Below are positions 1 through 64,000 of a stretch of 64,000 nucleotides of DNA, one piece after another. Every line of letters starts with the position of its first letter. Positions within the stretch are counted from its first letter, which is position 1. Source of the stretch: Mucilaginibacter defluvii (GTDB lineage: Bacteria; Bacteroidota; Bacteroidia; Sphingobacteriales; Sphingobacteriaceae); the NCBI RefSeq assembly GCF_039543225.1, contig NZ_BAABJI010000001.1:647193-711192 (forward strand), read 5' to 3'. A program made the translations under genes and the position numbers. The notes under the pieces are model-generated. The model saw only the letters and a list, made by a program, of their open reading frames with translations. It was not told where the DNA came from and did no database searches.

Positions 1-693
1 TTGGACACGAATCGCCTTGCGGACCGCTTTACAATTAAGGGTAATTCTGCCAATAACTACATTTTAAATTTACAAACAAACACAGGTAATCGGCTTTTTA
101 CTGTGGCAAATACCGGCGACTATCCGGTGATGCTGCAAAAAAATGCTGGTAGCCTTGTTGGTTATGCTTTGGGTAGGGCCAACAAAAATAGATTTACATT
201 CGGGTTAACCGCGACCACAGAAAGCGGATCAAACGCTGGATCAAATTTTATTTTCTATGCTTGGGATGACGCAGGAACCACGCCGCAAACAGTATTCAGC
301 GCTAATCGCGCTAATCAAATCGTTTCATTTAAAGAATCGCCGATATTCATAAATACACCTGTTGGCGTTGCTGGAAGTGATAGTTTACTCGTTAAGGACG
401 ACTCAAGCAATTCCTTACGTAGAATATCTGCTAACTTTTATGCAGTAGCCGCCAATCAACCGTATTTTATAAAGCTGACCGGTAGCGGTAGTAGCGCAGG
501 AAACACGATCGTTATCCCGCATGGCTTAAGCGGCTTGTCGTCTAACAGCTCGCTATCCGTAACCCCTCGTAATAGTGCATCTCAAGGAATTGCGTATGCT
601 TCGGTTGACGCAACGAATGTTACGGTAACATTTGTTTCACCACCGCCCGCAGGTACAAATAACCTATTGTTTGACATCCTGCTAAAGCCTTAA
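1..693 (+). CDS. Phage tail/appendage-like protein, C-terminal part (5' end outside window)
   Basis: The frame is open from the first base and ends at a TAA, so this is probably the C-terminal 230 residues of a longer protein; the leading TTG need not be the true start. The composition is rich in Asn, Ser, Thr and Gly, with beta-prone repeats of the kind found in tail-fibre or appendage tips. The last 70 residues (from KLTGSGSSAG) resemble the compact terminal beta domain of such proteins. It is followed after 3 nt by a holin-like gene, which supports a prophage or tail-module context. No catalytic motif is visible. The role is inferred from composition and context. Confidence 0.5.
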   Translation: MDTNRLADRFTIKGNSANNYILNLQTNTGNRLFTVANTGDYPVMLQKNAGSLVGYALGRANKNRFTFGLTATTESGSNAGSNFIFYAWDDAGTTPQTVFSANRANQIVSFKESPIFINTPVGVAGSDSLLVKDDSSNSLRRISANFYAVAANQPYFIKLTGSGSSAGNTIVIPHGLSGLSSNSSLSVTPRNSASQGIAYASVDATNVTVTFVSPPPAGTNNLLFDILLKP

Positions 694-696
694 TCT

Positions 697-933
697 ATGA
701 AAATATACACTTTATGGCAGCGGCTCACAGCAGAGACGCCTGCCTTTTTTAAACGCGCGCAGCTTTTCGGGGCCGGCTTAATAAGCCTTGCGCTCTCCCT
801 GTCCGACATCGGAACTTTTTCTGATCGTTTTATTACTATCCTCTCCTCGGTAGGGGCCACTATCGTTGCAATATCCCAGTTCGCGATAAAGCAGTACCTG
901 GGTTCATCTAAAGAAAACGATAACCATGACTAA
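697..933 (+). CDS. Small holin-like membrane protein
   Basis: A 78-aa protein with two hydrophobic segments (about residues 22-38 and 45-66) separated by a short polar turn, and a charged C-terminal tail ending in KENDNHD. It starts 3 nt after the tail-like gene and overlaps the next small membrane gene by 8 nt. Size, topology and position fit a phage holin, which would permeabilise the inner membrane at lysis. No endolysin is visible, so a structural membrane role is also possible. Confidence 0.55.
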   Translation: MKIYTLWQRLTAETPAFFKRAQLFGAGLISLALSLSDIGTFSDRFITILSSVGATIVAISQFAIKQYLGSSKENDNHD

Positions 934-1195
934 CATCGAGCACAAAGAAATAAAAGGCATCACGCTGAAAAACCTTGTCGTCACAATCTTCAGTATGATC
1001 AGCATAGTGGTTTCAGTAATGGCAACATACTTCAAGCTTCAAATCGACATTAGTGAACTCAAGACTGAACAGCAGGCTCAATCGAGAATTAGCGAGATTA
1101 GGTTAAAGGTGCTTGAAGAACAGGTGGCATTGTTGCAACAACAAATGAAAGAAATAATAATAAGTAGAAATGAATATAGCCGGAATTTTAAATAA
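926..1195 (+). CDS. Small single-pass membrane protein with coiled coil
   Basis: An 89-aa protein with one hydrophobic segment (about residues 16-36, around LVVTIFSMISIVVSV), followed by a charged heptad-like helix rich in Glu, Gln, Leu and Lys (residues 42-80). It overlaps both neighbours, which suggests translational coupling in the prophage-like operon. A membrane anchor plus coiled coil is typical of phage lysis accessory proteins such as i-spanins, but there is no diagnostic motif. Confidence 0.5.
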   Translation: MTNIEHKEIKGITLKNLVVTIFSMISIVVSVMATYFKLQIDISELKTEQQAQSRISEIRLKVLEEQVALLQQQMKEIIISRNEYSRNFK

Positions 1196-1604
1196 GATAG
1201 CAAATTTCATCAAAAACCTGTTTTCAAAGGTATCAGTGGAGATTAGGCAGGCTATTGAAATAGCCGTTATTGTAACAGAAAACCTGAAGACTTTCGTTGA
1301 TTCGCCGGGTGCAGATGCTTTGACAGCCCTGATACCAGGCACGGTCGACGATAAACTCAAAAATTGGCTGCGACAGGTACTGCCCGCTATATTGGTCAAG
1401 TTAAATTTGGCTCAGCATAATGAGGAAAACGTGGTGGCAAAAGCAGTAGCCGAATTGAATGCCATGGATCAGCAAGTTAAGTGCGCTTACCTGCATAGCA
1501 TATCGGTGCTTTGCGCCTGTGAGGTTTCAAAAAACAGGTTAAGCTGGAGCGATGGGGTTTATTTGTTGGAGTGGTATTATAAAAACAAATATCAGCGTAA
1601 ATAA
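1170..1604 (+). CDS. Hypothetical prophage-associated protein
   Basis: A 144-aa predicted mostly helical protein with an amphipathic N-terminus (MNIAGILNKIANFIKNLF). It overlaps the upstream membrane gene by 26 nt on the same strand, so it is probably co-transcribed. No family is recognised and no catalytic motif is seen. The start at 1170 is the first ATG in frame. Confidence 0.5.
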   Translation: MNIAGILNKIANFIKNLFSKVSVEIRQAIEIAVIVTENLKTFVDSPGADALTALIPGTVDDKLKNWLRQVLPAILVKLNLAQHNEENVVAKAVAELNAMDQQVKCAYLHSISVLCACEVSKNRLSWSDGVYLLEWYYKNKYQRK

Positions 1605-1637
1605 CGTAGCTCTGTTTGGCGTGGGCTTTGCTTAGCT

Positions 1638-1826
1638 ATGGCTATGAAAGTAGAAATTGAAGCAACCACAAAACAGTTTGATAAACTGCTGCAAATAATT
1701 GATAGCGAGCCCGAGCTTGAGTCCCTTAAGCAACAATTGATCAACGGTAAAGCCCTTGCCGACGATAGCCAGGTGGGTGAAGTGCCCCACGAGGGCGATA
1801 ATGCCATTATTAAGCGTATGGAATAA
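1638..1826 (+). CDS. Small hypothetical protein
   Basis: A 62-aa acidic polypeptide starting MAMKVEIEATTKQF, which looks like one long helix. It lies 33 nt after the previous gene and before a strong terminator, so it would be the last gene of the prophage-like operon. It is short and has no recognised family, so it may not be expressed. Confidence 0.4.
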   Translation: MAMKVEIEATTKQFDKLLQIIDSEPELESLKQQLINGKALADDSQVGEVPHEGDNAIIKRME

Positions 1827-1880
1827 AAACTTATGCTTAAAACAAATTATCCGGGTTAAACTGCACAGGCATACGCTCCA

Positions 1881-1911
1881 AGCCCCTCTGATTTATCAGA
1901 GGGGCTTTTTG
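1881..1911 (+). terminator. Rho-independent terminator
   Basis: A perfect 12-bp stem (agcccctctgat / atcagaggggct, 2-nt tip) is followed by a T-run. It closes the prophage-like operon and insulates it from hsdM. Confidence 0.85.
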
Positions 1912-2080
1912 TTGTTATGGGCTACAATTATTAATTTCGGAATACACGTATTTACCTGCTTATAACTATGGAATAAATAAATTATTGGTGCACCTTTGTT
2001 TGCAGGATTTTAACGCCGCATTCAATTTTTTTAAATGAGCCGGATGCTTTTGGCTTAAATATTTTACAGTTAGTGATTTA

Positions 2081-4675
2081 ATGAATAAACAGCAATTAGC
2101 CGCCAGGATATGGGAATCAGCAAATCAAATGCGTTCCAAAATTGAGGCGAACGACTATAAGGATTATATACTCGGTTTTATTTTTTATAAATACCTTTCG
2201 GAGAATGAAGTAAAGTTTGCCCTCAGGGAAGGCTTTACAGCCGAAGATATCAAAGCGTTTTCGGAAGAGAACGAGGAGCCGGTAAATTTTATAAAAGAGA
2301 AGATAGGTTATTTTATAGCCTATAAGGATTTGTTTTCAACATGGATAGCAAAAGGGGCCGATTTTGAGGTGTCTGACGTGCGCGACGCGCTTTCGGCGTT
2401 CAGCCGTTTAATTCATCCCGGCTATAAAAAGTTGTTCGATGGTATTTTTGATACACTGCAAACCGGGCTCAGCAAATTGGGAGAAACGGCGCAACTGCAA
2501 ACCAAAGCGATTAGCCAGCTAATACAGCTGATTAAAGATATACCTATGGATGGCCGGCAGGATTATGACGTGCTTGGCTTTGTATATGAGTATCTTATCG
2601 AAAAATTTGCGTCAAGCGCTGGCAAAAAGGCCGGTGAGTTTTACACGCCGCACGAGGTTTCTGTTTTAATGTCGGAGATAATTGCCCATCACCTTAAAAA
2701 CCGCGAAACAATAGATATTTATGACCCTACAAGCGGCTCCGGATCATTACTTATAAACATTGGTAAAAGTGTGGCCAAGCACCTGGACGGGCAAAACAAA
2801 ATTAAATATTACGCGCAGGAGCTCATGCAAAACACCTATAACCTTACCCGCATGAACCTCATTATGCGCGGCATAAGCATAGGCAACATTGTAACCCGCA
2901 ACGCCGATACCCTTGAGGATGACTGGCCGTTTTTTGATGAGAGCGACCCGGTGCACTCCTACAAACCGCTGTACCTGGATGCCGTGGTTTCAAACCCGCC
3001 CTACTCGCAAAAGTGGGAGCCTGCCGATAAGGATGCCGACCCGCGCTACGCCCGGTTTGGCCTTGCGCCAAAATCAAAAGCTGATTTTGCATTTCTGCTG
3101 CATGATTTGTATCATTTAAAGCCCGACGGAATCCTGACCATTGTATTGCCGCATGGCGTACTGTTTAGAGGTGGCGAGGAAGGCACCATCCGCAAAAACC
3201 TGGTGGAGCAAAATCATATCGACGCGATTATAGGGCTGCCCGCCAATATATTTTTTGGCACGGGCATACCCACCATTATTATGGTGCTGAAGCAAAAACG
3301 CGAGGAAACGGATGTACTGATCGTCGATGCGTCAAGAGGTTTTGTTAAGGATGGCAAGAACAACAGGCTGCGCGCGTCAGACATTAAGCGTATTGCCGAT
3401 GCCGTTATTGAGCGGCAGCACATACCCAAATACGCCGCGCTGGTGAGCCGCGGGCAGATACGCGAAAACGAGTACAACCTCAATATTCCGCGGTATGTTG
3501 ACAGTGGCGAGCCCGCCGAAAGCTGGGATATTTACGCTACCATGTTTGGCGGTATACCGGTAAATGAAATTAACGCGCTATCTGTTTACTGGGATGCCCT
3601 GCCCGGCCTGCGTGAAAGTTTGTTTACCCATACTTCTGCCGAAATGGCCGAGCTGAAAACCGGCGATGTGGTTAACTGCATTGAAACCCATGCCGGTGTA
3701 AAGGCGTTTAACCAAGCCTTTACCGCAGCTTTTACCGGTTTTGACGAGTACCTGAAGGGTAGGCTGATAAACGGCATGATGACGCTGAGCATTGCCAAAG
3801 AAATAAACGTATTGAGCGCCGGTATTTTTAGCCGCCTGCAGCAGGTTGAACTGATTGATAAGTACGAGGCCTACCAGTTGCTGGATAACGCCTGGCAAAA
3901 CATAGCTGCCGACCTGGAGATGCTGCAAACCGAAGGCTTTGCCGCCGCCAAACAGGTTGACGCCAACCTGGTAACCAAAAAGCTTAAGGGCAAGGATGCC
4001 GAGATACAGGAAGGCTGGAAGGGCCATATACTGCCATTTGAGCTGGTACAGCGCGAGCTTTTGGGCGATAAACTGCAAAGCCTGATTGCTAAGGAAAACC
4101 GCCTGGCCGAAATTACTGCCCTGTACGAAGAACTGCTTGACGGCCTGAGCGATGAGGTTAAGGACAGCGATATTACTAACGAAGCCAAGGACGCCTTTGT
4201 GGCGGCCGAAGTGATAAAGGCCGCCAGGGAGATTGCCGCCGAAATGAAAAAGGGAAGGCAATACCGCGATGATGACGATGAAACCAGGATATACCGGGTA
4301 AACGCGCTGCTAACCGAAGAGAAAACCCTGAAACGCGAAGCTAAGAACGAGGCCGATGCCCTGCACGCGCTTACCAAAAAAACCATTGAGGCATTAACTG
4401 ATGAGCAGGCGCGCCGGTTGCTGGAGCGTAAGTGGATAAGCCCGCTGCTGGGCGCGCTGCAAAGCCTGCCGGCCAACAGCATTGCCGCCCTTACCCAAAA
4501 GGTGAATTACCTGGCCGGTAAATACAGCGTTACCCTGCAGCAGGTAAGCAACCAGTTACAGGCTACAGAGCAGGCGCTGGCCCAAATGATGGGCGAACTT
4601 ACCGGCACCGAACATGATATGCAGGGACTTAACGAATGGCAGAAACTTTTAACCGGCAGCGCTGATGGCAACTAA
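2081..4675 (+). CDS. hsdM: Type I restriction-modification methyltransferase subunit M
   Basis: An 864-aa N6-adenine methyltransferase subunit. The N-terminal HsdM helical domain starts near KDYILGFIFYKYLSE. The SAM-binding segment shows FYTPHEVSVLMSE and DPTSGSGSLL (about residues 190-230), and the catalytic motif IV is NPPY (about residue 305). With HsdS it would methylate the host recognition site. It overlaps hsdS by 11 nt. Typical HsdM proteins are about 500-550 aa. Here about 350 extra C-terminal residues, mostly helical and charged, follow the methyltransferase core. Base composition is more GC-rich than in hsdS or the downstream island. Confidence 0.95.
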   Translation: MNKQQLAARIWESANQMRSKIEANDYKDYILGFIFYKYLSENEVKFALREGFTAEDIKAFSEENEEPVNFIKEKIGYFIAYKDLFSTWIAKGADFEVSDVRDALSAFSRLIHPGYKKLFDGIFDTLQTGLSKLGETAQLQTKAISQLIQLIKDIPMDGRQDYDVLGFVYEYLIEKFASSAGKKAGEFYTPHEVSVLMSEIIAHHLKNRETIDIYDPTSGSGSLLINIGKSVAKHLDGQNKIKYYAQELMQNTYNLTRMNLIMRGISIGNIVTRNADTLEDDWPFFDESDPVHSYKPLYLDAVVSNPPYSQKWEPADKDADPRYARFGLAPKSKADFAFLLHDLYHLKPDGILTIVLPHGVLFRGGEEGTIRKNLVEQNHIDAIIGLPANIFFGTGIPTIIMVLKQKREETDVLIVDASRGFVKDGKNNRLRASDIKRIADAVIERQHIPKYAALVSRGQIRENEYNLNIPRYVDSGEPAESWDIYATMFGGIPVNEINALSVYWDALPGLRESLFTHTSAEMAELKTGDVVNCIETHAGVKAFNQAFTAAFTGFDEYLKGRLINGMMTLSIAKEINVLSAGIFSRLQQVELIDKYEAYQLLDNAWQNIAADLEMLQTEGFAAAKQVDANLVTKKLKGKDAEIQEGWKGHILPFELVQRELLGDKLQSLIAKENRLAEITALYEELLDGLSDEVKDSDITNEAKDAFVAAEVIKAAREIAAEMKKGRQYRDDDDETRIYRVNALLTEEKTLKREAKNEADALHALTKKTIEALTDEQARRLLERKWISPLLGALQSLPANSIAALTQKVNYLAGKYSVTLQQVSNQLQATEQALAQMMGELTGTEHDMQGLNEWQKLLTGSADGN

Positions 4676-5870
4676 AAAATTACCCGCCATTCGCTTTAAG
4701 GGGTTTGATGGGGAATGGGGAGAGAAAAGGTTGGGGGATATTGGCTCTGTGGCTATGAATAAACGGATTTTTAAACATCAAACTGATGATAAAGGAGAAA
4801 TTCCATTTTATAAAATTGGTACTTTTGGAGATCGACCCGATGCGTTCATATCTAAGTCTCTATTCGATGTTTACAAAAGCAAATATCCTTATCCAGTTAA
4901 AGGAGATGTCCTTATTTCTGCCGCTGGAAGTATAGGCAAAACTGTTGAATACCTTGGAGCGGATGAATACTTTCAAGATTCAAATATCGTTTGGCTTAAA
5001 CACGACAGAAATGCTGTACTAAATGAGTATTTGAAAAATTTTTATTCGGTAGTGAAATGGGACGGTTTGGAAGGGAGTACTATAAAAAGGCTTTATAATA
5101 GTAATATTTTAAGAACGATTATTTTGCTACCGGAACTTAGCGAACAAACCCAAATTGGCAATTACTTTAAGGAGTTGGATGGCTTGATTGGTTTGCAGGA
5201 GCAAAAGCTGGAAAAGGTAACCAACCTGAAAAAGGCCATGCTCGAAAAAATGTTTCCGAAAGCGGGCGCCGATGTTCCCGAAATTCGATTTAAAGGGTTT
5301 GCCGGGAAGTGGGAGAAAATGAGTTTAAGACAAACGGCTGAAAATTTTTACGGCGGAGGGACGCCAAGTACATCAAGCGCAAATTATTGGAATGGAAATA
5401 TTCCGTGGATTCAATCATCAGATTTAGAAGAAAACGCCTTGCTTAATCTCTCTGTAAAGAAACATATTACAAAATTAGGTTTGAAGCATTCGGCTACAAA
5501 ATTGATACCTGAAAACTCAATAACAATAGTTACACGTGTAGGCGTAGGAAAGCTATGTATAGTGCCGTTTAAATTTACTACCAGTCAGGATTTTTTTACG
5601 TTAAGCAACTTAAACGTAAATATGATATTTGGAGTTTTTGCGATAAGTAATGTAATTCAAAAAGATCTGCATGCAGTTCAAGGAACATCAATAAAAGGAA
5701 TCACAAAAGATGAATTATTAAAGAAGGAAATTAAAGTCCCGTCAATTAAAGAACAACAAAAAATTGGCAAGTACTTCAAAAATCTGGATGATTTGATCAG
5801 CCAATCCAAGCAAAAAATAAAGCAGCTAAAAAACCTTAAGCAGGCCATGCTGCAAAAAATGTTTATCTAA
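4665..5870 (+). CDS. hsdS: Type I restriction-modification specificity subunit S
   Basis: A 401-aa DNA-recognition subunit with the usual two target-recognition domains, each ending in a conserved helix. The halves are internally repeated: IRFKGFDGEW near residue 9 recurs as IRFKGFAGKWE near residue 208, and LKKAMLEKMF recurs at the C-terminus as LKQAMLQKMF. It overlaps hsdM by 11 nt and precedes hsdR by 22 nt. The target-recognition parts are visibly AT-richer than hsdM and hsdR, consistent with exchange of specificity domains. Confidence 0.95.
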   Translation: MATKKLPAIRFKGFDGEWGEKRLGDIGSVAMNKRIFKHQTDDKGEIPFYKIGTFGDRPDAFISKSLFDVYKSKYPYPVKGDVLISAAGSIGKTVEYLGADEYFQDSNIVWLKHDRNAVLNEYLKNFYSVVKWDGLEGSTIKRLYNSNILRTIILLPELSEQTQIGNYFKELDGLIGLQEQKLEKVTNLKKAMLEKMFPKAGADVPEIRFKGFAGKWEKMSLRQTAENFYGGGTPSTSSANYWNGNIPWIQSSDLEENALLNLSVKKHITKLGLKHSATKLIPENSITIVTRVGVGKLCIVPFKFTTSQDFFTLSNLNVNMIFGVFAISNVIQKDLHAVQGTSIKGITKDELLKKEIKVPSIKEQQKIGKYFKNLDDLISQSKQKIKQLKNLKQAMLQKMFI

Positions 5871-5892
5871 ACGCAACATCGCCCCAAACCCA

Positions 5893-8800
5893 ATGATAGT
5901 TTATAACAACGAAGCCCTGTTTGAACAAGCGATGATTGAGCTGCTGGCTACCAAGGGCTGGGAGGCCGCCGTGCTTGATAACCCTACCGAAGAGGATTTG
6001 CTGAACAACTGGGCCACTATACTTTTTGAAAACAACCGCGAGGTTGACCGCCTCAATAATATCCCGCTCACCCCCGGCGAAATGCAGCAGATACTGGAGC
6101 AGATAACCGGCCTGCGCACCCCGCTAAAGCTCAACGGTTTTATAAATGGCAAAAGCGTAGCCATTACGCGCGATAACCCGGCCGACACCCTGCACTATGG
6201 CAGGGAGGTGAGCCTCAAGATATATGACAGGCTGGAGATTGCCGCCGGCCAAAGCCGCTACCAGATAGCGCGGCAGCCCCGCTACAAAAGCAAATCAAAA
6301 ATACTCAACAACAGGCGCGGCGATCTGGCGCTGCTTATTAACGGTATGCCGGTTATCCACCTCGAACTCAAAAAATCGGGCATACATGTAACCCAGGCCA
6401 GTACCCAAATTGAAAAATACGCCTATGAGGGTGTGTTTTCGGGCCTGTTCGCGCTCATACAAATATTTGTGGCCATAACGCCCGATGAAACCCTGTACTT
6501 TGCCAACCCCGGTCCGGACGGTAAGTTCAACAAGGACTATTTTTTTCATTGGGCCGATTTTAATAACGAACCCGTGAACGATTGGCGGCAGATAGCTGGC
6601 TCGCTCATTTCCATACCTATGGCCCACCAGATGATCGGCCTGTATACCGTGGCCGATAATGCCGACGGTGTGCTCAAGGTAATGCGCAGCTACCAGTATT
6701 ATGCCGCCAATGCCATAAGCGATAAAGTTGCCAGAACCGACTGGAAACGCCCCGACGTGCGCGGCGGCTACGTATGGCATACCACCGGCTCGGGCAAAAC
6801 CATGACGAGTTTTAAATCGGCCCAGCTGATAGCCAACTCCAAGGATGCCGATAAGGTGGTATTCCTGATGGACAGGATTGAACTTGGCACGCAATCGCTG
6901 CGCGAGTACCGCGGCTTTGCCGATGACAACCAAACTGTGCAGGCTACTGAAGATACCTATGTGCTGGTAAAAAAGCTCAAAAGCAATGATCCGGCCGATA
7001 CGCTGATCGTTACCTCGATACAAAAAATGAGCAATATAGGGGGCGATGAGGATGGCCTCAACAGCCATGACCTGGAGCAGATGCGCGCTAAACGCCTGGT
7101 AATTATTGTTGACGAGGCGCACCGCACCGTTTTTGGCGAAAATATGCTGCCAGCCATCCGCAGGGCGTTCCCCCGGGCGGTGTTCTTCGGTTTTACCGGC
7201 ACACCCATACAGGATGAAAATCAGCGTAAAGAAGCCACCACCTCAACCATTTTTGGTAACGAGCTGCACCGCTACAGCCTGGCCGATGGCATACGCGACC
7301 GCAATGTGCTTGGTTTTGACCCCTACAAGGTGCTCACCTACCGCGATCGAGATATACGCAAGGCCGTTGCCCTGCAGGAGGCCAAAGCCGCAACCGAGGC
7401 CGAGGCCATTGCCGATGCTGCCAAAAGCGCCACCTACTACCGCTTTATGGATCAGAAAACAGTGCCCATGGCCGGTTATTATGATAATGCCGGGCAATAC
7501 GTAAAAGGTATTGAGGATTACCTGAACAGCGCGCAGTATGAGCTCGCCGGGCACCGGCTGGCCGTAGTTACCGATATTAAAGAGGGATGGCTGCGGCTGA
7601 GCCATAACCATAAGTTTCATGCCATACTGGCCACCAGCAGCATTACCGAGGCTATTGAGTATTACCGGCTGTTAAAGGCTGAATTTCCGGAACTTAAAAC
7701 CACCGCGCTGTTTGATCCGCATATTGATAATAATGCCGGGTTCGCTTTTAAAGAGGATGGACTGCTGGAGCTGATGGCCGACTATAACCAGCGCTACCAA
7801 CAGGATTTTACCTTTGCTACGCACGGCAAGTTTAAAAAGGATATAGCCAACCGCCTGGCGCATAAAAAACCGTATGACCGTTTGGAGCGATCGCCCGAAA
7901 AACAGCTTGACCTGCTCATCGTGGTTGACCAAATGCTTACAGGGTTTGACTCTAAATGGGTAAATACGCTTTACCTCGATAAAGTGTTGCGGTACGAGAA
8001 TATTATACAGGCATTTTCGCGTACAAACCGCCTGTTTGGGGCCGATAAGCCTTTTGGCGTAATAAAATATTACCGCATGCCGCATACCATGCATCAAAAT
8101 ATTGATAAGGCGGTAAAACTCTACTCGGGCGACAGGCCTTACGGCTTGTTTGTTGAACGGTTGGACAGGCAGCTGCAAAACATGAATTTTACCTACGGGC
8201 AAATTGCCGGTTTGTTTACCAACGCCGGTATACAAAACTTTGAAAAACTGCCCGATGCCGATAGCGTTCGCGGGCAGTTTGCCAAGCTGTTTAAAGCTTT
8301 TAACCAGTACCTGCAGGCCGCCAAAATACAGGGTTTTCAGTGGAGCAAAACACAATACACGTTTACCGACCGTAAGCCCCGCCTGGTAATTGATATGCAG
8401 TTTGATGAAAACGATTATAACAGTTTGCTGGCCCGTTACAAGGAGATGTTTACCATGCCCGCGGCGGGTAACGGCCAGCCGGGCATCCCTTTTGAAATTG
8501 AACCCTATATAGTGGAAATTGACACCGGTAAAATTGATGCCGATTACATGAACTCGCGTTTTGTAAAATACATACGCTCGTTAGAGCAGGCGGATATTAC
8601 CGACGGGCAGCGCAAGATGATATTGGACGAGCTGCATAAGTCATTCGCCACCCTTACGCAGGAAGAGCAAAAGTATGCCAACATATTTTTGAATGATGTA
8701 ATGAGCGGCAACGTGCGGCTAAAGGCTGGCAAAACATTTAAGGAGTATGTTACCGATTATTTGTATGAGGCTAAGTACGGTCAAATAATAAAGCTTACGG

Positions 8801-9039
8801 CCGTTTTAGGCGTGGATAAGGATATGTTGCAGCAAATAATGCAAACCAACGTAACTGAGCTCAACCTGAACGAATATGGCCGTTTTGATGAGCTCAAGCA
8901 AACTGTAGACCGCGAAAAAGCTAGGGCGTATTTTGAGAAATTAGCGGGCAGCCCCTTGCCTAATTTCAGCGTCAGTATAAAAATAGACCAGTTGCTTAAG
9001 GATTTTATCATGAAAGATGGTTTTGAATTGCCCGGGTAA
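5893..9039 (+). CDS. hsdR: Type I restriction endonuclease subunit R
   Basis: A 1048-aa motor and nuclease subunit. The N-terminal PD-(D/E)XK site is seen as D144 and E158-L-K160 (GDLALL ... LELKKSG). The helicase core has Walker A HTTGSGKT (about residues 297-304), DEAH in IIVDEAHR (about 405-412), GFTGTPI, and a motif VI-like segment IIQAFSRTNR. It would translocate and cleave DNA lacking host methylation at the HsdS site. All motifs are intact and the operon hsdM-hsdS-hsdR is complete, so the system is probably functional. Confidence 0.95.
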   Translation: MIVYNNEALFEQAMIELLATKGWEAAVLDNPTEEDLLNNWATILFENNREVDRLNNIPLTPGEMQQILEQITGLRTPLKLNGFINGKSVAITRDNPADTLHYGREVSLKIYDRLEIAAGQSRYQIARQPRYKSKSKILNNRRGDLALLINGMPVIHLELKKSGIHVTQASTQIEKYAYEGVFSGLFALIQIFVAITPDETLYFANPGPDGKFNKDYFFHWADFNNEPVNDWRQIAGSLISIPMAHQMIGLYTVADNADGVLKVMRSYQYYAANAISDKVARTDWKRPDVRGGYVWHTTGSGKTMTSFKSAQLIANSKDADKVVFLMDRIELGTQSLREYRGFADDNQTVQATEDTYVLVKKLKSNDPADTLIVTSIQKMSNIGGDEDGLNSHDLEQMRAKRLVIIVDEAHRTVFGENMLPAIRRAFPRAVFFGFTGTPIQDENQRKEATTSTIFGNELHRYSLADGIRDRNVLGFDPYKVLTYRDRDIRKAVALQEAKAATEAEAIADAAKSATYYRFMDQKTVPMAGYYDNAGQYVKGIEDYLNSAQYELAGHRLAVVTDIKEGWLRLSHNHKFHAILATSSITEAIEYYRLLKAEFPELKTTALFDPHIDNNAGFAFKEDGLLELMADYNQRYQQDFTFATHGKFKKDIANRLAHKKPYDRLERSPEKQLDLLIVVDQMLTGFDSKWVNTLYLDKVLRYENIIQAFSRTNRLFGADKPFGVIKYYRMPHTMHQNIDKAVKLYSGDRPYGLFVERLDRQLQNMNFTYGQIAGLFTNAGIQNFEKLPDADSVRGQFAKLFKAFNQYLQAAKIQGFQWSKTQYTFTDRKPRLVIDMQFDENDYNSLLARYKEMFTMPAAGNGQPGIPFEIEPYIVEIDTGKIDADYMNSRFVKYIRSLEQADITDGQRKMILDELHKSFATLTQEEQKYANIFLNDVMSGNVRLKAGKTFKEYVTDYLYEAKYGQIIKLTAVLGVDKDMLQQIMQTNVTELNLNEYGRFDELKQTVDREKARAYFEKLAGSPLPNFSVSIKIDQLLKDFIMKDGFELPG

Positions 9040-9120
9040 AGTAAGTTTGACAATTACAAGGGACATTTTGCGGTTAATTGTGCATGATCCCTAAAAAAAC
9101 CCAGGCATTTATATAGTAAA

Positions 9121-9150
9121 AAAGCCTCTCTGAATTTTCAGAGAGGCTTT
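9121..9150 (+). terminator. Rho-independent terminator after hsdR
   Basis: A perfect 13-bp stem (aaagcctctctga / tcagagaggcttt, loop attt) lies 81 nt after the hsdR stop. The flanking A and T tracts allow it to act in both directions. Confidence 0.8.
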
Positions 9151-9159
9151 CGTTCTTCC

Positions 9160-9174
9160 GTGATCCCGCTGGGA
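9160..9174 (-). other. tRNA 3'-end-like 15-mer, possible attachment-site remnant
   Basis: On the minus strand this reads TCCCAGCGGGATCAC, which matches the end of the T-arm and the acceptor strand of common bacterial tRNAs. The rest of a tRNA is absent: the sequence diverges right after GGGA. Such 15-20 bp tRNA ends are typical tyrosine-recombinase attachment sites. The rest of the 9040-9451 gap shows no convincing gene, only AT-rich sequence and a short repeat (ggtgaccga twice, around 9231-9251). Inference only: no integrase is visible in the window. Confidence 0.3.
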
Positions 9175-9451
9175 ACACATATACTTTACTGAGGTGCTGA
9201 ATATCAGCAGCTTATATTGTCTTCAAAAATTGGTGACCGAAAAGGTGACCGAATACTTTGATTTCTCTTGATGCAATTTGTGTAAGAACTTTGTTGATAC
9301 AAAGGTAAAAACTTTCCTCTATGATGCAATAGAAAATGATCATCAATAGATCATAATCATTGACACTCCAATAATGATGGGATTGAATATAAATAATGCT
9401 TGTGAGTAAATAACACTGGCAATTAGTATCTTCGATTTCCTTCTTGATCAC

Positions 9452-11509
9452 ATGCCCAAAATCTCTTTCGCACAACATAATCATTTAGATGCCATCATCA
9501 AGATATGGGGGCTTAATCGCGCAACGCTCGGTTTAATGCCCAGAGATGCTTTTAGGGACTGTATCGCTAAACGTTGGATACTGGTTGCGGAAATCGATTC
9601 ACATGTCGTCGGTTATCTGCAATTCCGGTACACATTCAGAAATCAGACTATTTCTATTGTTCATTTGTGTGTTGATAAAGCATCCAGAGGACAGGGCATT
9701 GCTGAAAGTTTACTCAATAAGCTCGTTGATGAATACAAGTCAAAAGCCATAGGAATAAGACTGAATTGCCGTAGCGATTACGAACAGGCAATCGCGTTTT
9801 GGACGCGTTATAATTTTCAACCCAAAGGTAATTTACCCAGTCGTGGTAATAACCCCAATGTTCACTTGGTCGTATGGTGGTTCAGTTTTGGGCGTCAGGA
9901 CCTCTTCTCTGTCCAACAAAATAATAAAGTAAAGGCCATCCTGGATTTCAATATCATTGTTAAGTTGCGCGACTTATCAGTAACTGATAATTCCAGGGAC
10001 GAGATCAGGCAACTTCAAAGCGATTGGCTCGCTACCGAAGTTGAATATTATCAGACGTCTGAAACGACCAGTGAGATTTTTAGGGACGATAATCAAGAGC
10101 GTAGAGAGCGTAGCAAAGTATTTCTCAAAAATTTTCAAGAACTGAACATTGATAAACCAAGTATCAAACAAATTGAGGCAGAATTGCTCAAACTTTTTAC
10201 GGGCACATCTGATAATGATCGTTCCGACCGACGGCAAATCGCCGAGTCTATTCTTTCAGGTTTTCCATACTTTGTAACTTTAGACGAGGGCATCCTGAAA
10301 CAAGCCAAAGCAATTTTTTCCCTCTACCGACTCAAGGTAGTTAAACCGTCTGCATTGATCGCCGAAATTGACCTTACTATTCATGCAGAAGATTATTATC
10401 CAAGTAAACTGTCGGCTAACAGTTTTACTATCGCCAAAATGCGACCGGATGAACGTTCGGCGATAGATGATAATTTTCTCAATACCGGCAAAGGAGAAAA
10501 AAAATCATCTTTCACTGGGCTTATCAATGATCTGGTCGCCAAACCGACAGGTTGCGTGAGAACTATTAAAGAAGCTGAGAAAATCGTGAGTGTATTTGGT
10601 TACTTTGAACAAGGCGAAACACTTTATGTTCCAATCATTCGTACAAAGCAATACTCATTACGCCAAACCATCTTTATTCAAAATGTAAACGACCTGCTTA
10701 AACTGGCCCTATCAAAAAATAAAAACTTTATTGTTATCGCTGATTCTTGTCTAACGGATATTGAAAAAGATTTATTAACGGGATTAGGCTTCTTTGAGCA
10801 GCAAAATACTTATATCAGAGGAATCAAATCAGGTTTGTATGCCTGCAATGAAGTACATGAAGTCATTGCACCGATTGCTGCAAAAATACCGGATCTGAGA
10901 AATTTTGCCAGCGGATTAACGCCTGATGCATTCGTTCCTGGCCTGACGTTGGAAAAACTTTTATGGCCGATGAAATTGCGAGACATTGATGTGCCTTGCT
11001 TTATTATCCCAATCAAGCCTTACTATGCAAAATCATTATTTGATACGAAGGCAGCCAAGTCAGAACTGTTCGGTGTACAACCCAGTTTAATTTGGAGCAT
11101 AGAAAATGTTTACTACCGGAACGTCAAACCTAACATAGAAAGATGCCCGGCACGAATACTATGGTATGCCAGTGCGGAAAATTACGCTTTAAGGCAAAAA
11201 GCAATCGTAGGCTCATCCTACCTAAATGAAATAGTGGTTGGACCAGCGCGCGAAGTTTTTGCAAAACACGAAAAATTTGGTGTGTATTCCTGGAAAAAGG
11301 ATATTCTTAAATTGGTCAAAGACGATCCAAATGCTCCGATAAAAGTGCTACGGTTCAGCGACTCTGAGTCGTTCTCATTGCCTGTTTCCATTAATAAAAT
11401 CAAGGAGATTCTAACTCGGAATGATGAATCAGACAACAATTTCCAGTCGCCGCTTCGTATTAAAAACAGTACCTTTATGGAACTGTACTCGTTAGGTAAT
11501 GGTTTTTAA
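9452..11509 (+). CDS. GNAT acetyltransferase - PIN-like nuclease fusion
   Basis: A 685-aa multidomain protein. Residues 1-150 form a GNAT domain: a WILVAEIDSHVVGYL beta strand, then the acetyl-CoA loop VDKASRGQGIAESLLNKL (RGQGIA motif, about residue 75). Residues about 165-300 look like a PIN nuclease, starting with AILDFNIIV and reaching acidic FVTLDEGI (about residue 273). The C-terminal half is unassigned. The next gene, an ASCH protein, begins about 4 nt downstream, so the two are probably co-translated. The combination suggests a stress or conflict protein acting on RNA, possibly tRNA, but the substrate is unknown. Confidence 0.65.
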   Translation: MPKISFAQHNHLDAIIKIWGLNRATLGLMPRDAFRDCIAKRWILVAEIDSHVVGYLQFRYTFRNQTISIVHLCVDKASRGQGIAESLLNKLVDEYKSKAIGIRLNCRSDYEQAIAFWTRYNFQPKGNLPSRGNNPNVHLVVWWFSFGRQDLFSVQQNNKVKAILDFNIIVKLRDLSVTDNSRDEIRQLQSDWLATEVEYYQTSETTSEIFRDDNQERRERSKVFLKNFQELNIDKPSIKQIEAELLKLFTGTSDNDRSDRRQIAESILSGFPYFVTLDEGILKQAKAIFSLYRLKVVKPSALIAEIDLTIHAEDYYPSKLSANSFTIAKMRPDERSAIDDNFLNTGKGEKKSSFTGLINDLVAKPTGCVRTIKEAEKIVSVFGYFEQGETLYVPIIRTKQYSLRQTIFIQNVNDLLKLALSKNKNFIVIADSCLTDIEKDLLTGLGFFEQQNTYIRGIKSGLYACNEVHEVIAPIAAKIPDLRNFASGLTPDAFVPGLTLEKLLWPMKLRDIDVPCFIIPIKPYYAKSLFDTKAAKSELFGVQPSLIWSIENVYYRNVKPNIERCPARILWYASAENYALRQKAIVGSSYLNEIVVGPAREVFAKHEKFGVYSWKKDILKLVKDDPNAPIKVLRFSDSESFSLPVSINKIKEILTRNDESDNNFQSPLRIKNSTFMELYSLGNGF

Positions 11510-11513
11510 TTAT

Positions 11514-11942
11514 ATGAGCAAGCTGATTCTAATATCTGTCAAAGAAAAGTATGTTGAGGAGATGCTCGCGGGTCGTAAAACCATTGAGCTTAGGAAGTCA
11601 TCTCCTAAGGCTGAACCGGGAGATATGCTGATCATTTATACTACACAACCAAAAAAAGCGATCACAGCTATTGCAACCGTTAAACAAATTATCAAATGTT
11701 CGCCCTGCGAGATGTGGCAACGCTATTCCACCAGGTTGGGAATTGACGCTGACGGATTTAACAAATACTATCAAGACCATAACAAAGCTGTCGGTATTGA
11801 ATTAACAAGCGTCCTGCCACTCAACGAAGCAATTCTTTTAAGTGCCATAAAACTTATCCATCCAGATTTTACCCCGCCGCAGACCTTTAAGTATCTTAAA
11901 AAGTTCAGCACGCTTCGGGATTTTAAACATTTGATTGTTTAG
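11514..11942 (+). CDS. ASCH (PUA-like) domain protein
   Basis: A 142-aa protein starting MSKLILISVKEKYVEEML and followed by LAGRKTIELRKS, the characteristic ASCH/PUA-like entry (GxKTxExR). The ATG at 11514 is preferred to an upstream ATG at 11499 that overlaps the preceding stop. ASCH domains are RNA- or nucleotide-binding folds related to PUA, and some members act on modified nucleosides. Tight coupling to the GNAT-PIN gene suggests a shared function. The role of this pair is inferred. Confidence 0.7.
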   Translation: MSKLILISVKEKYVEEMLAGRKTIELRKSSPKAEPGDMLIIYTTQPKKAITAIATVKQIIKCSPCEMWQRYSTRLGIDADGFNKYYQDHNKAVGIELTSVLPLNEAILLSAIKLIHPDFTPPQTFKYLKKFSTLRDFKHLIV

Positions 11943-12024
11943 TATCAGCGTTCAGTGGATAGCTAAAATACATTACTCGATAGTCTGCAGATTTTTTAAA
12001 TTTGACTGTCTTAAACTGGAATAA

Positions 12025-13236
12025 CTAATGCCTTTTAAGCTCTGCTGATGATGGATCATAATAAAAGTCGCTTACTGTACCATCTTTAATTTTGTCAACC
12101 ATCTGGTCAATTATAAATAATGGCATCAAAAACCATTCATTTGCTTTCACAGGTTTTCCGAATCGGTCATTAATTTCAACTTCTAATTTAGAATTACTAA
12201 AAAACCTATGAATGACTTTTTCAAGTTTTACTCTATTAATATTAGCGAGTTTATAAGTGGCGATTACTTCAACGTCCGCCATTAAAAAGGTAGGATCATT
12301 TTTAGCGTTAGTAATACGCTTCTTTACATCACCACCTGTCACGCCGATTTTATGGACTAAGGATTTATTAGCTTTAACTAACGGGTGGTCTGACAAACTT
12401 CTAAGTACATAAATTGTCCCGCTCTCAAGATCATCTTCACTGCTTTCTCCTGAAAAAAGTGGCCCTGAATTAGGGTCTGTAATAAACCGGCTTGTATCGT
12501 CTTTATACATAGCGCGGATTAATGATCGTAATAAAATATTACTTTCAGTACCGTTATCATAAATCACCCTTAATCGCGCGTCATCTTCACCGTTCGGTGC
12601 TTTTATAGTTTCTCCAATATCATCTATGTAAGCAATTTGTCCAACGATAATCAAAAACTGACCTTTTCTAATGGTGGTTTTGGTAAACCCTGCATCTTTT
12701 CTAAATCTGATTGTGGATCGATACTTTAAACTAATATCGTTTTTAACTTCATCAAACATTGGTTTAAAACGCTCGAAATCTTCACAAATAGCACGGTTGG
12801 CAATTTCCTCAGCGGCTTTTTTTTCAGCCTGGGAACGTACATGCTTTAAGTTGGTAATCGAATTTTCCTCAGTTTCATCTACACCAAGTTGTGCAAGCAA
12901 TTCGTCATCATCTAAATCGTCAGTTTCATCTAATACAGGCTGAAAATTATCAGCCAATAGCCCCTTATCGTCAAATTTTTGGAGCAGAGTTTTACTTTCC
13001 TCGCTACCTCGGATTTGATCAAGTCTTATGGCGAATAATCGTTCAAAAATCTCCTTATCCTCCCCATGCTCTGGCAATCGACCATTATCTTGAACAAACT
13101 TTTTAATTTCTTCAAAACCTGCTATGATTCGTTCTTCACGAGAATTAAATGTTGCATGCTTCTTGAACTCAACCTCGATACCGAGTTCGGCCAATAGCGC
13201 ATCATCTTCTTCAGTAAGTATTTTTTTATTAGCCAT
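12025..13236 (-). CDS. GIY-YIG (T5orf172-type) nuclease-domain protein
   Basis: A 403-aa protein. The C-terminal third carries a GIY-YIG-like fold: GTIYVLRSL (about residue 272), then HKIGVTGGDVKKRI and a distal Glu-containing helix, ending with NEWFL. The N-terminal 120 residues are acidic and repetitive, with EEDDALLAELGIEVEF echoed by DDDELLAQLGVDE. The start at MANKK is chosen because its ATG overlaps the helicase stop (ATGGCTAA, 8 nt); a longer start at 13263 would overlap more. It is the last gene of the methyltransferase-helicase operon and probably supplies the cleavage activity. Confidence 0.8.
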   Translation of the reverse strand: MANKKILTEEDDALLAELGIEVEFKKHATFNSREERIIAGFEEIKKFVQDNGRLPEHGEDKEIFERLFAIRLDQIRGSEESKTLLQKFDDKGLLADNFQPVLDETDDLDDDELLAQLGVDETEENSITNLKHVRSQAEKKAAEEIANRAICEDFERFKPMFDEVKNDISLKYRSTIRFRKDAGFTKTTIRKGQFLIIVGQIAYIDDIGETIKAPNGEDDARLRVIYDNGTESNILLRSLIRAMYKDDTSRFITDPNSGPLFSGESSEDDLESGTIYVLRSLSDHPLVKANKSLVHKIGVTGGDVKKRITNAKNDPTFLMADVEVIATYKLANINRVKLEKVIHRFFSNSKLEVEINDRFGKPVKANEWFLMPLFIIDQMVDKIKDGTVSDFYYDPSSAELKRH

Positions 13237-15280
13237 TTCTTTCTTCAGCTTTAATACGGGCAAGAAATGCGATACCTTGTGCCATACGCTGCTCCCAAGG
13301 ATCTGCGGATTTAATTTCAGGTAATCTTCCTCTTTCTTTCTTAAATTTTAACGCTCGTTTGGCAAGTTCTCGTGCTTCATCCAAAGTAATATTTGGTTTT
13401 TTTCCTGAAATGACTTCAGCCATAGCTTTTAAACTTTGCTCCGTCATTGCTTTAGATAAAATAGAGTAAGCTTCGCTGAATGGGTTAATGCTGTCAATCC
13501 AATCCACATCAAGATCGCGCACATCCATTGTAAATCTGCGTACGCCATCTATTAAAGCGGTGCTGCCCCGGCTGCTTAACTCTTCATCATTATTGAGCGT
13601 TTCCTTAGCTTTTTGAGTAAGATTAATAGCAGCGATAGCATGTTGCCGAACAGCTTCAATATCCTCATCATCCAATTCAGGATAGCGTTCTTTAATGATT
13701 TTCCCCATTCGGACTTGTGTTAATTCTTGTGGAACTAACTCTTTATCAAACAAGCCGCGTTCAATCGTCTGCTTATCTTGCGCAAAAGCGGCTATAACCT
13801 CATTCAAATCCTCCTTACAAATACGTACAGCGTCTTTACTCTTAGGCAAGGTTAGGCCCTTAATTTCTATTTGAAATTGTCCAGTTTCTTCATTAAAACC
13901 TATATTTTCCTTTTCTGGATCGTAGCCATTTTCCCCGTAATCATATCCTTCCACCGGCCCGTTTTGCGGTCTTTTCGGTGTAAAATTAAATCTTGGTGCC
14001 AAAACTTGTTCCATCAGCAAACTTGCTGATATTGCTTTAAGTGTATCATTTACTGCGTCCGTTACCGCGCCTTCGTTAGCATCGGGTTCAGCGATTAAAT
14101 TTGTGAATCGGGCATGTGTTTTATTAGGGGCATCACGCGTTGCGCGTCCAATAATTTGAACAATTTCTGTAAGACTGGAGCGATAACCGATTGTCAAGGC
14201 ATGTTCGCACCAAATCCAGTCAAAACCTTCTTTAGCCATGCCAAGCGCAATTATAACATCTACATGATCACGGTTTTTTTTTGCTTCAGGTAATTTCAAA
14301 GCGGCAGCAACCCTGTTTCGTTTGGCAACGTCGTCGTCCACCAGGTCTGCAATCTTTAAAGTTCTCCCATCTTTTGTTTTGACTAAATGAAAGCCCGTTT
14401 TAGGGTCAATGCCTTGCCAGCTACCTAATTCCTCTATAATATGTTCAACCTCTTTAATTTTATCACCCATACTTTCCCGGCTATTTACATTCGGGATATG
14501 TATAATGGTTTTTTCGTCAGCATTAAGTACGTTTATAATCTCATCAGCGTAAGCACCACTATAAAAATAATAGCCCAAATTCAAGGTTTTTAGGTATTCA
14601 TATCCGTTAAGTTGCTCGTAATAAGTGTAAGTAACAGTTTCAAATTTAGCTTCATCTTCGGGCATTAGTACGGGATTAGCATCCCCTCGAAAATAGGAAC
14701 CAGTCATTGCTACAATATGTACGCTATCCCTTGCAACAAGTTGTTTTAGTTGAGTACCCAATACATTACCCTCATCAGCGCTGACGTGGTGAAATTCATC
14801 GACGGCTATAAGCCTATTATCAAACATTTCTACGCCAAATCGGTCTAATGCAAAACGAAAAGTAGAATGCGTACATACCAAAACTTTATCGTTACTTTCT
14901 AAAAATGTTTTTACTGAATTAACCTTGCTACCATCCTCACCAGGAGCGTTACAAAGATTCCATCTGGGCTCAACAACCCAATCATAATGAAACCCATATT
15001 TTGTTAATTGCTCATTAGCAAAGCTGGAACCGATGGATTTTTCTGGCACAGCTATTATAGCTTGATTAATTCCCTGATTATTTAATTTATCAAGCGCGAT
15101 AAACATCAGCGCACGACTTTTACCGGATGCGGGTGGTGATTTTATAAGCAAATATTGTTCGCCTCGCTTCTCATACGCACGCTCTTGCATAGCTCTCATG
15201 CCAAGTTCGTTTGATGTCGTCGAACTTTTTGTGCTTTTATAATTGACTGTAACTGTTGGAATTGCTTTTCTCTCTTTCAT
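13229..15280 (-). CDS. DEAD/DEAH-box helicase of a three-gene R-M-like operon
   Basis: A 683-aa superfamily 2 helicase. Walker A is PPASGKSRAL (about residues 49-58), motif II is VDEFHH (DEFH variant of DEAH), motif III-like AMTGSYFRG follows, and motif VI is IVQIIGRATRD (about residue 375). A large helical C-terminal domain follows. It overlaps the upstream methyltransferase by 4 nt (ATGA) and the downstream GIY-YIG gene by 8 nt, so all three should be made in coordination. No nuclease motif is evident in it. By analogy with type I and III systems it would move along DNA to license cleavage. Confidence 0.85.
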   Translation of the reverse strand: MKERKAIPTVTVNYKSTKSSTTSNELGMRAMQERAYEKRGEQYLLIKSPPASGKSRALMFIALDKLNNQGINQAIIAVPEKSIGSSFANEQLTKYGFHYDWVVEPRWNLCNAPGEDGSKVNSVKTFLESNDKVLVCTHSTFRFALDRFGVEMFDNRLIAVDEFHHVSADEGNVLGTQLKQLVARDSVHIVAMTGSYFRGDANPVLMPEDEAKFETVTYTYYEQLNGYEYLKTLNLGYYFYSGAYADEIINVLNADEKTIIHIPNVNSRESMGDKIKEVEHIIEELGSWQGIDPKTGFHLVKTKDGRTLKIADLVDDDVAKRNRVAAALKLPEAKKNRDHVDVIIALGMAKEGFDWIWCEHALTIGYRSSLTEIVQIIGRATRDAPNKTHARFTNLIAEPDANEGAVTDAVNDTLKAISASLLMEQVLAPRFNFTPKRPQNGPVEGYDYGENGYDPEKENIGFNEETGQFQIEIKGLTLPKSKDAVRICKEDLNEVIAAFAQDKQTIERGLFDKELVPQELTQVRMGKIIKERYPELDDEDIEAVRQHAIAAINLTQKAKETLNNDEELSSRGSTALIDGVRRFTMDVRDLDVDWIDSINPFSEAYSILSKAMTEQSLKAMAEVISGKKPNITLDEARELAKRALKFKKERGRLPEIKSADPWEQRMAQGIAFLARIKAEERNG

Positions 15281-18033
15281 AAAGCCTTAGGTTTAGAGGT
15301 AATATTGGTATAAAGGTCAAAAAGTTTTTGAAGTCGTTCAGTATCATTTCTGAATTGTCGCCCGATATATATACGTTCAATAACTTCATCGTTGCGTTCA
15401 TGCGCACGTCGCAAATCCTCTGGCATTTCTTCTGAATCGTACAAATCTGCGATGGTGGCAGGAAAATGCCGTTCCCTTGCGATGAGAATGTCCTCTGCAC
15501 ATCGTGTTAGATCAGATTTGTTTTTTTCAGTTAAAAGAGGAACTGGAAACGTATTCCATCCCATTGTATTTGTAAATCGGTAATCTGTTCTCATTCTGGA
15601 ACAAACAGTTGCAACCCAAATTAAATTCATTTTTGATGCTATAAGCGCCAAAACCCACAACTCCTCGCAAGGCATCCCAAAGGATGAATTAGAAATGGCG
15701 GTTTGTGATTTTAGAAGACCAACTGGTAAATACTCTCTATTCTCGGAACTTGTTACTGGAACACAAATTATGGGCGATTCAGGCAAAGGTTTTCTTTCGT
15801 CGAATCGATGCGGCCAATTTGCAGCATTGATCGTGGCTTTTTTTGAACTTTCAAGTCGAAAGGCTTTAACTTTCTGTATTCTTGAATAGATAGAGGGTAT
15901 ATTTAAGGCTTCTTGAATATTTTCATCCTCTATCCAAATGCAAAACCTTTGTATACCTCGAATAAGTTCGAGAGAGCCTACAAAAGGTCGAATAAACTTT
16001 TCTTTCTGTTCTTCAGTTAAACCTAAATATTCTACTTCATAAGAATCTAAAAGTAAGTGTCCACCATCTGTTGGTGAATTTCCTCTGCTAAACTCTGGTA
16101 GCTTACTAATTTGATCTTTACTATTTTTTACTACTATGTTTTCGCCAGATACTAAATACGGATTGATGTTTTCTACTTGCCGAACTATACTTTTTCCGTT
16201 TTCGTCAGTTTCAAATATTTTGCGTTTTCCCTTAACGTTCTTTTTAATACCGACTATCACAACTGTAACGCCGGCATTATGAGTTGCCAGATTGGCCCAC
16301 TTAAATGAAGTATGTGCAAATGAAATTTCATGCCCTGTTCGAAATATAAGCGGCCATAGTATTGCAACCTGTTGCCCTTGGCAAATCGAATTAGTAGTTA
16401 CTAAAGCTGTAGCAGTATTTGAAACACTTCCAAATTCTGCAGCTTTAATTAACCAAGCCGCAACGTAATCCAACGGTTTCCAATCATCCGTGTATTTTTC
16501 GAAAACATTTTTTAAATCATCTTTATGAAGGTCATTCTGTCTTTTGCTTCCTAAATAAGGAGGATTGCCACATATATAATATTCACCTCCCTCATTTTCA
16601 AACTCGATTTCCGATTGGTCTTTAGGGGTGTTAAAAAGATCATCACCAAAAAGTTGTACACCTTTACCTTTTACGTCCAACAGGCCAAACCAATCTAAAC
16701 GAAGTGAATTTCCACAGATAATCCAATTTTCTGCATTTAACGGTAAAAATTCTGCTAATGCAAGTTGTTGACCACGATAGAGTAAATCGCATTGATATTC
16801 GGCAATAATTAAAGCCAACCTTGCAACTTCAGCTGAAAAATCCCGAAGTTCAACCCCTCTAAAATTTGTAAGAGGTATTTCCGTTGGTTGATTGTTTTCA
16901 TTACGCCGTAAATTTATCTCATACTCAATTTCACGTAATTGCTTATAAGCGATTACAAGGAAATTTCCAGAGCCACAAGCTGGATCGAATATTCTTATAC
17001 GTGAGATACGCTTACGTAAATTTAGTAACTTGCGCGAATTATCGCCTGCATCTGCTAATTGCTCTCTAAGATCATCTAAAAATAATGGATTTAGAACCTT
17101 TAATATATTAGGAACTGATGTGTAGTGCATCCCTAATTCCCCACGTTCATCGATGTCAGCAACTGCTTGAATCATTGAACCAAATATATCAGGGTTGATT
17201 TTCTTCCAGTCAAGATTACCGACATGCAGTAGATAGGAACGTGCGATTTTTGTAAATTTTGGCGTTTCCGTTGATCCTGAAAATAACTGTCCATTCACGT
17301 AAGGGAATGGCATTGCCCAATTTTTTATTTTCTTTTCAATCCGATCTTGTTGCTTAACATCCATCGAGCGAAAGATCTCACTAATAACTTCATGAGTGTT
17401 GGATGCATCACTCGCACTTATCTTTTGAACTGTATCAGTGAAAAGGCCATTGCCTTGAAATATATCTGTATCTTCTGCGAAAAAGCAAAAGATTAATCGA
17501 GCCAAAAAATGGTTCATATCATGCCTGCGCTCAGGTGAAGCCCATTCAGGATTGTGGCGAAGTAACTCAATATAGAGTTTATTCAAGCGACTGGTTGCCT
17601 TTATATCAAAGGCATTTTCTCGAATCTGTTTTACAGTACTAATTCCGGCAAGCGGTAAAAAAAAACCAAAATAGTTATGAAAGGTTGAATATTCGCAACT
17701 TACTGTTTCTCCACTAAAAACATCTTCCGCCTGAAAATCCTTTCCATCAGTAGCCAAAATAAATTTAACTTTCCCTTTGACGGTTGAAGGGCTTTGTTTC
17801 AATAAAAGCAAAGTTTCATTTACTCTACCTTCATCGCAAACAGCAATATGAATGTTGTTTTGCTGTAAAACGCCCCCAACAATATCTGATTTATTATTAT
17901 TTCCCGTCCTCAGACGTTTTATTGTGGTTTCTTTATTTCCGAAAGCCGCTAAAAACGAAAAAGGAAATTCAGCACGAACAAAAGGTTGCTCTGCTAACGA
18001 TGATATGGCTTCTTCGATTTCTACTGCATTCAT
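15277..18033 (-). CDS. MmeI-like (YeeA-family) adenine DNA methyltransferase
   Basis: A 918-aa DNA methyltransferase. The N-terminal region (EFPFSFLAAFGNKETTI) resembles the MmeI/YeeA N-domain. The SAM motif DPACGSGNFL lies near residue 350 and catalytic NPPY near residue 490 (ICGNPPYLGSKRQ). A C-terminal target-recognition and helical region follows. Type IIL enzymes of this family carry a PD-(D/E)XK nuclease at the N-terminus; here no convincing D...ExK is visible, so it may be methyltransferase-only, with cleavage delegated to the GIY-YIG partner. It is the first gene of the minus-strand operon. Confidence 0.85.
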   Translation of the reverse strand: MNAVEIEEAISSLAEQPFVRAEFPFSFLAAFGNKETTIKRLRTGNNNKSDIVGGVLQQNNIHIAVCDEGRVNETLLLLKQSPSTVKGKVKFILATDGKDFQAEDVFSGETVSCEYSTFHNYFGFFLPLAGISTVKQIRENAFDIKATSRLNKLYIELLRHNPEWASPERRHDMNHFLARLIFCFFAEDTDIFQGNGLFTDTVQKISASDASNTHEVISEIFRSMDVKQQDRIEKKIKNWAMPFPYVNGQLFSGSTETPKFTKIARSYLLHVGNLDWKKINPDIFGSMIQAVADIDERGELGMHYTSVPNILKVLNPLFLDDLREQLADAGDNSRKLLNLRKRISRIRIFDPACGSGNFLVIAYKQLREIEYEINLRRNENNQPTEIPLTNFRGVELRDFSAEVARLALIIAEYQCDLLYRGQQLALAEFLPLNAENWIICGNSLRLDWFGLLDVKGKGVQLFGDDLFNTPKDQSEIEFENEGGEYYICGNPPYLGSKRQNDLHKDDLKNVFEKYTDDWKPLDYVAAWLIKAAEFGSVSNTATALVTTNSICQGQQVAILWPLIFRTGHEISFAHTSFKWANLATHNAGVTVVIVGIKKNVKGKRKIFETDENGKSIVRQVENINPYLVSGENIVVKNSKDQISKLPEFSRGNSPTDGGHLLLDSYEVEYLGLTEEQKEKFIRPFVGSLELIRGIQRFCIWIEDENIQEALNIPSIYSRIQKVKAFRLESSKKATINAANWPHRFDERKPLPESPIICVPVTSSENREYLPVGLLKSQTAISNSSFGMPCEELWVLALIASKMNLIWVATVCSRMRTDYRFTNTMGWNTFPVPLLTEKNKSDLTRCAEDILIARERHFPATIADLYDSEEMPEDLRRAHERNDEVIERIYIGRQFRNDTERLQKLFDLYTNITSKPKAL

Positions 18034-18394
18034 TCTAAATATTAACTATAACACTAAGAGCAAATAATCTTTGATTTTGAACATTATAAAATATCCAAAT
18101 CATTAGAAATTAAAACGAAAATTAGTGCGCTTATTCTAACAAGATTAGCAATTTTTTCGTAGCAATTCTATATGTTTTTTCAATTACTGGTGTTATCAAA
18201 CCCTGTTTTTTTTCATAATTAGTAAATCTTGGTTCAAGATATTAATTGCCGAAAATTAAATAATCTATAAATGATCTGGTTTCAAATGGTTTCTGTTATT
18301 TGATCAAACTTTCTTTACATTGCCAACATATTTTATTGATAAGCTAACTCGCTCATCATATGATAAGGTTTATGTTAAAAATCGCTGGCAGCAC

Positions 18395-18620
18395 TATTTG
18401 ATCGACGTCATATTTTAATCTGCAGGTAGCTTCGTTGTATCATATTGTTCAGTTTTCGAAGCACCGATAATTCTTTTATAACCGTAAATCTCTCGCGTTA
18501 GCGCGTCATGGTCATTGACAATACAGCAGTGAAAAGTGTCGAGGTCAATTTTATTATCAGGATCATCAGCTACCATACCGACAATTCACACGATGACAGT
18601 GCGGAGATTACTTGGCGGAG
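18395..18620 (-). pseudogene. Decayed fragment of a mobC/traG 3' region
   Basis: This non-coding stretch aligns with the C-terminal coding part of the mobC gene at about 23225-23480 in the same orientation. Shared blocks include agcgcgtcatg, tcattgacaata and aattttattatcagga, with many substitutions and short indels that break the frame. It is a remnant of a second coupling-protein gene. The rest of the 18034-18667 gap is AT-rich with no gene that I can support. Confidence 0.75.
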
Positions 18621-18667
18621 TATTACATAAATGGTCAAATCACCGCTATGTTTTGTTCTTATAACAT

Positions 18668-19567
18668 TTAAGCCAACAATTGCATATCTATGATTCTTTG
18701 CAATAGTTGCTCCTTTTGACAAGGATCGTTATAGAAGACCTCCTTTACCTTATTATGGAGCTTGGATAAATTGGGTCCTTTTTTTGCACCCAACATAATT
18801 AAGTCATCACCGTTAACAGGACAAAGATCTTTTTTGTGAATGTAGTTTTCAATTATTCTTGTGGCTTCTTGTTTAAAATTAAATCCATCGGCCAGCACGT
18901 TTAATTCGTTCCTCCAGTTGCTAATCTGAGCTTTCGCTATTTTATTAGTATCAAAAATATTGGAAAGGCCATGATTTTCCAGGACTTTGATCAATACTTG
19001 TTCAAATTCAAATACTCCATAATTTCTAAGGATAATATTTATCCAAGCGGGCAAGATAATATCATCGAAATTCTCGTCATTTTTTACTGCTTTCAAACAA
19101 GTGAGCAAAGATTCTAAAAGACTAATAATTTGATCTAAAATATAATTCGAACAAGTATTCCAGTCGTCATTGTTGGTTGGAAAACTTTTCTCAATTTTTG
19201 AATTGAACCAAGCATCATAAAAATTTTTCTTTTTAATGTTACTTGCTTCAGTCAAGTCTAAATTGTGATTTAAAACTGTTCTTATAACTTGTATGGCTAT
19301 AAGTATGTCAGTTGATTCGCTAATGCCATATAAGTTGAATTTGTTTTTGATAAAAGTTATATTCCTGGCCGATGCTTCATACAACAAAGCATAGAGCCAA
19401 TTTATAAGAGTTCTGAAAAAAAGCTCCTCGCTTCCATCACTCATCGTTACAGTAATATCTTTAAAAAATAAGAGCTGGCTATTGCTGATATTTGTGGTTA
19501 AATCATTAATTACACTAACTAATGATTTAATGCGTGTATGTTTTTCTATCAATACTTGCATACGCAT
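18668..19567 (-). CDS. Helical partner protein of the SIR2-like NTPase
   Basis: A 299-aa predicted all-helical protein. Its C-terminal segment NGDDLIMLGAKKGPNLSK (about residues 249-266) resembles the C-terminal helical domain of CCA-adding/poly(A) polymerase family proteins (GDDL...G..GP.ig), but there is no nucleotidyltransferase head. The ATG overlaps the stop of the NTPase gene (TAATG), indicating translational coupling. It is likely a dedicated partner or regulator of the upstream SIR2-like protein. The function is unknown. Confidence 0.6.
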   Translation of the reverse strand: MRMQVLIEKHTRIKSLVSVINDLTTNISNSQLLFFKDITVTMSDGSEELFFRTLINWLYALLYEASARNITFIKNKFNLYGISESTDILIAIQVIRTVLNHNLDLTEASNIKKKNFYDAWFNSKIEKSFPTNNDDWNTCSNYILDQIISLLESLLTCLKAVKNDENFDDIILPAWINIILRNYGVFEFEQVLIKVLENHGLSNIFDTNKIAKAQISNWRNELNVLADGFNFKQEATRIIENYIHKKDLCPVNGDDLIMLGAKKGPNLSKLHNKVKEVFYNDPCQKEQLLQRIIDMQLLA

Positions 19568-22500
19568 TAATTTTTAGCAGGTATTGCAATAGGTCCCCTA
19601 AAATTAAATGCTATATAAAGTCTTGAAATCTTTTCACCTTCTTGAAAGTAGTTCTTACTAAAATCAGGTAACAAAAATGGAACATAGGCTTGAATTTCAT
19701 AAATATATATGTCTCCACGTTTTTGACCTTGAGCATAAGAAACAGACCGGCTGATCCTTCCTGAGTATTCTTTAGGCGATCCATCAGGATTTGACGAAAG
19801 AAAAGTTTTAGCTAACCTTCGTCTGCCGTATAATGAAAAATTTGTTTCAGCATCCAGAATTTTGAAAGTTTTGAGCGAATCCTTGATTAAACCTTGGTGA
19901 AATTCAATTACACCTTTTATGTAATATATCGTTGCTGACTGATAAATCTCATCTTGAGTCAATAGCGCATTAACCAAAAGTGAACAAAAATCCCAGTCCT
20001 CAATAGTAAATTTCAAGACTTGCTTTTCATCTGCAAAGAAGTTCTTTTTTGCTTTTGAAATCCACCAGCATTTTAGTAATAAAAAAAGACATTTTCCATC
20101 GCCCTTAATATCTAACAAATGGCTTTTGAGATATAAGGCTGCTTCGGAATACTTGGAAGCATCTTTGTCGCTTATCGAACCCACTCCAACAGATGATACG
20201 TCATTTAACAATGCTTTTGCGCGGAGGTAAAAGCCGGATGCATATCCACTTACTCGTAAAAAGTTAAAAGTTTCATCTGCAATTTTTTGATTTCCTACAA
20301 GTTCATAAAAACTCAACTTTCTTCGATAAAAGTCTTCGATGTTCTGATCACTTACACCCTCTACTTCTACTAATTCAAAAAGTGTACTTAGATATGTTTG
20401 AGCATTAATGGTGGCAACTTCGTCCAATATGTCTGCCTTTAATAAATCTTCCGTTGCCCAAGCAAATACATCCAATGCTTGATAATTTTCTGGGTTTGAC
20501 GCAAACGCGTAATTAAAAGTCTCTTTTAGCAAGTCATAGGTTTCAATCGCTTGTCTATTATTACCAGAGCGTAAAAACTGCTTAATCTTTGTCCCTAAAA
20601 TAGCAGCTAATTCAACTCTCAAATAGGTGTTTATTGTTCGTTCCTTATAATCCCTGAGTTGATATAGAGCATCACTTACAATATTTTCTGCGCGATCTAA
20701 TATTGTTATGACAGGTTCAGGCAATTCAAAATTTTGCTTGACAATTTCTCTTAAGAAAGAAGCTTCTTTCAAAATCAATCTTGGATGATATGCAAAGTCG
20801 TTTTCACGTAAGTATCTTAATTCATCCGTCAATTGATATAGAAATTCATAAAAATTCTCTTGAGAATTGGGCCCTATTTTACTCAAAAGTTCTACTGCAA
20901 ATTGGATTTCAGGGTTGGTTTCAGGACCATAGGAAATAAAATCGGAAGATGATATGTTTCTTAAAAGCCTAATTATATAAGTAATTTCTTCCGATTTGCC
21001 CCCCAAAAAAGATGTGAGAATTTTGGCTTCCAAAGCAGTTCTGGGGCCAAGCAAAAAGTCGCCTTGATTGTCCTCATACCATTCAATTAATTTTACTTCA
21101 TTTAATGCGTAAAACAAGTCAGAAGAAAATGTCTTATAACCAATAGTACTAAGTAATAACTCAAATGGAACGTTCAAGCCATACTTCCCAGGTACCATAA
21201 TGGAAAATATTAGCTGGTCAGCCAGGCTAACATCATCTGCATCGGTATCAGATTCATTTAATTCGGCTAATGAAGTATCATCAATGATTCCAGACTGTTT
21301 AAGGTTTGAGTAGAAAGATTCTTTATTTTTAGAATTTTCCTCAACGTCATTATTCGAAAGGAAATCAGAGAAAAAATCAAACTCATTTTTAAGCCCTTGC
21401 TTTATAGCAAAACGGGATTCAGGCAAGTATCTATATAACATTGCCAATAGGTTTTGATCCTTAACGGAAGCTATATTAGTCGCTATTAATGGGTTGATTT
21501 TACTCAAAAATGTGATGAAGTCCTGTTTTTCATCAGCGCTTAGTGCTATTGGAGATTCAACATAATTATTAGCCTGTGGATTAATTTTGCCAGAAGCATA
21601 ACTGCTACCAACTAATATTACCTTTCTTCCACGTGTATTTAACCGTTTTAGAAAGCGAAAATAATTATCTGGCTCAAGCATGCCATCCCAAATAACTACG
21701 GTAAATTTTGCATTATGATCCTCTGCCCATTTGCAAAAATAATCGATGTCTAGGTCGTCAACCTTCTGATACCGTTTTTCTATGAAAAGAACTGGGCAAT
21801 GTAATTCAATATATAGTTCATACGCTAATAAACCCAAAGAAGTAGTTTTGCCACTACTCGATTGACCATATAAAATAAATGGGATTTCCTTATATTCTCC
21901 ACCTTTTAAACTCTTAATTACCATTCCCTTTAATACGGTATAAGAAGTTCTTTTAAATGCAAATCCCTGCGGGTATCCTGCCCAAAATGGGGAAGAATTG
22001 GTGGATGACAAAAATCTTCTAAAATCAAAATACCGATCGTCCTCTGAATTTTCGACTTTACTGTAAAAATAACTATCCTCAATGACTGTTGCTGATTTCG
22101 AAATTCTACTAACCAGCTCTTGGGGAAGCTTAATCTTCTTTTCATTTATAGTCACCCAGCGCCCATAACTTGTAGTAGCTTCGCTCGTAACAAAATTCAG
22201 TCGACCATTTGCTTCCCAGTTTCCAATCAATTCCGAAAGAGTTTCTTTTACAGCAACAACCTTATTGTTCTTAATTAATTCTGCAATAAATTCATTTTCA
22301 ATAATTTCTTTTGTCGAGCTACATAATAATACTTGTCCATTTCCCAAACCCGATATAACAGGGTATAATTCTTCAATACTTAATTGATCGGTTAACTTAT
22401 ACGCCTCAATAACTAATATACCCTTCGGTGTAATTATTTGAGGCAATTTCTGTAATAGCGGATTAAAAGCATTTTTTCTTCTGGTGAGTTCAAGCTTGTT

Positions 22501-22962
22501 GAAAGGGGGCCTTTTGCTAATATCTGTTTCAGAGATACTCCCCAATAGATAAGTTAGATGGAGTGTTTGTTTATTCCTCGGATCTGGAACTCGAAATTTT
22601 TCATCCGTAATCGGTTGAACCGTCCGCCAATCATTTATAAAAGCGCGTTCTATAACGGTGTCAAACGCCGTTGTATATACAGCAGACCATGGAATTTCTG
22701 CGACCTTATAAAGCCACTCTGGTACCGAAATGCTTTTACAAAGGTTGGACATCCAAGATGATACACTCTCATAATCCTTGCTAAGATTAAGTGGCATGAG
22801 AGAATTATAATCCGAGAGACTGAGATTAGGATTTGAAGACGAATATTTTTTGATTGTTTTTGACAAAAAAACATCTAAGCCTGTGTCTTTTTGTAAATAT
22901 GCTTGACCCACAAACAATACTGCCGGGCCTTCTTCAATTCTTTTAATTACGTCCTCAATCAT
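19567..22962 (-). CDS. SIR2-like domain - STAND-type P-loop NTPase - helical repeat protein
   Basis: A 1131-aa protein. Residues 1-250 have the layout of a SIR2_2 domain (LFVGQAYLQK; PWSAVYTTAFDTVIERA; HLTYLLGSISE). Residues about 355-560 form a P-loop NTPase with Walker A GQSSSGKTTS (about 362-371) and a Walker B-like FTVVIWDG. The C-terminal half is helical and TPR-like. This is the architecture of SIR2-STAND anti-phage sensors. However, the positions normally holding GAG, the catalytic TTN and the HG histidine read GQA, TTA and LLG, so NADase activity is doubtful. It is co-transcribed with the partner gene downstream and is AT-rich compared with hsdM/hsdR. Confidence 0.7.
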   Translation of the reverse strand: MIEDVIKRIEEGPAVLFVGQAYLQKDTGLDVFLSKTIKKYSSSNPNLSLSDYNSLMPLNLSKDYESVSSWMSNLCKSISVPEWLYKVAEIPWSAVYTTAFDTVIERAFINDWRTVQPITDEKFRVPDPRNKQTLHLTYLLGSISETDISKRPPFNKLELTRRKNAFNPLLQKLPQIITPKGILVIEAYKLTDQLSIEELYPVISGLGNGQVLLCSSTKEIIENEFIAELIKNNKVVAVKETLSELIGNWEANGRLNFVTSEATTSYGRWVTINEKKIKLPQELVSRISKSATVIEDSYFYSKVENSEDDRYFDFRRFLSSTNSSPFWAGYPQGFAFKRTSYTVLKGMVIKSLKGGEYKEIPFILYGQSSSGKTTSLGLLAYELYIELHCPVLFIEKRYQKVDDLDIDYFCKWAEDHNAKFTVVIWDGMLEPDNYFRFLKRLNTRGRKVILVGSSYASGKINPQANNYVESPIALSADEKQDFITFLSKINPLIATNIASVKDQNLLAMLYRYLPESRFAIKQGLKNEFDFFSDFLSNNDVEENSKNKESFYSNLKQSGIIDDTSLAELNESDTDADDVSLADQLIFSIMVPGKYGLNVPFELLLSTIGYKTFSSDLFYALNEVKLIEWYEDNQGDFLLGPRTALEAKILTSFLGGKSEEITYIIRLLRNISSSDFISYGPETNPEIQFAVELLSKIGPNSQENFYEFLYQLTDELRYLRENDFAYHPRLILKEASFLREIVKQNFELPEPVITILDRAENIVSDALYQLRDYKERTINTYLRVELAAILGTKIKQFLRSGNNRQAIETYDLLKETFNYAFASNPENYQALDVFAWATEDLLKADILDEVATINAQTYLSTLFELVEVEGVSDQNIEDFYRRKLSFYELVGNQKIADETFNFLRVSGYASGFYLRAKALLNDVSSVGVGSISDKDASKYSEAALYLKSHLLDIKGDGKCLFLLLKCWWISKAKKNFFADEKQVLKFTIEDWDFCSLLVNALLTQDEIYQSATIYYIKGVIEFHQGLIKDSLKTFKILDAETNFSLYGRRRLAKTFLSSNPDGSPKEYSGRISRSVSYAQGQKRGDIYIYEIQAYVPFLLPDFSKNYFQEGEKISRLYIAFNFRGPIAIPAKN

Positions 22963-23049
22963 ACTTCAATAATAACGAAATATAGTGAATTAGTTGAGGC
23001 GTGTTCGACTCGTATTTGAGGAATAACGAATTTAAATTATAAGTTAAGA

Positions 23050-23080
23050 AAGCCCGAAAACACTCGCTGTTTTCGGGCTT
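23050..23080 (-). terminator. Putative terminator after mobC
   Basis: A 13-bp perfect stem (aagcccgaaaaca / tgttttcgggctt) lies between the mobC stop and the SIR2-like gene start, both on the minus strand. The T-run on the minus strand is weak, so it may be partly Rho-assisted. Confidence 0.6.
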
Positions 23081-23157
23081 AAACCTAAACCTTATCACAA
23101 ATCCATGCGAGTGCATGGAAGTATGCAGCTAATATAAAAATCATTTGCTAATACAAC

Positions 23158-25161
23158 TTAATGGGTTCCATTTTCTTTTTTATTAACCATAAGATGCTTT
23201 AATCCCGGATCATTCAATACCCGGTCCATAACGGACTGAACGATCTGGTCAACATCGTCTTTAATTTGCAAATAATTTCGCTGTACCATACTATTATCCA
23301 GCTTCCGTAGCTCCGGTAATTCTTTGTAAGCATCTGTTTCACGCTTCAGCGCGTCATGATCATTGACAATACTGCAATGAAAAGTTTTAAGATCAATTTT
23401 ATTATCAGGATCGTCCGCTACCATTCCAACAAACTCACCAGATGAAAGTGCTGAGATTTTACTCGGTGGTACCGCACTCTCCAGCTGTTTTGACTTGCTG
23501 ATGGAGGTGTCATTACTATTAATAGATAAGCTTTCCCGCTCCTGCATAATCTTCCCAAAACGCTCACTCAGTTGTTTGGCTGTGTCGCCGGTCACCTGGC
23601 CGCTAACAATGTTCCCGGTGATGTTCATAATTACATCTGCCTGTTCTTTTCCGTAGTCTTTACGGAGCTGGCTGAAGTCCTGAACGCCGAGGCAAGTAGC
23701 TACTTTGTTGCTGCGTGCCGTTGCAATCAGACTATCTATATTATTTAAGTAAATGGTAGGAAACTCGTCAAACACCAGGCTGCTTTTTTGTTTCCCTTTT
23801 TTATTCACCAGTTTAACCAGGCGGTTAACATACAAAGACAAGACTGCTCCGTAGATCTGTATTTTCTGAGGGTTGTTGCCAACACACAAAATCTTTGGAT
23901 CATCGGGATTATTGATGTCCAGTTTGAACTCATTTCCAGATAGAACATAATACAGCTGCGGTGATGCCAGGCGTGCCATTGCTACTTTTGCAGATGCGAT
24001 CTGCCCCTCCAGTTGTTCGGTAGCATCATTGAGAAAAGCATTTACGAAGGGATTGATCAACACCTCTATTTCCTTTTCGGTACGAAGGATGGTAAAAAGA
24101 TTTTCGTAGTCCGTCTGCATTAGTTCGATTACATGCGGAAGCGTACAGAACTCACCGTCATTGAACTTGCGCAAAAACCAGATGATAGCAGACAAAAAGT
24201 TGATAGGGCTTTCAACGAAGAAGTCGCCCTGGCGCTTAATCCATTCCCGATTTAAACCCATCAGGATTGTCCGGGCCGATTCGGTTGCATCAGTTATATC
24301 CAGCATGCCCGATGGGTCTAAAGGATTGCACCGGTTAGTTCTCGTCAGGTCGTCAAAATTTATGTTGTAAAACTTCGGCACCACCTTGTAAGCCGACTTG
24401 TTATTCAGCCATGTGTTATAGGCAATGCGGGTAAGATCATCGAACTTAAAATCATAGACGAACATGGTGAACCCTTTCCTGATATGCTGTGTAATGATAT
24501 GCCGGATCACAAAGTAAGACTTACCGGCACCAGGGCTGCCCAACACCAGTACAGCACGGAACGGATTGATGATATTTATCCAACTGTCCCTCGTTTTGCT
24601 TTTAAGCTGGTACTTAGCTGGAAGGTTAATGGAAAACTCATTTTCCAGCTTCCGTTCTTCTTGTGGAAACGTCTCGTTTTCCTTGTTAAAAATATCCTTG
24701 TTATTAAACGACGAGCGTATAATGCGCGACAGTAAGGTACCGCCTGTAAGGATCAATAAAAATCCTGTTCCGGTAATAGTCATGTAAATAATTCCAACCG
24801 TGGTTACCGGCATTTTAAGCAGCAGTGACAGGTAGCTGATAAAGTACAATAATAAGCCGGTCAACAGGTAGGCGGCTGCTTTTTTAAAGTTGAGTTTATC
24901 GTCTTTCTTTCCTCTTGCGCCGATGAGTGATATGGTCAGCACGCCAAGCGCAATTAGCTTGCTGTTATGAAATTTATTAAACAGACCGGTATTCCTGATA
25001 TTACCCATAAGACGGTCTGTGAATTCCATTGTAAACCGCCACTCGACAAAGGCGGCGTAACAGTAATAATAAAAATGCAATACAAGTATTGTGATTGCTA
25101 TCAACCTGGTCATGTCAAGAATTTTCCTCAACGCTTGTTCATTTTCTCCGGTATGTGCCAT
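23158..25161 (-). CDS. mobC: MobC/TraG-type coupling protein (VirD4-like ATPase)
   Basis: A 667-aa type IV coupling protein. The N-terminal third has several hydrophobic segments. Walker A is LGSPGAGKSYF (about residues 207-217), and Walker B lies in SSLVFDEFPTIY (about residue 460). The segment TARSNKVATCLGVQDFSQL is typical of TraG/TraD ATPases. It would connect the relaxosome to a conjugation pore, which is not encoded in this window. It ends a mobA-mobB-mobC operon, 12 nt after mobB. The element therefore looks mobilisable rather than self-conjugative, within what is visible. Confidence 0.9.
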   Translation of the reverse strand: MAHTGENEQALRKILDMTRLIAITILVLHFYYYCYAAFVEWRFTMEFTDRLMGNIRNTGLFNKFHNSKLIALGVLTISLIGARGKKDDKLNFKKAAAYLLTGLLLYFISYLSLLLKMPVTTVGIIYMTITGTGFLLILTGGTLLSRIIRSSFNNKDIFNKENETFPQEERKLENEFSINLPAKYQLKSKTRDSWINIINPFRAVLVLGSPGAGKSYFVIRHIITQHIRKGFTMFVYDFKFDDLTRIAYNTWLNNKSAYKVVPKFYNINFDDLTRTNRCNPLDPSGMLDITDATESARTILMGLNREWIKRQGDFFVESPINFLSAIIWFLRKFNDGEFCTLPHVIELMQTDYENLFTILRTEKEIEVLINPFVNAFLNDATEQLEGQIASAKVAMARLASPQLYYVLSGNEFKLDINNPDDPKILCVGNNPQKIQIYGAVLSLYVNRLVKLVNKKGKQKSSLVFDEFPTIYLNNIDSLIATARSNKVATCLGVQDFSQLRKDYGKEQADVIMNITGNIVSGQVTGDTAKQLSERFGKIMQERESLSINSNDTSISKSKQLESAVPPSKISALSSGEFVGMVADDPDNKIDLKTFHCSIVNDHDALKRETDAYKELPELRKLDNSMVQRNYLQIKDDVDQIVQSVMDRVLNDPGLKHLMVNKKENGTH

Positions 25162-25173
25162 GACTGAAAATTT

Positions 25174-26427
25174 TTAGTTATTATTCGATAGATTTCTTCT
25201 TTTTTTCTTTTTGCGGGTCTTTTTAAATGGGTATGGAACATAATCGCCACCTGTCTCCTGATGCAGCAAGGCGTCCATTATTTCACTGCCTGAGGGTTTA
25301 CTTTGTTGCTCGGCCTCTTCTTTTGTAAACAGTTGCTGTTGACGAGATACTTGCTCCTGTTTTACTCCAGGTTGGTTGATGGTTGAGAGTCTTTCTAAAA
25401 GTCCTTTTGCGCTGTAGGCTTTGCCAAGATCGCTGCCATTGAATACGCACCGGTTTACATTATCAACGTAGGTCAGCCCGTAAATAATACCATCTTCATT
25501 TTGGCGGACAGCGAGGTATATACCATCCTTTATTAAATTGTCAGCAAGGGACTGCAGGGACTGCCGTGGTGATTTGAGGAGCGACAGCTCTATAGCATTC
25601 TTTATTCTCGTCTTTAGATTATCTGCTGGTGCGTTCTCAAAGCGTTTTTCGAGGAATTTCAGTGTTGGCTGGCTATGGAATAAGCTGGCCTTTACTGGCA
25701 CACCTACCGGAGTACCATCTCGGTCAATGATCTTATAGAATAAACCGCCGTTGCGATAGGTACTGGAATCTTTCAGTCCACGGTCTGCAATAACATTATA
25801 CTGGCGCAGGATCGCGTTCAACTCTGGCAGCGATTTGTATTTATAAGACGGCAGAACAGCATCCAGGACGTTGGCAATGGAACGCCGGGATTCTGACTTG
25901 CCGTATTCTATTTTAGCTGAGTAAGCAGATTTAATTTTGTAGTCCTTTTTTGCCTGGTCTTCTGCCCGTACAAGGTTATACTCCTGCTCCAGTTCTTTGC
26001 GTGCCGGTTCCGACAATTTTCTGCCGATATTCTGCGTGTCTATTCTTGAACCGTCAGCTTTAATTTTTAATGATACGAGGTGCAGGTGCGGATGACCGGC
26101 ATCGTGATGCTGGTACACTAAATATGGCTGGTCACCAAACCCGATGCGCTCCATATAGGCCGATGCAATTTCAGTTAGTATAGGCTTAGTAAGCGCCGTT
26201 TCCGACGGGTCAAAATTGAGCGAAATATGGATACTGTTGCGGGTCACATTCTTGTTCAACTCTGCCTGTTTCAGCAGCATATTTAACCGCTGTGCAGCAC
26301 TTAATTTTTCTGTGTCCAAAGGATAATTTTGGGCGCAAAGCAATTCCGCTTTTCCTTCTTTTAACTTTAGTTCGTTGTAGTTAAAAATGCGCCTGATCGA
26401 GTGTCCGGATTTGATTACTGCAACCAT
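25174..26427 (-). CDS. mobB: MobB relaxase/mobilisation nuclease
   Basis: A 417-aa relaxase of the Bacteroidota MobB type. The metal-binding histidines are in HHDAGHPHLHLVS (about residues 104-116), with a Bacteroidota-type N-terminus (MVAVIKSGHSIRRIFNYNE). It would nick oriT and become covalently attached to the transferred strand. It overlaps mobA by 13 nt, and the C-terminus is strongly basic (KKTRKKKKRR). The likely oriT lies just upstream of mobA. Confidence 0.9.
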   Translation of the reverse strand: MVAVIKSGHSIRRIFNYNELKLKEGKAELLCAQNYPLDTEKLSAAQRLNMLLKQAELNKNVTRNSIHISLNFDPSETALTKPILTEIASAYMERIGFGDQPYLVYQHHDAGHPHLHLVSLKIKADGSRIDTQNIGRKLSEPARKELEQEYNLVRAEDQAKKDYKIKSAYSAKIEYGKSESRRSIANVLDAVLPSYKYKSLPELNAILRQYNVIADRGLKDSSTYRNGGLFYKIIDRDGTPVGVPVKASLFHSQPTLKFLEKRFENAPADNLKTRIKNAIELSLLKSPRQSLQSLADNLIKDGIYLAVRQNEDGIIYGLTYVDNVNRCVFNGSDLGKAYSAKGLLERLSTINQPGVKQEQVSRQQQLFTKEEAEQQSKPSGSEIMDALLHQETGGDYVPYPFKKTRKKKKRRNLSNNN

Positions 26428-26804
26428 TGTGAAGCTATTTTTTCAATGTAATCTTTGATCTCTGCAACCTTGTTTTCAACAAGCGTTTTACCCTGTTCCC
26501 AGGAACGGATAAGCTTTAGGGCATCATCCGATTTATCGATTGTATGCAGCCTTTTTACCGCTTGATTAAAGTTGTTGCCGATGTTGTTTAACTCCTTCCT
26601 GAGCAGGATGGCTTCTGCCATAAGGTCATCTAAAGATTTGTCTCGGTAAGTGGCAATAACCGGTTTGCCGAGCAACACATGGCGGGCGTAATCGCTCAAT
26701 TTCCGGCAGGTAGTCTTCCTGAAATTCTTGCTAATAGTATCATGCTCACTATCTGTCAGGCGGATGTGCAGCCACTTTTTTCTGAAATCCTGTTGCTTTT
26801 CCAT
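26415..26804 (-). CDS. mobA: MobA-like mobilisation accessory protein
   Basis: A 129-aa basic protein with an N-terminal DNA-binding region (KKWLHIRLTDSEHDTI, ribbon-helix-helix-like), followed by the pattern LLRKELNNIGNNFNQAVKRL, which is characteristic of MobC_2/Bacteroidota MobA relaxosome proteins. It is the first gene of the mobABC operon and would bind the adjacent oriT. Confidence 0.85.
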   Translation of the reverse strand: MEKQQDFRKKWLHIRLTDSEHDTISKNFRKTTCRKLSDYARHVLLGKPVIATYRDKSLDDLMAEAILLRKELNNIGNNFNQAVKRLHTIDKSDDALKLIRSWEQGKTLVENKVAEIKDYIEKIASQWLQ

Positions 26805-26848
26805 ACACTTATCGTTTACACATTTTCACTTGGATTAAGGAACTCATA

Positions 26849-26913
26849 CCGCCCACGACTTCGGAGTGAGGGCGGCAAGATTGCGGTTGTGTGATACAAC
26901 CGGACATCTTGCC
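26849..26913. other. Candidate oriT: nested inverted repeats upstream of mobA
   Basis: Two adjacent structures lie 45-110 bp upstream of mobA. The first is ccgccc/gggcgg (26849-26854 and 26870-26875). The second is an outer ggcaagat/atcttgcc (26874-26881 and 26906-26913) enclosing cggttgt/acaaccg (26884-26890 and 26896-26902). Inverted repeats next to relaxosome genes are the usual form of an origin of transfer. The wider gap 26805-27436 holds no supported gene. Confidence 0.6.
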
Positions 26914-27348
26914 GATTGCAGCTACCTCGCAATCCGGGAAGCAGCTTTCTGTACTGGAGGACTTATGGCAATTCCTGTTAGCTTCAGCCAACTATGGGTA
27001 GAAAGCTCCAATTTGACCGATATTCTGAGTGCGGGCATTCCTGATGTTGAAGTATAAATCAGATTACCAAACAGCCTTTCCTGACAAGATGATCTATCGG
27101 TGGGATTGTGTGCAGATTGTCCGTTTAACGGGTAAGGAATCTTATCACTATTTACCTGTCTGCAATTTTGTCGGTGTGTAATAAACCTGTTTTTAGCTGT
27201 TAGCAGCCGGACAGGTACTTTCAGCCTGCACCATTTTATTATGATGAACAAGCCCGTTTCAGGTGTTCTTTCAGAGCATTTCATAACCTCTCATTTTCGT
27301 TCTCACTTAATCCGAAAGCTAAGGTAGAAACATGCGATATGACTTACA

Positions 27349-27387
27349 CAACCCCGCCATATTTTGAGTAGGATGGCGAAGGTTGTA
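27349..27387. repeat. Inverted repeat upstream of the small + strand gene
   Basis: The arms acaacc..cgccat and atggcg..ggttgt can form a two-part stem. It lies 50 nt before the gene at 27437 and could be an operator or part of a replication/transfer region. The role is unknown. Confidence 0.4.
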
Positions 27388-27436
27388 ACCGGTAGATTTG
27401 TACTGATAATTTTATTATTCACTTAAAAGAAAATTT

Positions 27437-27733
27437 ATGCTAAGTACAAATGAGTTGGCTGGTGTGTATGATGCGCTACTAAGCATGCCAGGGATGAATG
27501 AAAAGGTCAAAGTAAACCTTAATTTAAGCCGGAAAGATGCACTCCTTTTGGGATGCCTGATCAAGAAATCGACAGCAGGAAAAGAAGGCGAAAAAGCAGG
27601 TATTATTTTAGACAATTTATCAGCAGAAAATCTGAAGGAATTGGGTGTGTATGCAGATGAGATTTTGAGCAAATCTGAAATGACAGATGTCAGCATCAAA
27701 CTAACTTCTCTGGGCGGTTCCCGTAAGGAGTAA
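27437..27733 (+). CDS. Hypothetical 98-aa protein of the mobile element
   Basis: A small, soluble, Leu- and Lys-rich protein (MLSTNELAGVYDALLSM), probably helical with a serine/lysine tail. It is transcribed divergently from mobA and convergently to the next small gene. I recognise no domain. The stem-loop 50 nt upstream suggests it has its own regulated promoter. Confidence 0.55.
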   Translation: MLSTNELAGVYDALLSMPGMNEKVKVNLNLSRKDALLLGCLIKKSTAGKEGEKAGIILDNLSAENLKELGVYADEILSKSEMTDVSIKLTSLGGSRKE

Positions 27734-27745
27734 CGGCCCAACTTT

Positions 27746-27961
27746 TTACATTATAGACTTCGGGTCTTCAGGCCCGATGTCTATAATTTTATGGCTCATC
27801 AGCCATACCCTGAAATCATCCGGCGCTGCGGGTTCAAAATGAATAATCCGGTTCTCAAAACCTTCTTTCAGCATTATGGAAAACAATTCCAGTGTTTGTT
27901 TGAATTTATAGAGTTCATCAGCCTTATATAGCAGGCCAGGGTATTCATTTTTAGGGGTCAT
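27746..27961 (-). CDS. Small protein paired with an upstream structured RNA (copy 1)
   Basis: A 71-aa acidic protein. It shares a pattern with the 64-aa product at 45929-46123: PG(L/F)(L/F)Y.A near the start, then a Phe-rich helix, then IH(H)F.P..PD(D/E)F..WL. The two are therefore probably paralogues. A conserved ~160-nt structured element begins 33 nt upstream on the same strand, the same arrangement as for the second copy. No known domain is recognised. Confidence 0.6.
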   Translation of the reverse strand: MTPKNEYPGLLYKADELYKFKQTLELFSIMLKEGFENRIIHFEPAAPDDFRVWLMSHKIIDIGPEDPKSIM

Positions 27962-27994
27962 ACAAAGAGTTTAGTCACTCAGCTTGGGTTGCAT

Positions 27995-28154
27995 AAAAAG
28001 AACGCGGGGCAACTTGAACTGATAGGCACTTAGGAAGCCTGAAAACACAAGTGCACCCGCGCCATAGCGCGAGCGTAATCACCTGTGTCCTGTCTCAAAA
28101 AAGTTCCTAAGTTTTTATCAGTTGGACACTGAGCAATACGCTGAACAATATTTT
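27995..28154 (-). ncRNA. Structured RNA-like element, copy 1 (5' of small gene)
   Basis: The core 28017-28123 folds as aactgata/tatcagtt and acttagga/tcctaagt stems separated by a ggc/ttt internal loop. A middle stem acaca.gtg/cac.tgtgt follows, and a tip cgcgc/gcgcg with loop cata. The tip context gtgcacccgcgc and the flanks aaaaag..acgcggggca and caatatttt are shared with the copy at 46159-46320. The outer stems differ in sequence between copies but keep pairing, which supports a functional structure. Strand is assigned from the adjacent small gene. Confidence 0.65.
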
Positions 28155-28199
28155 ATAGGTGTGCAAAATAATTCATTTTTAAACACCACCGAAAAAGCA

Positions 28200-28225
28200 A
28201 AGGCGCCCTGTTAATGAGGCGCCTT
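28200..28225 (-). terminator. Terminator for the small membrane-protein gene
   Basis: The stem aaggcgcc / ggcgcctt lies 26 nt beyond the stop of the minus-strand gene at 28251. The minus strand continues into ctttgctttttcgg, a T-rich tail. Confidence 0.65.
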
Positions 28226-28250
28226 ACTCGTTATTATCGAATTACAAGTA

Positions 28251-28535
28251 TTATTTACTTCTTTCTTTTGCAGCCTTATCCCTGTAATGCCTTGCCATGT
28301 TGTTATTAAAAAAATGTACAGCAATGAAAAATAGCCCGGCGAAGATCAGGACAAAGCCAATGAGTTTGAGTAACCCTTCCACTTTGGTGGTCACTCTATA
28401 ACCGGCATACGTCTTAAATAGTTCTACTCCGGCAGCATTTCTCCGGTAAAATTTTCTCCTGTTGACCTGGTATCGCAGGATATAACCTACAACTGTCAGG
28501 ATAATGCCTAAAATAAGTACCATACTCACCTCCAT
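28251..28535 (-). CDS. Small two-pass membrane protein
   Basis: A 94-aa protein with hydrophobic segments at about residues 4-22 (MVLILGIILTVVGYI) and 56-74 (LLKLIGFVLIFAGLFF), a basic connector and a charged C-terminus (RHYRDKAAKERSK). It lies at the end of the PRTRC gene block, beyond paired hairpins. No enzymatic domain is visible, and its role in the mobile element is unknown. Confidence 0.6.
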   Translation of the reverse strand: MEVSMVLILGIILTVVGYILRYQVNRRKFYRRNAAGVELFKTYAGYRVTTKVEGLLKLIGFVLIFAGLFFIAVHFFNNNMARHYRDKAAKERSK

Positions 28536-28605
28536 TATTTTTATTTAACGATTGATAGGTTTCATTAAATGCAGCAAAAATCTTTCCCGTCCAACGTTTT
28601 CTTTG

Positions 28606-28660
28606 CTTCTTTCTTTGTCGTGTTCGGAAACAAAGAAAGAAGTCCCCGCGGTAGCGGGGA
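28606..28660 (-). terminator. Tandem hairpins after the PRTRC ThiF gene
   Basis: Two perfect stems lie in a row: cttctttctttgt/acaaagaaagaag (28606-28618 and 28630-28642) and tccccgc/gcgggga (28643-28649 and 28654-28660). They sit 10 nt past the ThiF stop and probably terminate the PRTRC operon. Confidence 0.6.
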
Positions 28661-28669
28661 CAGGTATTC

Positions 28670-29476
28670 TCAGGCAACAGGAATAGGCTGTGATCTGAAA
28701 TCTTTCAGGTTTAAAAAAAAGCCTTTATATGCTGTCAATCCGTTTCTAAACAAACTCCACAATAAAGAGCTTCCCATCTGCGCCAAAGATGAATTGATAT
28801 ATAAATCCTGTCTTTCCAAAGCTTCAGCAAGTGAGCAGCTCGGCGTATCGTCCGTTTCTTCGGACTGCCGGAGCAGGTCGCCAAATTCCTCGGTGACAAA
28901 AGGCAGTTTTGCTACAACATCGTATTTCTTAGAATTAGGTTGTCTGATATTGCCGATGGTGGACAGAATAACCTGACCGGAGTACTGGCTGTTACCATAG
29001 TCCATCCAATATTTAGGGGTATTGAAATAGCTGCTACGGTCACACATCAGAGTTAATATCTCAGCAATGGCAAATCGTGCCTGCACGGTGTCCACGCATG
29101 ATAGATAAATGCAGGCTTCATAATGTTCAGGAGGCCTGCCTGTAACATCTTTCTGAAACCTGACGGTTTCCGCTTTCCAGTTCGTGCCTGACCACCTGTT
29201 AGCACGGTTGATGAGCGCCACAGACTTATATAATCCTGTTTCGCATTCTGCAAATCGCTGCCTGCCTAAATTAGCTGTCGTCACTATATCATCGTCCCAA
29301 AGCCTCACCATCAAACCCGCATGGCCCAGAGCAATCAGGCTATCATTCATTTATATAAGTGCAGTAAGCACTTTAGAGCCTGTACCGCCTGCGCCTATCA
29401 GGTTCACCGTAACAGGGTTGGTTGCATTAATCAGATTGGTATCTGTAAAGTGTACCTTTATTTTTTCGCTGTCCAT
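28670..29476 (-). pseudogene. PRTRC-system ThiF/E1-like gene with an in-frame stop
   Basis: Read from the ATG at 29476, the gene encodes an N-terminal E1-like loop VNLIGAGGTGSKVLTALI. It then meets TAA at 29353-29351 (codon 42) and continues in the same frame from ATG 29350 for 226 more residues (MNDSLIALGHAGL...). The split separates the ATP-binding glycine loop from the rest of the adenylation domain. PRTRC ThiF proteins are normally one chain of roughly this combined size. Expression would need readthrough, or reinitiation at the ATG directly after the stop, and the reinitiated product would lack the glycine loop. It overlaps PRTRC B by 19 nt. Confidence 0.75.
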
Positions 29477-30189
29477 AGGAGTAATTTTTTGATGGTTCTT
29501 TTAGTGACAATCAGGCGGTCTTTCGGAAAATCTTCTCCGTTTTCTATAAGGCTTTTCCATAGGGACACACAGTTACCATTAACAGGATTATGTTCATTCA
29601 CTAAGTGACTGAAATAGCTGTTAAAAAAATAGCCTTCCCATGCTGTTGTAAATTCTTTGAGGGATGCAGTTTTCTTAATGCGCACGTCCACCGTTCCCAT
29701 ACAAACATTTCCATCTGCGTACACATTAAAAAACGGAGCATGATATAACGGTGTACTATCTTTTGGCCGCCTGTTGCTTTTAAGGGCGTAAATGTTAAGA
29801 CTATTTCTGTCGGCAACCCACAGTAGTGCCGGAACGTTTGCCCTGCCATTTGGGATGCCTAAGCCGTCCCTGAAGTAAAAGTTCTGTTGCATTGCTTTTG
29901 TGTACCATACAACGCGGTTAGCGGAAGTGTCCACCTGCAAAATATTTGCGGCCATGATGCCATCAGATTTGAGTACGGGCGTTTCTGTTTCTTTGGCTAC
30001 CCGCAGGGACTGCGCAAGGCGTCCGGCTTCACGAACGGTCAGGGGGTGGGCATTTACGGGCAGGCCATTCCTGTCCATATCAAAACACTCCACGTAACTA
30101 CCTTTTAACAAGTCTTCAGAGCGGTAAAATACCAGTGCTGTTATAGGATGGTACAACGTTCCGAAGGCTGATTTTATATCGTTTTCCAT
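29458..30189 (-). CDS. PRTRC system protein B
   Basis: A 243-aa protein matching PRTRC protein B in size, position (just before the ThiF gene) and motifs such as FYRSEDLLKGSYVECFDM and the Pro/Trp-containing VPALLWVADRN. PRTRC genes form a conserved cluster on plasmids and integrative elements, originally defined by ParB- and ThiF-related members; the molecular role is unknown. It is followed with 19 nt of overlap by the broken ThiF gene. Confidence 0.8.
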   Translation of the reverse strand: MENDIKSAFGTLYHPITALVFYRSEDLLKGSYVECFDMDRNGLPVNAHPLTVREAGRLAQSLRVAKETETPVLKSDGIMAANILQVDTSANRVVWYTKAMQQNFYFRDGLGIPNGRANVPALLWVADRNSLNIYALKSNRRPKDSTPLYHAPFFNVYADGNVCMGTVDVRIKKTASLKEFTTAWEGYFFNSYFSHLVNEHNPVNGNCVSLWKSLIENGEDFPKDRLIVTKRTIKKLLLWTAKK

Positions 30190-30199
30190 AACTCGTCAT

Positions 30200-31120
30200 T
30201 TAATAGTGATACAAAATATACGTGAGGTCATCTATGAGGTTAAACAGGCGGTTTTCAAACTCAAGTGTATCGTCCGGCAACTTATTTCCATTAAACTGTT
30301 TACAGATTACAGGTTCTTCTGTATAGCCATACTCGTTAAACTCGTTATTAACCATTTCCATCAGGCTGTCATAGAGCCACCCTGAACCGTCCGCAAAAAA
30401 AGATACATACTTGTCTATGCTTAGTGTATTCTCTGCTTCCTCATTGTCTTCGTCCTCATCTGTTGTAACTGTATGCCGCACGTTTCTGCAATAGCATTCT
30501 GTTGGATATTGAGTATAAAGGTTAAGGGCCTCTGCTGCCACATCCAAACATTGCCGTTCAAAGTCATTGCGGACTGTAAAATTTTCTACACGGGGTCGTA
30601 ACTGTGATAGACTGGCACGGTTAAAGAGTTTTTGTTCTATCGCTTCACCTATCCATTTGGCTTGCTTTAACTCCCTTTTGTAAATTTCGGTTATGTCGCT
30701 TTCTTCATCTTCATCCACCCAATCAGACAGCATTTCATATTGCCAGTACAGGTAGCTGTCTTCCTGTGTATAGTAGGGAATATCCGCTACATGATACAGG
30801 TACGCACATACAGAAGTCAAGAGGTGGGCTGCATGCTTATATGATTTGTGGTGCAGCATCCTGTAAAGTGGTACTACGGGAATATAATACAGGTTTCTTC
30901 CGGTATCGCAACGTTCTTCCGTCTCAATAAAAATCTTGTTTTCGGTTTGTATAAGTCCTATGTTATCCCAATCCCTGACTTTAGCTTTCAGTTGTATTTG
31001 CAAATCCCAAAGCGCAAGTGTTACGTTGTAAGGAAAATTGTAGTCATGGGTCGGCATTGGTTCAATGCCATAATGCCTTGTCAGTTGGGCAAGGGACTTA
31101 TAAAAAGTCCCTGCCTCCAT
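30200..31120 (-). CDS. PRTRC-cluster protein (possible protein F), start uncertain
   Basis: A protein of about 306 aa when started at MEAGTFYKSL. The frame stays open to 31354, but that N-terminal stretch (MDYATTYHSRNG...) is low-complexity and lies over a better small frame at 31171-31347, so it is probably not translated from there. Sequence just before MEAG (FLKTRFLPKLKLTAQ) looks protein-like, so the real start may be a TTG/GTG near 31200 or a frameshift from the small ORF. It is acidic in the middle (DEDEDNEEAE). Size and position between PRTRC C and B suggest protein F, but this is not certain. Confidence 0.55.
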   Translation of the reverse strand: MEAGTFYKSLAQLTRHYGIEPMPTHDYNFPYNVTLALWDLQIQLKAKVRDWDNIGLIQTENKIFIETEERCDTGRNLYYIPVVPLYRMLHHKSYKHAAHLLTSVCAYLYHVADIPYYTQEDSYLYWQYEMLSDWVDEDEESDITEIYKRELKQAKWIGEAIEQKLFNRASLSQLRPRVENFTVRNDFERQCLDVAAEALNLYTQYPTECYCRNVRHTVTTDEDEDNEEAENTLSIDKYVSFFADGSGWLYDSLMEMVNNEFNEYGYTEEPVICKQFNGNKLPDDTLEFENRLFNLIDDLTYILYHY

Positions 31121-31170
31121 AACTGGTAATTCCTGTGCAGTCAATTTTAATTTAGGCAAAAAGCGTGTTT

Positions 31171-31347
31171 TTAAAAAAGCATCGGCAGTTGAGATACCGG
31201 CACCGCTTTTTTGCTGTCTTTTTGTATTTCTGCGGCATCTTTTGGCCTGTTCATCCAATCGGTGAACTTGGCTAACTGCTCGTAAAGTTCCCGCTGTTTC
31301 GGTGCTGCCAGCGGTTTGACCATTCCTGCTATGATATGTGGTTGCAT
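31171..31347 (-). CDS. Small 58-aa ORF overlapping the next gene's 5' region
   Basis: An ATG at 31347 opens a frame starting MQPHIIAGMVKPLAAPKQ, with natural-looking composition (basic, then acidic helix), ending at TAA within the run CTTTTTTAAAAAC. The following gene continues in the -1 frame across that T6A5 run. It is either a short independent gene overlapping the next, or the true N-terminus of the next protein joined by slippage at the run. Confidence 0.5.
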   Translation of the reverse strand: MQPHIIAGMVKPLAAPKQRELYEQLAKFTDWMNRPKDAAEIQKDSKKAVPVSQLPMLF

Positions 31348-31371
31348 AATCCATTGCTTTAGAATTTATAG

Positions 31372-31590
31372 TTATCCCTTTGTACCCATCGCACTTTCAA
31401 ATACATATTGTACCGTATCATCCTTAATAACTGGTGCAGATACCTTTGATGTGGTTAGGATGGGGTATGTATTTGCGTAAAAGTTCATCACTGAATCAAC
31501 ACTCCATTTTGGCTCAGGGTCGGTTAAACGGACTTCCTGACCTTTGTCTTTCAGCACGAATACGCGCTCTAATTGTGTGGCTAATAACAT
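31372..31590 (-). CDS. PRTRC system protein C
   Basis: A 72-aa protein with the family's typical start (LERVFVLKDKGQEVRLTDP) and the pattern SVDSVMNFYANTYPILTTS. It lies 21 nt after PRTRC E, in the usual order E-C-(F)-B-ThiF. No catalytic residues are evident; the molecular role is unknown. Confidence 0.85.
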   Translation of the reverse strand: MLLATQLERVFVLKDKGQEVRLTDPEPKWSVDSVMNFYANTYPILTTSKVSAPVIKDDTVQYVFESAMGTKG

Positions 31591-31611
31591 TGTAATAATT
31601 TTTAAGGTTTA

Positions 31612-32244
31612 TCATTCTTGTTCTTCTTCGTTCCAATCTTCTTCCTCTTGGTAGTCAGTCCCGTCATGATCTTCGGCAGGCGTATTGTCCGGCGCCTGTG
31701 TCGTTACTTTTTCTTCGGGTACTGATACACTGCCGAAAAGGTCGGGCGCAAATTTTTGAGATAAGGAAGATTTACGTTTTTGTATAGCTTCCGCATTTTC
31801 GGGGAAAAGTGCAGTGTCAGGGACTTTCATCCATGCGTCTTTGTATTTACCTTCCTTTTCCAGTTCGTCCACTTTTTGCATGGCTTCTTTATACTTCTTT
31901 TCTTTTTCGTCTTTAGCCCTCTTTTCTTTATCGGCTTTATCCCTTTCTATTGCCGATTGTTTTTTGGCTTCCTCCAGTTGTTTCATAAATGCTTCCATGT
32001 TGTCGATGAGGCCGGAGGCTGCTTCAATAGGTTTAGCTACTTTGTCAAAAAATTCACTATCCAAATCGGTAGCTGTTCCCCGATAATTAAAAGGTATTAT
32101 CTGAAATTTGGCGTTGTCGCTACAATGTTCATTTATCGGCAACATGGAAACAATCAGATTTTCACCTGCGCCTTTACTGATGGTTAGTTGCAGGTCACCG
32201 GAAAAATTGATGCCCGCTATCTGTGAAAAAAAGTTGGTGTTCAT
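31612..32244 (-). CDS. PRTRC system protein E
   Basis: A 210-aa protein. Residues 1-70 form a conserved globular N-domain (MNTNFFSQIAGINFSGDLQLTI). Then comes a long charged coiled coil (about 80-135, rich in Lys/Glu/Ala) and a highly acidic tail ending in EEEDWNEEEQE. This layout matches PRTRC protein E. It starts 3 nt after the preceding small gene's stop, so it is part of one operon. Confidence 0.8.
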   Translation of the reverse strand: MNTNFFSQIAGINFSGDLQLTISKGAGENLIVSMLPINEHCSDNAKFQIIPFNYRGTATDLDSEFFDKVAKPIEAASGLIDNMEAFMKQLEEAKKQSAIERDKADKEKRAKDEKEKKYKEAMQKVDELEKEGKYKDAWMKVPDTALFPENAEAIQKRKSSLSQKFAPDLFGSVSVPEEKVTTQAPDNTPAEDHDGTDYQEEEDWNEEEQE

Positions 32245-32247
32245 AAT

Positions 32248-32451
32248 CTAATGTTTTATGTTTTCTAATGCTTTTAATTTTTCATACAGGTCATTCCAGT
32301 ATGCCTGTCTTGCTCTGTCCCAAATTTTTGCGGCAGGGCTTGGATTTACATGATTGAAATATTTGAACCTGTCTGCCTGCCGGATGGCTGCATTCAGGTC
32401 TGTTACCTTAATGTTTTTACCATCCATATCTTTAATGATTAGCTTATCCAT
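32248..32451 (-). CDS. Small PRTRC-associated protein
   Basis: A 67-aa basic protein (MDKLIIKDMDGKNIKV), with an aromatic C-terminal helix (KIWDRARQAYWNDLYEKL). The start at 32451 avoids overlap with the upstream gene; an alternative ATG at 32472 would overlap it by 11 nt and add seven residues. It lies 3 nt before protein E. Such small proteins accompany PRTRC clusters in Bacteroidota; the function is unknown. Confidence 0.6.
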   Translation of the reverse strand: MDKLIIKDMDGKNIKVTDLNAAIRQADRFKYFNHVNPSPAAKIWDRARQAYWNDLYEKLKALENIKH

Positions 32452-32461
32452 GCCGTAAACT

Positions 32462-32848
32462 TCAGTTATCAAAAAATAGCTGTATAGCCTGTACCAGTTT
32501 TATGTTAGGTTCTTTACGGGTTGTTATGTAATGATTCATGTACTGTATCATAAAGGCACCATTATAGAAATCAAATAGGTTGTCAGCAAATGCGGTGCTG
32601 TTGCGGTACAATTCTTCGCGGTGTTTTTCGATGGACTTTTTGATTTCCTGCGCAATGTTTAACCAGCTATCAAAAGTGAAAAAGGAACCTTTCCACGCTT
32701 CACGGTATTTTGCCTGATCTTCGGAAAGTGAGTCGGCGATATTTTCTACATATTGAATTATGTTTGGAATCTCATTTTTAAAAAGCTGGTGAAAAAGTTT
32801 TGCTTTAGCATGATTATCGAGATTTTCTAAAGTTTGCATAACATTCAT
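32462..32848 (-). CDS. Hypothetical protein of the PRTRC operon
   Basis: A 128-aa helical protein (MNVMQTLENLDNHAKAKLF), with no signal peptide or catalytic motif. It lies 45 nt after the DUF932 gene and before the small PRTRC-associated gene on the same strand, so it is probably co-transcribed. Confidence 0.6.
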   Translation of the reverse strand: MNVMQTLENLDNHAKAKLFHQLFKNEIPNIIQYVENIADSLSEDQAKYREAWKGSFFTFDSWLNIAQEIKKSIEKHREELYRNSTAFADNLFDFYNGAFMIQYMNHYITTRKEPNIKLVQAIQLFFDN

Positions 32849-32893
32849 TTTAGAGGTGATAAATGCAGGGGCAGTAATGCCCCTGCTATTGAC

Positions 32894-33934
32894 TTAATTA
32901 AGGGTCAGTGCATCGGCTCCATACTTGGCGAATGCTTCGCACAGGTCAAACGCTACCTGCGTTTTGCGCTGCGCCTGTCCACCATAGAACAGGTTTTCCA
33001 TTTTGGCTTCCGCATTTGCGTAATCTTTCACATTCTGGTAATACCCTGTGATGGCATTGTAAGCACCAAACACAGTTCCTTTGGTGGTATCTAACTGCTG
33101 CGTTTCATTGTACAGCGCATATTGGAAGGCATTATTAACCATGTTGGTAAAGCGGCTGGATAAATCCTGCTCCCTGCCATCTTTGATAATATCCAATGTT
33201 TCTTTGTTGGGTGCGAAAACCATCTGAATAAGGCGGTGTACTTCCTTATCTGTGATGCGAACCTTTGACCATTGGTTAAAGGCTTGTTCCAGTTCATCGG
33301 AAAGGCGGTTGGTAATGCCCATCATTTTGTGGGCTTCTTTTAACTTTTCACCTGCGCTTGCAGTATGTTTGATGCGAATAGCGTTCTGTTTATTTCGCAT
33401 AGCAGCTGATAAAGTATTGGCGCATACAATGCGAATAGGTGTAAACGCTGCGGTAATACTTCCGCTTCCATCGTGTGAGGTGGTTAAAAAGATATACTTT
33501 TCTATGAGGTCGTTGTTACCAACTTTGATATAACCCGGTAATTTGGCGGTAATAAAAATGGTTTCACCTTTGCCTAATGCTCCTGCAGTCTCGTATAACA
33601 TCCCTTCCTGTCCACCTACAATAGCGTCGAAAAATGCGAATGCTTCAGTGTTTTGCACAACGGCGTAGTCCTTGCCCAACTTATCGCCCAATATGGCATG
33701 GTTGTCATCGCGGTAAGTAAAGAAGCTGTTATCAGATATGATGCTGCTGCCGTCCGGTAGTGCGTGGGTGTTAGGTGCCTTAATAACGGAGTAGTCCAAA
33801 CCTGCAAACTGTATCGCTTCCGCACTGGTCGGATAATCCTTAACAATTTGGCCTAACCCATGCCATGCCTGCTCCTGTACGCTGAAAAAGCTGTGCTGTC
33901 CTGTAATGCTGTTGAAATTGATATTGTGTGCCAT
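32894..33934 (-). CDS. DUF932 phage/plasmid-like protein
   Basis: A 346-aa protein with DUF932 hallmarks: QEQAWHGLGQIVKDYPTSAEAI near the N-terminus, FFTYRDDNHAILGDKLGKDY, and FTPIRIVCANTLSAAM in the middle. DUF932 proteins occur on phages, plasmids and integrative elements, often near SSB and replication genes; the activity is unknown. It lies 53 nt downstream of ssb. Confidence 0.85.
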   Translation of the reverse strand: MAHNINFNSITGQHSFFSVQEQAWHGLGQIVKDYPTSAEAIQFAGLDYSVIKAPNTHALPDGSSIISDNSFFTYRDDNHAILGDKLGKDYAVVQNTEAFAFFDAIVGGQEGMLYETAGALGKGETIFITAKLPGYIKVGNNDLIEKYIFLTTSHDGSGSITAAFTPIRIVCANTLSAAMRNKQNAIRIKHTASAGEKLKEAHKMMGITNRLSDELEQAFNQWSKVRITDKEVHRLIQMVFAPNKETLDIIKDGREQDLSSRFTNMVNNAFQYALYNETQQLDTTKGTVFGAYNAITGYYQNVKDYANAEAKMENLFYGGQAQRKTQVAFDLCEAFAKYGADALTLN

Positions 33935-33987
33935 GATAATTTGATTTTAATTGTGTTTTACTGTTAATCCTGTTTTTCTGTGGTCTG

Positions 33988-34365
33988 TTAGAACGGTAGG
34001 TCATCGTCTGCCGGAACGTCTACTCCCTCGGCAGGTGCTGCAATGGCGGGTTTTGCGCTGTGGAATTTGATATTGCGAACATTCAGGGTTAACGCTGCCT
34101 GTGGGTCGCCTTGCTTATTGGTGTAGGCTTCCGTACCGATTGCGCCCGTAAGCTCTACTACTGTGCCTTTAGTCAGGTACGGGGCTACCTTGTCCGTAAT
34201 CCAATACGCACACCGGATAAATTGGGTGTTCTGCTTTACTTCTCCTGTTGCCTTTACCTTGTACGGGTCGTTTACCGCTACGTTGAAGTTGACAACCTTT
34301 TTGTCTGTTTTCGTGGTGCGGGTAACTGCATTGGCCGTTACTCTCGCTGTTGTGGTGATGTTCAT
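33988..34365 (-). CDS. ssb: Single-stranded DNA-binding protein
   Basis: A 125-aa OB-fold SSB. The N-terminal strand TTARVTANAVTRTTKTDKK, the segment FIRCAYWITDKVAPYLTKG and the acidic tail DDDLPF, which is the protein-recruiting tip of SSBs, are all present. It is the first gene of the minus-strand PRTRC block and probably supports replication or transfer of the element. Confidence 0.9.
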   Translation of the reverse strand: MNITTTARVTANAVTRTTKTDKKVVNFNVAVNDPYKVKATGEVKQNTQFIRCAYWITDKVAPYLTKGTVVELTGAIGTEAYTNKQGDPQAALTLNVRNIKFHSAKPAIAAPAEGVDVPADDDLPF

Positions 34366-34474
34366 ACACTTCCTTTTTATGAATAAATAATTTGTTGTTT
34401 ACTTATCCTTTCCTCCGCCTGCTCTTAAAAAACTTTTTCCCAAAAGAAAAAACGGAAAAAAAGAAAGCACAGGA

Positions 34475-34594
34475 AGTGTATTCCCGGCGGCTGCCAAAAG
34501 GAAACGGAATAAGTCCCGCAGGGTGGCGCAGTGAGGAACGAGCGGCGTCATTATGCCGTAGTCTTTTGGCTGCCGATGAGAGGGAATACAAACT
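34475..34594. repeat. Large imperfect inverted repeat in the ssb upstream region
   Basis: The arms tgtattccc/gggaataca (34477-34485 and 34582-34590) and cggctgccaaaag/cttttggctgccg (34488-34500 and 34563-34575, one mismatch) enclose a smaller cggc/gccg stem. Poly-A and poly-T stretches outside the arms can extend the pairing. It could be an RNA leader, a terminator region or an origin-type structure. The whole 34366-34883 gap has no supported gene. Confidence 0.45.
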
Positions 34595-34670
34595 TCGCTG
34601 CCCTTTTTATCCGTTTTCGATGGGAAAAGGACACTTATCAATTAAAGACATTCAATGGAGATAGAATACA

Positions 34671-34691
34671 GCTAACGCGGGACCCGTTAGC
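34671..34691. repeat. Perfect 7-bp palindrome
   Basis: The arms gctaacg/cgttagc have a 7-nt loop. It lies between the large inverted repeat and the 18-bp direct repeat, about 190 nt before the 1605-aa gene. It could be an operator or terminator; no T-run follows. Confidence 0.4.
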
Positions 34692-34742
34692 GATTGCAGC
34701 GGATAGCCCGCAGCGAAGCGAGGACTTGCAGCGTAAAGCGTG

Positions 34743-34760
34743 GGCCGCAGGCAACGGCAC
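34743..34760 (+). repeat. 18-bp direct repeat, left copy
   Basis: GGCCGCAGGCAACGGCAC recurs exactly at 41130-41147, on the other side of the two-gene ATPase/PRTase-phosphorylase cassette. The neighbouring aaacggcg motif also occurs at both ends. Confidence 0.75.
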
Positions 34761-34883
34761 AAGAGAGCCCTTAAACGGCGATGCGCTATATTAAATAACA
34801 AACCTTATTATAAATTGAAAATAAAAAGTAGCTTTATTCGGCCTGAGTGTTTTAACTGCCATATTATAAAGACCTAAACACAA

Positions 34884-37800
34884 ATGAAATTTGAATTCAA
34901 GATAAAATTTGCTGAAAAAGATATAGATCAGTTCATCACCACCCTATACAACGCCTATAGATCGAATTCCAAAGACGAATATTTATTTGATCTCACGGAA
35001 ATTGAATATATGGCAAGCCAGGAGTTACTTGTATTTTCTGCTATCGTAAAGCTATTTACTCTTGGTGGGATAAACTTTCGAGTGCAATTTTTAAAAAAAG
35101 GTATTTCTACTAATGATATAAATGCACGTTCAAAAAGACAGCTAATCCAAATATGGGAAGTATGGAAAATATATCAATTGGTTCCAATGACTGATTTGCC
35201 GAAACGATTCGATATCGACGGTAATACAATACAGCGTTTCAAAAAACAAATTAACTATAATCCTATTGCTTCAGAGATATTTAATCGTTTTGGTGTAACA
35301 CCTTTTATGCAGCTTGACTATGTAACTAACTATACTCAAAATGATATAGGTACTATTGTTGAGCCAATTTATGATTTGAACGCTGCAATAGTATTATTGC
35401 TTAAAGAGCAACATTGTTATCATCCTTTTGCAAGTAAGGCTTTGAGCGGCATTATAACTGAAGAATTGTTTTTAAATTTTCTCGACCATTCTTCAAAATC
35501 ATCCTTCAAAGGATTGCCGAACCTTGCGTTTATGAGCATTTCGATTCAGACTAAACTTGATGAGAAAATTACTACTATTACTAATGTTCAACAAATTAAA
35601 AAGCGAAATTTCGAGGAGGAGCTATTGCCTGAAAGCAAAAACTTTTATTATGATAGTACTCGGGCTGTTTACAAGAACTTTCCATATATACAATTTTCAT
35701 TTTTAGATTTTGGGGAAGGTATTGTCCATACATTAAGCGAACAATTTAAAGCCGTTAACCTAAAACCAGAGAGCACACCAGATGATATATTGCGATTTGC
35801 ATTCGGCCATACATCATCCAGGCATCCAATTAATCCTAAGTTTGATCAGGAAAATTTTATTCCACGTGGACTTTTTGATGCTATAAGTATCGTCAAACGA
35901 TATAGAGGACTGATGATTGTCCGGAGCAATGAGGCGAGGATAATTTATGATTATTCAGACCTTACACACCCTGTAGAAGGAACTGCTTTTTCGGAAGACC
36001 AAGATTACAATTTTCCTGGAACACTAATCAGCATTTATATTCCAGCTTTGGAAGATACTTCAAGATTCAATAAAGCTGTCATTAAGCCGGAAATCAACTT
36101 TTTCAAAATTGCGGGTGTGCAAACCCGTTACCTGAATATTAATAAAATAGTGGACGTATACGGCGAACCAAAGCATAACATCTATAATAAGCTATTCAAA
36201 AATCTAAGGCAAGTACTGAAAGCAACACAACCTACGCGACATTTTCTAAATTGTGAGGGAAGTAATTTTATCGATAAAAGGTTGCTAAAAAAAGTAATGT
36301 TTTATTTAACCGCAGATTATGATATTAACTATAATAATAACGTAATAATTTTCGGGCTTGATGACGACGCACTGGTACAGGAAATTGAAAATGAGCTATT
36401 GAATTTGAGTAGCGAGATTAAAGATTTCAAAATTCATCCGCTACCAATCATAAATTATGATTATGAAAAAAAAGCGCCAAGCATTAAATGGCTGGGTGTG
36501 TTTAACATTTCGGATCAGGAGAAACTAAATGATTTATTATTTGAGGAGTTTTCGTTGGCCAAGAGCGACTTTAAAGAGCCACACAATATTGTGGGGCATC
36601 TAAACGAGTTTGATGCCTATGGTAACCTAAAAAGTTATTTTCCTGATGGCGCCTTGATAGACAACTTTTTCCTTGAGCAGAGGAATAAGCTGTGTGCTGA
36701 TCAGATCAACCGACTGATTCTGAAACACAATTGCTTAAGCGAATGCGATGACAAATCAATATTTCTGTGTAATGGGAATTATTATCAATACAAATATGTC
36801 GAGTTAACAAATTTACTTAATGATAAAACGGACTGTGGCATCTGCGCCCGCATGCTATTTAATAATTTGAGGCTATGTTTTGATATATCAAAATGCAAGT
36901 TTATCGGAGTAACAACAAAAAGTCAGAAGATCTTAAAGTCATTAGAAGAACAGCGCCTGATTGCAACAGAGAATTTTATCATTTTTGATAGTTATCATTC
37001 TTTTGAAACTGAGGGCACTTGGGAGATTTTTAATGATACTGATTTTCAATATATCTTAATTTGTGATGTTATAGCTACCGGCTATTTGACGGTACGTTTA
37101 AATAAAAAACTAAGTTCACTGGGCACAAGACTTGCAGGTGTTGCAGTACTTGTTGATACTATAAATCCAGGATTCAGTGGTTCTTCAATCAAGGGAAACG
37201 CATTGCCTTCAATTACTTCTATCACAAAGTTTGAGATTGAAAGATTTCTAAAGGATGATGTTTCAATCGAATTACAAAAACGTGAAATCATCAGGACGAA
37301 CATTCATACTAATGTTCCGATTACTTTAAGTATAGATCAAACCAGGTATGATAATTCAATTTTGTTTGATTCAAACGTTAGGTATAACCAGCAGACGCAG
37401 GAGATAATAGTTGATAATCGTTTCCTGGACTGGGTTTCACCTAAAGACATCTCTGTGGGATATCTTAAGTATAACAATGTTATACATCCATACTTTTTCA
37501 ATACTACAGGCATCTTTCAACGTATGGATCATTACCATTTTGAAGAAGTTTTTGCCAGGCTTAATAAAGACTATTTATATAACACACCGATAAAGCTTTT
37601 TTATCCGAGGAAATCAGGAGTTGAAACAGTGAACCTGGATAAAATAAAAATGGCCTTAAAGAATTATAACATCGAAGACATAGTGGTGGAGCGAATCGGA
37701 ACAACGGAAGGTTGGAGATTCCCACACAGCAGTAATTTTTTAAGTTCCAAAATTGACCGGAACGTTTGTCTTATTCTCGATGATGGCTCATGCACCGGGG

Positions 37801-39701
37801 ATTCTCTTATACAAATGGTAGATGAAATTGCGTTTTATGATGCAAAGGAAATTATTGTTTTATGTGTGATTGGGCGGCTGCAAGATCACAAGAGGGAATT
37901 TCTTTCGAGGCTAACGCAGGTAAAAGTGAAAGACGGCATGACCATTCCCTTAACAATATACTTTGCTACCCATTGGCATATCCCAACTTATTACTTTGAT
38001 GATAATCCGAACATTCGTGAAACTCATTGGCTGAATGAGGTGATTCATTTAACAAATACCCCACAGTATATTAAAAATATAGCAAGCAATGTTCTGTCAG
38101 AAATACGACCTAAGCAATGGGAGAACTTCAGCGACTATAAATACCTTCCTAAAAACAGGCTCAAAACAAGTAAGTTATCTTTAATAACGGGTGCTGCTTC
38201 AGGAGGTGTGACCCTTCCCGAAATGTCCGAACTCTCAATAACACCAAAAAAAGATCTCCTAAAGATCAGAGAGGAACTTGGAAAGGTTACCAGTTACCGC
38301 CTATATAAAGAAAGCTTCCAGTTTTTTAATTTCTTTTTTAAGAAATATGAAAACAAGGTATTGAGCCAAAACAGATATAGGGAGATCGAACTTTTATGCG
38401 GAACCTTTATTTATGAACCGTACCTATTTGACAAGTTAAGCGGCCTTCCGGATATAGTAGAACAGGTTAAAGAGTTTGTGCGGGTACTTATATTCTCAGA
38501 CAGGAGAATCTATCGTCTATTGACTTATGAATGGGATAAAAAGGATATTGTACACCTCTTTTTTATTGTATTTAAAGATGAGCAATTATTTGAAGAATTA
38601 AATAAAGAGAATAATTTCAGTAAACTGATCGCCTTTACCGAACCTGAATCAGCCCTGAACTATATGCTTTATAAGCTTCTGGCATATATTCCGTTGAAGG
38701 TGCAAGATTTTGAAGAAAAAAAATATGATAATCTACTCAAGGAATTGATTGGACGGCAGCTCCAGAGAGTGTCAGGACCTTCTAAAAAATCGTTGAAGAA
38801 ATATTATAATTTCCTGTATACCCTGCCCTCAAGGGAGGAGTATCTTCCGCAGTTGATGAAACTTAGAATGAATTACCAATTTAATGATGACGCAGGAACT
38901 CATGATAGTAAAAAGTCGTTTAATCACAACGTTTCTGCCTTGCTCGCCGGTATCCGGGCTATTATTGTCCAGCTTGGAAAAAAGGGTGCCTTTGATGCCG
39001 TCTATATGGAAGAAGTTTTCAGTTCATGGTTTGCGTTATTGGAATATATCAATCCTATTTTAGCATTCGCCCGAACTTTTAACGGATTTCTGGTACCGTA
39101 CCCTTATTTCGACCTGATGAACAAAGCTGAGACTGGTGAAACATCTTTGAGAGCGCTGGTCGGTGTTGCCGACGGTGTAATCATGTCCTTAAGCGAAAAA
39201 TTTAAAGACAGTGAAAAGCTGTCTATTGTTGAGAAAAATATTAAAATCATCCAAAGTGGGTATTTCACGGATCAATCTGCTTTTAAAAAACTGATTGTTT
39301 CACCAATTTACAATCTTAAAACTTTTTGGGAGGGTTTGATTGATAAGTTGAGTATTGTATCATCGAAAATCAAGGTCACCGATACACCGATCAACAGCAA
39401 CCTGCAAATGACTATTCCAGAATATTATGCCGAGCAATTATTAATAAATGAATTAGCTACAAACTTAAAAAACCATTCTGATCTGTCGCAAACAGTGATG
39501 GTTGAGAGTAGATTTGAAAAAGCTGAAGATTTTGTGCTAACAATAACTAATAAAGTTTCGCCGGCCGAATACGTAAAGAGTAACGGAGAGGGCGTCAAAT
39601 GCATTCGGCTTATGGGGGCATTTCTCCCATTTGAGTTTCAATACAGTTCAAAAAAATCCAATGATAACTTTATTCAAAAATTAGTATTTAAAGTAGCATA
39701 A
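34884..39701 (+). CDS. STAS / GHKL-ATPase / double phosphoribosyltransferase protein
   Basis: A 1605-aa protein. Residues 1-75 resemble a STAS domain (DLTEIEYMASQELLVFSAIV). Residues about 185-400 show GHKL ATPase motifs: N-box EELFLNFLDHS (about 193), DFGEGI (about 274), and a second glycine-type region at RGLFDAISIVKRYRGL. Two segments read like PRPP-binding loops: ILICDVIATGYL (about 727-738) and LILDDGSCTGDSL (about 962-974). A long helical region follows, then a second N-box-like ELATNLKNHS near residue 1523. The gene ends 1 nt before the phosphorylase gene. It probably senses or processes nucleotides in a conflict system; the exact function is unknown. Confidence 0.65.
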   Translation: MKFEFKIKFAEKDIDQFITTLYNAYRSNSKDEYLFDLTEIEYMASQELLVFSAIVKLFTLGGINFRVQFLKKGISTNDINARSKRQLIQIWEVWKIYQLVPMTDLPKRFDIDGNTIQRFKKQINYNPIASEIFNRFGVTPFMQLDYVTNYTQNDIGTIVEPIYDLNAAIVLLLKEQHCYHPFASKALSGIITEELFLNFLDHSSKSSFKGLPNLAFMSISIQTKLDEKITTITNVQQIKKRNFEEELLPESKNFYYDSTRAVYKNFPYIQFSFLDFGEGIVHTLSEQFKAVNLKPESTPDDILRFAFGHTSSRHPINPKFDQENFIPRGLFDAISIVKRYRGLMIVRSNEARIIYDYSDLTHPVEGTAFSEDQDYNFPGTLISIYIPALEDTSRFNKAVIKPEINFFKIAGVQTRYLNINKIVDVYGEPKHNIYNKLFKNLRQVLKATQPTRHFLNCEGSNFIDKRLLKKVMFYLTADYDINYNNNVIIFGLDDDALVQEIENELLNLSSEIKDFKIHPLPIINYDYEKKAPSIKWLGVFNISDQEKLNDLLFEEFSLAKSDFKEPHNIVGHLNEFDAYGNLKSYFPDGALIDNFFLEQRNKLCADQINRLILKHNCLSECDDKSIFLCNGNYYQYKYVELTNLLNDKTDCGICARMLFNNLRLCFDISKCKFIGVTTKSQKILKSLEEQRLIATENFIIFDSYHSFETEGTWEIFNDTDFQYILICDVIATGYLTVRLNKKLSSLGTRLAGVAVLVDTINPGFSGSSIKGNALPSITSITKFEIERFLKDDVSIELQKREIIRTNIHTNVPITLSIDQTRYDNSILFDSNVRYNQQTQEIIVDNRFLDWVSPKDISVGYLKYNNVIHPYFFNTTGIFQRMDHYHFEEVFARLNKDYLYNTPIKLFYPRKSGVETVNLDKIKMALKNYNIEDIVVERIGTTEGWRFPHSSNFLSSKIDRNVCLILDDGSCTGDSLIQMVDEIAFYDAKEIIVLCVIGRLQDHKREFLSRLTQVKVKDGMTIPLTIYFATHWHIPTYYFDDNPNIRETHWLNEVIHLTNTPQYIKNIASNVLSEIRPKQWENFSDYKYLPKNRLKTSKLSLITGAASGGVTLPEMSELSITPKKDLLKIREELGKVTSYRLYKESFQFFNFFFKKYENKVLSQNRYREIELLCGTFIYEPYLFDKLSGLPDIVEQVKEFVRVLIFSDRRIYRLLTYEWDKKDIVHLFFIVFKDEQLFEELNKENNFSKLIAFTEPESALNYMLYKLLAYIPLKVQDFEEKKYDNLLKELIGRQLQRVSGPSKKSLKKYYNFLYTLPSREEYLPQLMKLRMNYQFNDDAGTHDSKKSFNHNVSALLAGIRAIIVQLGKKGAFDAVYMEEVFSSWFALLEYINPILAFARTFNGFLVPYPYFDLMNKAETGETSLRALVGVADGVIMSLSEKFKDSEKLSIVEKNIKIIQSGYFTDQSAFKKLIVSPIYNLKTFWEGLIDKLSIVSSKIKVTDTPINSNLQMTIPEYYAEQLLINELATNLKNHSDLSQTVMVESRFEKAEDFVLTITNKVSPAEYVKSNGEGVKCIRLMGAFLPFEFQYSSKKSNDNFIQKLVFKVA

Positions 39702-39702
39702 A

Positions 39703-41073
39703 ATGGATACATCGTTAATAAACTTGTTTGTATATGACACTAAAGAAAATTTCAATAAATCAAAGAAATATATAGGTGCTGAAGGAGTGATTTTTAAGCA
39801 GGTGATCCAAATTGAAGACTTTGCTGATTTTCAGAAAAAATTTGATGCGCTTGAAGATAAAGAATACGTGGCCTTAGCAGTACATGTATTTGCTACCGAT
39901 CAAATATCAGGGATAAAATCATTTGCCGTGTCAGGAATAAAAGAATACTACCCCTCTCTTAATATTATGTATATTTCTGAAGGGAATGCCGATGAGATCA
40001 AACATCAGATGGTTGACGCAAAGCTGGTGACCTCAGAAATTTTGAAATATCATGAAATTCAGTCAAACCTAAAAGAAGGCATTAATCCTGCCTTTACAAA
40101 ACATTACCTGTTAAGTGCGAAGAATTTGCCGGTCGAATCTCAGCAGTCAGTGACCTCGCAAAAAATCACTGATTATCCACAAGTCGATTTAGCGATCATA
40201 ACTGCATTATATAACGACGAATTTGAGCAACTAAAAAAGTTTTTCGACTTTCCAGCGGCAGATAAAATTAAAACGGCCAAAAAAACTTTTTATATCGGCA
40301 CGCATAAAACAACAAAGCAAAAGGTTGTTGCAGCAATACCTAACGCTACAGGTATGGTTGATTCATCTATCGTAGCGACCTTGCTGATTGAGTATTTTAG
40401 GCCAAAACTATTAATTATGTCTGGTGTCTGTGGTGGGGCAACAGACAAAAAATTTGGTGATATAGTAATTGCCAAGAATATCTTCACGTTTCAAAAAGGA
40501 AAAATCTCAGGTATATATTCTAAAGATTCCACGGGAAAGCAAATCCCCCTTGAACTATTTGATAGAACAAACAATAGCATTGACTATGAACATTTGTTCG
40601 ATGCGGAAGGCAACCAAATTACGATATCCATCGAGAAGTTTGCAATTGAGCACGATAGTATGATTAATATCAACACTGGCCTTGAAGATGAAATCACGCC
40701 CCATTTAAAAGATATAAAAAAATTAGTTGCAGCGGACGTCGAATCGACCGGTTTTTTCAAAGACATACCTCAACCAGACATTTCATTCGGTGGAATGGCG
40801 TGCAGTACGATGGTCATTAATAAAGAGGGATATTTTGAAGATGTTATAAAAAACGTTCACCGCCATACCTCAGCAGTTGAGATGGAATCATATGGCGTTG
40901 CACGAGCATGTGAGTACGCAAATGAAGGAAAGACCAAATTTTTAATTTTCAAATCTGTTATGGATCACACATTCAACAAGGCCGACAATGTTGGTAATAT
41001 TAACTATAAACAATTTGCTGCATTTACAAGCGCCTCGTTTTTAAACCATCTTCTTACACTTAGTATATTATAA
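39703..41073 (+). CDS. Receiver-like domain - nucleoside phosphorylase (effector candidate)
   Basis: A 456-aa protein. Residues 1-125 look like an alpha/beta, receiver-like module without clear phospho-acceptor motifs. Residues about 161-455 form a PNP/UDP phosphorylase-superfamily domain: DLAIITALYNDEF, IMSGVCGGATDKKFGDIVIA (typical phosphorylase glycine loop), FGGMACSTMV, and SAVEMESYGVARACE, the conserved ExES purine-binding motif. The family cleaves or transfers N-glycosidic bonds of nucleosides. Its one-nt spacing from the ATPase/PRTase gene implies one functional unit, in which it could deplete or alter nucleotides when activated. Confidence 0.75.
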   Translation: MDTSLINLFVYDTKENFNKSKKYIGAEGVIFKQVIQIEDFADFQKKFDALEDKEYVALAVHVFATDQISGIKSFAVSGIKEYYPSLNIMYISEGNADEIKHQMVDAKLVTSEILKYHEIQSNLKEGINPAFTKHYLLSAKNLPVESQQSVTSQKITDYPQVDLAIITALYNDEFEQLKKFFDFPAADKIKTAKKTFYIGTHKTTKQKVVAAIPNATGMVDSSIVATLLIEYFRPKLLIMSGVCGGATDKKFGDIVIAKNIFTFQKGKISGIYSKDSTGKQIPLELFDRTNNSIDYEHLFDAEGNQITISIEKFAIEHDSMININTGLEDEITPHLKDIKKLVAADVESTGFFKDIPQPDISFGGMACSTMVINKEGYFEDVIKNVHRHTSAVEMESYGVARACEYANEGKTKFLIFKSVMDHTFNKADNVGNINYKQFAAFTSASFLNHLLTLSIL

Positions 41074-41129
41074 ATGGACTAAAATAAATGTATTATGTTT
41101 TGAGTAATTTAATCAACTCAAACGGCGCA

Positions 41130-41147
41130 GGCCGCAGGCAACGGCAC
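41130..41147 (+). repeat. 18-bp direct repeat, right copy
   Basis: An exact match to 34743-34760, 57 nt beyond the phosphorylase stop. The two copies bracket a 6.4-kb cassette. Confidence 0.75.
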
Positions 41148-41173
41148 TTGTAATAAACAGAATATCTATTGCT

Positions 41174-41181
41174 TATATTTG
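41174..41181 (+). promoter_or_regulatory. Bacteroidota-type -7 box for the LytTR gene
   Basis: TATATTTG matches the TAnnTTTG -7 consensus, about 42 nt before the ATG. A TTG at 41148 is 23 nt upstream, longer than the usual 17-21 spacing, so the -33 part is weak. Confidence 0.45.
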
Positions 41182-41222
41182 TAAAGAGTGATCTTTAAAT
41201 AAAACATAGCAACATAAATAGG

Positions 41223-42071
41223 GTGATGACACAACAGGCAGGGGTAACTTTTCAAAATGACCGAAAAAGGAATGTGATCAGCCTGACTGTTCTTTTGCTG
41301 CTTTCTTTAGCAACCATCGGTATTGACTTCCTCTATGCACAATTCAGAAACAGTTCATTCTACCTGTCCGAATCTGCACTTTTCAGTAGTTATTGGTTAC
41401 TGTTTCTGCCTTTATTGAATATTCAGTGGAGACTGGCAGAACAGCTCCAAAAGCCATTTAGCGCATTAATATTTATCCTTTTAGCCACGATTGTTCATCT
41501 GGTTTGTTATCCTGTCCTTGTTTGGCTACTATCAGGAAGCTTTTATGAGCATACCTTTTCATACAGGCAAACCTTGCACTATGGATTAACGGATTATTCT
41601 ATCAAGACCTTACTTGCATACGGGCTGTCATTATTACTCTTAAAAATTTCCAGAGCCGGTATTGTGAATCAATCGGCTGAATTGAATAGCGAAAATGCAG
41701 AGCAAGAGAAAGAAAGCTTTGAAACGGCTTTGGTTGTATCAGACGGAAATAACAGGAAGACAGTTATTGTTATACAGGATATATTATACTTCTCTGCTAA
41801 CTCACCTTATGTCAATATTCACCAGCTATCTAAAAAGTACCTGCATTCAGCAACGTTGAAATCGTTGCAATCACGCCTCGACAACAATCAATTTATACGA
41901 ATCCATAAAACGTATATTGTCAACATTGAAAAGGTAGTTGGCTACCATTCCCGGCTGAACGGAGATTATGATTTAACACTCATTGATGGTACAATGCTAA
42001 GAGTCAGCCGCAATTATGCAGCGACTTTTAAAAGCAGTTTTGAGAATAGTCATCGCCTTATAACGAAATAA
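41223..42071 (+). CDS. Membrane-anchored LytTR transcriptional regulator
   Basis: A 282-aa protein with four hydrophobic segments in the N-terminal half (about residues 20-38, 52-68, 80-104, 128-146), followed by a LytTR DNA-binding domain. Typical features are DILYFSANSPYVNIH, LKSLQSRLDNNQFIRIHKTYIVN and RVSRNYAATFKSSF. There is no receiver domain, so a membrane signal may control it directly. The next gene, a lipoprotein dioxygenase 69 nt downstream, is the probable co-regulated target. Confidence 0.8.
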   Translation: MMTQQAGVTFQNDRKRNVISLTVLLLLSLATIGIDFLYAQFRNSSFYLSESALFSSYWLLFLPLLNIQWRLAEQLQKPFSALIFILLATIVHLVCYPVLVWLLSGSFYEHTFSYRQTLHYGLTDYSIKTLLAYGLSLLLLKISRAGIVNQSAELNSENAEQEKESFETALVVSDGNNRKTVIVIQDILYFSANSPYVNIHQLSKKYLHSATLKSLQSRLDNNQFIRIHKTYIVNIEKVVGYHSRLNGDYDLTLIDGTMLRVSRNYAATFKSSFENSHRLITK

Positions 42072-42140
42072 CCTCACTTCACAGCATCTGATTTGAAAAT
42101 CAGTGCATTGTTGAGTCACCTTTGCAGGAAACGATGGACG

Positions 42141-43340
42141 ATGAAAAAGTTTTTCTTCTGTAAAGGACTATTAATTTTTTACTTGCTGCTTTCAAGCTGT
42201 CACGGTCAGAACACTAAGAATGCCCATGCAACAACAGGAATTGTAGGTGGTGGCTGCGATGGTTGTGAATTAATGTATATCGGCATGCCAAAACAAATCA
42301 GTGCAAGCAGTACCAGCCCTGGCTGGAATGAGAAAGGTCAAAAGCTGGTGGTGACCGGGACTGTTTTCCGGACAGACGGCAGAACACCAGCACCCAATGT
42401 AATTATTTACTATTGGCAAACAGACAACAACGGCTATTACTCATCTAAAGCAGGAATGAATGAACAAGCAAAACGGCACGGCCATATCCGAGGTTGGGTA
42501 AAAACCGATGCAAACGGAAAATATACTGTCCGGACCATTCGCCCTGCACCATATCCTAACCAGACAATGCCTGCGCATATCCACTTATCCATCAAAGAAC
42601 CTGGTATCGCTAATGAGTATTACCCTGATGAGATTAATTTTGATGATGACAAATTCCTGATTCCGCATTTTAAAAAACATCCGCAGGAAAACCGTGGAGG
42701 AAGTGGTGTTGTCAGGGTCTTGCTGAAAGATAGCCTGCAGGTTGCAGAACATAATATCATTCTCGGCCTGAACATTCCGAACTATCCACGAAGACAAAGC
42801 ACGGCAATTCGATCAGGCTTACCTGTTGGTGAGGATCAGCCATCCTTTACACCATTTCACGCTTATGGTCCGGACAAGGGAACAAGGACATGCCCGGTGT
42901 GCAAGTACGGGCGTTACCAGGGCATCATTTATTTTGTGGGTAATAACCCGGACTGGAATGCTATGAAAAACTGGTTAGTCTTTTTGGAGCAGCAAAGTAT
43001 CGAACGGCAAAAATACCTGAAAGTATATTTTGTTTACGGTAATGAAAAGGACTATGACAAAGGAGTACGGGAAAAGCAGCTGGAGCGTTTAGGACAAGCC
43101 CTGCATATCCAAAATACAGCGCTTACCTTCGTACCTTCTTTTGCCGATAGAGATAGCGAAGTCTGGCTCAATAAAATCGATCAAGGTGCCAGCAATACGT
43201 TCATCATTTACAGGAACAGGAATATTGTTGATAAATACACAGACCTGAAACCAGTTGCTGAGAACTTTAAAATTATCTCAGAAAGCCTGGACAGAACGCG
43301 CGGTGATTATTTTGATCTGCCGGAGCCAAAATACAACTGA
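42141..43340 (+). CDS. Lipoprotein: intradiol dioxygenase-like domain plus thioredoxin-like domain
   Basis: A 399-aa protein. The signal peptide ends in a lipobox (LLLSSCHG), so it is probably a lipoprotein. Residues about 50-220 match intradiol ring-cleavage dioxygenase-like proteins: NVIIYYWQTDNNGYYS supplies Tyr ligands and MPAHIHL the HxH motif. The C-terminal half (from TRTCPVCKYGRYQGII) has a CxxC and the mixed alpha/beta pattern of a thioredoxin-like or redox fold. Starting at MKKFFF (42141) is preferred over the ATG at 42093, because only the shorter form places the signal peptide at the terminus. The substrate is unknown. Confidence 0.7.
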   Translation: MKKFFFCKGLLIFYLLLSSCHGQNTKNAHATTGIVGGGCDGCELMYIGMPKQISASSTSPGWNEKGQKLVVTGTVFRTDGRTPAPNVIIYYWQTDNNGYYSSKAGMNEQAKRHGHIRGWVKTDANGKYTVRTIRPAPYPNQTMPAHIHLSIKEPGIANEYYPDEINFDDDKFLIPHFKKHPQENRGGSGVVRVLLKDSLQVAEHNIILGLNIPNYPRRQSTAIRSGLPVGEDQPSFTPFHAYGPDKGTRTCPVCKYGRYQGIIYFVGNNPDWNAMKNWLVFLEQQSIERQKYLKVYFVYGNEKDYDKGVREKQLERLGQALHIQNTALTFVPSFADRDSEVWLNKIDQGASNTFIIYRNRNIVDKYTDLKPVAENFKIISESLDRTRGDYFDLPEPKYN

Positions 43341-43376
43341 GATGCCAACTTGTGGAAGTAAAATTTCATACCTGAT

Positions 43377-44057
43377 TTAATCAAAAAGCGTTAGATCCGG
43401 CCCACATGGAGAATTGTTGTTATCGTCTTTAACCCGGAAATTATTCATCTTTTGATCAACCGGCCAGCCTTCCAGCAGGTCATTGGGAACTGCTTTGAGC
43501 ACTTTCAAGCGGTCAATAACGTTTAAACTTTTATCTAACCAGGTACTGGCTTCCGCTTGTGTTAAGATGCACGGCATGCGGTCATGAATAGCTAACATGA
43601 AATCATTGGCGGGCTGCATGAGCATGGTACAGGATGGGATAACGATACCTGTTGCCGGGTCTTTCCATGTGTCCCAAAGACCCGCGCAATAGATCAGCCC
43701 TTTGTCCTTACGCTGAAAGAAAAAGGGCTTTTTGTTTTCGCCGCTGCGATACCACTCGTAAAAACCTTCTATAACAAAAACGCAATGCCTTTTGCCAACA
43801 AGGTTACGGTAAGTCGGTAACGACTGCATGGTTTCCACTTTGGCGTAGGTGGTGCTGTACTTTGGCTTTTCTGTAGCATTATTGGGAATAAGGCCCCAAC
43901 GCACATAGTGTAGTTTACCTGGTCTGGCATCAAGGATAACGGGCATTTCACTTCCCGGCGGACGGTTGTTGTCTTTTTCCTGCGCTGTGCCACCTTCTTC
44001 TACTCCAGCTTTCTTTGCCAGCTCTTTGCTTTCGCTTACTAATGTCCTTCCACACAT
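43377..44057 (-). CDS. SRAP (SOS response-associated, YedK/HMCES-like) protein
   Basis: A 226-aa protein. The start is placed at MCGRTL so that Cys2, the nucleophile that crosslinks to abasic DNA, is exposed after Met removal; an upstream ATG (44069) would bury it. The conserved EGFYEWYR and HDRMPCIL motifs carry the catalytic Glu and His. It shields abasic sites in single-stranded DNA. It lies next to a UmuC/UmuD pair, a common DNA-damage cassette. Confidence 0.9.
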   Translation of the reverse strand: MCGRTLVSESKELAKKAGVEEGGTAQEKDNNRPPGSEMPVILDARPGKLHYVRWGLIPNNATEKPKYSTTYAKVETMQSLPTYRNLVGKRHCVFVIEGFYEWYRSGENKKPFFFQRKDKGLIYCAGLWDTWKDPATGIVIPSCTMLMQPANDFMLAIHDRMPCILTQAEASTWLDKSLNVIDRLKVLKAVPNDLLEGWPVDQKMNNFRVKDDNNNSPCGPDLTLFD

Positions 44058-44096
44058 AACTTTCTCCATTATATACGTAAATCCGCACCATCGGGA

Positions 44097-45341
44097 TTAT
44101 ACCGCTTTTATGATTTCGTGCCACCTGGTCGTATATCCCTTGCTTAAAAACTCGTGCTTGAGACGCCAGCTTTTGACGTATCCTTCGCTGGCCATTCGCA
44201 GTGTGCCCCGTCCGTAGGCAAGGTTAACCCGATCAATTGCTTCAGACAGCAAATCAAGTTTGCCGCCATCGTGCGGCTTAAACAAGTGTAACTGCAATTC
44301 CTGCTCATGCACCAGTCCTGTAGCCACCACACCGGCTTTGCGGTATTTCATTCCATGCATAAATAATGCCCTGGCTACCGTGTTGGCGATTTTAACAATG
44401 TCATGGGTATTGTTGCTCGCAATAGCGAGCTTGTGTGTATGAGAGGGATAATGCTGAGGGTGGTCTTCCCGGTGTTCATTCGTGTAAAGAAATACCTGCA
44501 GGTAAAGACAGCGCAGCCCTGCGCGTCGCAATTTTTCAGCGGCGCGACTGGCATACAATGTAACTGCCTCACAAAGTACAGTCGGGTCTTCAATATAATT
44601 CCTGAATGACCGGCTGACGCTAATACATTTGGTTGTTTCGGGCATGTTGTCAAAAGGTATAGCCGCCCGTCCCCACAGTTCGTTCCACATACGCTGCCCC
44701 TGGATGGTCATGTGCTGCTTGAACCACATTTCAGGAAGCTCCCTTAGTTGTCCAACCGTTTCAATGCCCAGGCTTTCCAGCTTTTTATAATACTGCCTGC
44801 CAACGCCCCACAGATCTTCCACAGGGAATGTGGCCACCGCTTTTGTAATGGCCTCCGGGGTATCGAGTATCATTGTGCCGCCTGACTTTTTTGCTATTTT
44901 ATTAGCCAGCTTCGCCAGTGTCTTGGTGGGTGCCACGCCGATAGAAACGGGTATGCCGGTGTTCATCACAACGGATGCCCTGATTTTAGGGATTAATGTC
45001 TGTAAATCCTGTACACCGCCTAACCACCCGAAAGCCTCATCAATACTATACACATCCAAACGAGGGAACCAGCGGGCCAGGTTTTTCATTACCCGTTCGG
45101 AGATGTCGCCGTACAGCACATAGTTGCTGGAAAAAATATTTACATGATGCTTTTTTAAAATGTCCCGGATCAGAAACTCAGGATCACCCATTTTAATACC
45201 GCATTGTTTGGCTTCCTCACTGCGTGCGATCACGCAGCCATCGTTGTTACTCAGCACAACGACAGGTTTGCCATTCAATGCCGGATCAAAGAGGCGTTCG
45301 GCAGAAGCATAAAAGTTATTGCAGTCACAAAGTGCAAACAC
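44097..45341 (-). CDS. umuC: Y-family DNA polymerase subunit UmuC
   Basis: A 414-aa translesion polymerase. It has the N-terminal catalytic motif FALCDCNNFYASAER, the SIDEAF carboxylates, and little-finger-type sequence further on. It overlaps the upstream S24 peptidase gene by 17 nt, as in other umuDC operons. Paired with UmuD it forms a damage-inducible error-prone polymerase, here carried on the mobile element. Confidence 0.93.
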   Translation of the reverse strand: MFALCDCNNFYASAERLFDPALNGKPVVVLSNNDGCVIARSEEAKQCGIKMGDPEFLIRDILKKHHVNIFSSNYVLYGDISERVMKNLARWFPRLDVYSIDEAFGWLGGVQDLQTLIPKIRASVVMNTGIPVSIGVAPTKTLAKLANKIAKKSGGTMILDTPEAITKAVATFPVEDLWGVGRQYYKKLESLGIETVGQLRELPEMWFKQHMTIQGQRMWNELWGRAAIPFDNMPETTKCISVSRSFRNYIEDPTVLCEAVTLYASRAAEKLRRAGLRCLYLQVFLYTNEHREDHPQHYPSHTHKLAIASNNTHDIVKIANTVARALFMHGMKYRKAGVVATGLVHEQELQLHLFKPHDGGKLDLLSEAIDRVNLAYGRGTLRMASEGYVKSWRLKHEFLSKGYTTRWHEIIKAV

Positions 45342-45753
45342 GTTCGTAGTCTCCTTTTCTTAATTGTGATGGCAATGTATTGCGGCATATTGCGGTCACT
45401 ACTCCCCAGATCTGTAAAACCTCACCGTCCGTGGTTTCGATGCGGTCTGTATCGCCTTTAAGGAAAGGGCGGCCGTTTTCTGTTTCATAAGAGCGGCAAT
45501 GAAAAGCACCGTTAACATAGGCGACGACAATAGCGCCTTTTACCGCTTTCATCGACCTGTCAATGATCAGCAGATCACCGGAACGCAAGCCATAAGTTTT
45601 CATGGAATTGCTGTCCATCTGGAAATAAAAGGTGCATTCCGGATCGATCACCAGCCGGTCCACGATATTCAACCGCCCTTCCAGGTAATCATCTGCCGGT
45701 GATTTAAATCCTGAAACATCTTGTTCTGCTCTTTGCTGATACTTCCTGATCAT
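45325..45753 (-). CDS. umuD: LexA/UmuD-like S24 peptidase
   Basis: A 142-aa protein. The self-cleavage Ser is in MDSNSMKTYGLRSGD and the Lys in AVKGAIVVAYV; the N-terminus is short, so there is no LexA DNA-binding domain. It is the first gene of the umuDC operon and would be processed by RecA filaments to assist UmuC. Confidence 0.88.
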   Translation of the reverse strand: MIRKYQQRAEQDVSGFKSPADDYLEGRLNIVDRLVIDPECTFYFQMDSNSMKTYGLRSGDLLIIDRSMKAVKGAIVVAYVNGAFHCRSYETENGRPFLKGDTDRIETTDGEVLQIWGVVTAICRNTLPSQLRKGDYERVCTL

Positions 45754-45767
45754 GGGGTCACATTAGA

Positions 45768-45783
45768 AGTACAAAATTATACT
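45768..45783 (-). promoter_or_regulatory. Palindromic operator over the umuDC promoter
   Basis: On the minus strand AGTATAATTTTGTACT forms an AGTA-N8-TACT inverted repeat and contains TAATTTTG, a -7 box match. A TTG lies 21 nt upstream of the -7. A palindrome covering the promoter is a likely damage-response operator; the regulator is not identified. Confidence 0.5.
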
Positions 45784-45928
45784 AAAAATATTAGCAATTG
45801 CAACAACTGGTTACAACGGTTAGGTGTAAACAACAGCAGGATGGTAAAAAAAAGTGTTACGCGGTTAAAAATGAACAGCTTAAGCCGTGAAAAAAAGTAT
45901 TCAACAATTGCTACCTGGAAAAGGACTT

Positions 45929-46123
45929 TCAACCGTTGTCAGACTCGGTTCCGAAAACATTATTTTTTTTTAACCACTGTAAAAACTCATCAGGATCTTC
46001 CGGCATAAAGTGATGTATCCGGCCATCAGCCAGCAATAAGGAAAACCAGCCGTTCACCGCGTAATATTTCTCGATGTAAGCGGCCTCGTAAAAAAAGCCG
46101 GGGAAGCGATCGGGCTTAGCCAT
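45929..46123 (-). CDS. Small protein paired with an upstream structured RNA (copy 2)
   Basis: A 64-aa protein with the pattern PGFFYEA...IHHFMPEDPDEFLQWL, related to the product at 27746-27961 (see that entry). The matching ~160-nt structured element starts 35 nt upstream. No other domain is seen. Confidence 0.55.
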   Translation of the reverse strand: MAKPDRFPGFFYEAAYIEKYYAVNGWFSLLLADGRIHHFMPEDPDEFLQWLKKNNVFGTESDNG

Positions 46124-46158
46124 GAACTAAGGTTGGAAGGTTCTGGTTCCACGATCAC

Positions 46159-46320
46159 AAAAAGATACGCGGGGCATCTCTATCTGACGGAGGCATTAGG
46201 CGTGCCAGGACAAAGTAAAGTGCACCCGCGCGTTAGCGCGAGCGTGTTACCCTTGTCCCTTTGTCCTTGAAAGTGCCTAATTTTCCGTCAAAGGATTCGT
46301 GTAAACCGCTGCAATATTTT
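46159..46320 (-). ncRNA. Structured RNA-like element, copy 2 (5' of small gene)
   Basis: The core 46185-46290 folds as tgacgga/tccgtca and attaggc/gcctaat, separated by the same ggc/tt-type internal loop as in copy 1. A middle stem ggacaaag/ctttgtcc and the tip cgcgc/gcgcg with loop gtta follow. The helices keep pairing while their sequences differ from copy 1 at 27995-28154, and the tip gtgcacccgcgc and the flanks are conserved. Confidence 0.65.
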
Positions 46321-46420
46321 TTATCGTCTGCAAGATAGATAAAAACTGTCTGCCTGATCGATGGGCAGTCAGAATACTGTTTGAAATTCTATGCGACTGC
46401 ACGAATTTAAAAAGAGGCCC

Positions 46421-46861
46421 TTATAGGAGCCCTTCGTCAGCAAAGCTGAAAAATGCGGTCGGCGTCACAATCAGGTGATCGTCGATCTGTATATCTAAAA
46501 GATGGCCTCCTTCTTTTAATCGCTGAGTTACAGTTTTATCACCGTTGCTTGGTTTGATGCTACCTGATGGGTGATTGTGCGCTAAAATTATTCTTGGAGC
46601 GTTCGCTTTAAGTGCAGCGGTAAAAACAAGTTTTGGATCAACCAAACAACCTTGTGTTGAGCCACTACTCAGGTGATAGTATCCCAAAACCCGCCCTGCA
46701 TTGTTCAACAGAAGGATTTTGAAATGCTCCACGAACTCTATTGTGTCCATATCCCATACGCTGAGCAATGCCTGGTAAGCATCATTGGATGTACTAACCT
46801 GCAGACGATCTGTAGCTTTAACTTTTGTCCTGTAGACCAGTTGAATTTCTGAGACTTGCAT
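46421..46861 (-). CDS. radC: RadC-family JAB/MPN domain protein
   Basis: A 146-aa RadC-type protein. The metal-binding JAMM signature appears as LAHNHPSGSIKPSNGD (HNHP..S..PS..D). Only the JAB domain is present, without the usual N-terminal helix-hairpin-helix. RadC-like JAB proteins are frequent on plasmids and integrative elements. Its 5' region contains a nested stem structure. Confidence 0.88.
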   Translation of the reverse strand: MQVSEIQLVYRTKVKATDRLQVSTSNDAYQALLSVWDMDTIEFVEHFKILLLNNAGRVLGYYHLSSGSTQGCLVDPKLVFTAALKANAPRIILAHNHPSGSIKPSNGDKTVTQRLKEGGHLLDIQIDDHLIVTPTAFFSFADEGLL

Positions 46862-46903
46862 AATTGTAAAATTTAAAGTGATGAATCAATTATGCGGTCA
46901 CAC

Positions 46904-46995
46904 AGGCGGCGGGCGATCAAGGCCATGAAGCAACGGAATAAATGCGCAAGCGTTTATGCCGGAATTTCACTGGCCGCTTCAAAAGCCTGCCGCCT
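46904..46995 (-). other. Nested stem structure upstream of radC
   Basis: The outer stem aggcggcgggc/gcctgccgcct (11 bp, one mismatch), a middle gaagc/gcttc and an inner ataaatgc-gcaa-gcgtttat hairpin are nested. It lies about 40 nt upstream of the radC start, so it may be an mRNA leader or DNA recombination site. The rest of 46862-47312 is AT-rich with no gene. Confidence 0.4.
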
Positions 46996-47312
46996 AACTT
47001 TGCAGGCTGATTGATGAATGGCTGACTATTCCTTTCTAAACAAATCCGATAGTTAAGTTGGGCAATTTAGCCAAAGCTGAACTTCACTCACCACATTTTG
47101 TATAACTCTGTCAAATAAGCCGTAACATTTCAATTTTACCCAGAAATCAGTAACAAACTATTTTTTATTCGGACAAATTGGAAAGTCAGAAAGCACCTCA
47201 CTATTTTTATAACTTATTGTATATAAGCGAATTAATGTAATTGACATATTTTAGGACTATTTCTTATTCGTCCAAAATCAGCATTATAAATTGGCATGAA
47301 AAAAAATTTTAA

Positions 47313-47343
47313 TTTGGTTGTTTAAAATCCTGTGATACTTTCG
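47313..47343 (+). promoter_or_regulatory. Bacteroidota-type promoter of the Rhs locus
   Basis: TTTG at 47313-47316, 19 nt, then TACTTTCG at 47336-47343 (one mismatch to TAnnTTTG). It lies about 46 nt before the start of the first gene of the Rhs/YD-repeat locus. Confidence 0.55.
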
Positions 47344-47388
47344 CTGCACACTGCTTGACACACCAAATGCAGGCACAACTAAACCAAA

Positions 47389-48816
47389 TTGCGACCTTTC
47401 CTTATTATAACACTGCTTATGTTAGCGCGATGCTTACAGGCACAAGACCAGGCCGATACTGTACTATCTGCAAAGGACATTAAGGGCTTCGTGCAAGGCA
47501 TACAATCAAGAATCACCAGCCTGGACAAGACCACGGGTAAGGGTCTGGGAAATTGGTTAAAAGGTATCAGGAAACAGGAAAAAAAAATACAGGTAGAGGT
47601 AAGCAAAAAGGACACGACCGCAGCTAAACAACTCTTTGCCGGCAGTACGGCTACCTACGACAAATGGGAACAGCAGCTAAAAGGCAACGATACCACACAG
47701 CAGCTCAAAGAATACATCCCTGCATTAGATACACTCAAGACCACGCTGCGTTATCTGGAAGGCAAGGCTGACCCGAAGCAACTGGCAGAAGCAAAGCAAC
47801 TATTACAGCAATACGAGAGCAAGCTACAGGTTAGCAATACGATTAAACAACAACTTAACGAACGCAAACAGCAACTCACCGGCAAGCTAAAAGAGCTGGG
47901 GATGGCAAAGCAACTGGAAAATTATAAGCAGCAGGTTTATTACTATAACCAGCAGTTGAACGAGTACAAAGCCCTGCTTAAAGACCGCAAAAAGCTGGAA
48001 GCAAAGACCATTGCCATCCTGCGCAACAGTAGGCTGTATAAGAACTTCCTAAAAAAGAACAGCGTGCTGGCAAAGCTGTTCGGTGTGCCGGAGAATTATG
48101 GAACACCTGTGAGCCTTGCAGGACTGCAAACCAGAGCATCAGTCACACAGCAATTGCAGCAACGGTTAGGCAGCATGACCGGTGCGACCGGCGGTATGGA
48201 TATTAATCCGCAACAATACCTGAACCAGCAAATGCAGGTCGCACAATCGCAACTAAACACACTAAAAGATAAGGCCATCAAACTAGGTATTTCCAATTCC
48301 GCAGATGCTGCAGACATGCCCGATTTTAAGCCTAACCTGGAGAAGATGAAAAGCTTCTGGCAGCGGCTGGAATATGGCGTTAACCTGCAGAGCCAGAAAA
48401 GCAACAGGTGGTTGCCCAGCATTACCGACATCGGACTTAACATGGGCTATAAGATCAGTGCGAAAAGCGTTGTTGGCATCGGCGCTGCTTACCGCCTGGG
48501 CTGGGGACAGCCACTTAGTAAGATCAGGCTGACCCATGAGGGCATCGGCTTAAGAAGCTATCTCGATATAAAAATCAAGGGCAGCATCTGGCTGAGCGGT
48601 GGCTATGAGTTGAACTACAATCAGCGGATGAACGACTTAAGCGCTACACTCAAGAATCTGCACGCCTGGCAGAAGAGCGGCCTGATCGGTATTACCAAGA
48701 AAATAAAGATCAAAGGGAAGAAGGAACTGAAGACCTCTTTCTTGTATGACTTATTACACAATAATCAGACACCACAGGGACCTGCATTCAGGTTCAGGGT
48801 GGGATGGGGATTTTGA
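47389..48816 (+). CDS. Secreted coiled-coil / outer-membrane protein of the Rhs locus
   Basis: A 475-aa protein. A TTG start at 47389 gives a signal peptide (RPFLIITLLMLARCLQA); an in-frame stop lies just upstream, so the only alternative is an ATG at 47419. The middle is a long Gln/Lys/Leu-rich coiled coil (about residues 60-200), and the C-terminal 120 residues alternate in a beta-strand pattern ending in RFRVGWGF, suggesting an outer-membrane barrel. It precedes the two YD-repeat genes and may help export or anchor them. Confidence 0.6.
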   Translation: MRPFLIITLLMLARCLQAQDQADTVLSAKDIKGFVQGIQSRITSLDKTTGKGLGNWLKGIRKQEKKIQVEVSKKDTTAAKQLFAGSTATYDKWEQQLKGNDTTQQLKEYIPALDTLKTTLRYLEGKADPKQLAEAKQLLQQYESKLQVSNTIKQQLNERKQQLTGKLKELGMAKQLENYKQQVYYYNQQLNEYKALLKDRKKLEAKTIAILRNSRLYKNFLKKNSVLAKLFGVPENYGTPVSLAGLQTRASVTQQLQQRLGSMTGATGGMDINPQQYLNQQMQVAQSQLNTLKDKAIKLGISNSADAADMPDFKPNLEKMKSFWQRLEYGVNLQSQKSNRWLPSITDIGLNMGYKISAKSVVGIGAAYRLGWGQPLSKIRLTHEGIGLRSYLDIKIKGSIWLSGGYELNYNQRMNDLSATLKNLHAWQKSGLIGITKKIKIKGKKELKTSFLYDLLHNNQTPQGPAFRFRVGWGF

Positions 48817-48868
48817 AAACAAAAAAGCAAAAACTATAAATAAAAATCGAAACAATAATTCTATTGCT

Positions 48869-51800
48869 ATGAGAAAAGTTGTCTTATTGTTACTTGGGCT
48901 GACAGTTAGTATGATAATTACTGCCCAGGTGCAATTACAGTCAGGAAGCGCGGAGTATAGTCTGCCAATTTTTACCTACTCCGATCCAAAGGCCGGCTTA
49001 AGTTCTACAATTACACTTAACTACAGTGCCGGCGGAGGTATCCGGGCAGGTCAACTGTCTTCGAACGTGGGTCTGGGATGGGACCTGGTAGCATCAGGTG
49101 AAATCGAACGTATACAAAACGGTCAACCTGATGACCAGTATAATCCGATACCCTATACCGGAGCAGGTAATCATTTGATATTAAAAAGGGATACCTATGA
49201 TGATCAATTTAATCAATACTATGGTGACGGATTTTTGTACACTCCTTACTCAGTCGACGACATACCGAAGTCTATTGCTATCCAACCGAGATTTGGAAAA
49301 AAGCAGTGGTATTTTGGTCCATTGGACTACAAGCAGAGTCCAATGGCACTTGCAGATAGAGAACAGGATGTTTTTTCATGTAACCTTAACGGTAGAATTT
49401 TACAGTTTGTCATAGGTAAAAATCGAACTATTGAATGTCTTGATGACTCAAAACTCAAAATAGAGTTTACAGAATCAGACATGACCTCAAGCAAGATAAG
49501 AACTAAAATCAATTGCTTTATTGTTACAGATGAGACCGGTCTACGCTACAAGTTTAACGCCCTTGAATTAAGTGATGCGGTCAACTTGACTGAAACATAT
49601 TCGGAAAAAGATAATGATTTTACATTCAATGTTTTTAGGAGTAAGCGAACAGATAACTACATAGTTACAAAATGGCACCTGACTGAAATATCAAATGCCT
49701 TAACCGGAGAGCGGATTATTTATAACTACACGGATGTGAACATTGATGTACTTACTGATAAAAATGTTTCCAGTACATTGATAAACGGACAGACTGCCAA
49801 ATCATTGGTCTTAACTGAAAATAGAACGTTTGTAAAGGGGAAACGCTTGATCAGCGTACAATTTCCAGATGGACACAGTCTGGAGTTGTACTATGGTGGT
49901 CATATAAGAATAGATGTTCCAGGTGACGAAGTATTGAATGGGATTGTCTTAAAGTACAGCAACAGGATTGTAAAACGTTTCGACTTTTTACAAAGTTATT
50001 TTTATAAAAAGCAAATTGTTGCTACTACTGCTTTTGCACAAAATCCTGCATATGATAAACGTTTTGCAAGACTTTGCCTTAAAGGGTTACAGGTCTCAGG
50101 TATTGATGGTGTAACATTACCCCCTTATCAATTTGATTATTACACAGGCTCAGAGAGTCAAGATCCCAAAGATATTGTACCCTCTAGATATACTTTCAGC
50201 ACTGATGAATGGGGGTATTACAACAAATCCGGATTTGTAGATGATGAAGCAACAACGTATGATAAGAACAAGCTTTACGGTCTTCTAAACTACTTCCTTC
50301 ACCGGCAAATTTTCCCGAATGCTGCAACCTTCGGTATGTTAAAAAGCGTAACTCTGCCTTCTGGTGGAAAAACGACATATGAATACGAGCAAAATAATTT
50401 CTCCAGCGGTCAAATTGAAGATTACGTTGCAGGCGTAAGAGTGAAGAAAATAACCGTATTTGATGACGAAGCAACATCAAGCAATCAGGTCACTGAGTAT
50501 AGGTACGTTTTAGAGAACGGCTATTCTTCCGGGAAATATTTTGAGGGTACTGGGTCTTTTACTATTGGCCGGGCAATCTCTATTAGAAAATCTGATAATT
50601 ATGACCAAGGCGGAATTTTTCTATACGACCAAGCTACCAAAGCAGGAATTAATGCTATCAATAAGGTAGGTGGGTATCTCGTAAATATTACACTTTCAGT
50701 AGTAAATGTTGGCTGGGCCGGAGGCCCAATAGGTTTCGCTGCCGGTATTTACATAGCATGCCTTGCACCTACAATTTATGGCTTCTTCGACCAATGGGAT
50801 GATGCATACATGAGTATAACAAATCTAAGCAGTTTTCATAATCAAAACAGGCTGCCTTTCTTATACTCTCGCGTAGAATACAGCACTGTTTCCGCGCAAA
50901 ATTCAGGGAAAACTGTGGCTGAATTTTCAGTGCCGGCAAATTGGCAGGAGATGGAGAATTTGCAATTTCCTTATAGTGCAAAGCAGCGCTACGAACCGTG
51001 GCGGTATGGCCTACCCATCAAAACGTCTATTTATAATAGTGCGGGGGCGCTTATCAGTATTACAGAGAATACCTATCAAATTATAACTACACCGCTTGAC
51101 AATAATTTTCGCTCCTGTAAGATAGATGCTGATCACTATTTGTCAGGACCCGTAGATTGGCCGGTACATAACGACGATGATGTGGATCCAACATGGATAA
51201 AAAGAGAATTTTATAACATGAAAAAAGGTAGATCTGTTCTAAGTTCTACGCTTACTAAACTGTATAACTCATCGAATGCCATATTATCTGAACAGGAAGT
51301 GTTTTACGAGTATAACAGTTCAAACAATCTTCTGGCTCACACATACTCTTCTAATAGCAAAGGTGAAATCGAAGGAAAAAGCATCTATTATTCGGATGAT
51401 TATGATAACTCAAATGTTGCGATACACGCAATGAAAGATAATCATATTATAGGGGTGCCTTTATGTACTGTTTTATGGCGTCAGGCTCAACTTGGTGCTA
51501 CAAAATTGATGGTTTCAGCCGCAGCAACAGAATATCAACTTCTTTCCAGTGGCAGACTGAGGCCAGTCAAAAAATACAGTACAAATTTATCACAACCTGT
51601 TGCAAATTCTCTTACGGATAATCCTGATCCGGCTAACCCTTACAACTACTCATTTTTCGAGCAAGAAGGCGATTTGGTTTATAATATGTGGGGGGACCTG
51701 ATAAATGTGAGGGACACCAGGGAAGGAAATCACGCAATGATTTATGGCTATCACAAAAGGCGTATAGTAGCTGATGTGGTTGGAGCAAGTCCTGATGAAG

Positions 51801-52357
51801 TTGTTTATACATCATTCGAAAAAGAAAGCGATGAAAACAATATCGATGATAACGTTAACAATCCGGATAACATGGATATGGGCAACGGATCAAGAATTAG
51901 TTATTCGCCTTTGAAAATCAACAACGCCTACACCGTTATGGGTGATTATAACTTTCCGGCAGAAGAAGGCATTTCATTTACTGTCAAAAATAATAAACAA
52001 TACATTCTTACAGTTTGGGCAACCGATCATGCTATAAATCTTGACGGCGCGCCACCAGATCGCACTGGACCAACTATCAATGGCTATACCTATTATGAAT
52101 TTGACATTGCTCCTGGTTCAACAAACCTTACATTTTCCGGTGATAGGGGTGTGTACATTGATGAGTTTCGGGTGTACCCGAAGGGCGCAAAAATGAGTAC
52201 CACTAGCTACGACCCCACATTCGGAAAAACTGCAGAGTGCGACATCAACAATCGCATAAGCTATTTTGAATATGATGGCTTGGGAAGACTTGTTATTGTA
52301 AAAGATGACAGAAGGAATATTATTAAAACCTACGAGTACCATTATAAAACCAAATAA
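48869..52357 (+). CDS. Secreted YD-repeat/Rhs-family protein, first partner
   Basis: A 1162-aa protein. The start at MRKVVLLLLGL is chosen because it gives a signal peptide. The N-terminal segment LQSGSAEYSLPIFTYSDPKAGLSS is the beta-sandwich entry typical of Bacteroidota YD-repeat proteins. The C-terminus contains YD-type repeats (NRISYFEYDGLGRLVIVKDD). There is no toxin domain. The next gene starts 11 nt after its stop; the first protein may deliver or encase the second. Confidence 0.75.
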   Translation: MRKVVLLLLGLTVSMIITAQVQLQSGSAEYSLPIFTYSDPKAGLSSTITLNYSAGGGIRAGQLSSNVGLGWDLVASGEIERIQNGQPDDQYNPIPYTGAGNHLILKRDTYDDQFNQYYGDGFLYTPYSVDDIPKSIAIQPRFGKKQWYFGPLDYKQSPMALADREQDVFSCNLNGRILQFVIGKNRTIECLDDSKLKIEFTESDMTSSKIRTKINCFIVTDETGLRYKFNALELSDAVNLTETYSEKDNDFTFNVFRSKRTDNYIVTKWHLTEISNALTGERIIYNYTDVNIDVLTDKNVSSTLINGQTAKSLVLTENRTFVKGKRLISVQFPDGHSLELYYGGHIRIDVPGDEVLNGIVLKYSNRIVKRFDFLQSYFYKKQIVATTAFAQNPAYDKRFARLCLKGLQVSGIDGVTLPPYQFDYYTGSESQDPKDIVPSRYTFSTDEWGYYNKSGFVDDEATTYDKNKLYGLLNYFLHRQIFPNAATFGMLKSVTLPSGGKTTYEYEQNNFSSGQIEDYVAGVRVKKITVFDDEATSSNQVTEYRYVLENGYSSGKYFEGTGSFTIGRAISIRKSDNYDQGGIFLYDQATKAGINAINKVGGYLVNITLSVVNVGWAGGPIGFAAGIYIACLAPTIYGFFDQWDDAYMSITNLSSFHNQNRLPFLYSRVEYSTVSAQNSGKTVAEFSVPANWQEMENLQFPYSAKQRYEPWRYGLPIKTSIYNSAGALISITENTYQIITTPLDNNFRSCKIDADHYLSGPVDWPVHNDDDVDPTWIKREFYNMKKGRSVLSSTLTKLYNSSNAILSEQEVFYEYNSSNNLLAHTYSSNSKGEIEGKSIYYSDDYDNSNVAIHAMKDNHIIGVPLCTVLWRQAQLGATKLMVSAAATEYQLLSSGRLRPVKKYSTNLSQPVANSLTDNPDPANPYNYSFFEQEGDLVYNMWGDLINVRDTREGNHAMIYGYHKRRIVADVVGASPDEVVYTSFEKESDENNIDDNVNNPDNMDMGNGSRISYSPLKINNAYTVMGDYNFPAEEGISFTVKNNKQYILTVWATDHAINLDGAPPDRTGPTINGYTYYEFDIAPGSTNLTFSGDRGVYIDEFRVYPKGAKMSTTSYDPTFGKTAECDINNRISYFEYDGLGRLVIVKDDRRNIIKTYEYHYKTK

Positions 52358-52367
52358 ATTTTTGAAG

Positions 52368-55300
52368 ATGTTAAATCGATTCATCTTTGCTTTACTGATT
52401 GCACTTATTGGTTTTTCAGCATCTGCACAGGAGTCCATCACCGGACCTGATGTTGCAATTGAAGGACTTTCCTATACCTACAATCTTGACCCTTCTAACT
52501 ATCCGGCTGCGGGAAGTCCTGGCACCTGGATAATAAAAGGGGGTGTTATTCAACAACAAAACGCAGATGCTGCAAACGGGACGATATATGTAACAGTTCA
52601 ATGGAGTTATCTGAGCTCTAATATGGACCGTGATGGAAGTGTCGCTTACAAATACTCAAACGACAAAGGGTTTAGTATTCATGTGAACATAATTGACTGG
52701 TATAATGCTGTAGTAGATTGCAGTACAATTGCGCCACTATCCCAAGAACCAGAATATTTAGCTACACCACAGGTTATAGCAACGCCAGGATGCGCTGTAC
52801 CTAACGGGATGCCTTTCACAATTGTATACCAATGGGCTTATGCTACCCTACCTGGTATTTACTATGGTGAGGGAAAAACTGAATTTATTGACCTGAATAC
52901 GATCACGTGGACAGATATTCCTGGTGCAACAAACTATAACCTGACTCCGTTTTCAATGAACTATTTAGGCACCACTGTATACAGACTTCGCACGAAAGTT
53001 ATAGCAACAGGAAGCGTGCCCTTGCCAGCACGAAATACTTTTTTTAGCTACGCTTTTGTAAAGCTGAGTGAATTTGATGCGGGTTCTATCAGCTATAATA
53101 CACAAGAACCCTATTTTCAAACAGTAAATCATTCTTTTGCCTGGGCATCAGTTCAAGTTGGTTTAGGTACGGCACCCCTGCAAATAGGTCAGCTACCTTC
53201 TAATGGGGGACTTTGTACTTCTAAAACCTACACATGGCAGGTTTCTTATGATGGCGAACCGTGGCAAGACATTTATACTGGCGTCGATCTGCCCTCGCAA
53301 TTTCACCCGGTAGTAAATATTAACACAAAGATTAGAAGAAGAGTTGAATGTGCCGGTGTTGCCCTCTACTCAAATACACTGACATATGACTATATATATA
53401 ACTCCCCCTGGACAGAGAACAGGAATTACCTACGGATAAACAGTGTTGAGATTCCCGGCGTAAAAAGTTGGGCACAGGCTGATGCATTGTCTATTGGCGA
53501 GAAGCAGCAGGGAACTACCTATTATGATGGATTGCTGCGCCCTATCCAACAAATATGTAAAGAAACCAGTGCTGATGGTGACATCGACGTTTGGAGTGAT
53601 GTAGTCACCCACATCGAGTACGATGGTGCCGGCAGGAGCGAAAAGCAATACCTATCTTATCCTTCTCAAACTAATATTGGTCTTTTTAAAGAAAATGCGA
53701 AGGCGGAACAAATAGATTTCTTTCATAACTATTACAATGAAGGCCCTACTGCCAATACCTTTCGTCAATTAGAGTTTGACAATAATCCATTATCCAGAGC
53801 GGTTAAAAGAAGAGAAGCAGGTGAATCCTGGGGTAGTAATACAAATTATAAGGCTCCGGTAGTTGATTATAGCTTTAATAAGGCACAGGAAAACGTTCGT
53901 ATATGGAATATCGGTGCGGCACCGGGTGACTATCCCAGTACAAGTACTACATATGCTGAAGGCAGTCTCTACAAAATCACACTGAAGGATGAGCAGGAAA
54001 AATTAACTGTCCAATATATTGATTTTAGTGGTCAGGTTATATTCTCTAAAGTTCAGTTAAATGACGCGGGGCCAAATCTTGATATGGATGGCTATGATGG
54101 TTGGTTATGCACCTACTACGTATACGACGACTTTGGTCGTTTTAGATTCGAAATTACGCCAAGTGCCGTAACAGCACTGAGGAGCTTGAATTGGAATTTA
54201 GCTGGAAACCCAACCATCATAGATGAATTATGCTTTTACGCTGATTATGATGCTAAAGGTCGCCAGATAATTAAACATTCCCCGGGTGCGGGTCAGATAC
54301 ATTCAGTTTACGATAGCCGTGATAGGCTCGTGCTTACTCAAGATCAAAAACAGCGAGCCCTTGCTAAGTGGAGTTTCTGCCTTTACGATGAATTTGATCG
54401 CCCCGTAGCCAATGGTTTGTTTGAGTCAACGGAAAATCGATCCAGCCACCAGTCGTTTGTTGATAATTCTACTCAGGGAAAGGTTAATGTAACGCTATTT
54501 ACCGGCATTTCTGAAACTGTCGCGGCCTATAATCCTATTGCCGGAGGCGGGTTTAGTTGCAATAACTGCAGTAATGAAGTAATCAACAAGGTATATTACT
54601 ATGATGAAAATTCTTTTACTGGAAGTGCAACTTTTGATCCCGGCTATTCATTCGATGGCGTATATTCTTCAATTGCTGAAACATCAGAGTTATCGTTCAG
54701 GGTCAATGGCCATGCCGTTGGTTATAAAGAAAGGGTAATTGACCAATTACATGATGACAACAATCCAGGGAATGACAGGTTTCTGACAACAACAATCTTT
54801 TATGATGAGCAATTAAGAAACTTCGAAACGATTTCCCAAAATATCAAAGGTGGATTTGATATCAGCGTCGAACTGTTTGACTTTACTGGCAAAGTAATTA
54901 ATGATTTTGGCCGGCACGCATACCCCAATCATGCGATGGACGGTTTTCAAATTTTTAGTACATACTATTACGACCAGGTTGGACGCTTTCTTTACGGACG
55001 TAGAAAATACGGTAGCAATAATTCCTGGAAACAGGTTAAGACACTGCTTTATGACGTATTTGGTAGAATAAAAACAAAAGCATTAGGTCAGGACTACTGG
55101 ACCGCTACACCTGCCCTCGAAACACTAGAATATAGTTATAACATTCATGGATGGTTGACTGGCATCAACAGAGAGTATGCGTTATCTAATGTTGACCATG
55201 ACCAGAGAAACAAATATTTTGGATTAGCACTGGATTACGATAATAAAAGCGGAGAGTTCTTGAATAGTCGGCGTAATGGCCAGATAAATGCAGCCGTTTG

Positions 55301-58064
55301 GAAAACACAAGGCGACAATGTAACCCGGAGATTTGATTATGGTTATGATAATATCGGTCGGTTTGCCAGCGCTTCTTATTTGCAGAAAGATCAGCCTTCA
55401 GGACAGTGGAGTAATTTAACAGCTGACTTCAGCGTCAAGGGTATTTCCTACGATGAAAATGGAAACATTTTAACCTACCAGCGAAAAAGCCAGTTGCCCG
55501 GGCAGCTTGGCGGTACAATCATAGACGACCTTGAGTATCATTATAAGTATCGGAATGGTATAATGACTAACCAGTTGGACAATGTCATTGATCATGCGAT
55601 TGGCGATTTCAAGATGGGAGATTTCTATGGCGGTAGTTACAACCAGCAAAATGCTTATGAATATGATGATAACGGCAATTTGATCAAGGATGAATATAAG
55701 CACCTGAGCAATACTGGATCGATTGAATGGAACTATTTAGATAAACCCTGGCGTATTAAAAAAGATGGCGTTTCAATTACCGAATTTGTGTACGATGCAA
55801 GTGGCGGGAAGCTTCAGAAAATTGTTACCCAATTGCCCACCATTGCAAACAACAATCAAACAACTGTAACGACTACCACATACCTGGGGGATTTTATTTA
55901 CGAATACACAACCACATCGCCCGCGGATGAGCTGAAATTTATACTCTTTGAAGAAGGTAGAATCAGAATTACCACTCCTGTTAATACCTATGGCAGCCAG
56001 ATACCTGCCCTCGAAATTTCAGGCGGCATTCAATTTCCTGCCATTTCTAAGATTGGTGTGTTTGATTATTTCGTCAGAGATAATCAAGGGAGCACAAGGA
56101 TGGTGCTTACTGATGAAGTTCATAAGGAGCGACATGCATGTACAATGGAAACGGCTAATTCGGCCGTACAACAATATGAAGAAATCACTTTTGGAAATGT
56201 TGATAATAGCGGCAACGTAAACTCATCGAACGAAGTAGTAGCAACCAGAGTTTTAAAAACAACAAAAAACTGGCAATGCAATTCAACAGGAAACTATGTT
56301 AGCAGACTTTTGGCAACATCAACCGATGGTGTTGTAGGGCCTAACATGTTTCTAAAGGTGATGTCTGGTGATAAAGTAAGTGCAAACGTATCTTCCTATT
56401 TCCCAGAGGATGATCAAAGTACCAACGTTCCTTTATTAACTCCATTGGCAAACATACTGGTTGGTAATTTTAATAATGCTGTATCCGGTTCACTGCTCAA
56501 AAATAATATTAGTAGTATCAATACTGAACTGGTAGACCCTTTCGGTTCACTTGTCAACTTTTTAACAACTCAGGAAGCTAATGCCAACCCGGGTCTTCCT
56601 AAAGCTTATTTAAACTGGCTCTTTTTTGATGAGAGGTTTCAGTTAATTAGCGGCGGCTCTGCTCAAATAACCAGGGACTGCGGCCAGGTAACTATGCAGG
56701 AACAAATGGCGCCTAAAAATGGATATGCGTTTGTTTTTATAAGCAGTAGAATTCCTCTGCGGGCAGTTTATTTTGATGATTTGGTCGTAAATCATGAGCG
56801 TTCTGCAATATTGGAGGAAACACACTATTATCCTGGTGGGCTGAAAATGCAGGCTATCTGTGCGAAAGCACTAAGTAAAATGCCTAATCAATACGGCTAT
56901 CAGGGGGCCTTTGCTGAAGAGGATGAAGAAAGCGGCTATACTGAGTTTTTTCTTCGGATGTATGATCCGCAATTGAACAGGTGGATCAGCCCGGACCCTT
57001 TCGATCAGTTTGAAAGCCCTTATGTTGGAATGGGGAATGATCCGGTGAATATGATCGACCCGTCAGGTGGCTCTGTTCCCGTACCGGTACGATACATCTG
57101 GAACGCTTCTAAGCCGCTTGCAGAAGTTGTCGTTGTTTCATCGCCACGTATTGCAGGTGTCATCAGGCTTGGGGGAACAATGGTACTTACCAGCACCGGG
57201 GTCCGGTTGAATAATCTAACTCACCTGGCCACGCCATCATCATTTCCCCAACCTGCCGAAGTTACCCGGGCTGCAGCTGGTTCAGGATCTTCAGGTCGGG
57301 GGCAAACGGCCAGTGCTCCAAAGAAGAAATGGAGTGAAAAAATTAAAGCGACCAAGTTTGAGTATTCGGAAACCGACAATATTGCACAGTCCGGGGGCAA
57401 GTTTGTAACAAACGTTGTTTTTAGCCTTTGGAATGGGTTAGTTGGCACGGCGGAATTTATCGAAAGCCCAATTGAATCGACTGAGAATTTATTCAATGCC
57501 ATAGATGCCGGTGTCAGCTACATTCAAAATACAGAATTTGATGAAATTTTATCGGATGCCGGAGACTTTGTAAGCGATCCTCATAATTGGGAAGATGCTG
57601 TCGCGCTTATCGCGGGACCAAAAGTGTTGCCCAAAATAGGGAAGTTCGGAGGCAAAGTTTTAAATGCTGCAGCGGACTTTGGATCTGCAGCTGTGGGTGC
57701 TGCAAGCACAGCTGCGGGTGCTGCGGGGGCGGCAGGGGCTGCTGTTATCCGCCGCGTTTTCGGAGCAGTGCAAAGACACCACGTAATACCCAATCAAATA
57801 TATAAGGAATTTAAGCATTTTATGCCCGACGGCTACAAGCAAAATGGAGCTTGGAACTTGAAAAAGCTGCCTCGGCCTTTTCATGGAAATCATCCTAAGT
57901 ATAACGACTTTGTTAGAAGAAGAATAAATTCGATGTTACAAAATGGACCTTTATCCGATCCTGGGTTAAGAAGCTTACAAAAAGAACTTAGATTTGAAAT
58001 GAATGATATTTTAAAGAACGGTACACACCGAACTTTAAATGATGCATATAGATTTAGATTATGA
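52368..58064 (+). CDS. Rhs/YD-repeat polymorphic toxin with HNH/AHH-like nuclease tip
   Basis: An 1898-aa protein starting with a signal peptide (MLNRFIFALLIALIGFSASA). Rhs YD-repeats fill the middle, for example YDVFGRIKTK and YDYGYDNIGRF. The core ends in the conserved YDPQLNRWISPDPFDQFESP...DPSGG (about residue 1540). After a Gly/Ala linker, the last ~100 residues carry QRHHVIPNQIYKEF and GNHPKYNDFV, an HNH/AHH-type nuclease signature, so the tip is probably a DNase. The shell would encapsulate and deliver it. It overlaps the immunity gene by 4 nt. Confidence 0.85.
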   Translation: MLNRFIFALLIALIGFSASAQESITGPDVAIEGLSYTYNLDPSNYPAAGSPGTWIIKGGVIQQQNADAANGTIYVTVQWSYLSSNMDRDGSVAYKYSNDKGFSIHVNIIDWYNAVVDCSTIAPLSQEPEYLATPQVIATPGCAVPNGMPFTIVYQWAYATLPGIYYGEGKTEFIDLNTITWTDIPGATNYNLTPFSMNYLGTTVYRLRTKVIATGSVPLPARNTFFSYAFVKLSEFDAGSISYNTQEPYFQTVNHSFAWASVQVGLGTAPLQIGQLPSNGGLCTSKTYTWQVSYDGEPWQDIYTGVDLPSQFHPVVNINTKIRRRVECAGVALYSNTLTYDYIYNSPWTENRNYLRINSVEIPGVKSWAQADALSIGEKQQGTTYYDGLLRPIQQICKETSADGDIDVWSDVVTHIEYDGAGRSEKQYLSYPSQTNIGLFKENAKAEQIDFFHNYYNEGPTANTFRQLEFDNNPLSRAVKRREAGESWGSNTNYKAPVVDYSFNKAQENVRIWNIGAAPGDYPSTSTTYAEGSLYKITLKDEQEKLTVQYIDFSGQVIFSKVQLNDAGPNLDMDGYDGWLCTYYVYDDFGRFRFEITPSAVTALRSLNWNLAGNPTIIDELCFYADYDAKGRQIIKHSPGAGQIHSVYDSRDRLVLTQDQKQRALAKWSFCLYDEFDRPVANGLFESTENRSSHQSFVDNSTQGKVNVTLFTGISETVAAYNPIAGGGFSCNNCSNEVINKVYYYDENSFTGSATFDPGYSFDGVYSSIAETSELSFRVNGHAVGYKERVIDQLHDDNNPGNDRFLTTTIFYDEQLRNFETISQNIKGGFDISVELFDFTGKVINDFGRHAYPNHAMDGFQIFSTYYYDQVGRFLYGRRKYGSNNSWKQVKTLLYDVFGRIKTKALGQDYWTATPALETLEYSYNIHGWLTGINREYALSNVDHDQRNKYFGLALDYDNKSGEFLNSRRNGQINAAVWKTQGDNVTRRFDYGYDNIGRFASASYLQKDQPSGQWSNLTADFSVKGISYDENGNILTYQRKSQLPGQLGGTIIDDLEYHYKYRNGIMTNQLDNVIDHAIGDFKMGDFYGGSYNQQNAYEYDDNGNLIKDEYKHLSNTGSIEWNYLDKPWRIKKDGVSITEFVYDASGGKLQKIVTQLPTIANNNQTTVTTTTYLGDFIYEYTTTSPADELKFILFEEGRIRITTPVNTYGSQIPALEISGGIQFPAISKIGVFDYFVRDNQGSTRMVLTDEVHKERHACTMETANSAVQQYEEITFGNVDNSGNVNSSNEVVATRVLKTTKNWQCNSTGNYVSRLLATSTDGVVGPNMFLKVMSGDKVSANVSSYFPEDDQSTNVPLLTPLANILVGNFNNAVSGSLLKNNISSINTELVDPFGSLVNFLTTQEANANPGLPKAYLNWLFFDERFQLISGGSAQITRDCGQVTMQEQMAPKNGYAFVFISSRIPLRAVYFDDLVVNHERSAILEETHYYPGGLKMQAICAKALSKMPNQYGYQGAFAEEDEESGYTEFFLRMYDPQLNRWISPDPFDQFESPYVGMGNDPVNMIDPSGGSVPVPVRYIWNASKPLAEVVVVSSPRIAGVIRLGGTMVLTSTGVRLNNLTHLATPSSFPQPAEVTRAAAGSGSSGRGQTASAPKKKWSEKIKATKFEYSETDNIAQSGGKFVTNVVFSLWNGLVGTAEFIESPIESTENLFNAIDAGVSYIQNTEFDEILSDAGDFVSDPHNWEDAVALIAGPKVLPKIGKFGGKVLNAAADFGSAAVGAASTAAGAAGAAGAAVIRRVFGAVQRHHVIPNQIYKEFKHFMPDGYKQNGAWNLKKLPRPFHGNHPKYNDFVRRRINSMLQNGPLSDPGLRSLQKELRFEMNDILKNGTHRTLNDAYRFRL

Positions 58065-58750
58065 CGAAATACCTACAGTTGAGAATATCAGTTGAACCTT
58101 CTATCGTTGGAGTAACGAATGGAGGATGTCAAGGTTGGATAGATGAAAAGAAATATCCTAAAAAGGACTATCTCGAACTTGTAACGTGCAACGATTACAA
58201 TGTTTTTAAAAGTTTAATTAAAAAAAATGAAACGTTTATCAGTCTTTTGGATAAGTCAAAAATAACTGATGTAATTTATTTCGGACCATTTTTACGGTAC
58301 TGCCCATTTATGGCAAGAACGCCTTTTTTTGAAACAATAAGCCATTTCAACATTGACGACTATTTTTTAACGGACGCAACTGTCAATAAAAAAGGTGTGG
58401 AATTAGTGGAGCAATACAAATTGTTTTGTTTATCCTACATTAACAAAGATTGGATAGATTTCAAGCAAACTACAGCTTCACTAAATGGGCAGATTACCGA
58501 AGACAAATTGTTGCATTTGGAAAGCTATGATCAATACCGGAATTCACTAGAAAAACATCCGTTATTGGGGTTAGTAACGGTTTACTTGAACAGTAAATTT
58601 GATCAAAGTCTCGATCTTTTCCGGCTACCGATCGGAGGGGGCGGTATTTTCATCTCAGAAAGACTAGCCACTTCCCTTTTTGAAGACCGCCAATATTCGG
58701 GGATAGAACTTGTCGATCATGGTACTCAAGTTTACTGTACAAGTAAATAA
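58061..58750 (+). CDS. Probable immunity protein for the AHH toxin
   Basis: A 229-aa protein whose start overlaps the toxin stop by 4 nt (ATGA), the standard arrangement of an immunity gene. The C-terminal segment GGIFISERLATSLFEDRQYSGIEL resembles the (I/F).S..L...L....I(T/S)G.E. pattern of DUF1629/Imm43-type proteins. No catalytic motif is visible. Assignment rests mainly on position. Confidence 0.7.
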   Translation: MTKYLQLRISVEPSIVGVTNGGCQGWIDEKKYPKKDYLELVTCNDYNVFKSLIKKNETFISLLDKSKITDVIYFGPFLRYCPFMARTPFFETISHFNIDDYFLTDATVNKKGVELVEQYKLFCLSYINKDWIDFKQTTASLNGQITEDKLLHLESYDQYRNSLEKHPLLGLVTVYLNSKFDQSLDLFRLPIGGGGIFISERLATSLFEDRQYSGIELVDHGTQVYCTSK

Positions 58751-59080
58751 GATGGAATATAAACTTTGAATTGTGAGGGTATGAATAGTTCTATAAAAAC
58801 TTAGAATTCCATAATGATTTATTACCATTCCTTTTTGATTTAGATTAAAAAATTATTAGTACGAAGGATTCGGTCAGTGTTGCATATAGCATCAAAACTG
58901 CAAGACTATTTAAAACAGTATGTTTTTAGCGGTGTTGAATTTTTACAATAAGCTGAGTAGTGAAAAATATTGAATGCTTTTAACCTTCATTAGGTAAGCC
59001 TTATCAAATCGACCACTCTGGTCGTGAGCTTTGTTAGTCGCTTTAGTCTAATCTATTTTTTAACCTTTAAATTTTGCGCT
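58751..59080. other. Non-coding gap upstream of the sigma-dCas12f pair
   Basis: AT-rich, with no gene. It contains a 6-bp hairpin cgacca/tggtcg at 59010-59024, 57 nt before the sigma start. An in-frame upstream ATG at 59024 would add 19 residues to the sigma gene; it is not preferred because it precedes the conserved domain. Confidence 0.4.
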
Positions 59081-59860
59081 ATGCAAAAGCGTATTGGAGG
59101 AACTCTGTCCGAAAGCGAAGTATTAGTACAGTTTACAAATGGTAATGAAACTGCCTTAAGGTCCATTTACAATGCCACGTCTGGTAAACTTATACGACAA
59201 GCGACAAAAATTGTGGGAGACAATTTTACTGCCAGTTGTATCGTACAGGAAGCTTTTCTAAAGGCCTGGGAGTTGCGTGAACGCATGCGGAGCATATTGC
59301 ATGTTTACCGTTTTCTGCGGCTGACCGTTACCTGGAAATGTTATGCCTGGCTTAATAAACCAGCTAATCGCTTCAGTCGTACTAAAACGATCTATTACGG
59401 TGATATGTCCTTGTTTGAGAATAGTTATTGTCAATCCGTATCATTTCCAAAGCAAGGCACTGAAGAACAGCAACTCGATGCCATAGGAAAAGTACTGCTC
59501 TATTTACCTGTAAAAAGCAAAGATATTTTTGACCTGTATTTCTCTAAAGGTTATAGCTATCGTAAGATTGCAGAAAGGTATGGGAGAAGTGTGCAGGGTA
59601 TATCTGCTGACATTAGACATTCGGTAGCAAAAGTGCGTCAGATGATACAGGTAAAGAGCGAAGAGACGAAGCCTGGAAAAACTTCATTGGCTGCTTATGA
59701 TGTGTTTCTTCAAGGTGTCCAGCTTACCATCTTCCGCCTCCGTTATGAACAAAAGCAAAGCTTCGAGTGCATTGCAAATACACTCGCCCTACCATTGACT
59801 GAAGTGCAGCGGCAATACGTGCGGTCCTATCATCAACTAAGAAAATGTAGTGCATTATGA
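59081..59860 (+). CDS. ECF-like sigma factor paired with the Cas12f-like protein
   Basis: A 259-aa sigma-70-family protein. Residues 8-85 read as region 2 (SEVLVQFTNGNETALRSIYN, ASCIVQEAFLKAWELRER). Residues about 140-185 read as region 4 (LLYLPVKSKDIFDLYFSKGYSYRKIAERYGRS). It is longer than usual ECF factors (about 190 aa): residues about 213-256 look like a second region-4-type helix-turn-helix. It overlaps the Cas12f-like gene by 4 nt (ATGA), so the two are coupled in translation. That pairing, rather than a FecR partner, is the reason to suspect RNA-guided recruitment. Confidence 0.75.
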   Translation: MQKRIGGTLSESEVLVQFTNGNETALRSIYNATSGKLIRQATKIVGDNFTASCIVQEAFLKAWELRERMRSILHVYRFLRLTVTWKCYAWLNKPANRFSRTKTIYYGDMSLFENSYCQSVSFPKQGTEEQQLDAIGKVLLYLPVKSKDIFDLYFSKGYSYRKIAERYGRSVQGISADIRHSVAKVRQMIQVKSEETKPGKTSLAAYDVFLQGVQLTIFRLRYEQKQSFECIANTLALPLTEVQRQYVRSYHQLRKCSAL

Positions 59861-60951
59861 ACGCTAAGCAAGTTACTACACGCAAAATACAGTTAATCAT
59901 TAACAGCGAGGATCCGCAGGAGGTGCAGAGGATATTCACTACATTATACCAATGGCAGTATGCCTGCTTTCGCGCAGCGAATTACATTTTCACTCATTAC
60001 TATATGCAGGAACGATTGAAAGACTTTTTCTACCTGTCAGAAGGTATCAAACTAAAGCTGGATAACGTGCTCAAAGATGAAAACGGCATGCTGAATACAT
60101 CGCGCCAGAATACAGTATATAAAGTACTGTCACAACATTTTAAAGGAACGCTGCCCTTACGTGTCCTGACTACGTTGAATACGCAGCTTTACAAGTATTT
60201 CACGGCGGAAAAAGACTATTATATCAAAGGTGAGCGTCCGGTTAGAAATTATCAGCGTAATATTCCAATTCCGTTTAGCGCCGGTGATCTGGTTAAGCTT
60301 CACCTTACTGAAGATGGTAAAAACTATAGTTTCAGTCTTTTTAAACAACCGTTCAGAACATATCTGGGAAATGGTCATGACAAATTTGAATTGCTCCAAC
60401 AAGTTCTGAACGGACAGGTGAAATTATGCGCAAGCGCCCTGCAGCTTTATAAAAAGAAAATCTATCTTCTCCTTACTACTGACCAGGCTATCAGCCCCGT
60501 TCAGACAATCGATCCGGATGTTGTTGCAGAAGCATCGTTGGGTATTGATCATCCGTTGGTGCTTACCATACAACGGGAGCGGTTTATTATAGGCAACCGG
60601 GAAGAATTTTTATACCAACGGCTGGCTATACAGGCTGCTATGAATCGGGTGCAGCAAACAACAGGAACAGCCCGTGGTGGCCATGGACGAGCAAGAAAAA
60701 TGAAAGCACTCGACAGGTTCAGCAAGGCTGAGTACGATTATGTGCAGCAGAAACTACATGTATACAGCCGCAGGCTGATAGATCATTGCGTGGATAATGG
60801 TGCCGGCACGTTGCTGCTCACACACCAGCAAGACAAGGAGGCGGCTGCAAAGGAAGATGCTTTCTTGTTACGGAACTGGAGTTACCATTCTTTTAAAGAA
60901 AAGATCATGTATAAGGCAGCTAAAGCCGGAATACTTGTGATTAGCGAATAA
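59857..60951 (+). CDS. Truncated, nuclease-dead-looking Cas12f/TnpB-family protein
   Basis: A 364-aa protein with TnpB/Cas12f layout: an N-terminal half that fits the recognition/wedge region, then RuvC-I LGIDHPLVL (D231), a helical arm (GTARGGHGRARKMKALDRFSKAEYDYV...), and a RuvC-II strand GAGTLLLTHQQD where the usual catalytic Glu is replaced. The chain stops at AAKAGILVISE, before the zinc finger and the third RuvC Asp of active enzymes. It should therefore bind a guide RNA and DNA without cutting. It is coupled to the sigma gene upstream and followed by a terminator-bounded non-coding RNA region. No transposase is nearby. Confidence 0.75.
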   Translation: MNAKQVTTRKIQLIINSEDPQEVQRIFTTLYQWQYACFRAANYIFTHYYMQERLKDFFYLSEGIKLKLDNVLKDENGMLNTSRQNTVYKVLSQHFKGTLPLRVLTTLNTQLYKYFTAEKDYYIKGERPVRNYQRNIPIPFSAGDLVKLHLTEDGKNYSFSLFKQPFRTYLGNGHDKFELLQQVLNGQVKLCASALQLYKKKIYLLLTTDQAISPVQTIDPDVVAEASLGIDHPLVLTIQRERFIIGNREEFLYQRLAIQAAMNRVQQTTGTARGGHGRARKMKALDRFSKAEYDYVQQKLHVYSRRLIDHCVDNGAGTLLLTHQQDKEAAAKEDAFLLRNWSYHSFKEKIMYKAAKAGILVISE

Positions 60952-61081
60952 CGACTGAGGATGCGGCTGCCTGTACAGCCTTATGGTGAGGTCAACCGAC
61001 ACTCACTAAATTCCACGGAAGAGGATATACAGCGAGTTCCACATTTTTTAAATTCTTGCACGTTTTCATTGAAAAGGGATG
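60952..61081 (+). ncRNA. Candidate guide RNA for the dCas12f-sigma pair
   Basis: A non-coding segment directly after the Cas12f-like gene and ending at a strong terminator. It holds two scaffold-like hairpins: ggctg/cagcc (60965-60969 and 60976-60980) and gtgaggtc/gac-a-ctcac (60986-60993 and 60998-61006). The hexamer TTCCAC then occurs twice (61011-61016 and 61037-61042) with exactly 20 nt between, a possible spacer (61017-61036). I found no matching target by eye in this window. Confidence 0.5.
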
Positions 61082-61110
61082 GCCTGGTATTTCTATACCG
61101 GGCATTTTTT
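61082..61110 (+). terminator. Rho-independent terminator of the candidate guide RNA
   Basis: A 9-bp stem gcctggtat/ataccgggc with a ttct loop (one G-T pair), followed by atttttt. Confidence 0.85.
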
Positions 61111-61118
61111 ATGATGAC

Positions 61119-61144
61119 AGGGCCCGCATAGAAATGCAGGCCCT
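61119..61144. terminator. Second hairpin, possible back-up terminator
   Basis: The stem agggcc..gcat/atgc..ggccct has one bulge on each arm. It lies 9 nt after the first terminator and before the sigma gene at 61244; no strong T-run follows. The remainder up to 61243 is AT-rich promoter territory for that gene. Confidence 0.45.
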
Positions 61145-61243
61145 TAAAACCAAAACTAACTGTGGCGTAAAATTATTGTAAAATCATTTTTAAATAATTG
61201 ATTTAATATTTAAATTTCGGATGCCCTTACAAGTCAAGTCCCC

Positions 61244-61816
61244 ATGATTACTGACGAAGCAGAACTTATTCAACTTCTAAATGCAAAAGACCAGCGGGCT
61301 TTCGCTATAGTCTATGATCTGTTTTGGGGCACCCTGTACATTCAGGCATTCAAGGTACTAAAGGATGAGGACGCGGCTAAAGACGTCGTGCAGGAGGTGT
61401 TTGTAGGCGTTTGGAACAGTCGTGCCCCCATTCAAGGTAACCTTTCAGGTTACTTATACGCCAGTACACGGTTTAAAACACTTAATTATATCCGTAATCA
61501 CAAGACACAATCAGATTACGTCGATCTATTTGGCTTATATATAGCAGACCATAGCAATGATGTTTTGGATCATGTGCTGGAAAAGGAATTGGAGGAAACA
61601 ATTGAGATGATGATCAGCAAACTGCCTGCAAAAATGCGTGAAGTGTTTGAACTGAGCCGCAAGGAGCATCTTTCACATAAAGAGATAGCGACATTGTTAG
61701 GCATATCTGAAGGTACAGTAAAGAGACAAACCAGTAATGCGTTAAGGCTGCTCAGGACTGGGCTGAGTGACATCGGTTATATTCTACTGGCGGTGATGCT
61801 GAAACATCTTACTTAA
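61244..61816 (+). CDS. FecI-like ECF sigma factor
   Basis: A 190-aa ECF sigma-70 of the Bacteroidota type. Region 2 is LNAKDQRAFAIVYDLFWGTLY...DEDAAKDVVQEVFVGVWN (VQEVFV motif) and region 4 is LPAKMREVFELSRKEHLSHKEIATLLGISEGTVKRQ. It would direct transcription of the downstream FecR-SusC genes in response to receptor signalling. It is separated from fecR by a small lipoprotein-like gene. Confidence 0.92.
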   Translation: MITDEAELIQLLNAKDQRAFAIVYDLFWGTLYIQAFKVLKDEDAAKDVVQEVFVGVWNSRAPIQGNLSGYLYASTRFKTLNYIRNHKTQSDYVDLFGLYIADHSNDVLDHVLEKELEETIEMMISKLPAKMREVFELSRKEHLSHKEIATLLGISEGTVKRQTSNALRLLRTGLSDIGYILLAVMLKHLT

Positions 61817-61898
61817 TCTTAGTTTATTTAATCAAATTTCTACATCTGACTGCTCCGAAGCGTGTCTGGTAAATAAACATCCTGAAAGATTCATCTTT

Positions 61899-62291
61899 AT
61901 GAAACGCTTTACGACTGCTCTCATTTCCATTACTTTCTTCTCCAACTGCCTTATCCCGGGCGCACCGCATTACCGCTATTATTCATCCAGCAAAACGCCA
62001 TCGAGAAAAATCACCTTAATATCCTTTCCGGGAAATAAATACACTTATGAGTATCGACCGGCCAACAGCCAGCCCGTGGATAGCGTTTTTTTATACGATC
62101 CTGTAAAGTTAGTTGAGCAAAAAATGCTTTATAAAAAAAATGATGACGGAAACCTATTTTCTATTATAAGTAAGGAGGATAAATCCGGAAAAAATATTCT
62201 GCAGAATCAATCATACCTGGTCGTAAAAATATATAAAAGTGGCGTTGTTGCTATTGATACACTCGCTGCAGAGAAAATGACTAAATTATAA
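61899..62291 (+). CDS. Small signal-peptide/lipoprotein-like protein between sigma and FecR
   Basis: A 130-aa protein with an N-terminal hydrophobic segment (TTALISITFFSNCLIPGA) containing a lipobox-like FFSNC. The rest is beta-rich and basic (YTYEYRPANSQ). It sits between the sigma gene and fecR, which are usually adjacent. No family is recognised; periplasmic or membrane location is likely. Confidence 0.6.
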   Translation: MKRFTTALISITFFSNCLIPGAPHYRYYSSSKTPSRKITLISFPGNKYTYEYRPANSQPVDSVFLYDPVKLVEQKMLYKKNDDGNLFSIISKEDKSGKNILQNQSYLVVKIYKSGVVAIDTLAAEKMTKL

Positions 62292-62351
62292 TTTCATCTT
62301 CTTCTACATCCTGTGCATTTGGCTCGTGTCTTAGGGTTATAAGTCAAATGT

Positions 62352-63467
62352 ATGGACACCAGAGAAGTCAGGCAACTTATCGACAAATATTTAAACGGTC
62401 AATGTTCTGACGAAGAACGGAGGTTGGTAGAAAGCTTTTATGCCGACCAGCTTTCATCAGGAGAAATTTCTGAAGAGATCGAGAGAGGCAATGAACTTAA
62501 AGCAGCGATGTGGAAGGTCGTGGCTGGCCATATCGAGCAACCGCCTAAACACAGATTATTCAACTTTCACAGATGGCCAGCTGCAGCTGCCGTACTGCTA
62601 ATCGCGAGTTGTACGATTGTTGCACTTTGGGTAGCTCGGACGGCTAAAGAACCTGCCCTTACCTTTACTATAACAGATATACCGCCAGGAACTCAAAAGG
62701 CTTTCCTGAAGCTGGCTGATGGTCAAGAGGTCATACTCAGTGATGCTAAAAACGGCGTTATTGCCACGCAAAGCCAAGCTACCATAACCAAAAATACAAA
62801 AGGCCAAATTGTCTATCAGCATCATGCTGATGCCAAGCCTGTTGGTATTAATGAAATCAGCACACCACGGGGCGGCGAATATCAGGTCGTATTACCAGAC
62901 CGCACGCATGTTTGGTTGAATGCTGCAACGACCCTCAAATTCCCGACTGCCTTTACCGGTAAAGAAAGAGTGATTGAGCTGGATGGGGAAGCGTACTTTG
63001 AAGTGGCAAAAGATAAAAAACATCCTTTCATTGTCAGGTCGAACGGACAATCTGTACAGGTACTCGGTACCCACTTCAACATCAAATCTTACAAAGACGA
63101 AAGTGCTATCGTTACAACACTGTTAGAGGGAAGCGTCACAGTGACCAAAAATGGTCATCAAACTTTGCTGATACCAGGTGAACAGGCTATTGCTACAGAT
63201 AAGATACAGGTAAGCGAGGTAGATGTAGATGCTGCAGTTGCCTGGAAAAATGGTAAAACAGTTTTTGATCACAATGATATACCAACAATGATGCGCGGCT
63301 TAAGCAGATGGTATAACGTAGATGTTGAATACAGAGGCAGCGTACCGCAAAGAAGTTTCACCGGCGGCATTTCCAGGCAAAGCAATCTTTCGGGCGTGCT
63401 GAAGATCCTGCAGTCAAGCGGTATCAATGCCAGAATAGAAGATAAGAAGATAGTCATTCAACCCTAA
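62352..63467 (+). CDS. FecR-family anti-sigma/regulatory membrane protein
   Basis: A 371-aa protein. The N-terminal cytoplasmic part is a sigma-binding helical region. A single transmembrane segment (about residues 78-96, AAAAVLLIASCTIVALWVA) follows, then the periplasmic FecR domain (TPRGGEYQVVLPDRTHVWLNAATTLKFP, LDGEAYFEVA, VLGTHFNIKSY). The C-terminus FTGGISRQSNLSGVLKIL is the domain that contacts the TonB-receptor plug. It links the SusC receptor to the sigma factor at 61244. Confidence 0.93.
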   Translation: MDTREVRQLIDKYLNGQCSDEERRLVESFYADQLSSGEISEEIERGNELKAAMWKVVAGHIEQPPKHRLFNFHRWPAAAAVLLIASCTIVALWVARTAKEPALTFTITDIPPGTQKAFLKLADGQEVILSDAKNGVIATQSQATITKNTKGQIVYQHHADAKPVGINEISTPRGGEYQVVLPDRTHVWLNAATTLKFPTAFTGKERVIELDGEAYFEVAKDKKHPFIVRSNGQSVQVLGTHFNIKSYKDESAIVTTLLEGSVTVTKNGHQTLLIPGEQAIATDKIQVSEVDVDAAVAWKNGKTVFDHNDIPTMMRGLSRWYNVDVEYRGSVPQRSFTGGISRQSNLSGVLKILQSSGINARIEDKKIVIQP

Positions 63468-63557
63468 TGAACATTGATAAACCCTTAATTTGATATGCCT
63501 ATGGTTAAAGCACAGTAGAAGTAATAGTTAATAGATTAGTTAACCCTAAAATAAAAA

Positions 63558-63585
63558 GCCGGTCAGTGCGCTAACACTGCCCGGC
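63558..63585 (+). terminator. Hairpin between fecR and the SusC gene
   Basis: A stem gccgg-t-cagtg/cactg-c-ccggc with a cgctaa loop and one mismatch. It is terminator- or attenuator-like, but the T-run is weak. It lies 84 nt before the SusC start. Confidence 0.5.
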
Positions 63586-63668
63586 CCATTTAGGGGAATA
63601 ACACACCGGAAAACCGGAAAAATCCTTCGACAAGATTTATTTAAGTATTAACCCTCTCAAACAAAAGT

Positions 63669-64000
63669 ATGAATTTTTATACGCTCTCTCACTGGGGGCG
63701 CATAAAGCAATTGCTTGTGATCATGAAACTAACTGTTTTCCTCATCATCCTTGCTTGCTTCCAGGTATCAGCGTCAGTTTATGCACAGTATAACGTATCG
63801 CTGACCGAAAAAAATGCGCCCTTGTCTAAAATTTTCAAAAAAATTGAATCTCAAACAGGCTACAGCTTCTTTTATGATGATAAGCTGTTAACCGGTACCC
63901 ACAACATCACACTTACATTAAAGAACGCCACCTTAAAAGAGGCATTGGATAAATGTCTGGCAGATCAACCACTGACCTATTCTGTGGTGGACAAAACCAT
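63669..64000 (+). CDS. SusC/RagA-like TonB-dependent receptor, N-terminal part (3' end outside window)
   Basis: 110 residues are visible up to the window edge. A signal peptide (MKLTVFLIILACFQVSASVYA, internal ATG at 63723; the upstream ATG at 63669 gives a longer leader) is followed by an STN domain: NAPLSKIFKKIESQTGYSFFYDD and ATLKEALDKCL. STN-containing SusC receptors signal through FecR to an ECF sigma factor, matching the upstream genes. The transported substrate cannot be told from this part. Confidence 0.9.
   Translation, partial: MNFYTLSHWGRIKQLLVIMKLTVFLIILACFQVSASVYAQYNVSLTEKNAPLSKIFKKIESQTGYSFFYDDKLLTGTHNITLTLKNATLKEALDKCLADQPLTYSVVDKT

Follow-up and report, generated by a model that had tools for sequence, protein, structure and literature searches.

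The window, by which we mean the whole 64,000-nucleotide stretch of Mucilaginibacter defluvii DNA analyzed here, encodes an ECF-type sigma factor, a Cas12f homologue from which the three catalytic acids are missing (dCas12f) and a predicted guide RNA. It is very likely that these components form an RNA-guided transcription complex, predicted to bring RNA polymerase to DNA matched by the guide. In the dCas12f-sigmaE class of such systems, guides match genomic sites that follow a 5' G and precede a gene, typically susCD; RNA polymerase is recruited there and begins transcription a set distance away from the R-loop. The preliminary description had placed the locus in this class. The sequence evidence supports that placement, as a new member with all three parts present: both proteins are homologous to those of a solved complex, a conserved scaffold lies 3' of dCas12f, and guides of relatives have G-preceded matches before susC genes. 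The features of the locus are collected in Table 1.

Table 1. Features of the sigma-dCas12f locus of the window and of the genes that follow it
Feature	Position	Strand	Basis and remarks
ECF-type sigma factor, 259 aa from ATG	59081-59860	+	Pfam, NCBIfam and PDB matches; domain order sigma2, sigma4, conserved C-terminal sigma4-like extension
dCas12f, nuclease-dead Cas12f homologue, 364 aa	59857-60951	+	ATGA overlap with sigma gene
Predicted guide RNA scaffold	60963-61033	+	model R1, covarying stems: stem 1, GGCUG/CAGCC; stem 2, GGUGAG/CUCACU; stem 3, antirepeat-repeat-like; pseudoknot, stem-1 loop CUGUA with UACAG at scaffold 3' end
Predicted guide GAGTTCCACATTTTTTAAAT	61034-61053	+	start inferred from homologues
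Intrinsic-terminator-like site, 9-pair stem then T6	61082-61109	+	after guide
FecI	61244-61816		
FecR	62352-63467		
SusC	from 63669		whole ORF at 5862-9428 of L089; TIGR04056 hit at C1:711257-714418

dCas12f belongs to a family of 535 proteins (E ≤ 1e-3), and 118 of the 120 listed members are 360-369 aa long. A Pfam search with the window protein gave no match, and the NCBIfam models guided_TnpB, TIGR01766 and Cas12f2 all scored below threshold. A profile was made from an alignment of 30 members, the window protein and 29 of the 119 other homologues listed. It matched the PDB chain named 'Nuclease-deactivated Cas12f' (9n9c, 9n9m, 9n9o and 9n9q) with an E-value of 1.3e-163 over 362 of 365 positions, and the window protein as a single sequence matched the same chain with an E-value of 1.9e-103. 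The profile match and the scaffold match described below (E 1.5e-13) show that the locus is more than chance. The AF2 model of dCas12f had a modest pTM (0.54; mean pLDDT 79.2). In Foldseek searches its best matches were to 9n9m, 'dCas12f-gRNA-DNA complex (partial R-Loop)' (E 4.7e-36), and 9n9c, 'dCas12f-gRNA complex' (E 4.2e-34), and it was nearer in fold to these Cas12f chains than to the TnpB structure 8h1j (E 1.4e-10). Structure models and homology searches alike led to the solved dCas12f/RpoE complex, for this protein and for the sigma factor. One protein, P0062 (554 aa), has sigma region-4 domains joined to dCas12f; its reading as a natural fusion was set aside because it is one sequence, has no sigma region 2 and carries a frameshift-like stretch in between.

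The active site was examined in alignments to Cas12f nucleases, using the residues that we take to be catalytic in AsCas12f (PDB 7wju). S227 stands in the place of the RuvC-I Asp of GVDLG. The preliminary description had this Asp retained as D231, which was wrong: D231 aligns with the Asn of GIN, and most family rows carry Glu or Asp at that position. The substitution at S227 strengthens the term nuclease-dead. The RuvC-II Glu of QME falls on T322, in agreement with the replacement described earlier. The chain ends at the position of residue 361 of the 422 of AsCas12f, ahead of the zinc ribbon and the third Asp, also as described, and in 80 related loci it stops within a few residues of one common point. 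Judged from these alignments, dCas12f is dead on all three counts, with none of the three RuvC acids and with the zinc ribbon gone.

The sigma ORF matched Pfam Sigma70_r4 above the cut-off (1.2e-8) and Sigma70_r2 below it (0.0013); of the NCBIfam models, TIGR02937 scored above the cut-off and TIGR02985 below. Residues 37-254 matched chain 9n9q_C, 'RpoE', with an E-value of 1.9e-18, and this match includes the C-terminal extension, which lies beyond the usual ECF length. Within the extension, R221, F228 and I231 were invariant in 20 rows. A protein search with the sigma factor returned one homologue besides itself, and the rows were therefore drawn from the related loci. The pTM of the AF2 model was again modest (0.39; mean pLDDT 80.6). 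Its best Foldseek match was also 9n9q_C (E 2.0e-9), with a weak TM-score of 0.33. The 9n9q entry, entitled 'RNA-guided transcription complex', was released on 2025-12-24. By a fixed criterion the sigma gene adjoins dCas12f in 73 of the 80 related loci. In five of the remaining seven a sigma-like ORF was recognized by eye, either farther upstream or with its frame split, and two are cut by a contig end. The ATGA overlap between the two genes, noted earlier, was confirmed at the positions in Table 1.

The RNA scaffold was first noticed in relatives by eye and then by pattern, and the alignment consists of 34 of the 44 scaffolds read. The structure given in Table 1 has 22 pairs, and 98.5% of cells are paired across the 34 scaffolds. 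Both-sided changes were seen at 8 pairs, in 58 cells, against shuffled means of 5.2 and 18.0; none of 500 shuffles reached either value. The structure also scored far above slid controls, a comparison in which it is favored because it was derived from the same sequences. Four of the five pseudoknot pairs are invariant, and the fifth is U-A in 32 rows and C-G in two, one of which is the window. Pairing between the loop and the repeat in the window scaffold recalls the tracr-crRNA pairing of Cas12f systems. Folded by itself, the window RNA has a minimum-energy structure (z -2.3) that differs from the shared one, with pairing between the loop and the 3' end instead of stem 1.

Model R1, of which the window supplies one of the 34 rows, matched the window scaffold with 65.1 bits and an E-value of 1.5e-13. 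It found a match in all 80 related loci, 29 of which had supplied model rows, the weakest being L052 (E 0.011). The match lay within 600 nt 3' of dCas12f in 74 of the 80, and there were up to 10 scaffold copies per locus. A single R1 match (E 6.8e-13) was reported in the window's own genome, with 150 of 1577 candidates scored, so that this is a weak negative. Four terminator-like sites were found in the stretch, against 2.7 expected in shuffles, and the one after the guide has the most pairs and a T6 run. The structured non-coding segment bounded by a terminator that was described earlier thus stands at 60963-61109, with a scaffold backed by covariation and a terminator-like site. We predict that this segment is a guide RNA with a conserved scaffold. 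The guide itself is placed from position 61034 because the guide match of homologues begins right past the scaffold 3' end.

In ten Flavobacteriia loci the guide is GCGTGGGCTCTCTTAT or a near form, and some 1 kb upstream of dCas12f there is a site that it matches with 0-2 mismatches in 16; G stands directly before the site in all ten. The guides of these loci are near-identical, and so they do not represent ten independent events. Within the stretch examined per locus, an own-locus match with at most 2 mismatches in 16 was found for 16 of 139 guides and for 0 of 139 shuffled guides (the guide tables omit L013 3668 and L005 7214, which scored lowest among 142 R1 rows). Of these 16 close matches, 12 have a G before them and 4 do not, and 10 lie in the leader described next and 6 elsewhere.

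The guide-matched site sits in a conserved hairpin of ∼92 nt, which we call the leader. Model R2, made from 23 selected leaders, matched at E ≤ 1 in 27 of the 80 loci. Among 26 loci measured, 24 had 71-178 nt between the leader end and the sigma start; the other two had 498 and 1907 nt. The guides in the ten Flavobacteriia loci thus appear, from their sequences, to target the leader of their own sigma-dCas12f operon. As a hairpin with a competing pairing, the leader is plausibly an attenuator. Searches against Rfam gave no credible match for the leader in the window or in four leader-bearing loci tried. By reading, a small ORF is often found upstream of the leader in divergent orientation; of three such ORFs scanned, two were helix-turn-helix proteins and one had no Pfam match. 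Also by reading, GAGTTCCACGCC plus a T-run, downstream of the leader, could form pairs with GGCGTGG..CTC in the hairpin; in L034 and L056 both sides of this pairing change together (CCACACC with GGTGTGG).

The leader also occurs away from the operon. In 11 genomes, 39 sites matched the guide with at most 2 mismatches, guide RNAs counted, against 5 for the reversed pattern. Thirty of the 39 were read and comprised 11 guide RNAs, 7 known leaders of sigma-dCas12f operons, 10 leaders elsewhere and 2 sites that were neither. Of the 10 leaders elsewhere, seven have a SusC N-terminus (TIGR04056) after them and two an ORF with a HEPN domain, and one is at a contig end; in the six cases with a clear start, SusC begins 510-630 nt downstream of the leader. 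On this sequence comparison, guides in relatives match ∼16 nt, after a 5' G, of a leader that precedes both susC and the sigma-dCas12f operon. For the guide GGCTCGCTTATTCGTG, carried by two genomes of the window's genus (G035 and G036), sites with 2 mismatches were found at about control level. One of the G036 sites lies in a leader (53.7 bits, 3.4e-9), after a 5' G and with 2 mismatches, and the two G035 sites are inside ORFs.

In searches allowing few mismatches, the sequence of the window's own genome holds no convincing target for the window guide. With at most 2 mismatches in 16 there were 3 non-self sites, all inside ORFs, against 6 for the reversed control, and with at most 3 mismatches in 15 there were 66+53 sites against 82+88 for the control. 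Nine G-preceded sites had at most 2 mismatches in the first 14 bases of the guide. Predicted ORFs contain eight of these. The one intergenic site (L134) precedes the gene of a 787-aa DUF7133/cytochrome c protein by 88 nt and matches at only 12 of 16 positions. The exact 9-nt seed has 7 further copies in the genome, every one inside an ORF. The regions before susC genes were searched for the 35 TIGR04056 hits, of 57, that lie above the family cut-off. The best G-preceded match there was 13/16, which 27 of 100 shuffled guides equaled. Matches of at least 12/16 numbered 9, at 6 distinct sites, where shuffled guides averaged 3.3; we do not take this slight surplus for a target. Scanning viral contigs for exact 18-nt matches to the guide gave 0.

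Leaders are present in the genome, at 28025-28115 (-) and 46192-46284 (-) of the window and at C1:1332084-1332182 before a SusC gene, and the window guide has 6, 7 and 6 mismatches in 16, respectively, at best with them. No leader of the relatives' type was found before the window's sigma gene, where the best score was 8.6 bits. A search of the genome with R2 (150 of 2181 candidates scored) gave one site but not two others that came up when the window was searched directly; negative genome-wide searches with such models, including the single R1 match, are therefore weak. The first nine bases of the window guide resemble GAGTTCCAC, which is conserved in relatives directly behind the leader. In the own genome GAGTTCCACGCC at ≤1 mismatch has 8 sites against 6 for the control, none of them behind a leader, and the likeness of the guide 5' end to GAGTTCCAC is possibly a coincidence. 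The failed target searches and the mismatched leaders leave three options: the guide tolerates seed mismatches, it aims at DNA outside the assembly, or it idles in this host.

Other activities for dCas12f were considered. IS200/IS605 TnpB and TldR proteins share ancestry with dCas12f, and their RNA is encoded beside the protein gene, as the predicted guide RNA is in the window. An active Cas12f or TnpB nuclease of a transposon or CRISPR system would accord with the sub-threshold guided_TnpB and Cas12f2 scores and with the annotation of some relatives as 'IS605 OrfB family transposase'. It has next to no probability, however, with all three acids and the zinc ribbon missing and the chain ending at much the same place across all 80 related loci; moreover, no CRISPR-like array was found beside dCas12f among the 20 largest of the 25 direct repeat families of 58750-64000. 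The type V-F Cas12f nucleases (AsCas12f, 7wju and 8j12; Al3Cas12f, 9nzo and 9nzr) have a related fold up to the RuvC-II end, but the window protein has neither their catalytic acids nor their zinc ribbon and has a sigma partner instead. Likewise, the intact RuvC nuclease of IS605 TnpB has no counterpart in the window protein, from which the acids are absent. Nuclease-dead TnpB relatives (TldR) can be repressors, acting at a guide-matched promoter without a sigma partner. dCas12f might similarly block transcription by RNA-guided DNA binding, the sigma gene being a passenger, and the failure to find a bound site for the window guide in its own genome can be counted in favor of this. The sigma partner sets the window apart from TldR repressors. 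Since the sigma gene adjoins dCas12f in 73 of 80 loci and overlaps it in the window, and since both proteins match the solved transcription complex best, a repressor is highly improbable.

The FecI, FecR and SusC genes after the non-coding segment were found where the preliminary description had put them (Table 1), and it noted that sites targeted by this class are often near susCD genes. They could be controlled directly, the guide acting at an imperfect match within 61054-63669. Their adjacency to the cassette and the guide-matched leader before susC genes in relatives speak for this, as does a T/A-rich segment of 14 nt at 61187-61200 that partly repeats the guide tail (86%). That repeat does not, however, include the seed at the guide's 5' end, no guide match of 12/16 or better occurs on either strand of 61054-63700, and a FecI/FecR pair normally brings its own sigma factor. 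With one SusC query (E < 1e-20), a SusC-like ORF was found in only 2 of the 80 related loci, in stretches of 4.6-13.1 kb, and a local susC as a rule for the cassette was rejected. We consider direct control of these genes very unlikely; given the 2 of 80 loci and the missing guide match, they are probably a separate unit. A more serious contender is that the cassette looks intact but is idle, having recently arrived on mobile DNA with a guide that has no target in this host. The target searches in the own genome are in line with this. The cassette is also sporadic: of 37 genomes searched in the genus, five of which are <90% complete, 4 carry it, and the other three carriers (L094-L096) have a relaxase gene upstream of sigma (Pfam 3.3e-31, 1.1e-30 and 1.7e-31). 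A search for plasmid carriage gave no near DNA match and, by protein, only three remote transposases. Against idleness, both frames are intact and keep the invariant positions of the family, the U-A to C-G change in the window's pseudoknot alters both sides and preserves the pair, and the same-genus guide of G036 matches a leader after a G with 2 mismatches. An idle cassette is thus possible, but we think it rather less likely than a working one.

An RNA-guided transcription complex remains the preferred reading. In the solved dCas12f-sigmaE systems (9n9c, 9n9m, 9n9o and 9n9q) both proteins are homologous to the window pair, and the truncated Cas12f C-terminus (a 365-aa chain) and the sigma C-terminal extension are common to both. 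The window has a guide-RNA-like scaffold beside dCas12f, known here from sequence and pairing, and its relatives have the G-preceded guide matches ahead of susC. The window differs in having proteins that are 43-46% (dCas12f) and 20% (sigma) identical to the solved ones in the Foldseek alignments, no leader before sigma and a guide for which no target was found. By analogy, we infer that the window cassette works as the class does. dCas12f would bind the guide RNA and open an R-loop without cutting the DNA, the C-terminal extension of the sigma factor would contact dCas12f, and RNA polymerase would start downstream of the R-loop.

The leader shared by the targets and the operon is the most interesting lead. 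In a wider and speculative reading, which as a whole is improbable, RNA-guided transcription in Bacteroidota would be centered on one leader (a ∼92-nt hairpin with a competing terminator arm) that precedes susC operons, small ORFs near conjugation genes and the sigma-dCas12f operon, so that one guide would drive a regulon and, by positive feedback, its own machinery. In the window's genus the cassette would then be carried on mobilizable DNA, and the window guide would be aimed at leaders of incoming elements, not at the host chromosome. As a class, natural RNA-guided transcription activation is very recent, with structures dating from December 2025. To this class the locus adds a compact three-part member with a predicted, covariation-backed guide RNA and a guide without a visible host target. 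As the Flavobacteriia leader also stands before the sigma-dCas12f operon, feedback control of an RNA-guided regulon becomes directly testable.

Some dCas12f guides match a conserved leader of about 92 nt. This leader was observed in the stretches L103, L108, L109, L111, L114, L115, L117, L119, L124, and L125 and also lies 5' of the sigma-dCas12f operon, as at loci L029, L044, and L064. Judged from these sequence matches, the guides that match the leader of the sigma-dCas12f operon itself are apparently self-targeting. Rfam searches of the window and of four loci with the leader gave no credible match. In L103 and L115 the guide-matched leaders are followed by ORFs with HEPN domains instead of SusC (Pfam 9e-5 and 1.5e-5, respectively), and by look these ORFs appear related to one another.

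A search of the window with R2, the model of the leader (23 rows), detected two leaders, each with a small ORF downstream. The predicted products of the two ORFs resemble one another by eye. Mobilisation genes are located close to the 41.1-bit leader.

Features of the window and of contig C1 of the M. defluvii assembly
Feature	Position	Strand	R2 score (bits)	Remarks
Conjugation/mobilisation block	window 23158-26804			coupling protein (YWFCY, T4SS-DNA_transf), relaxase, MobC/NikA-like
Small ORF	window 27746-27961	-		downstream of leader 28025-28115
R2 leader	window 28025-28115	-	41.1	
Small ORF	window 45929-46123	-		downstream of leader 46192-46284
R2 leader	window 46192-46284	-	35.6	
1919-aa protein, RHS-like by reading	window 52305-58064			DUF6443, AHH nuclease domain
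229-aa ORF	window 58061-58750			directly after the 1919-aa protein gene
R2 leader	C1:1332084-1332182 (= L137 5085-5183)	-	28.7	precedes SusC gene

The AHH nuclease domain of the RHS-like protein is C-terminal (Pfam 7.3e-6), and the 229-aa ORF may encode its immunity protein.

Three genomes of the same genus as that of the window (L094, L095, and L096) have a relaxase gene upstream of sigma-dCas12f (Pfam 3.3e-31, 1.1e-30, and 1.7e-31, respectively) and, by reading, recombinase-like ORFs nearby. A single dCas12f gene is followed by 10 (L007) or 8 (L008) guide RNA matches, mostly with differing guides. The 554-aa homologue P0062, possibly a frameshift product, combines sigma region-4 domains and dCas12f in one protein.

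Upstream of the C1 leader is an ORF that reads as helix-turn-helix type. This arrangement of HTH-like ORF, leader, and SusC gene is also found at guide-matched leaders in Flavobacteriia.
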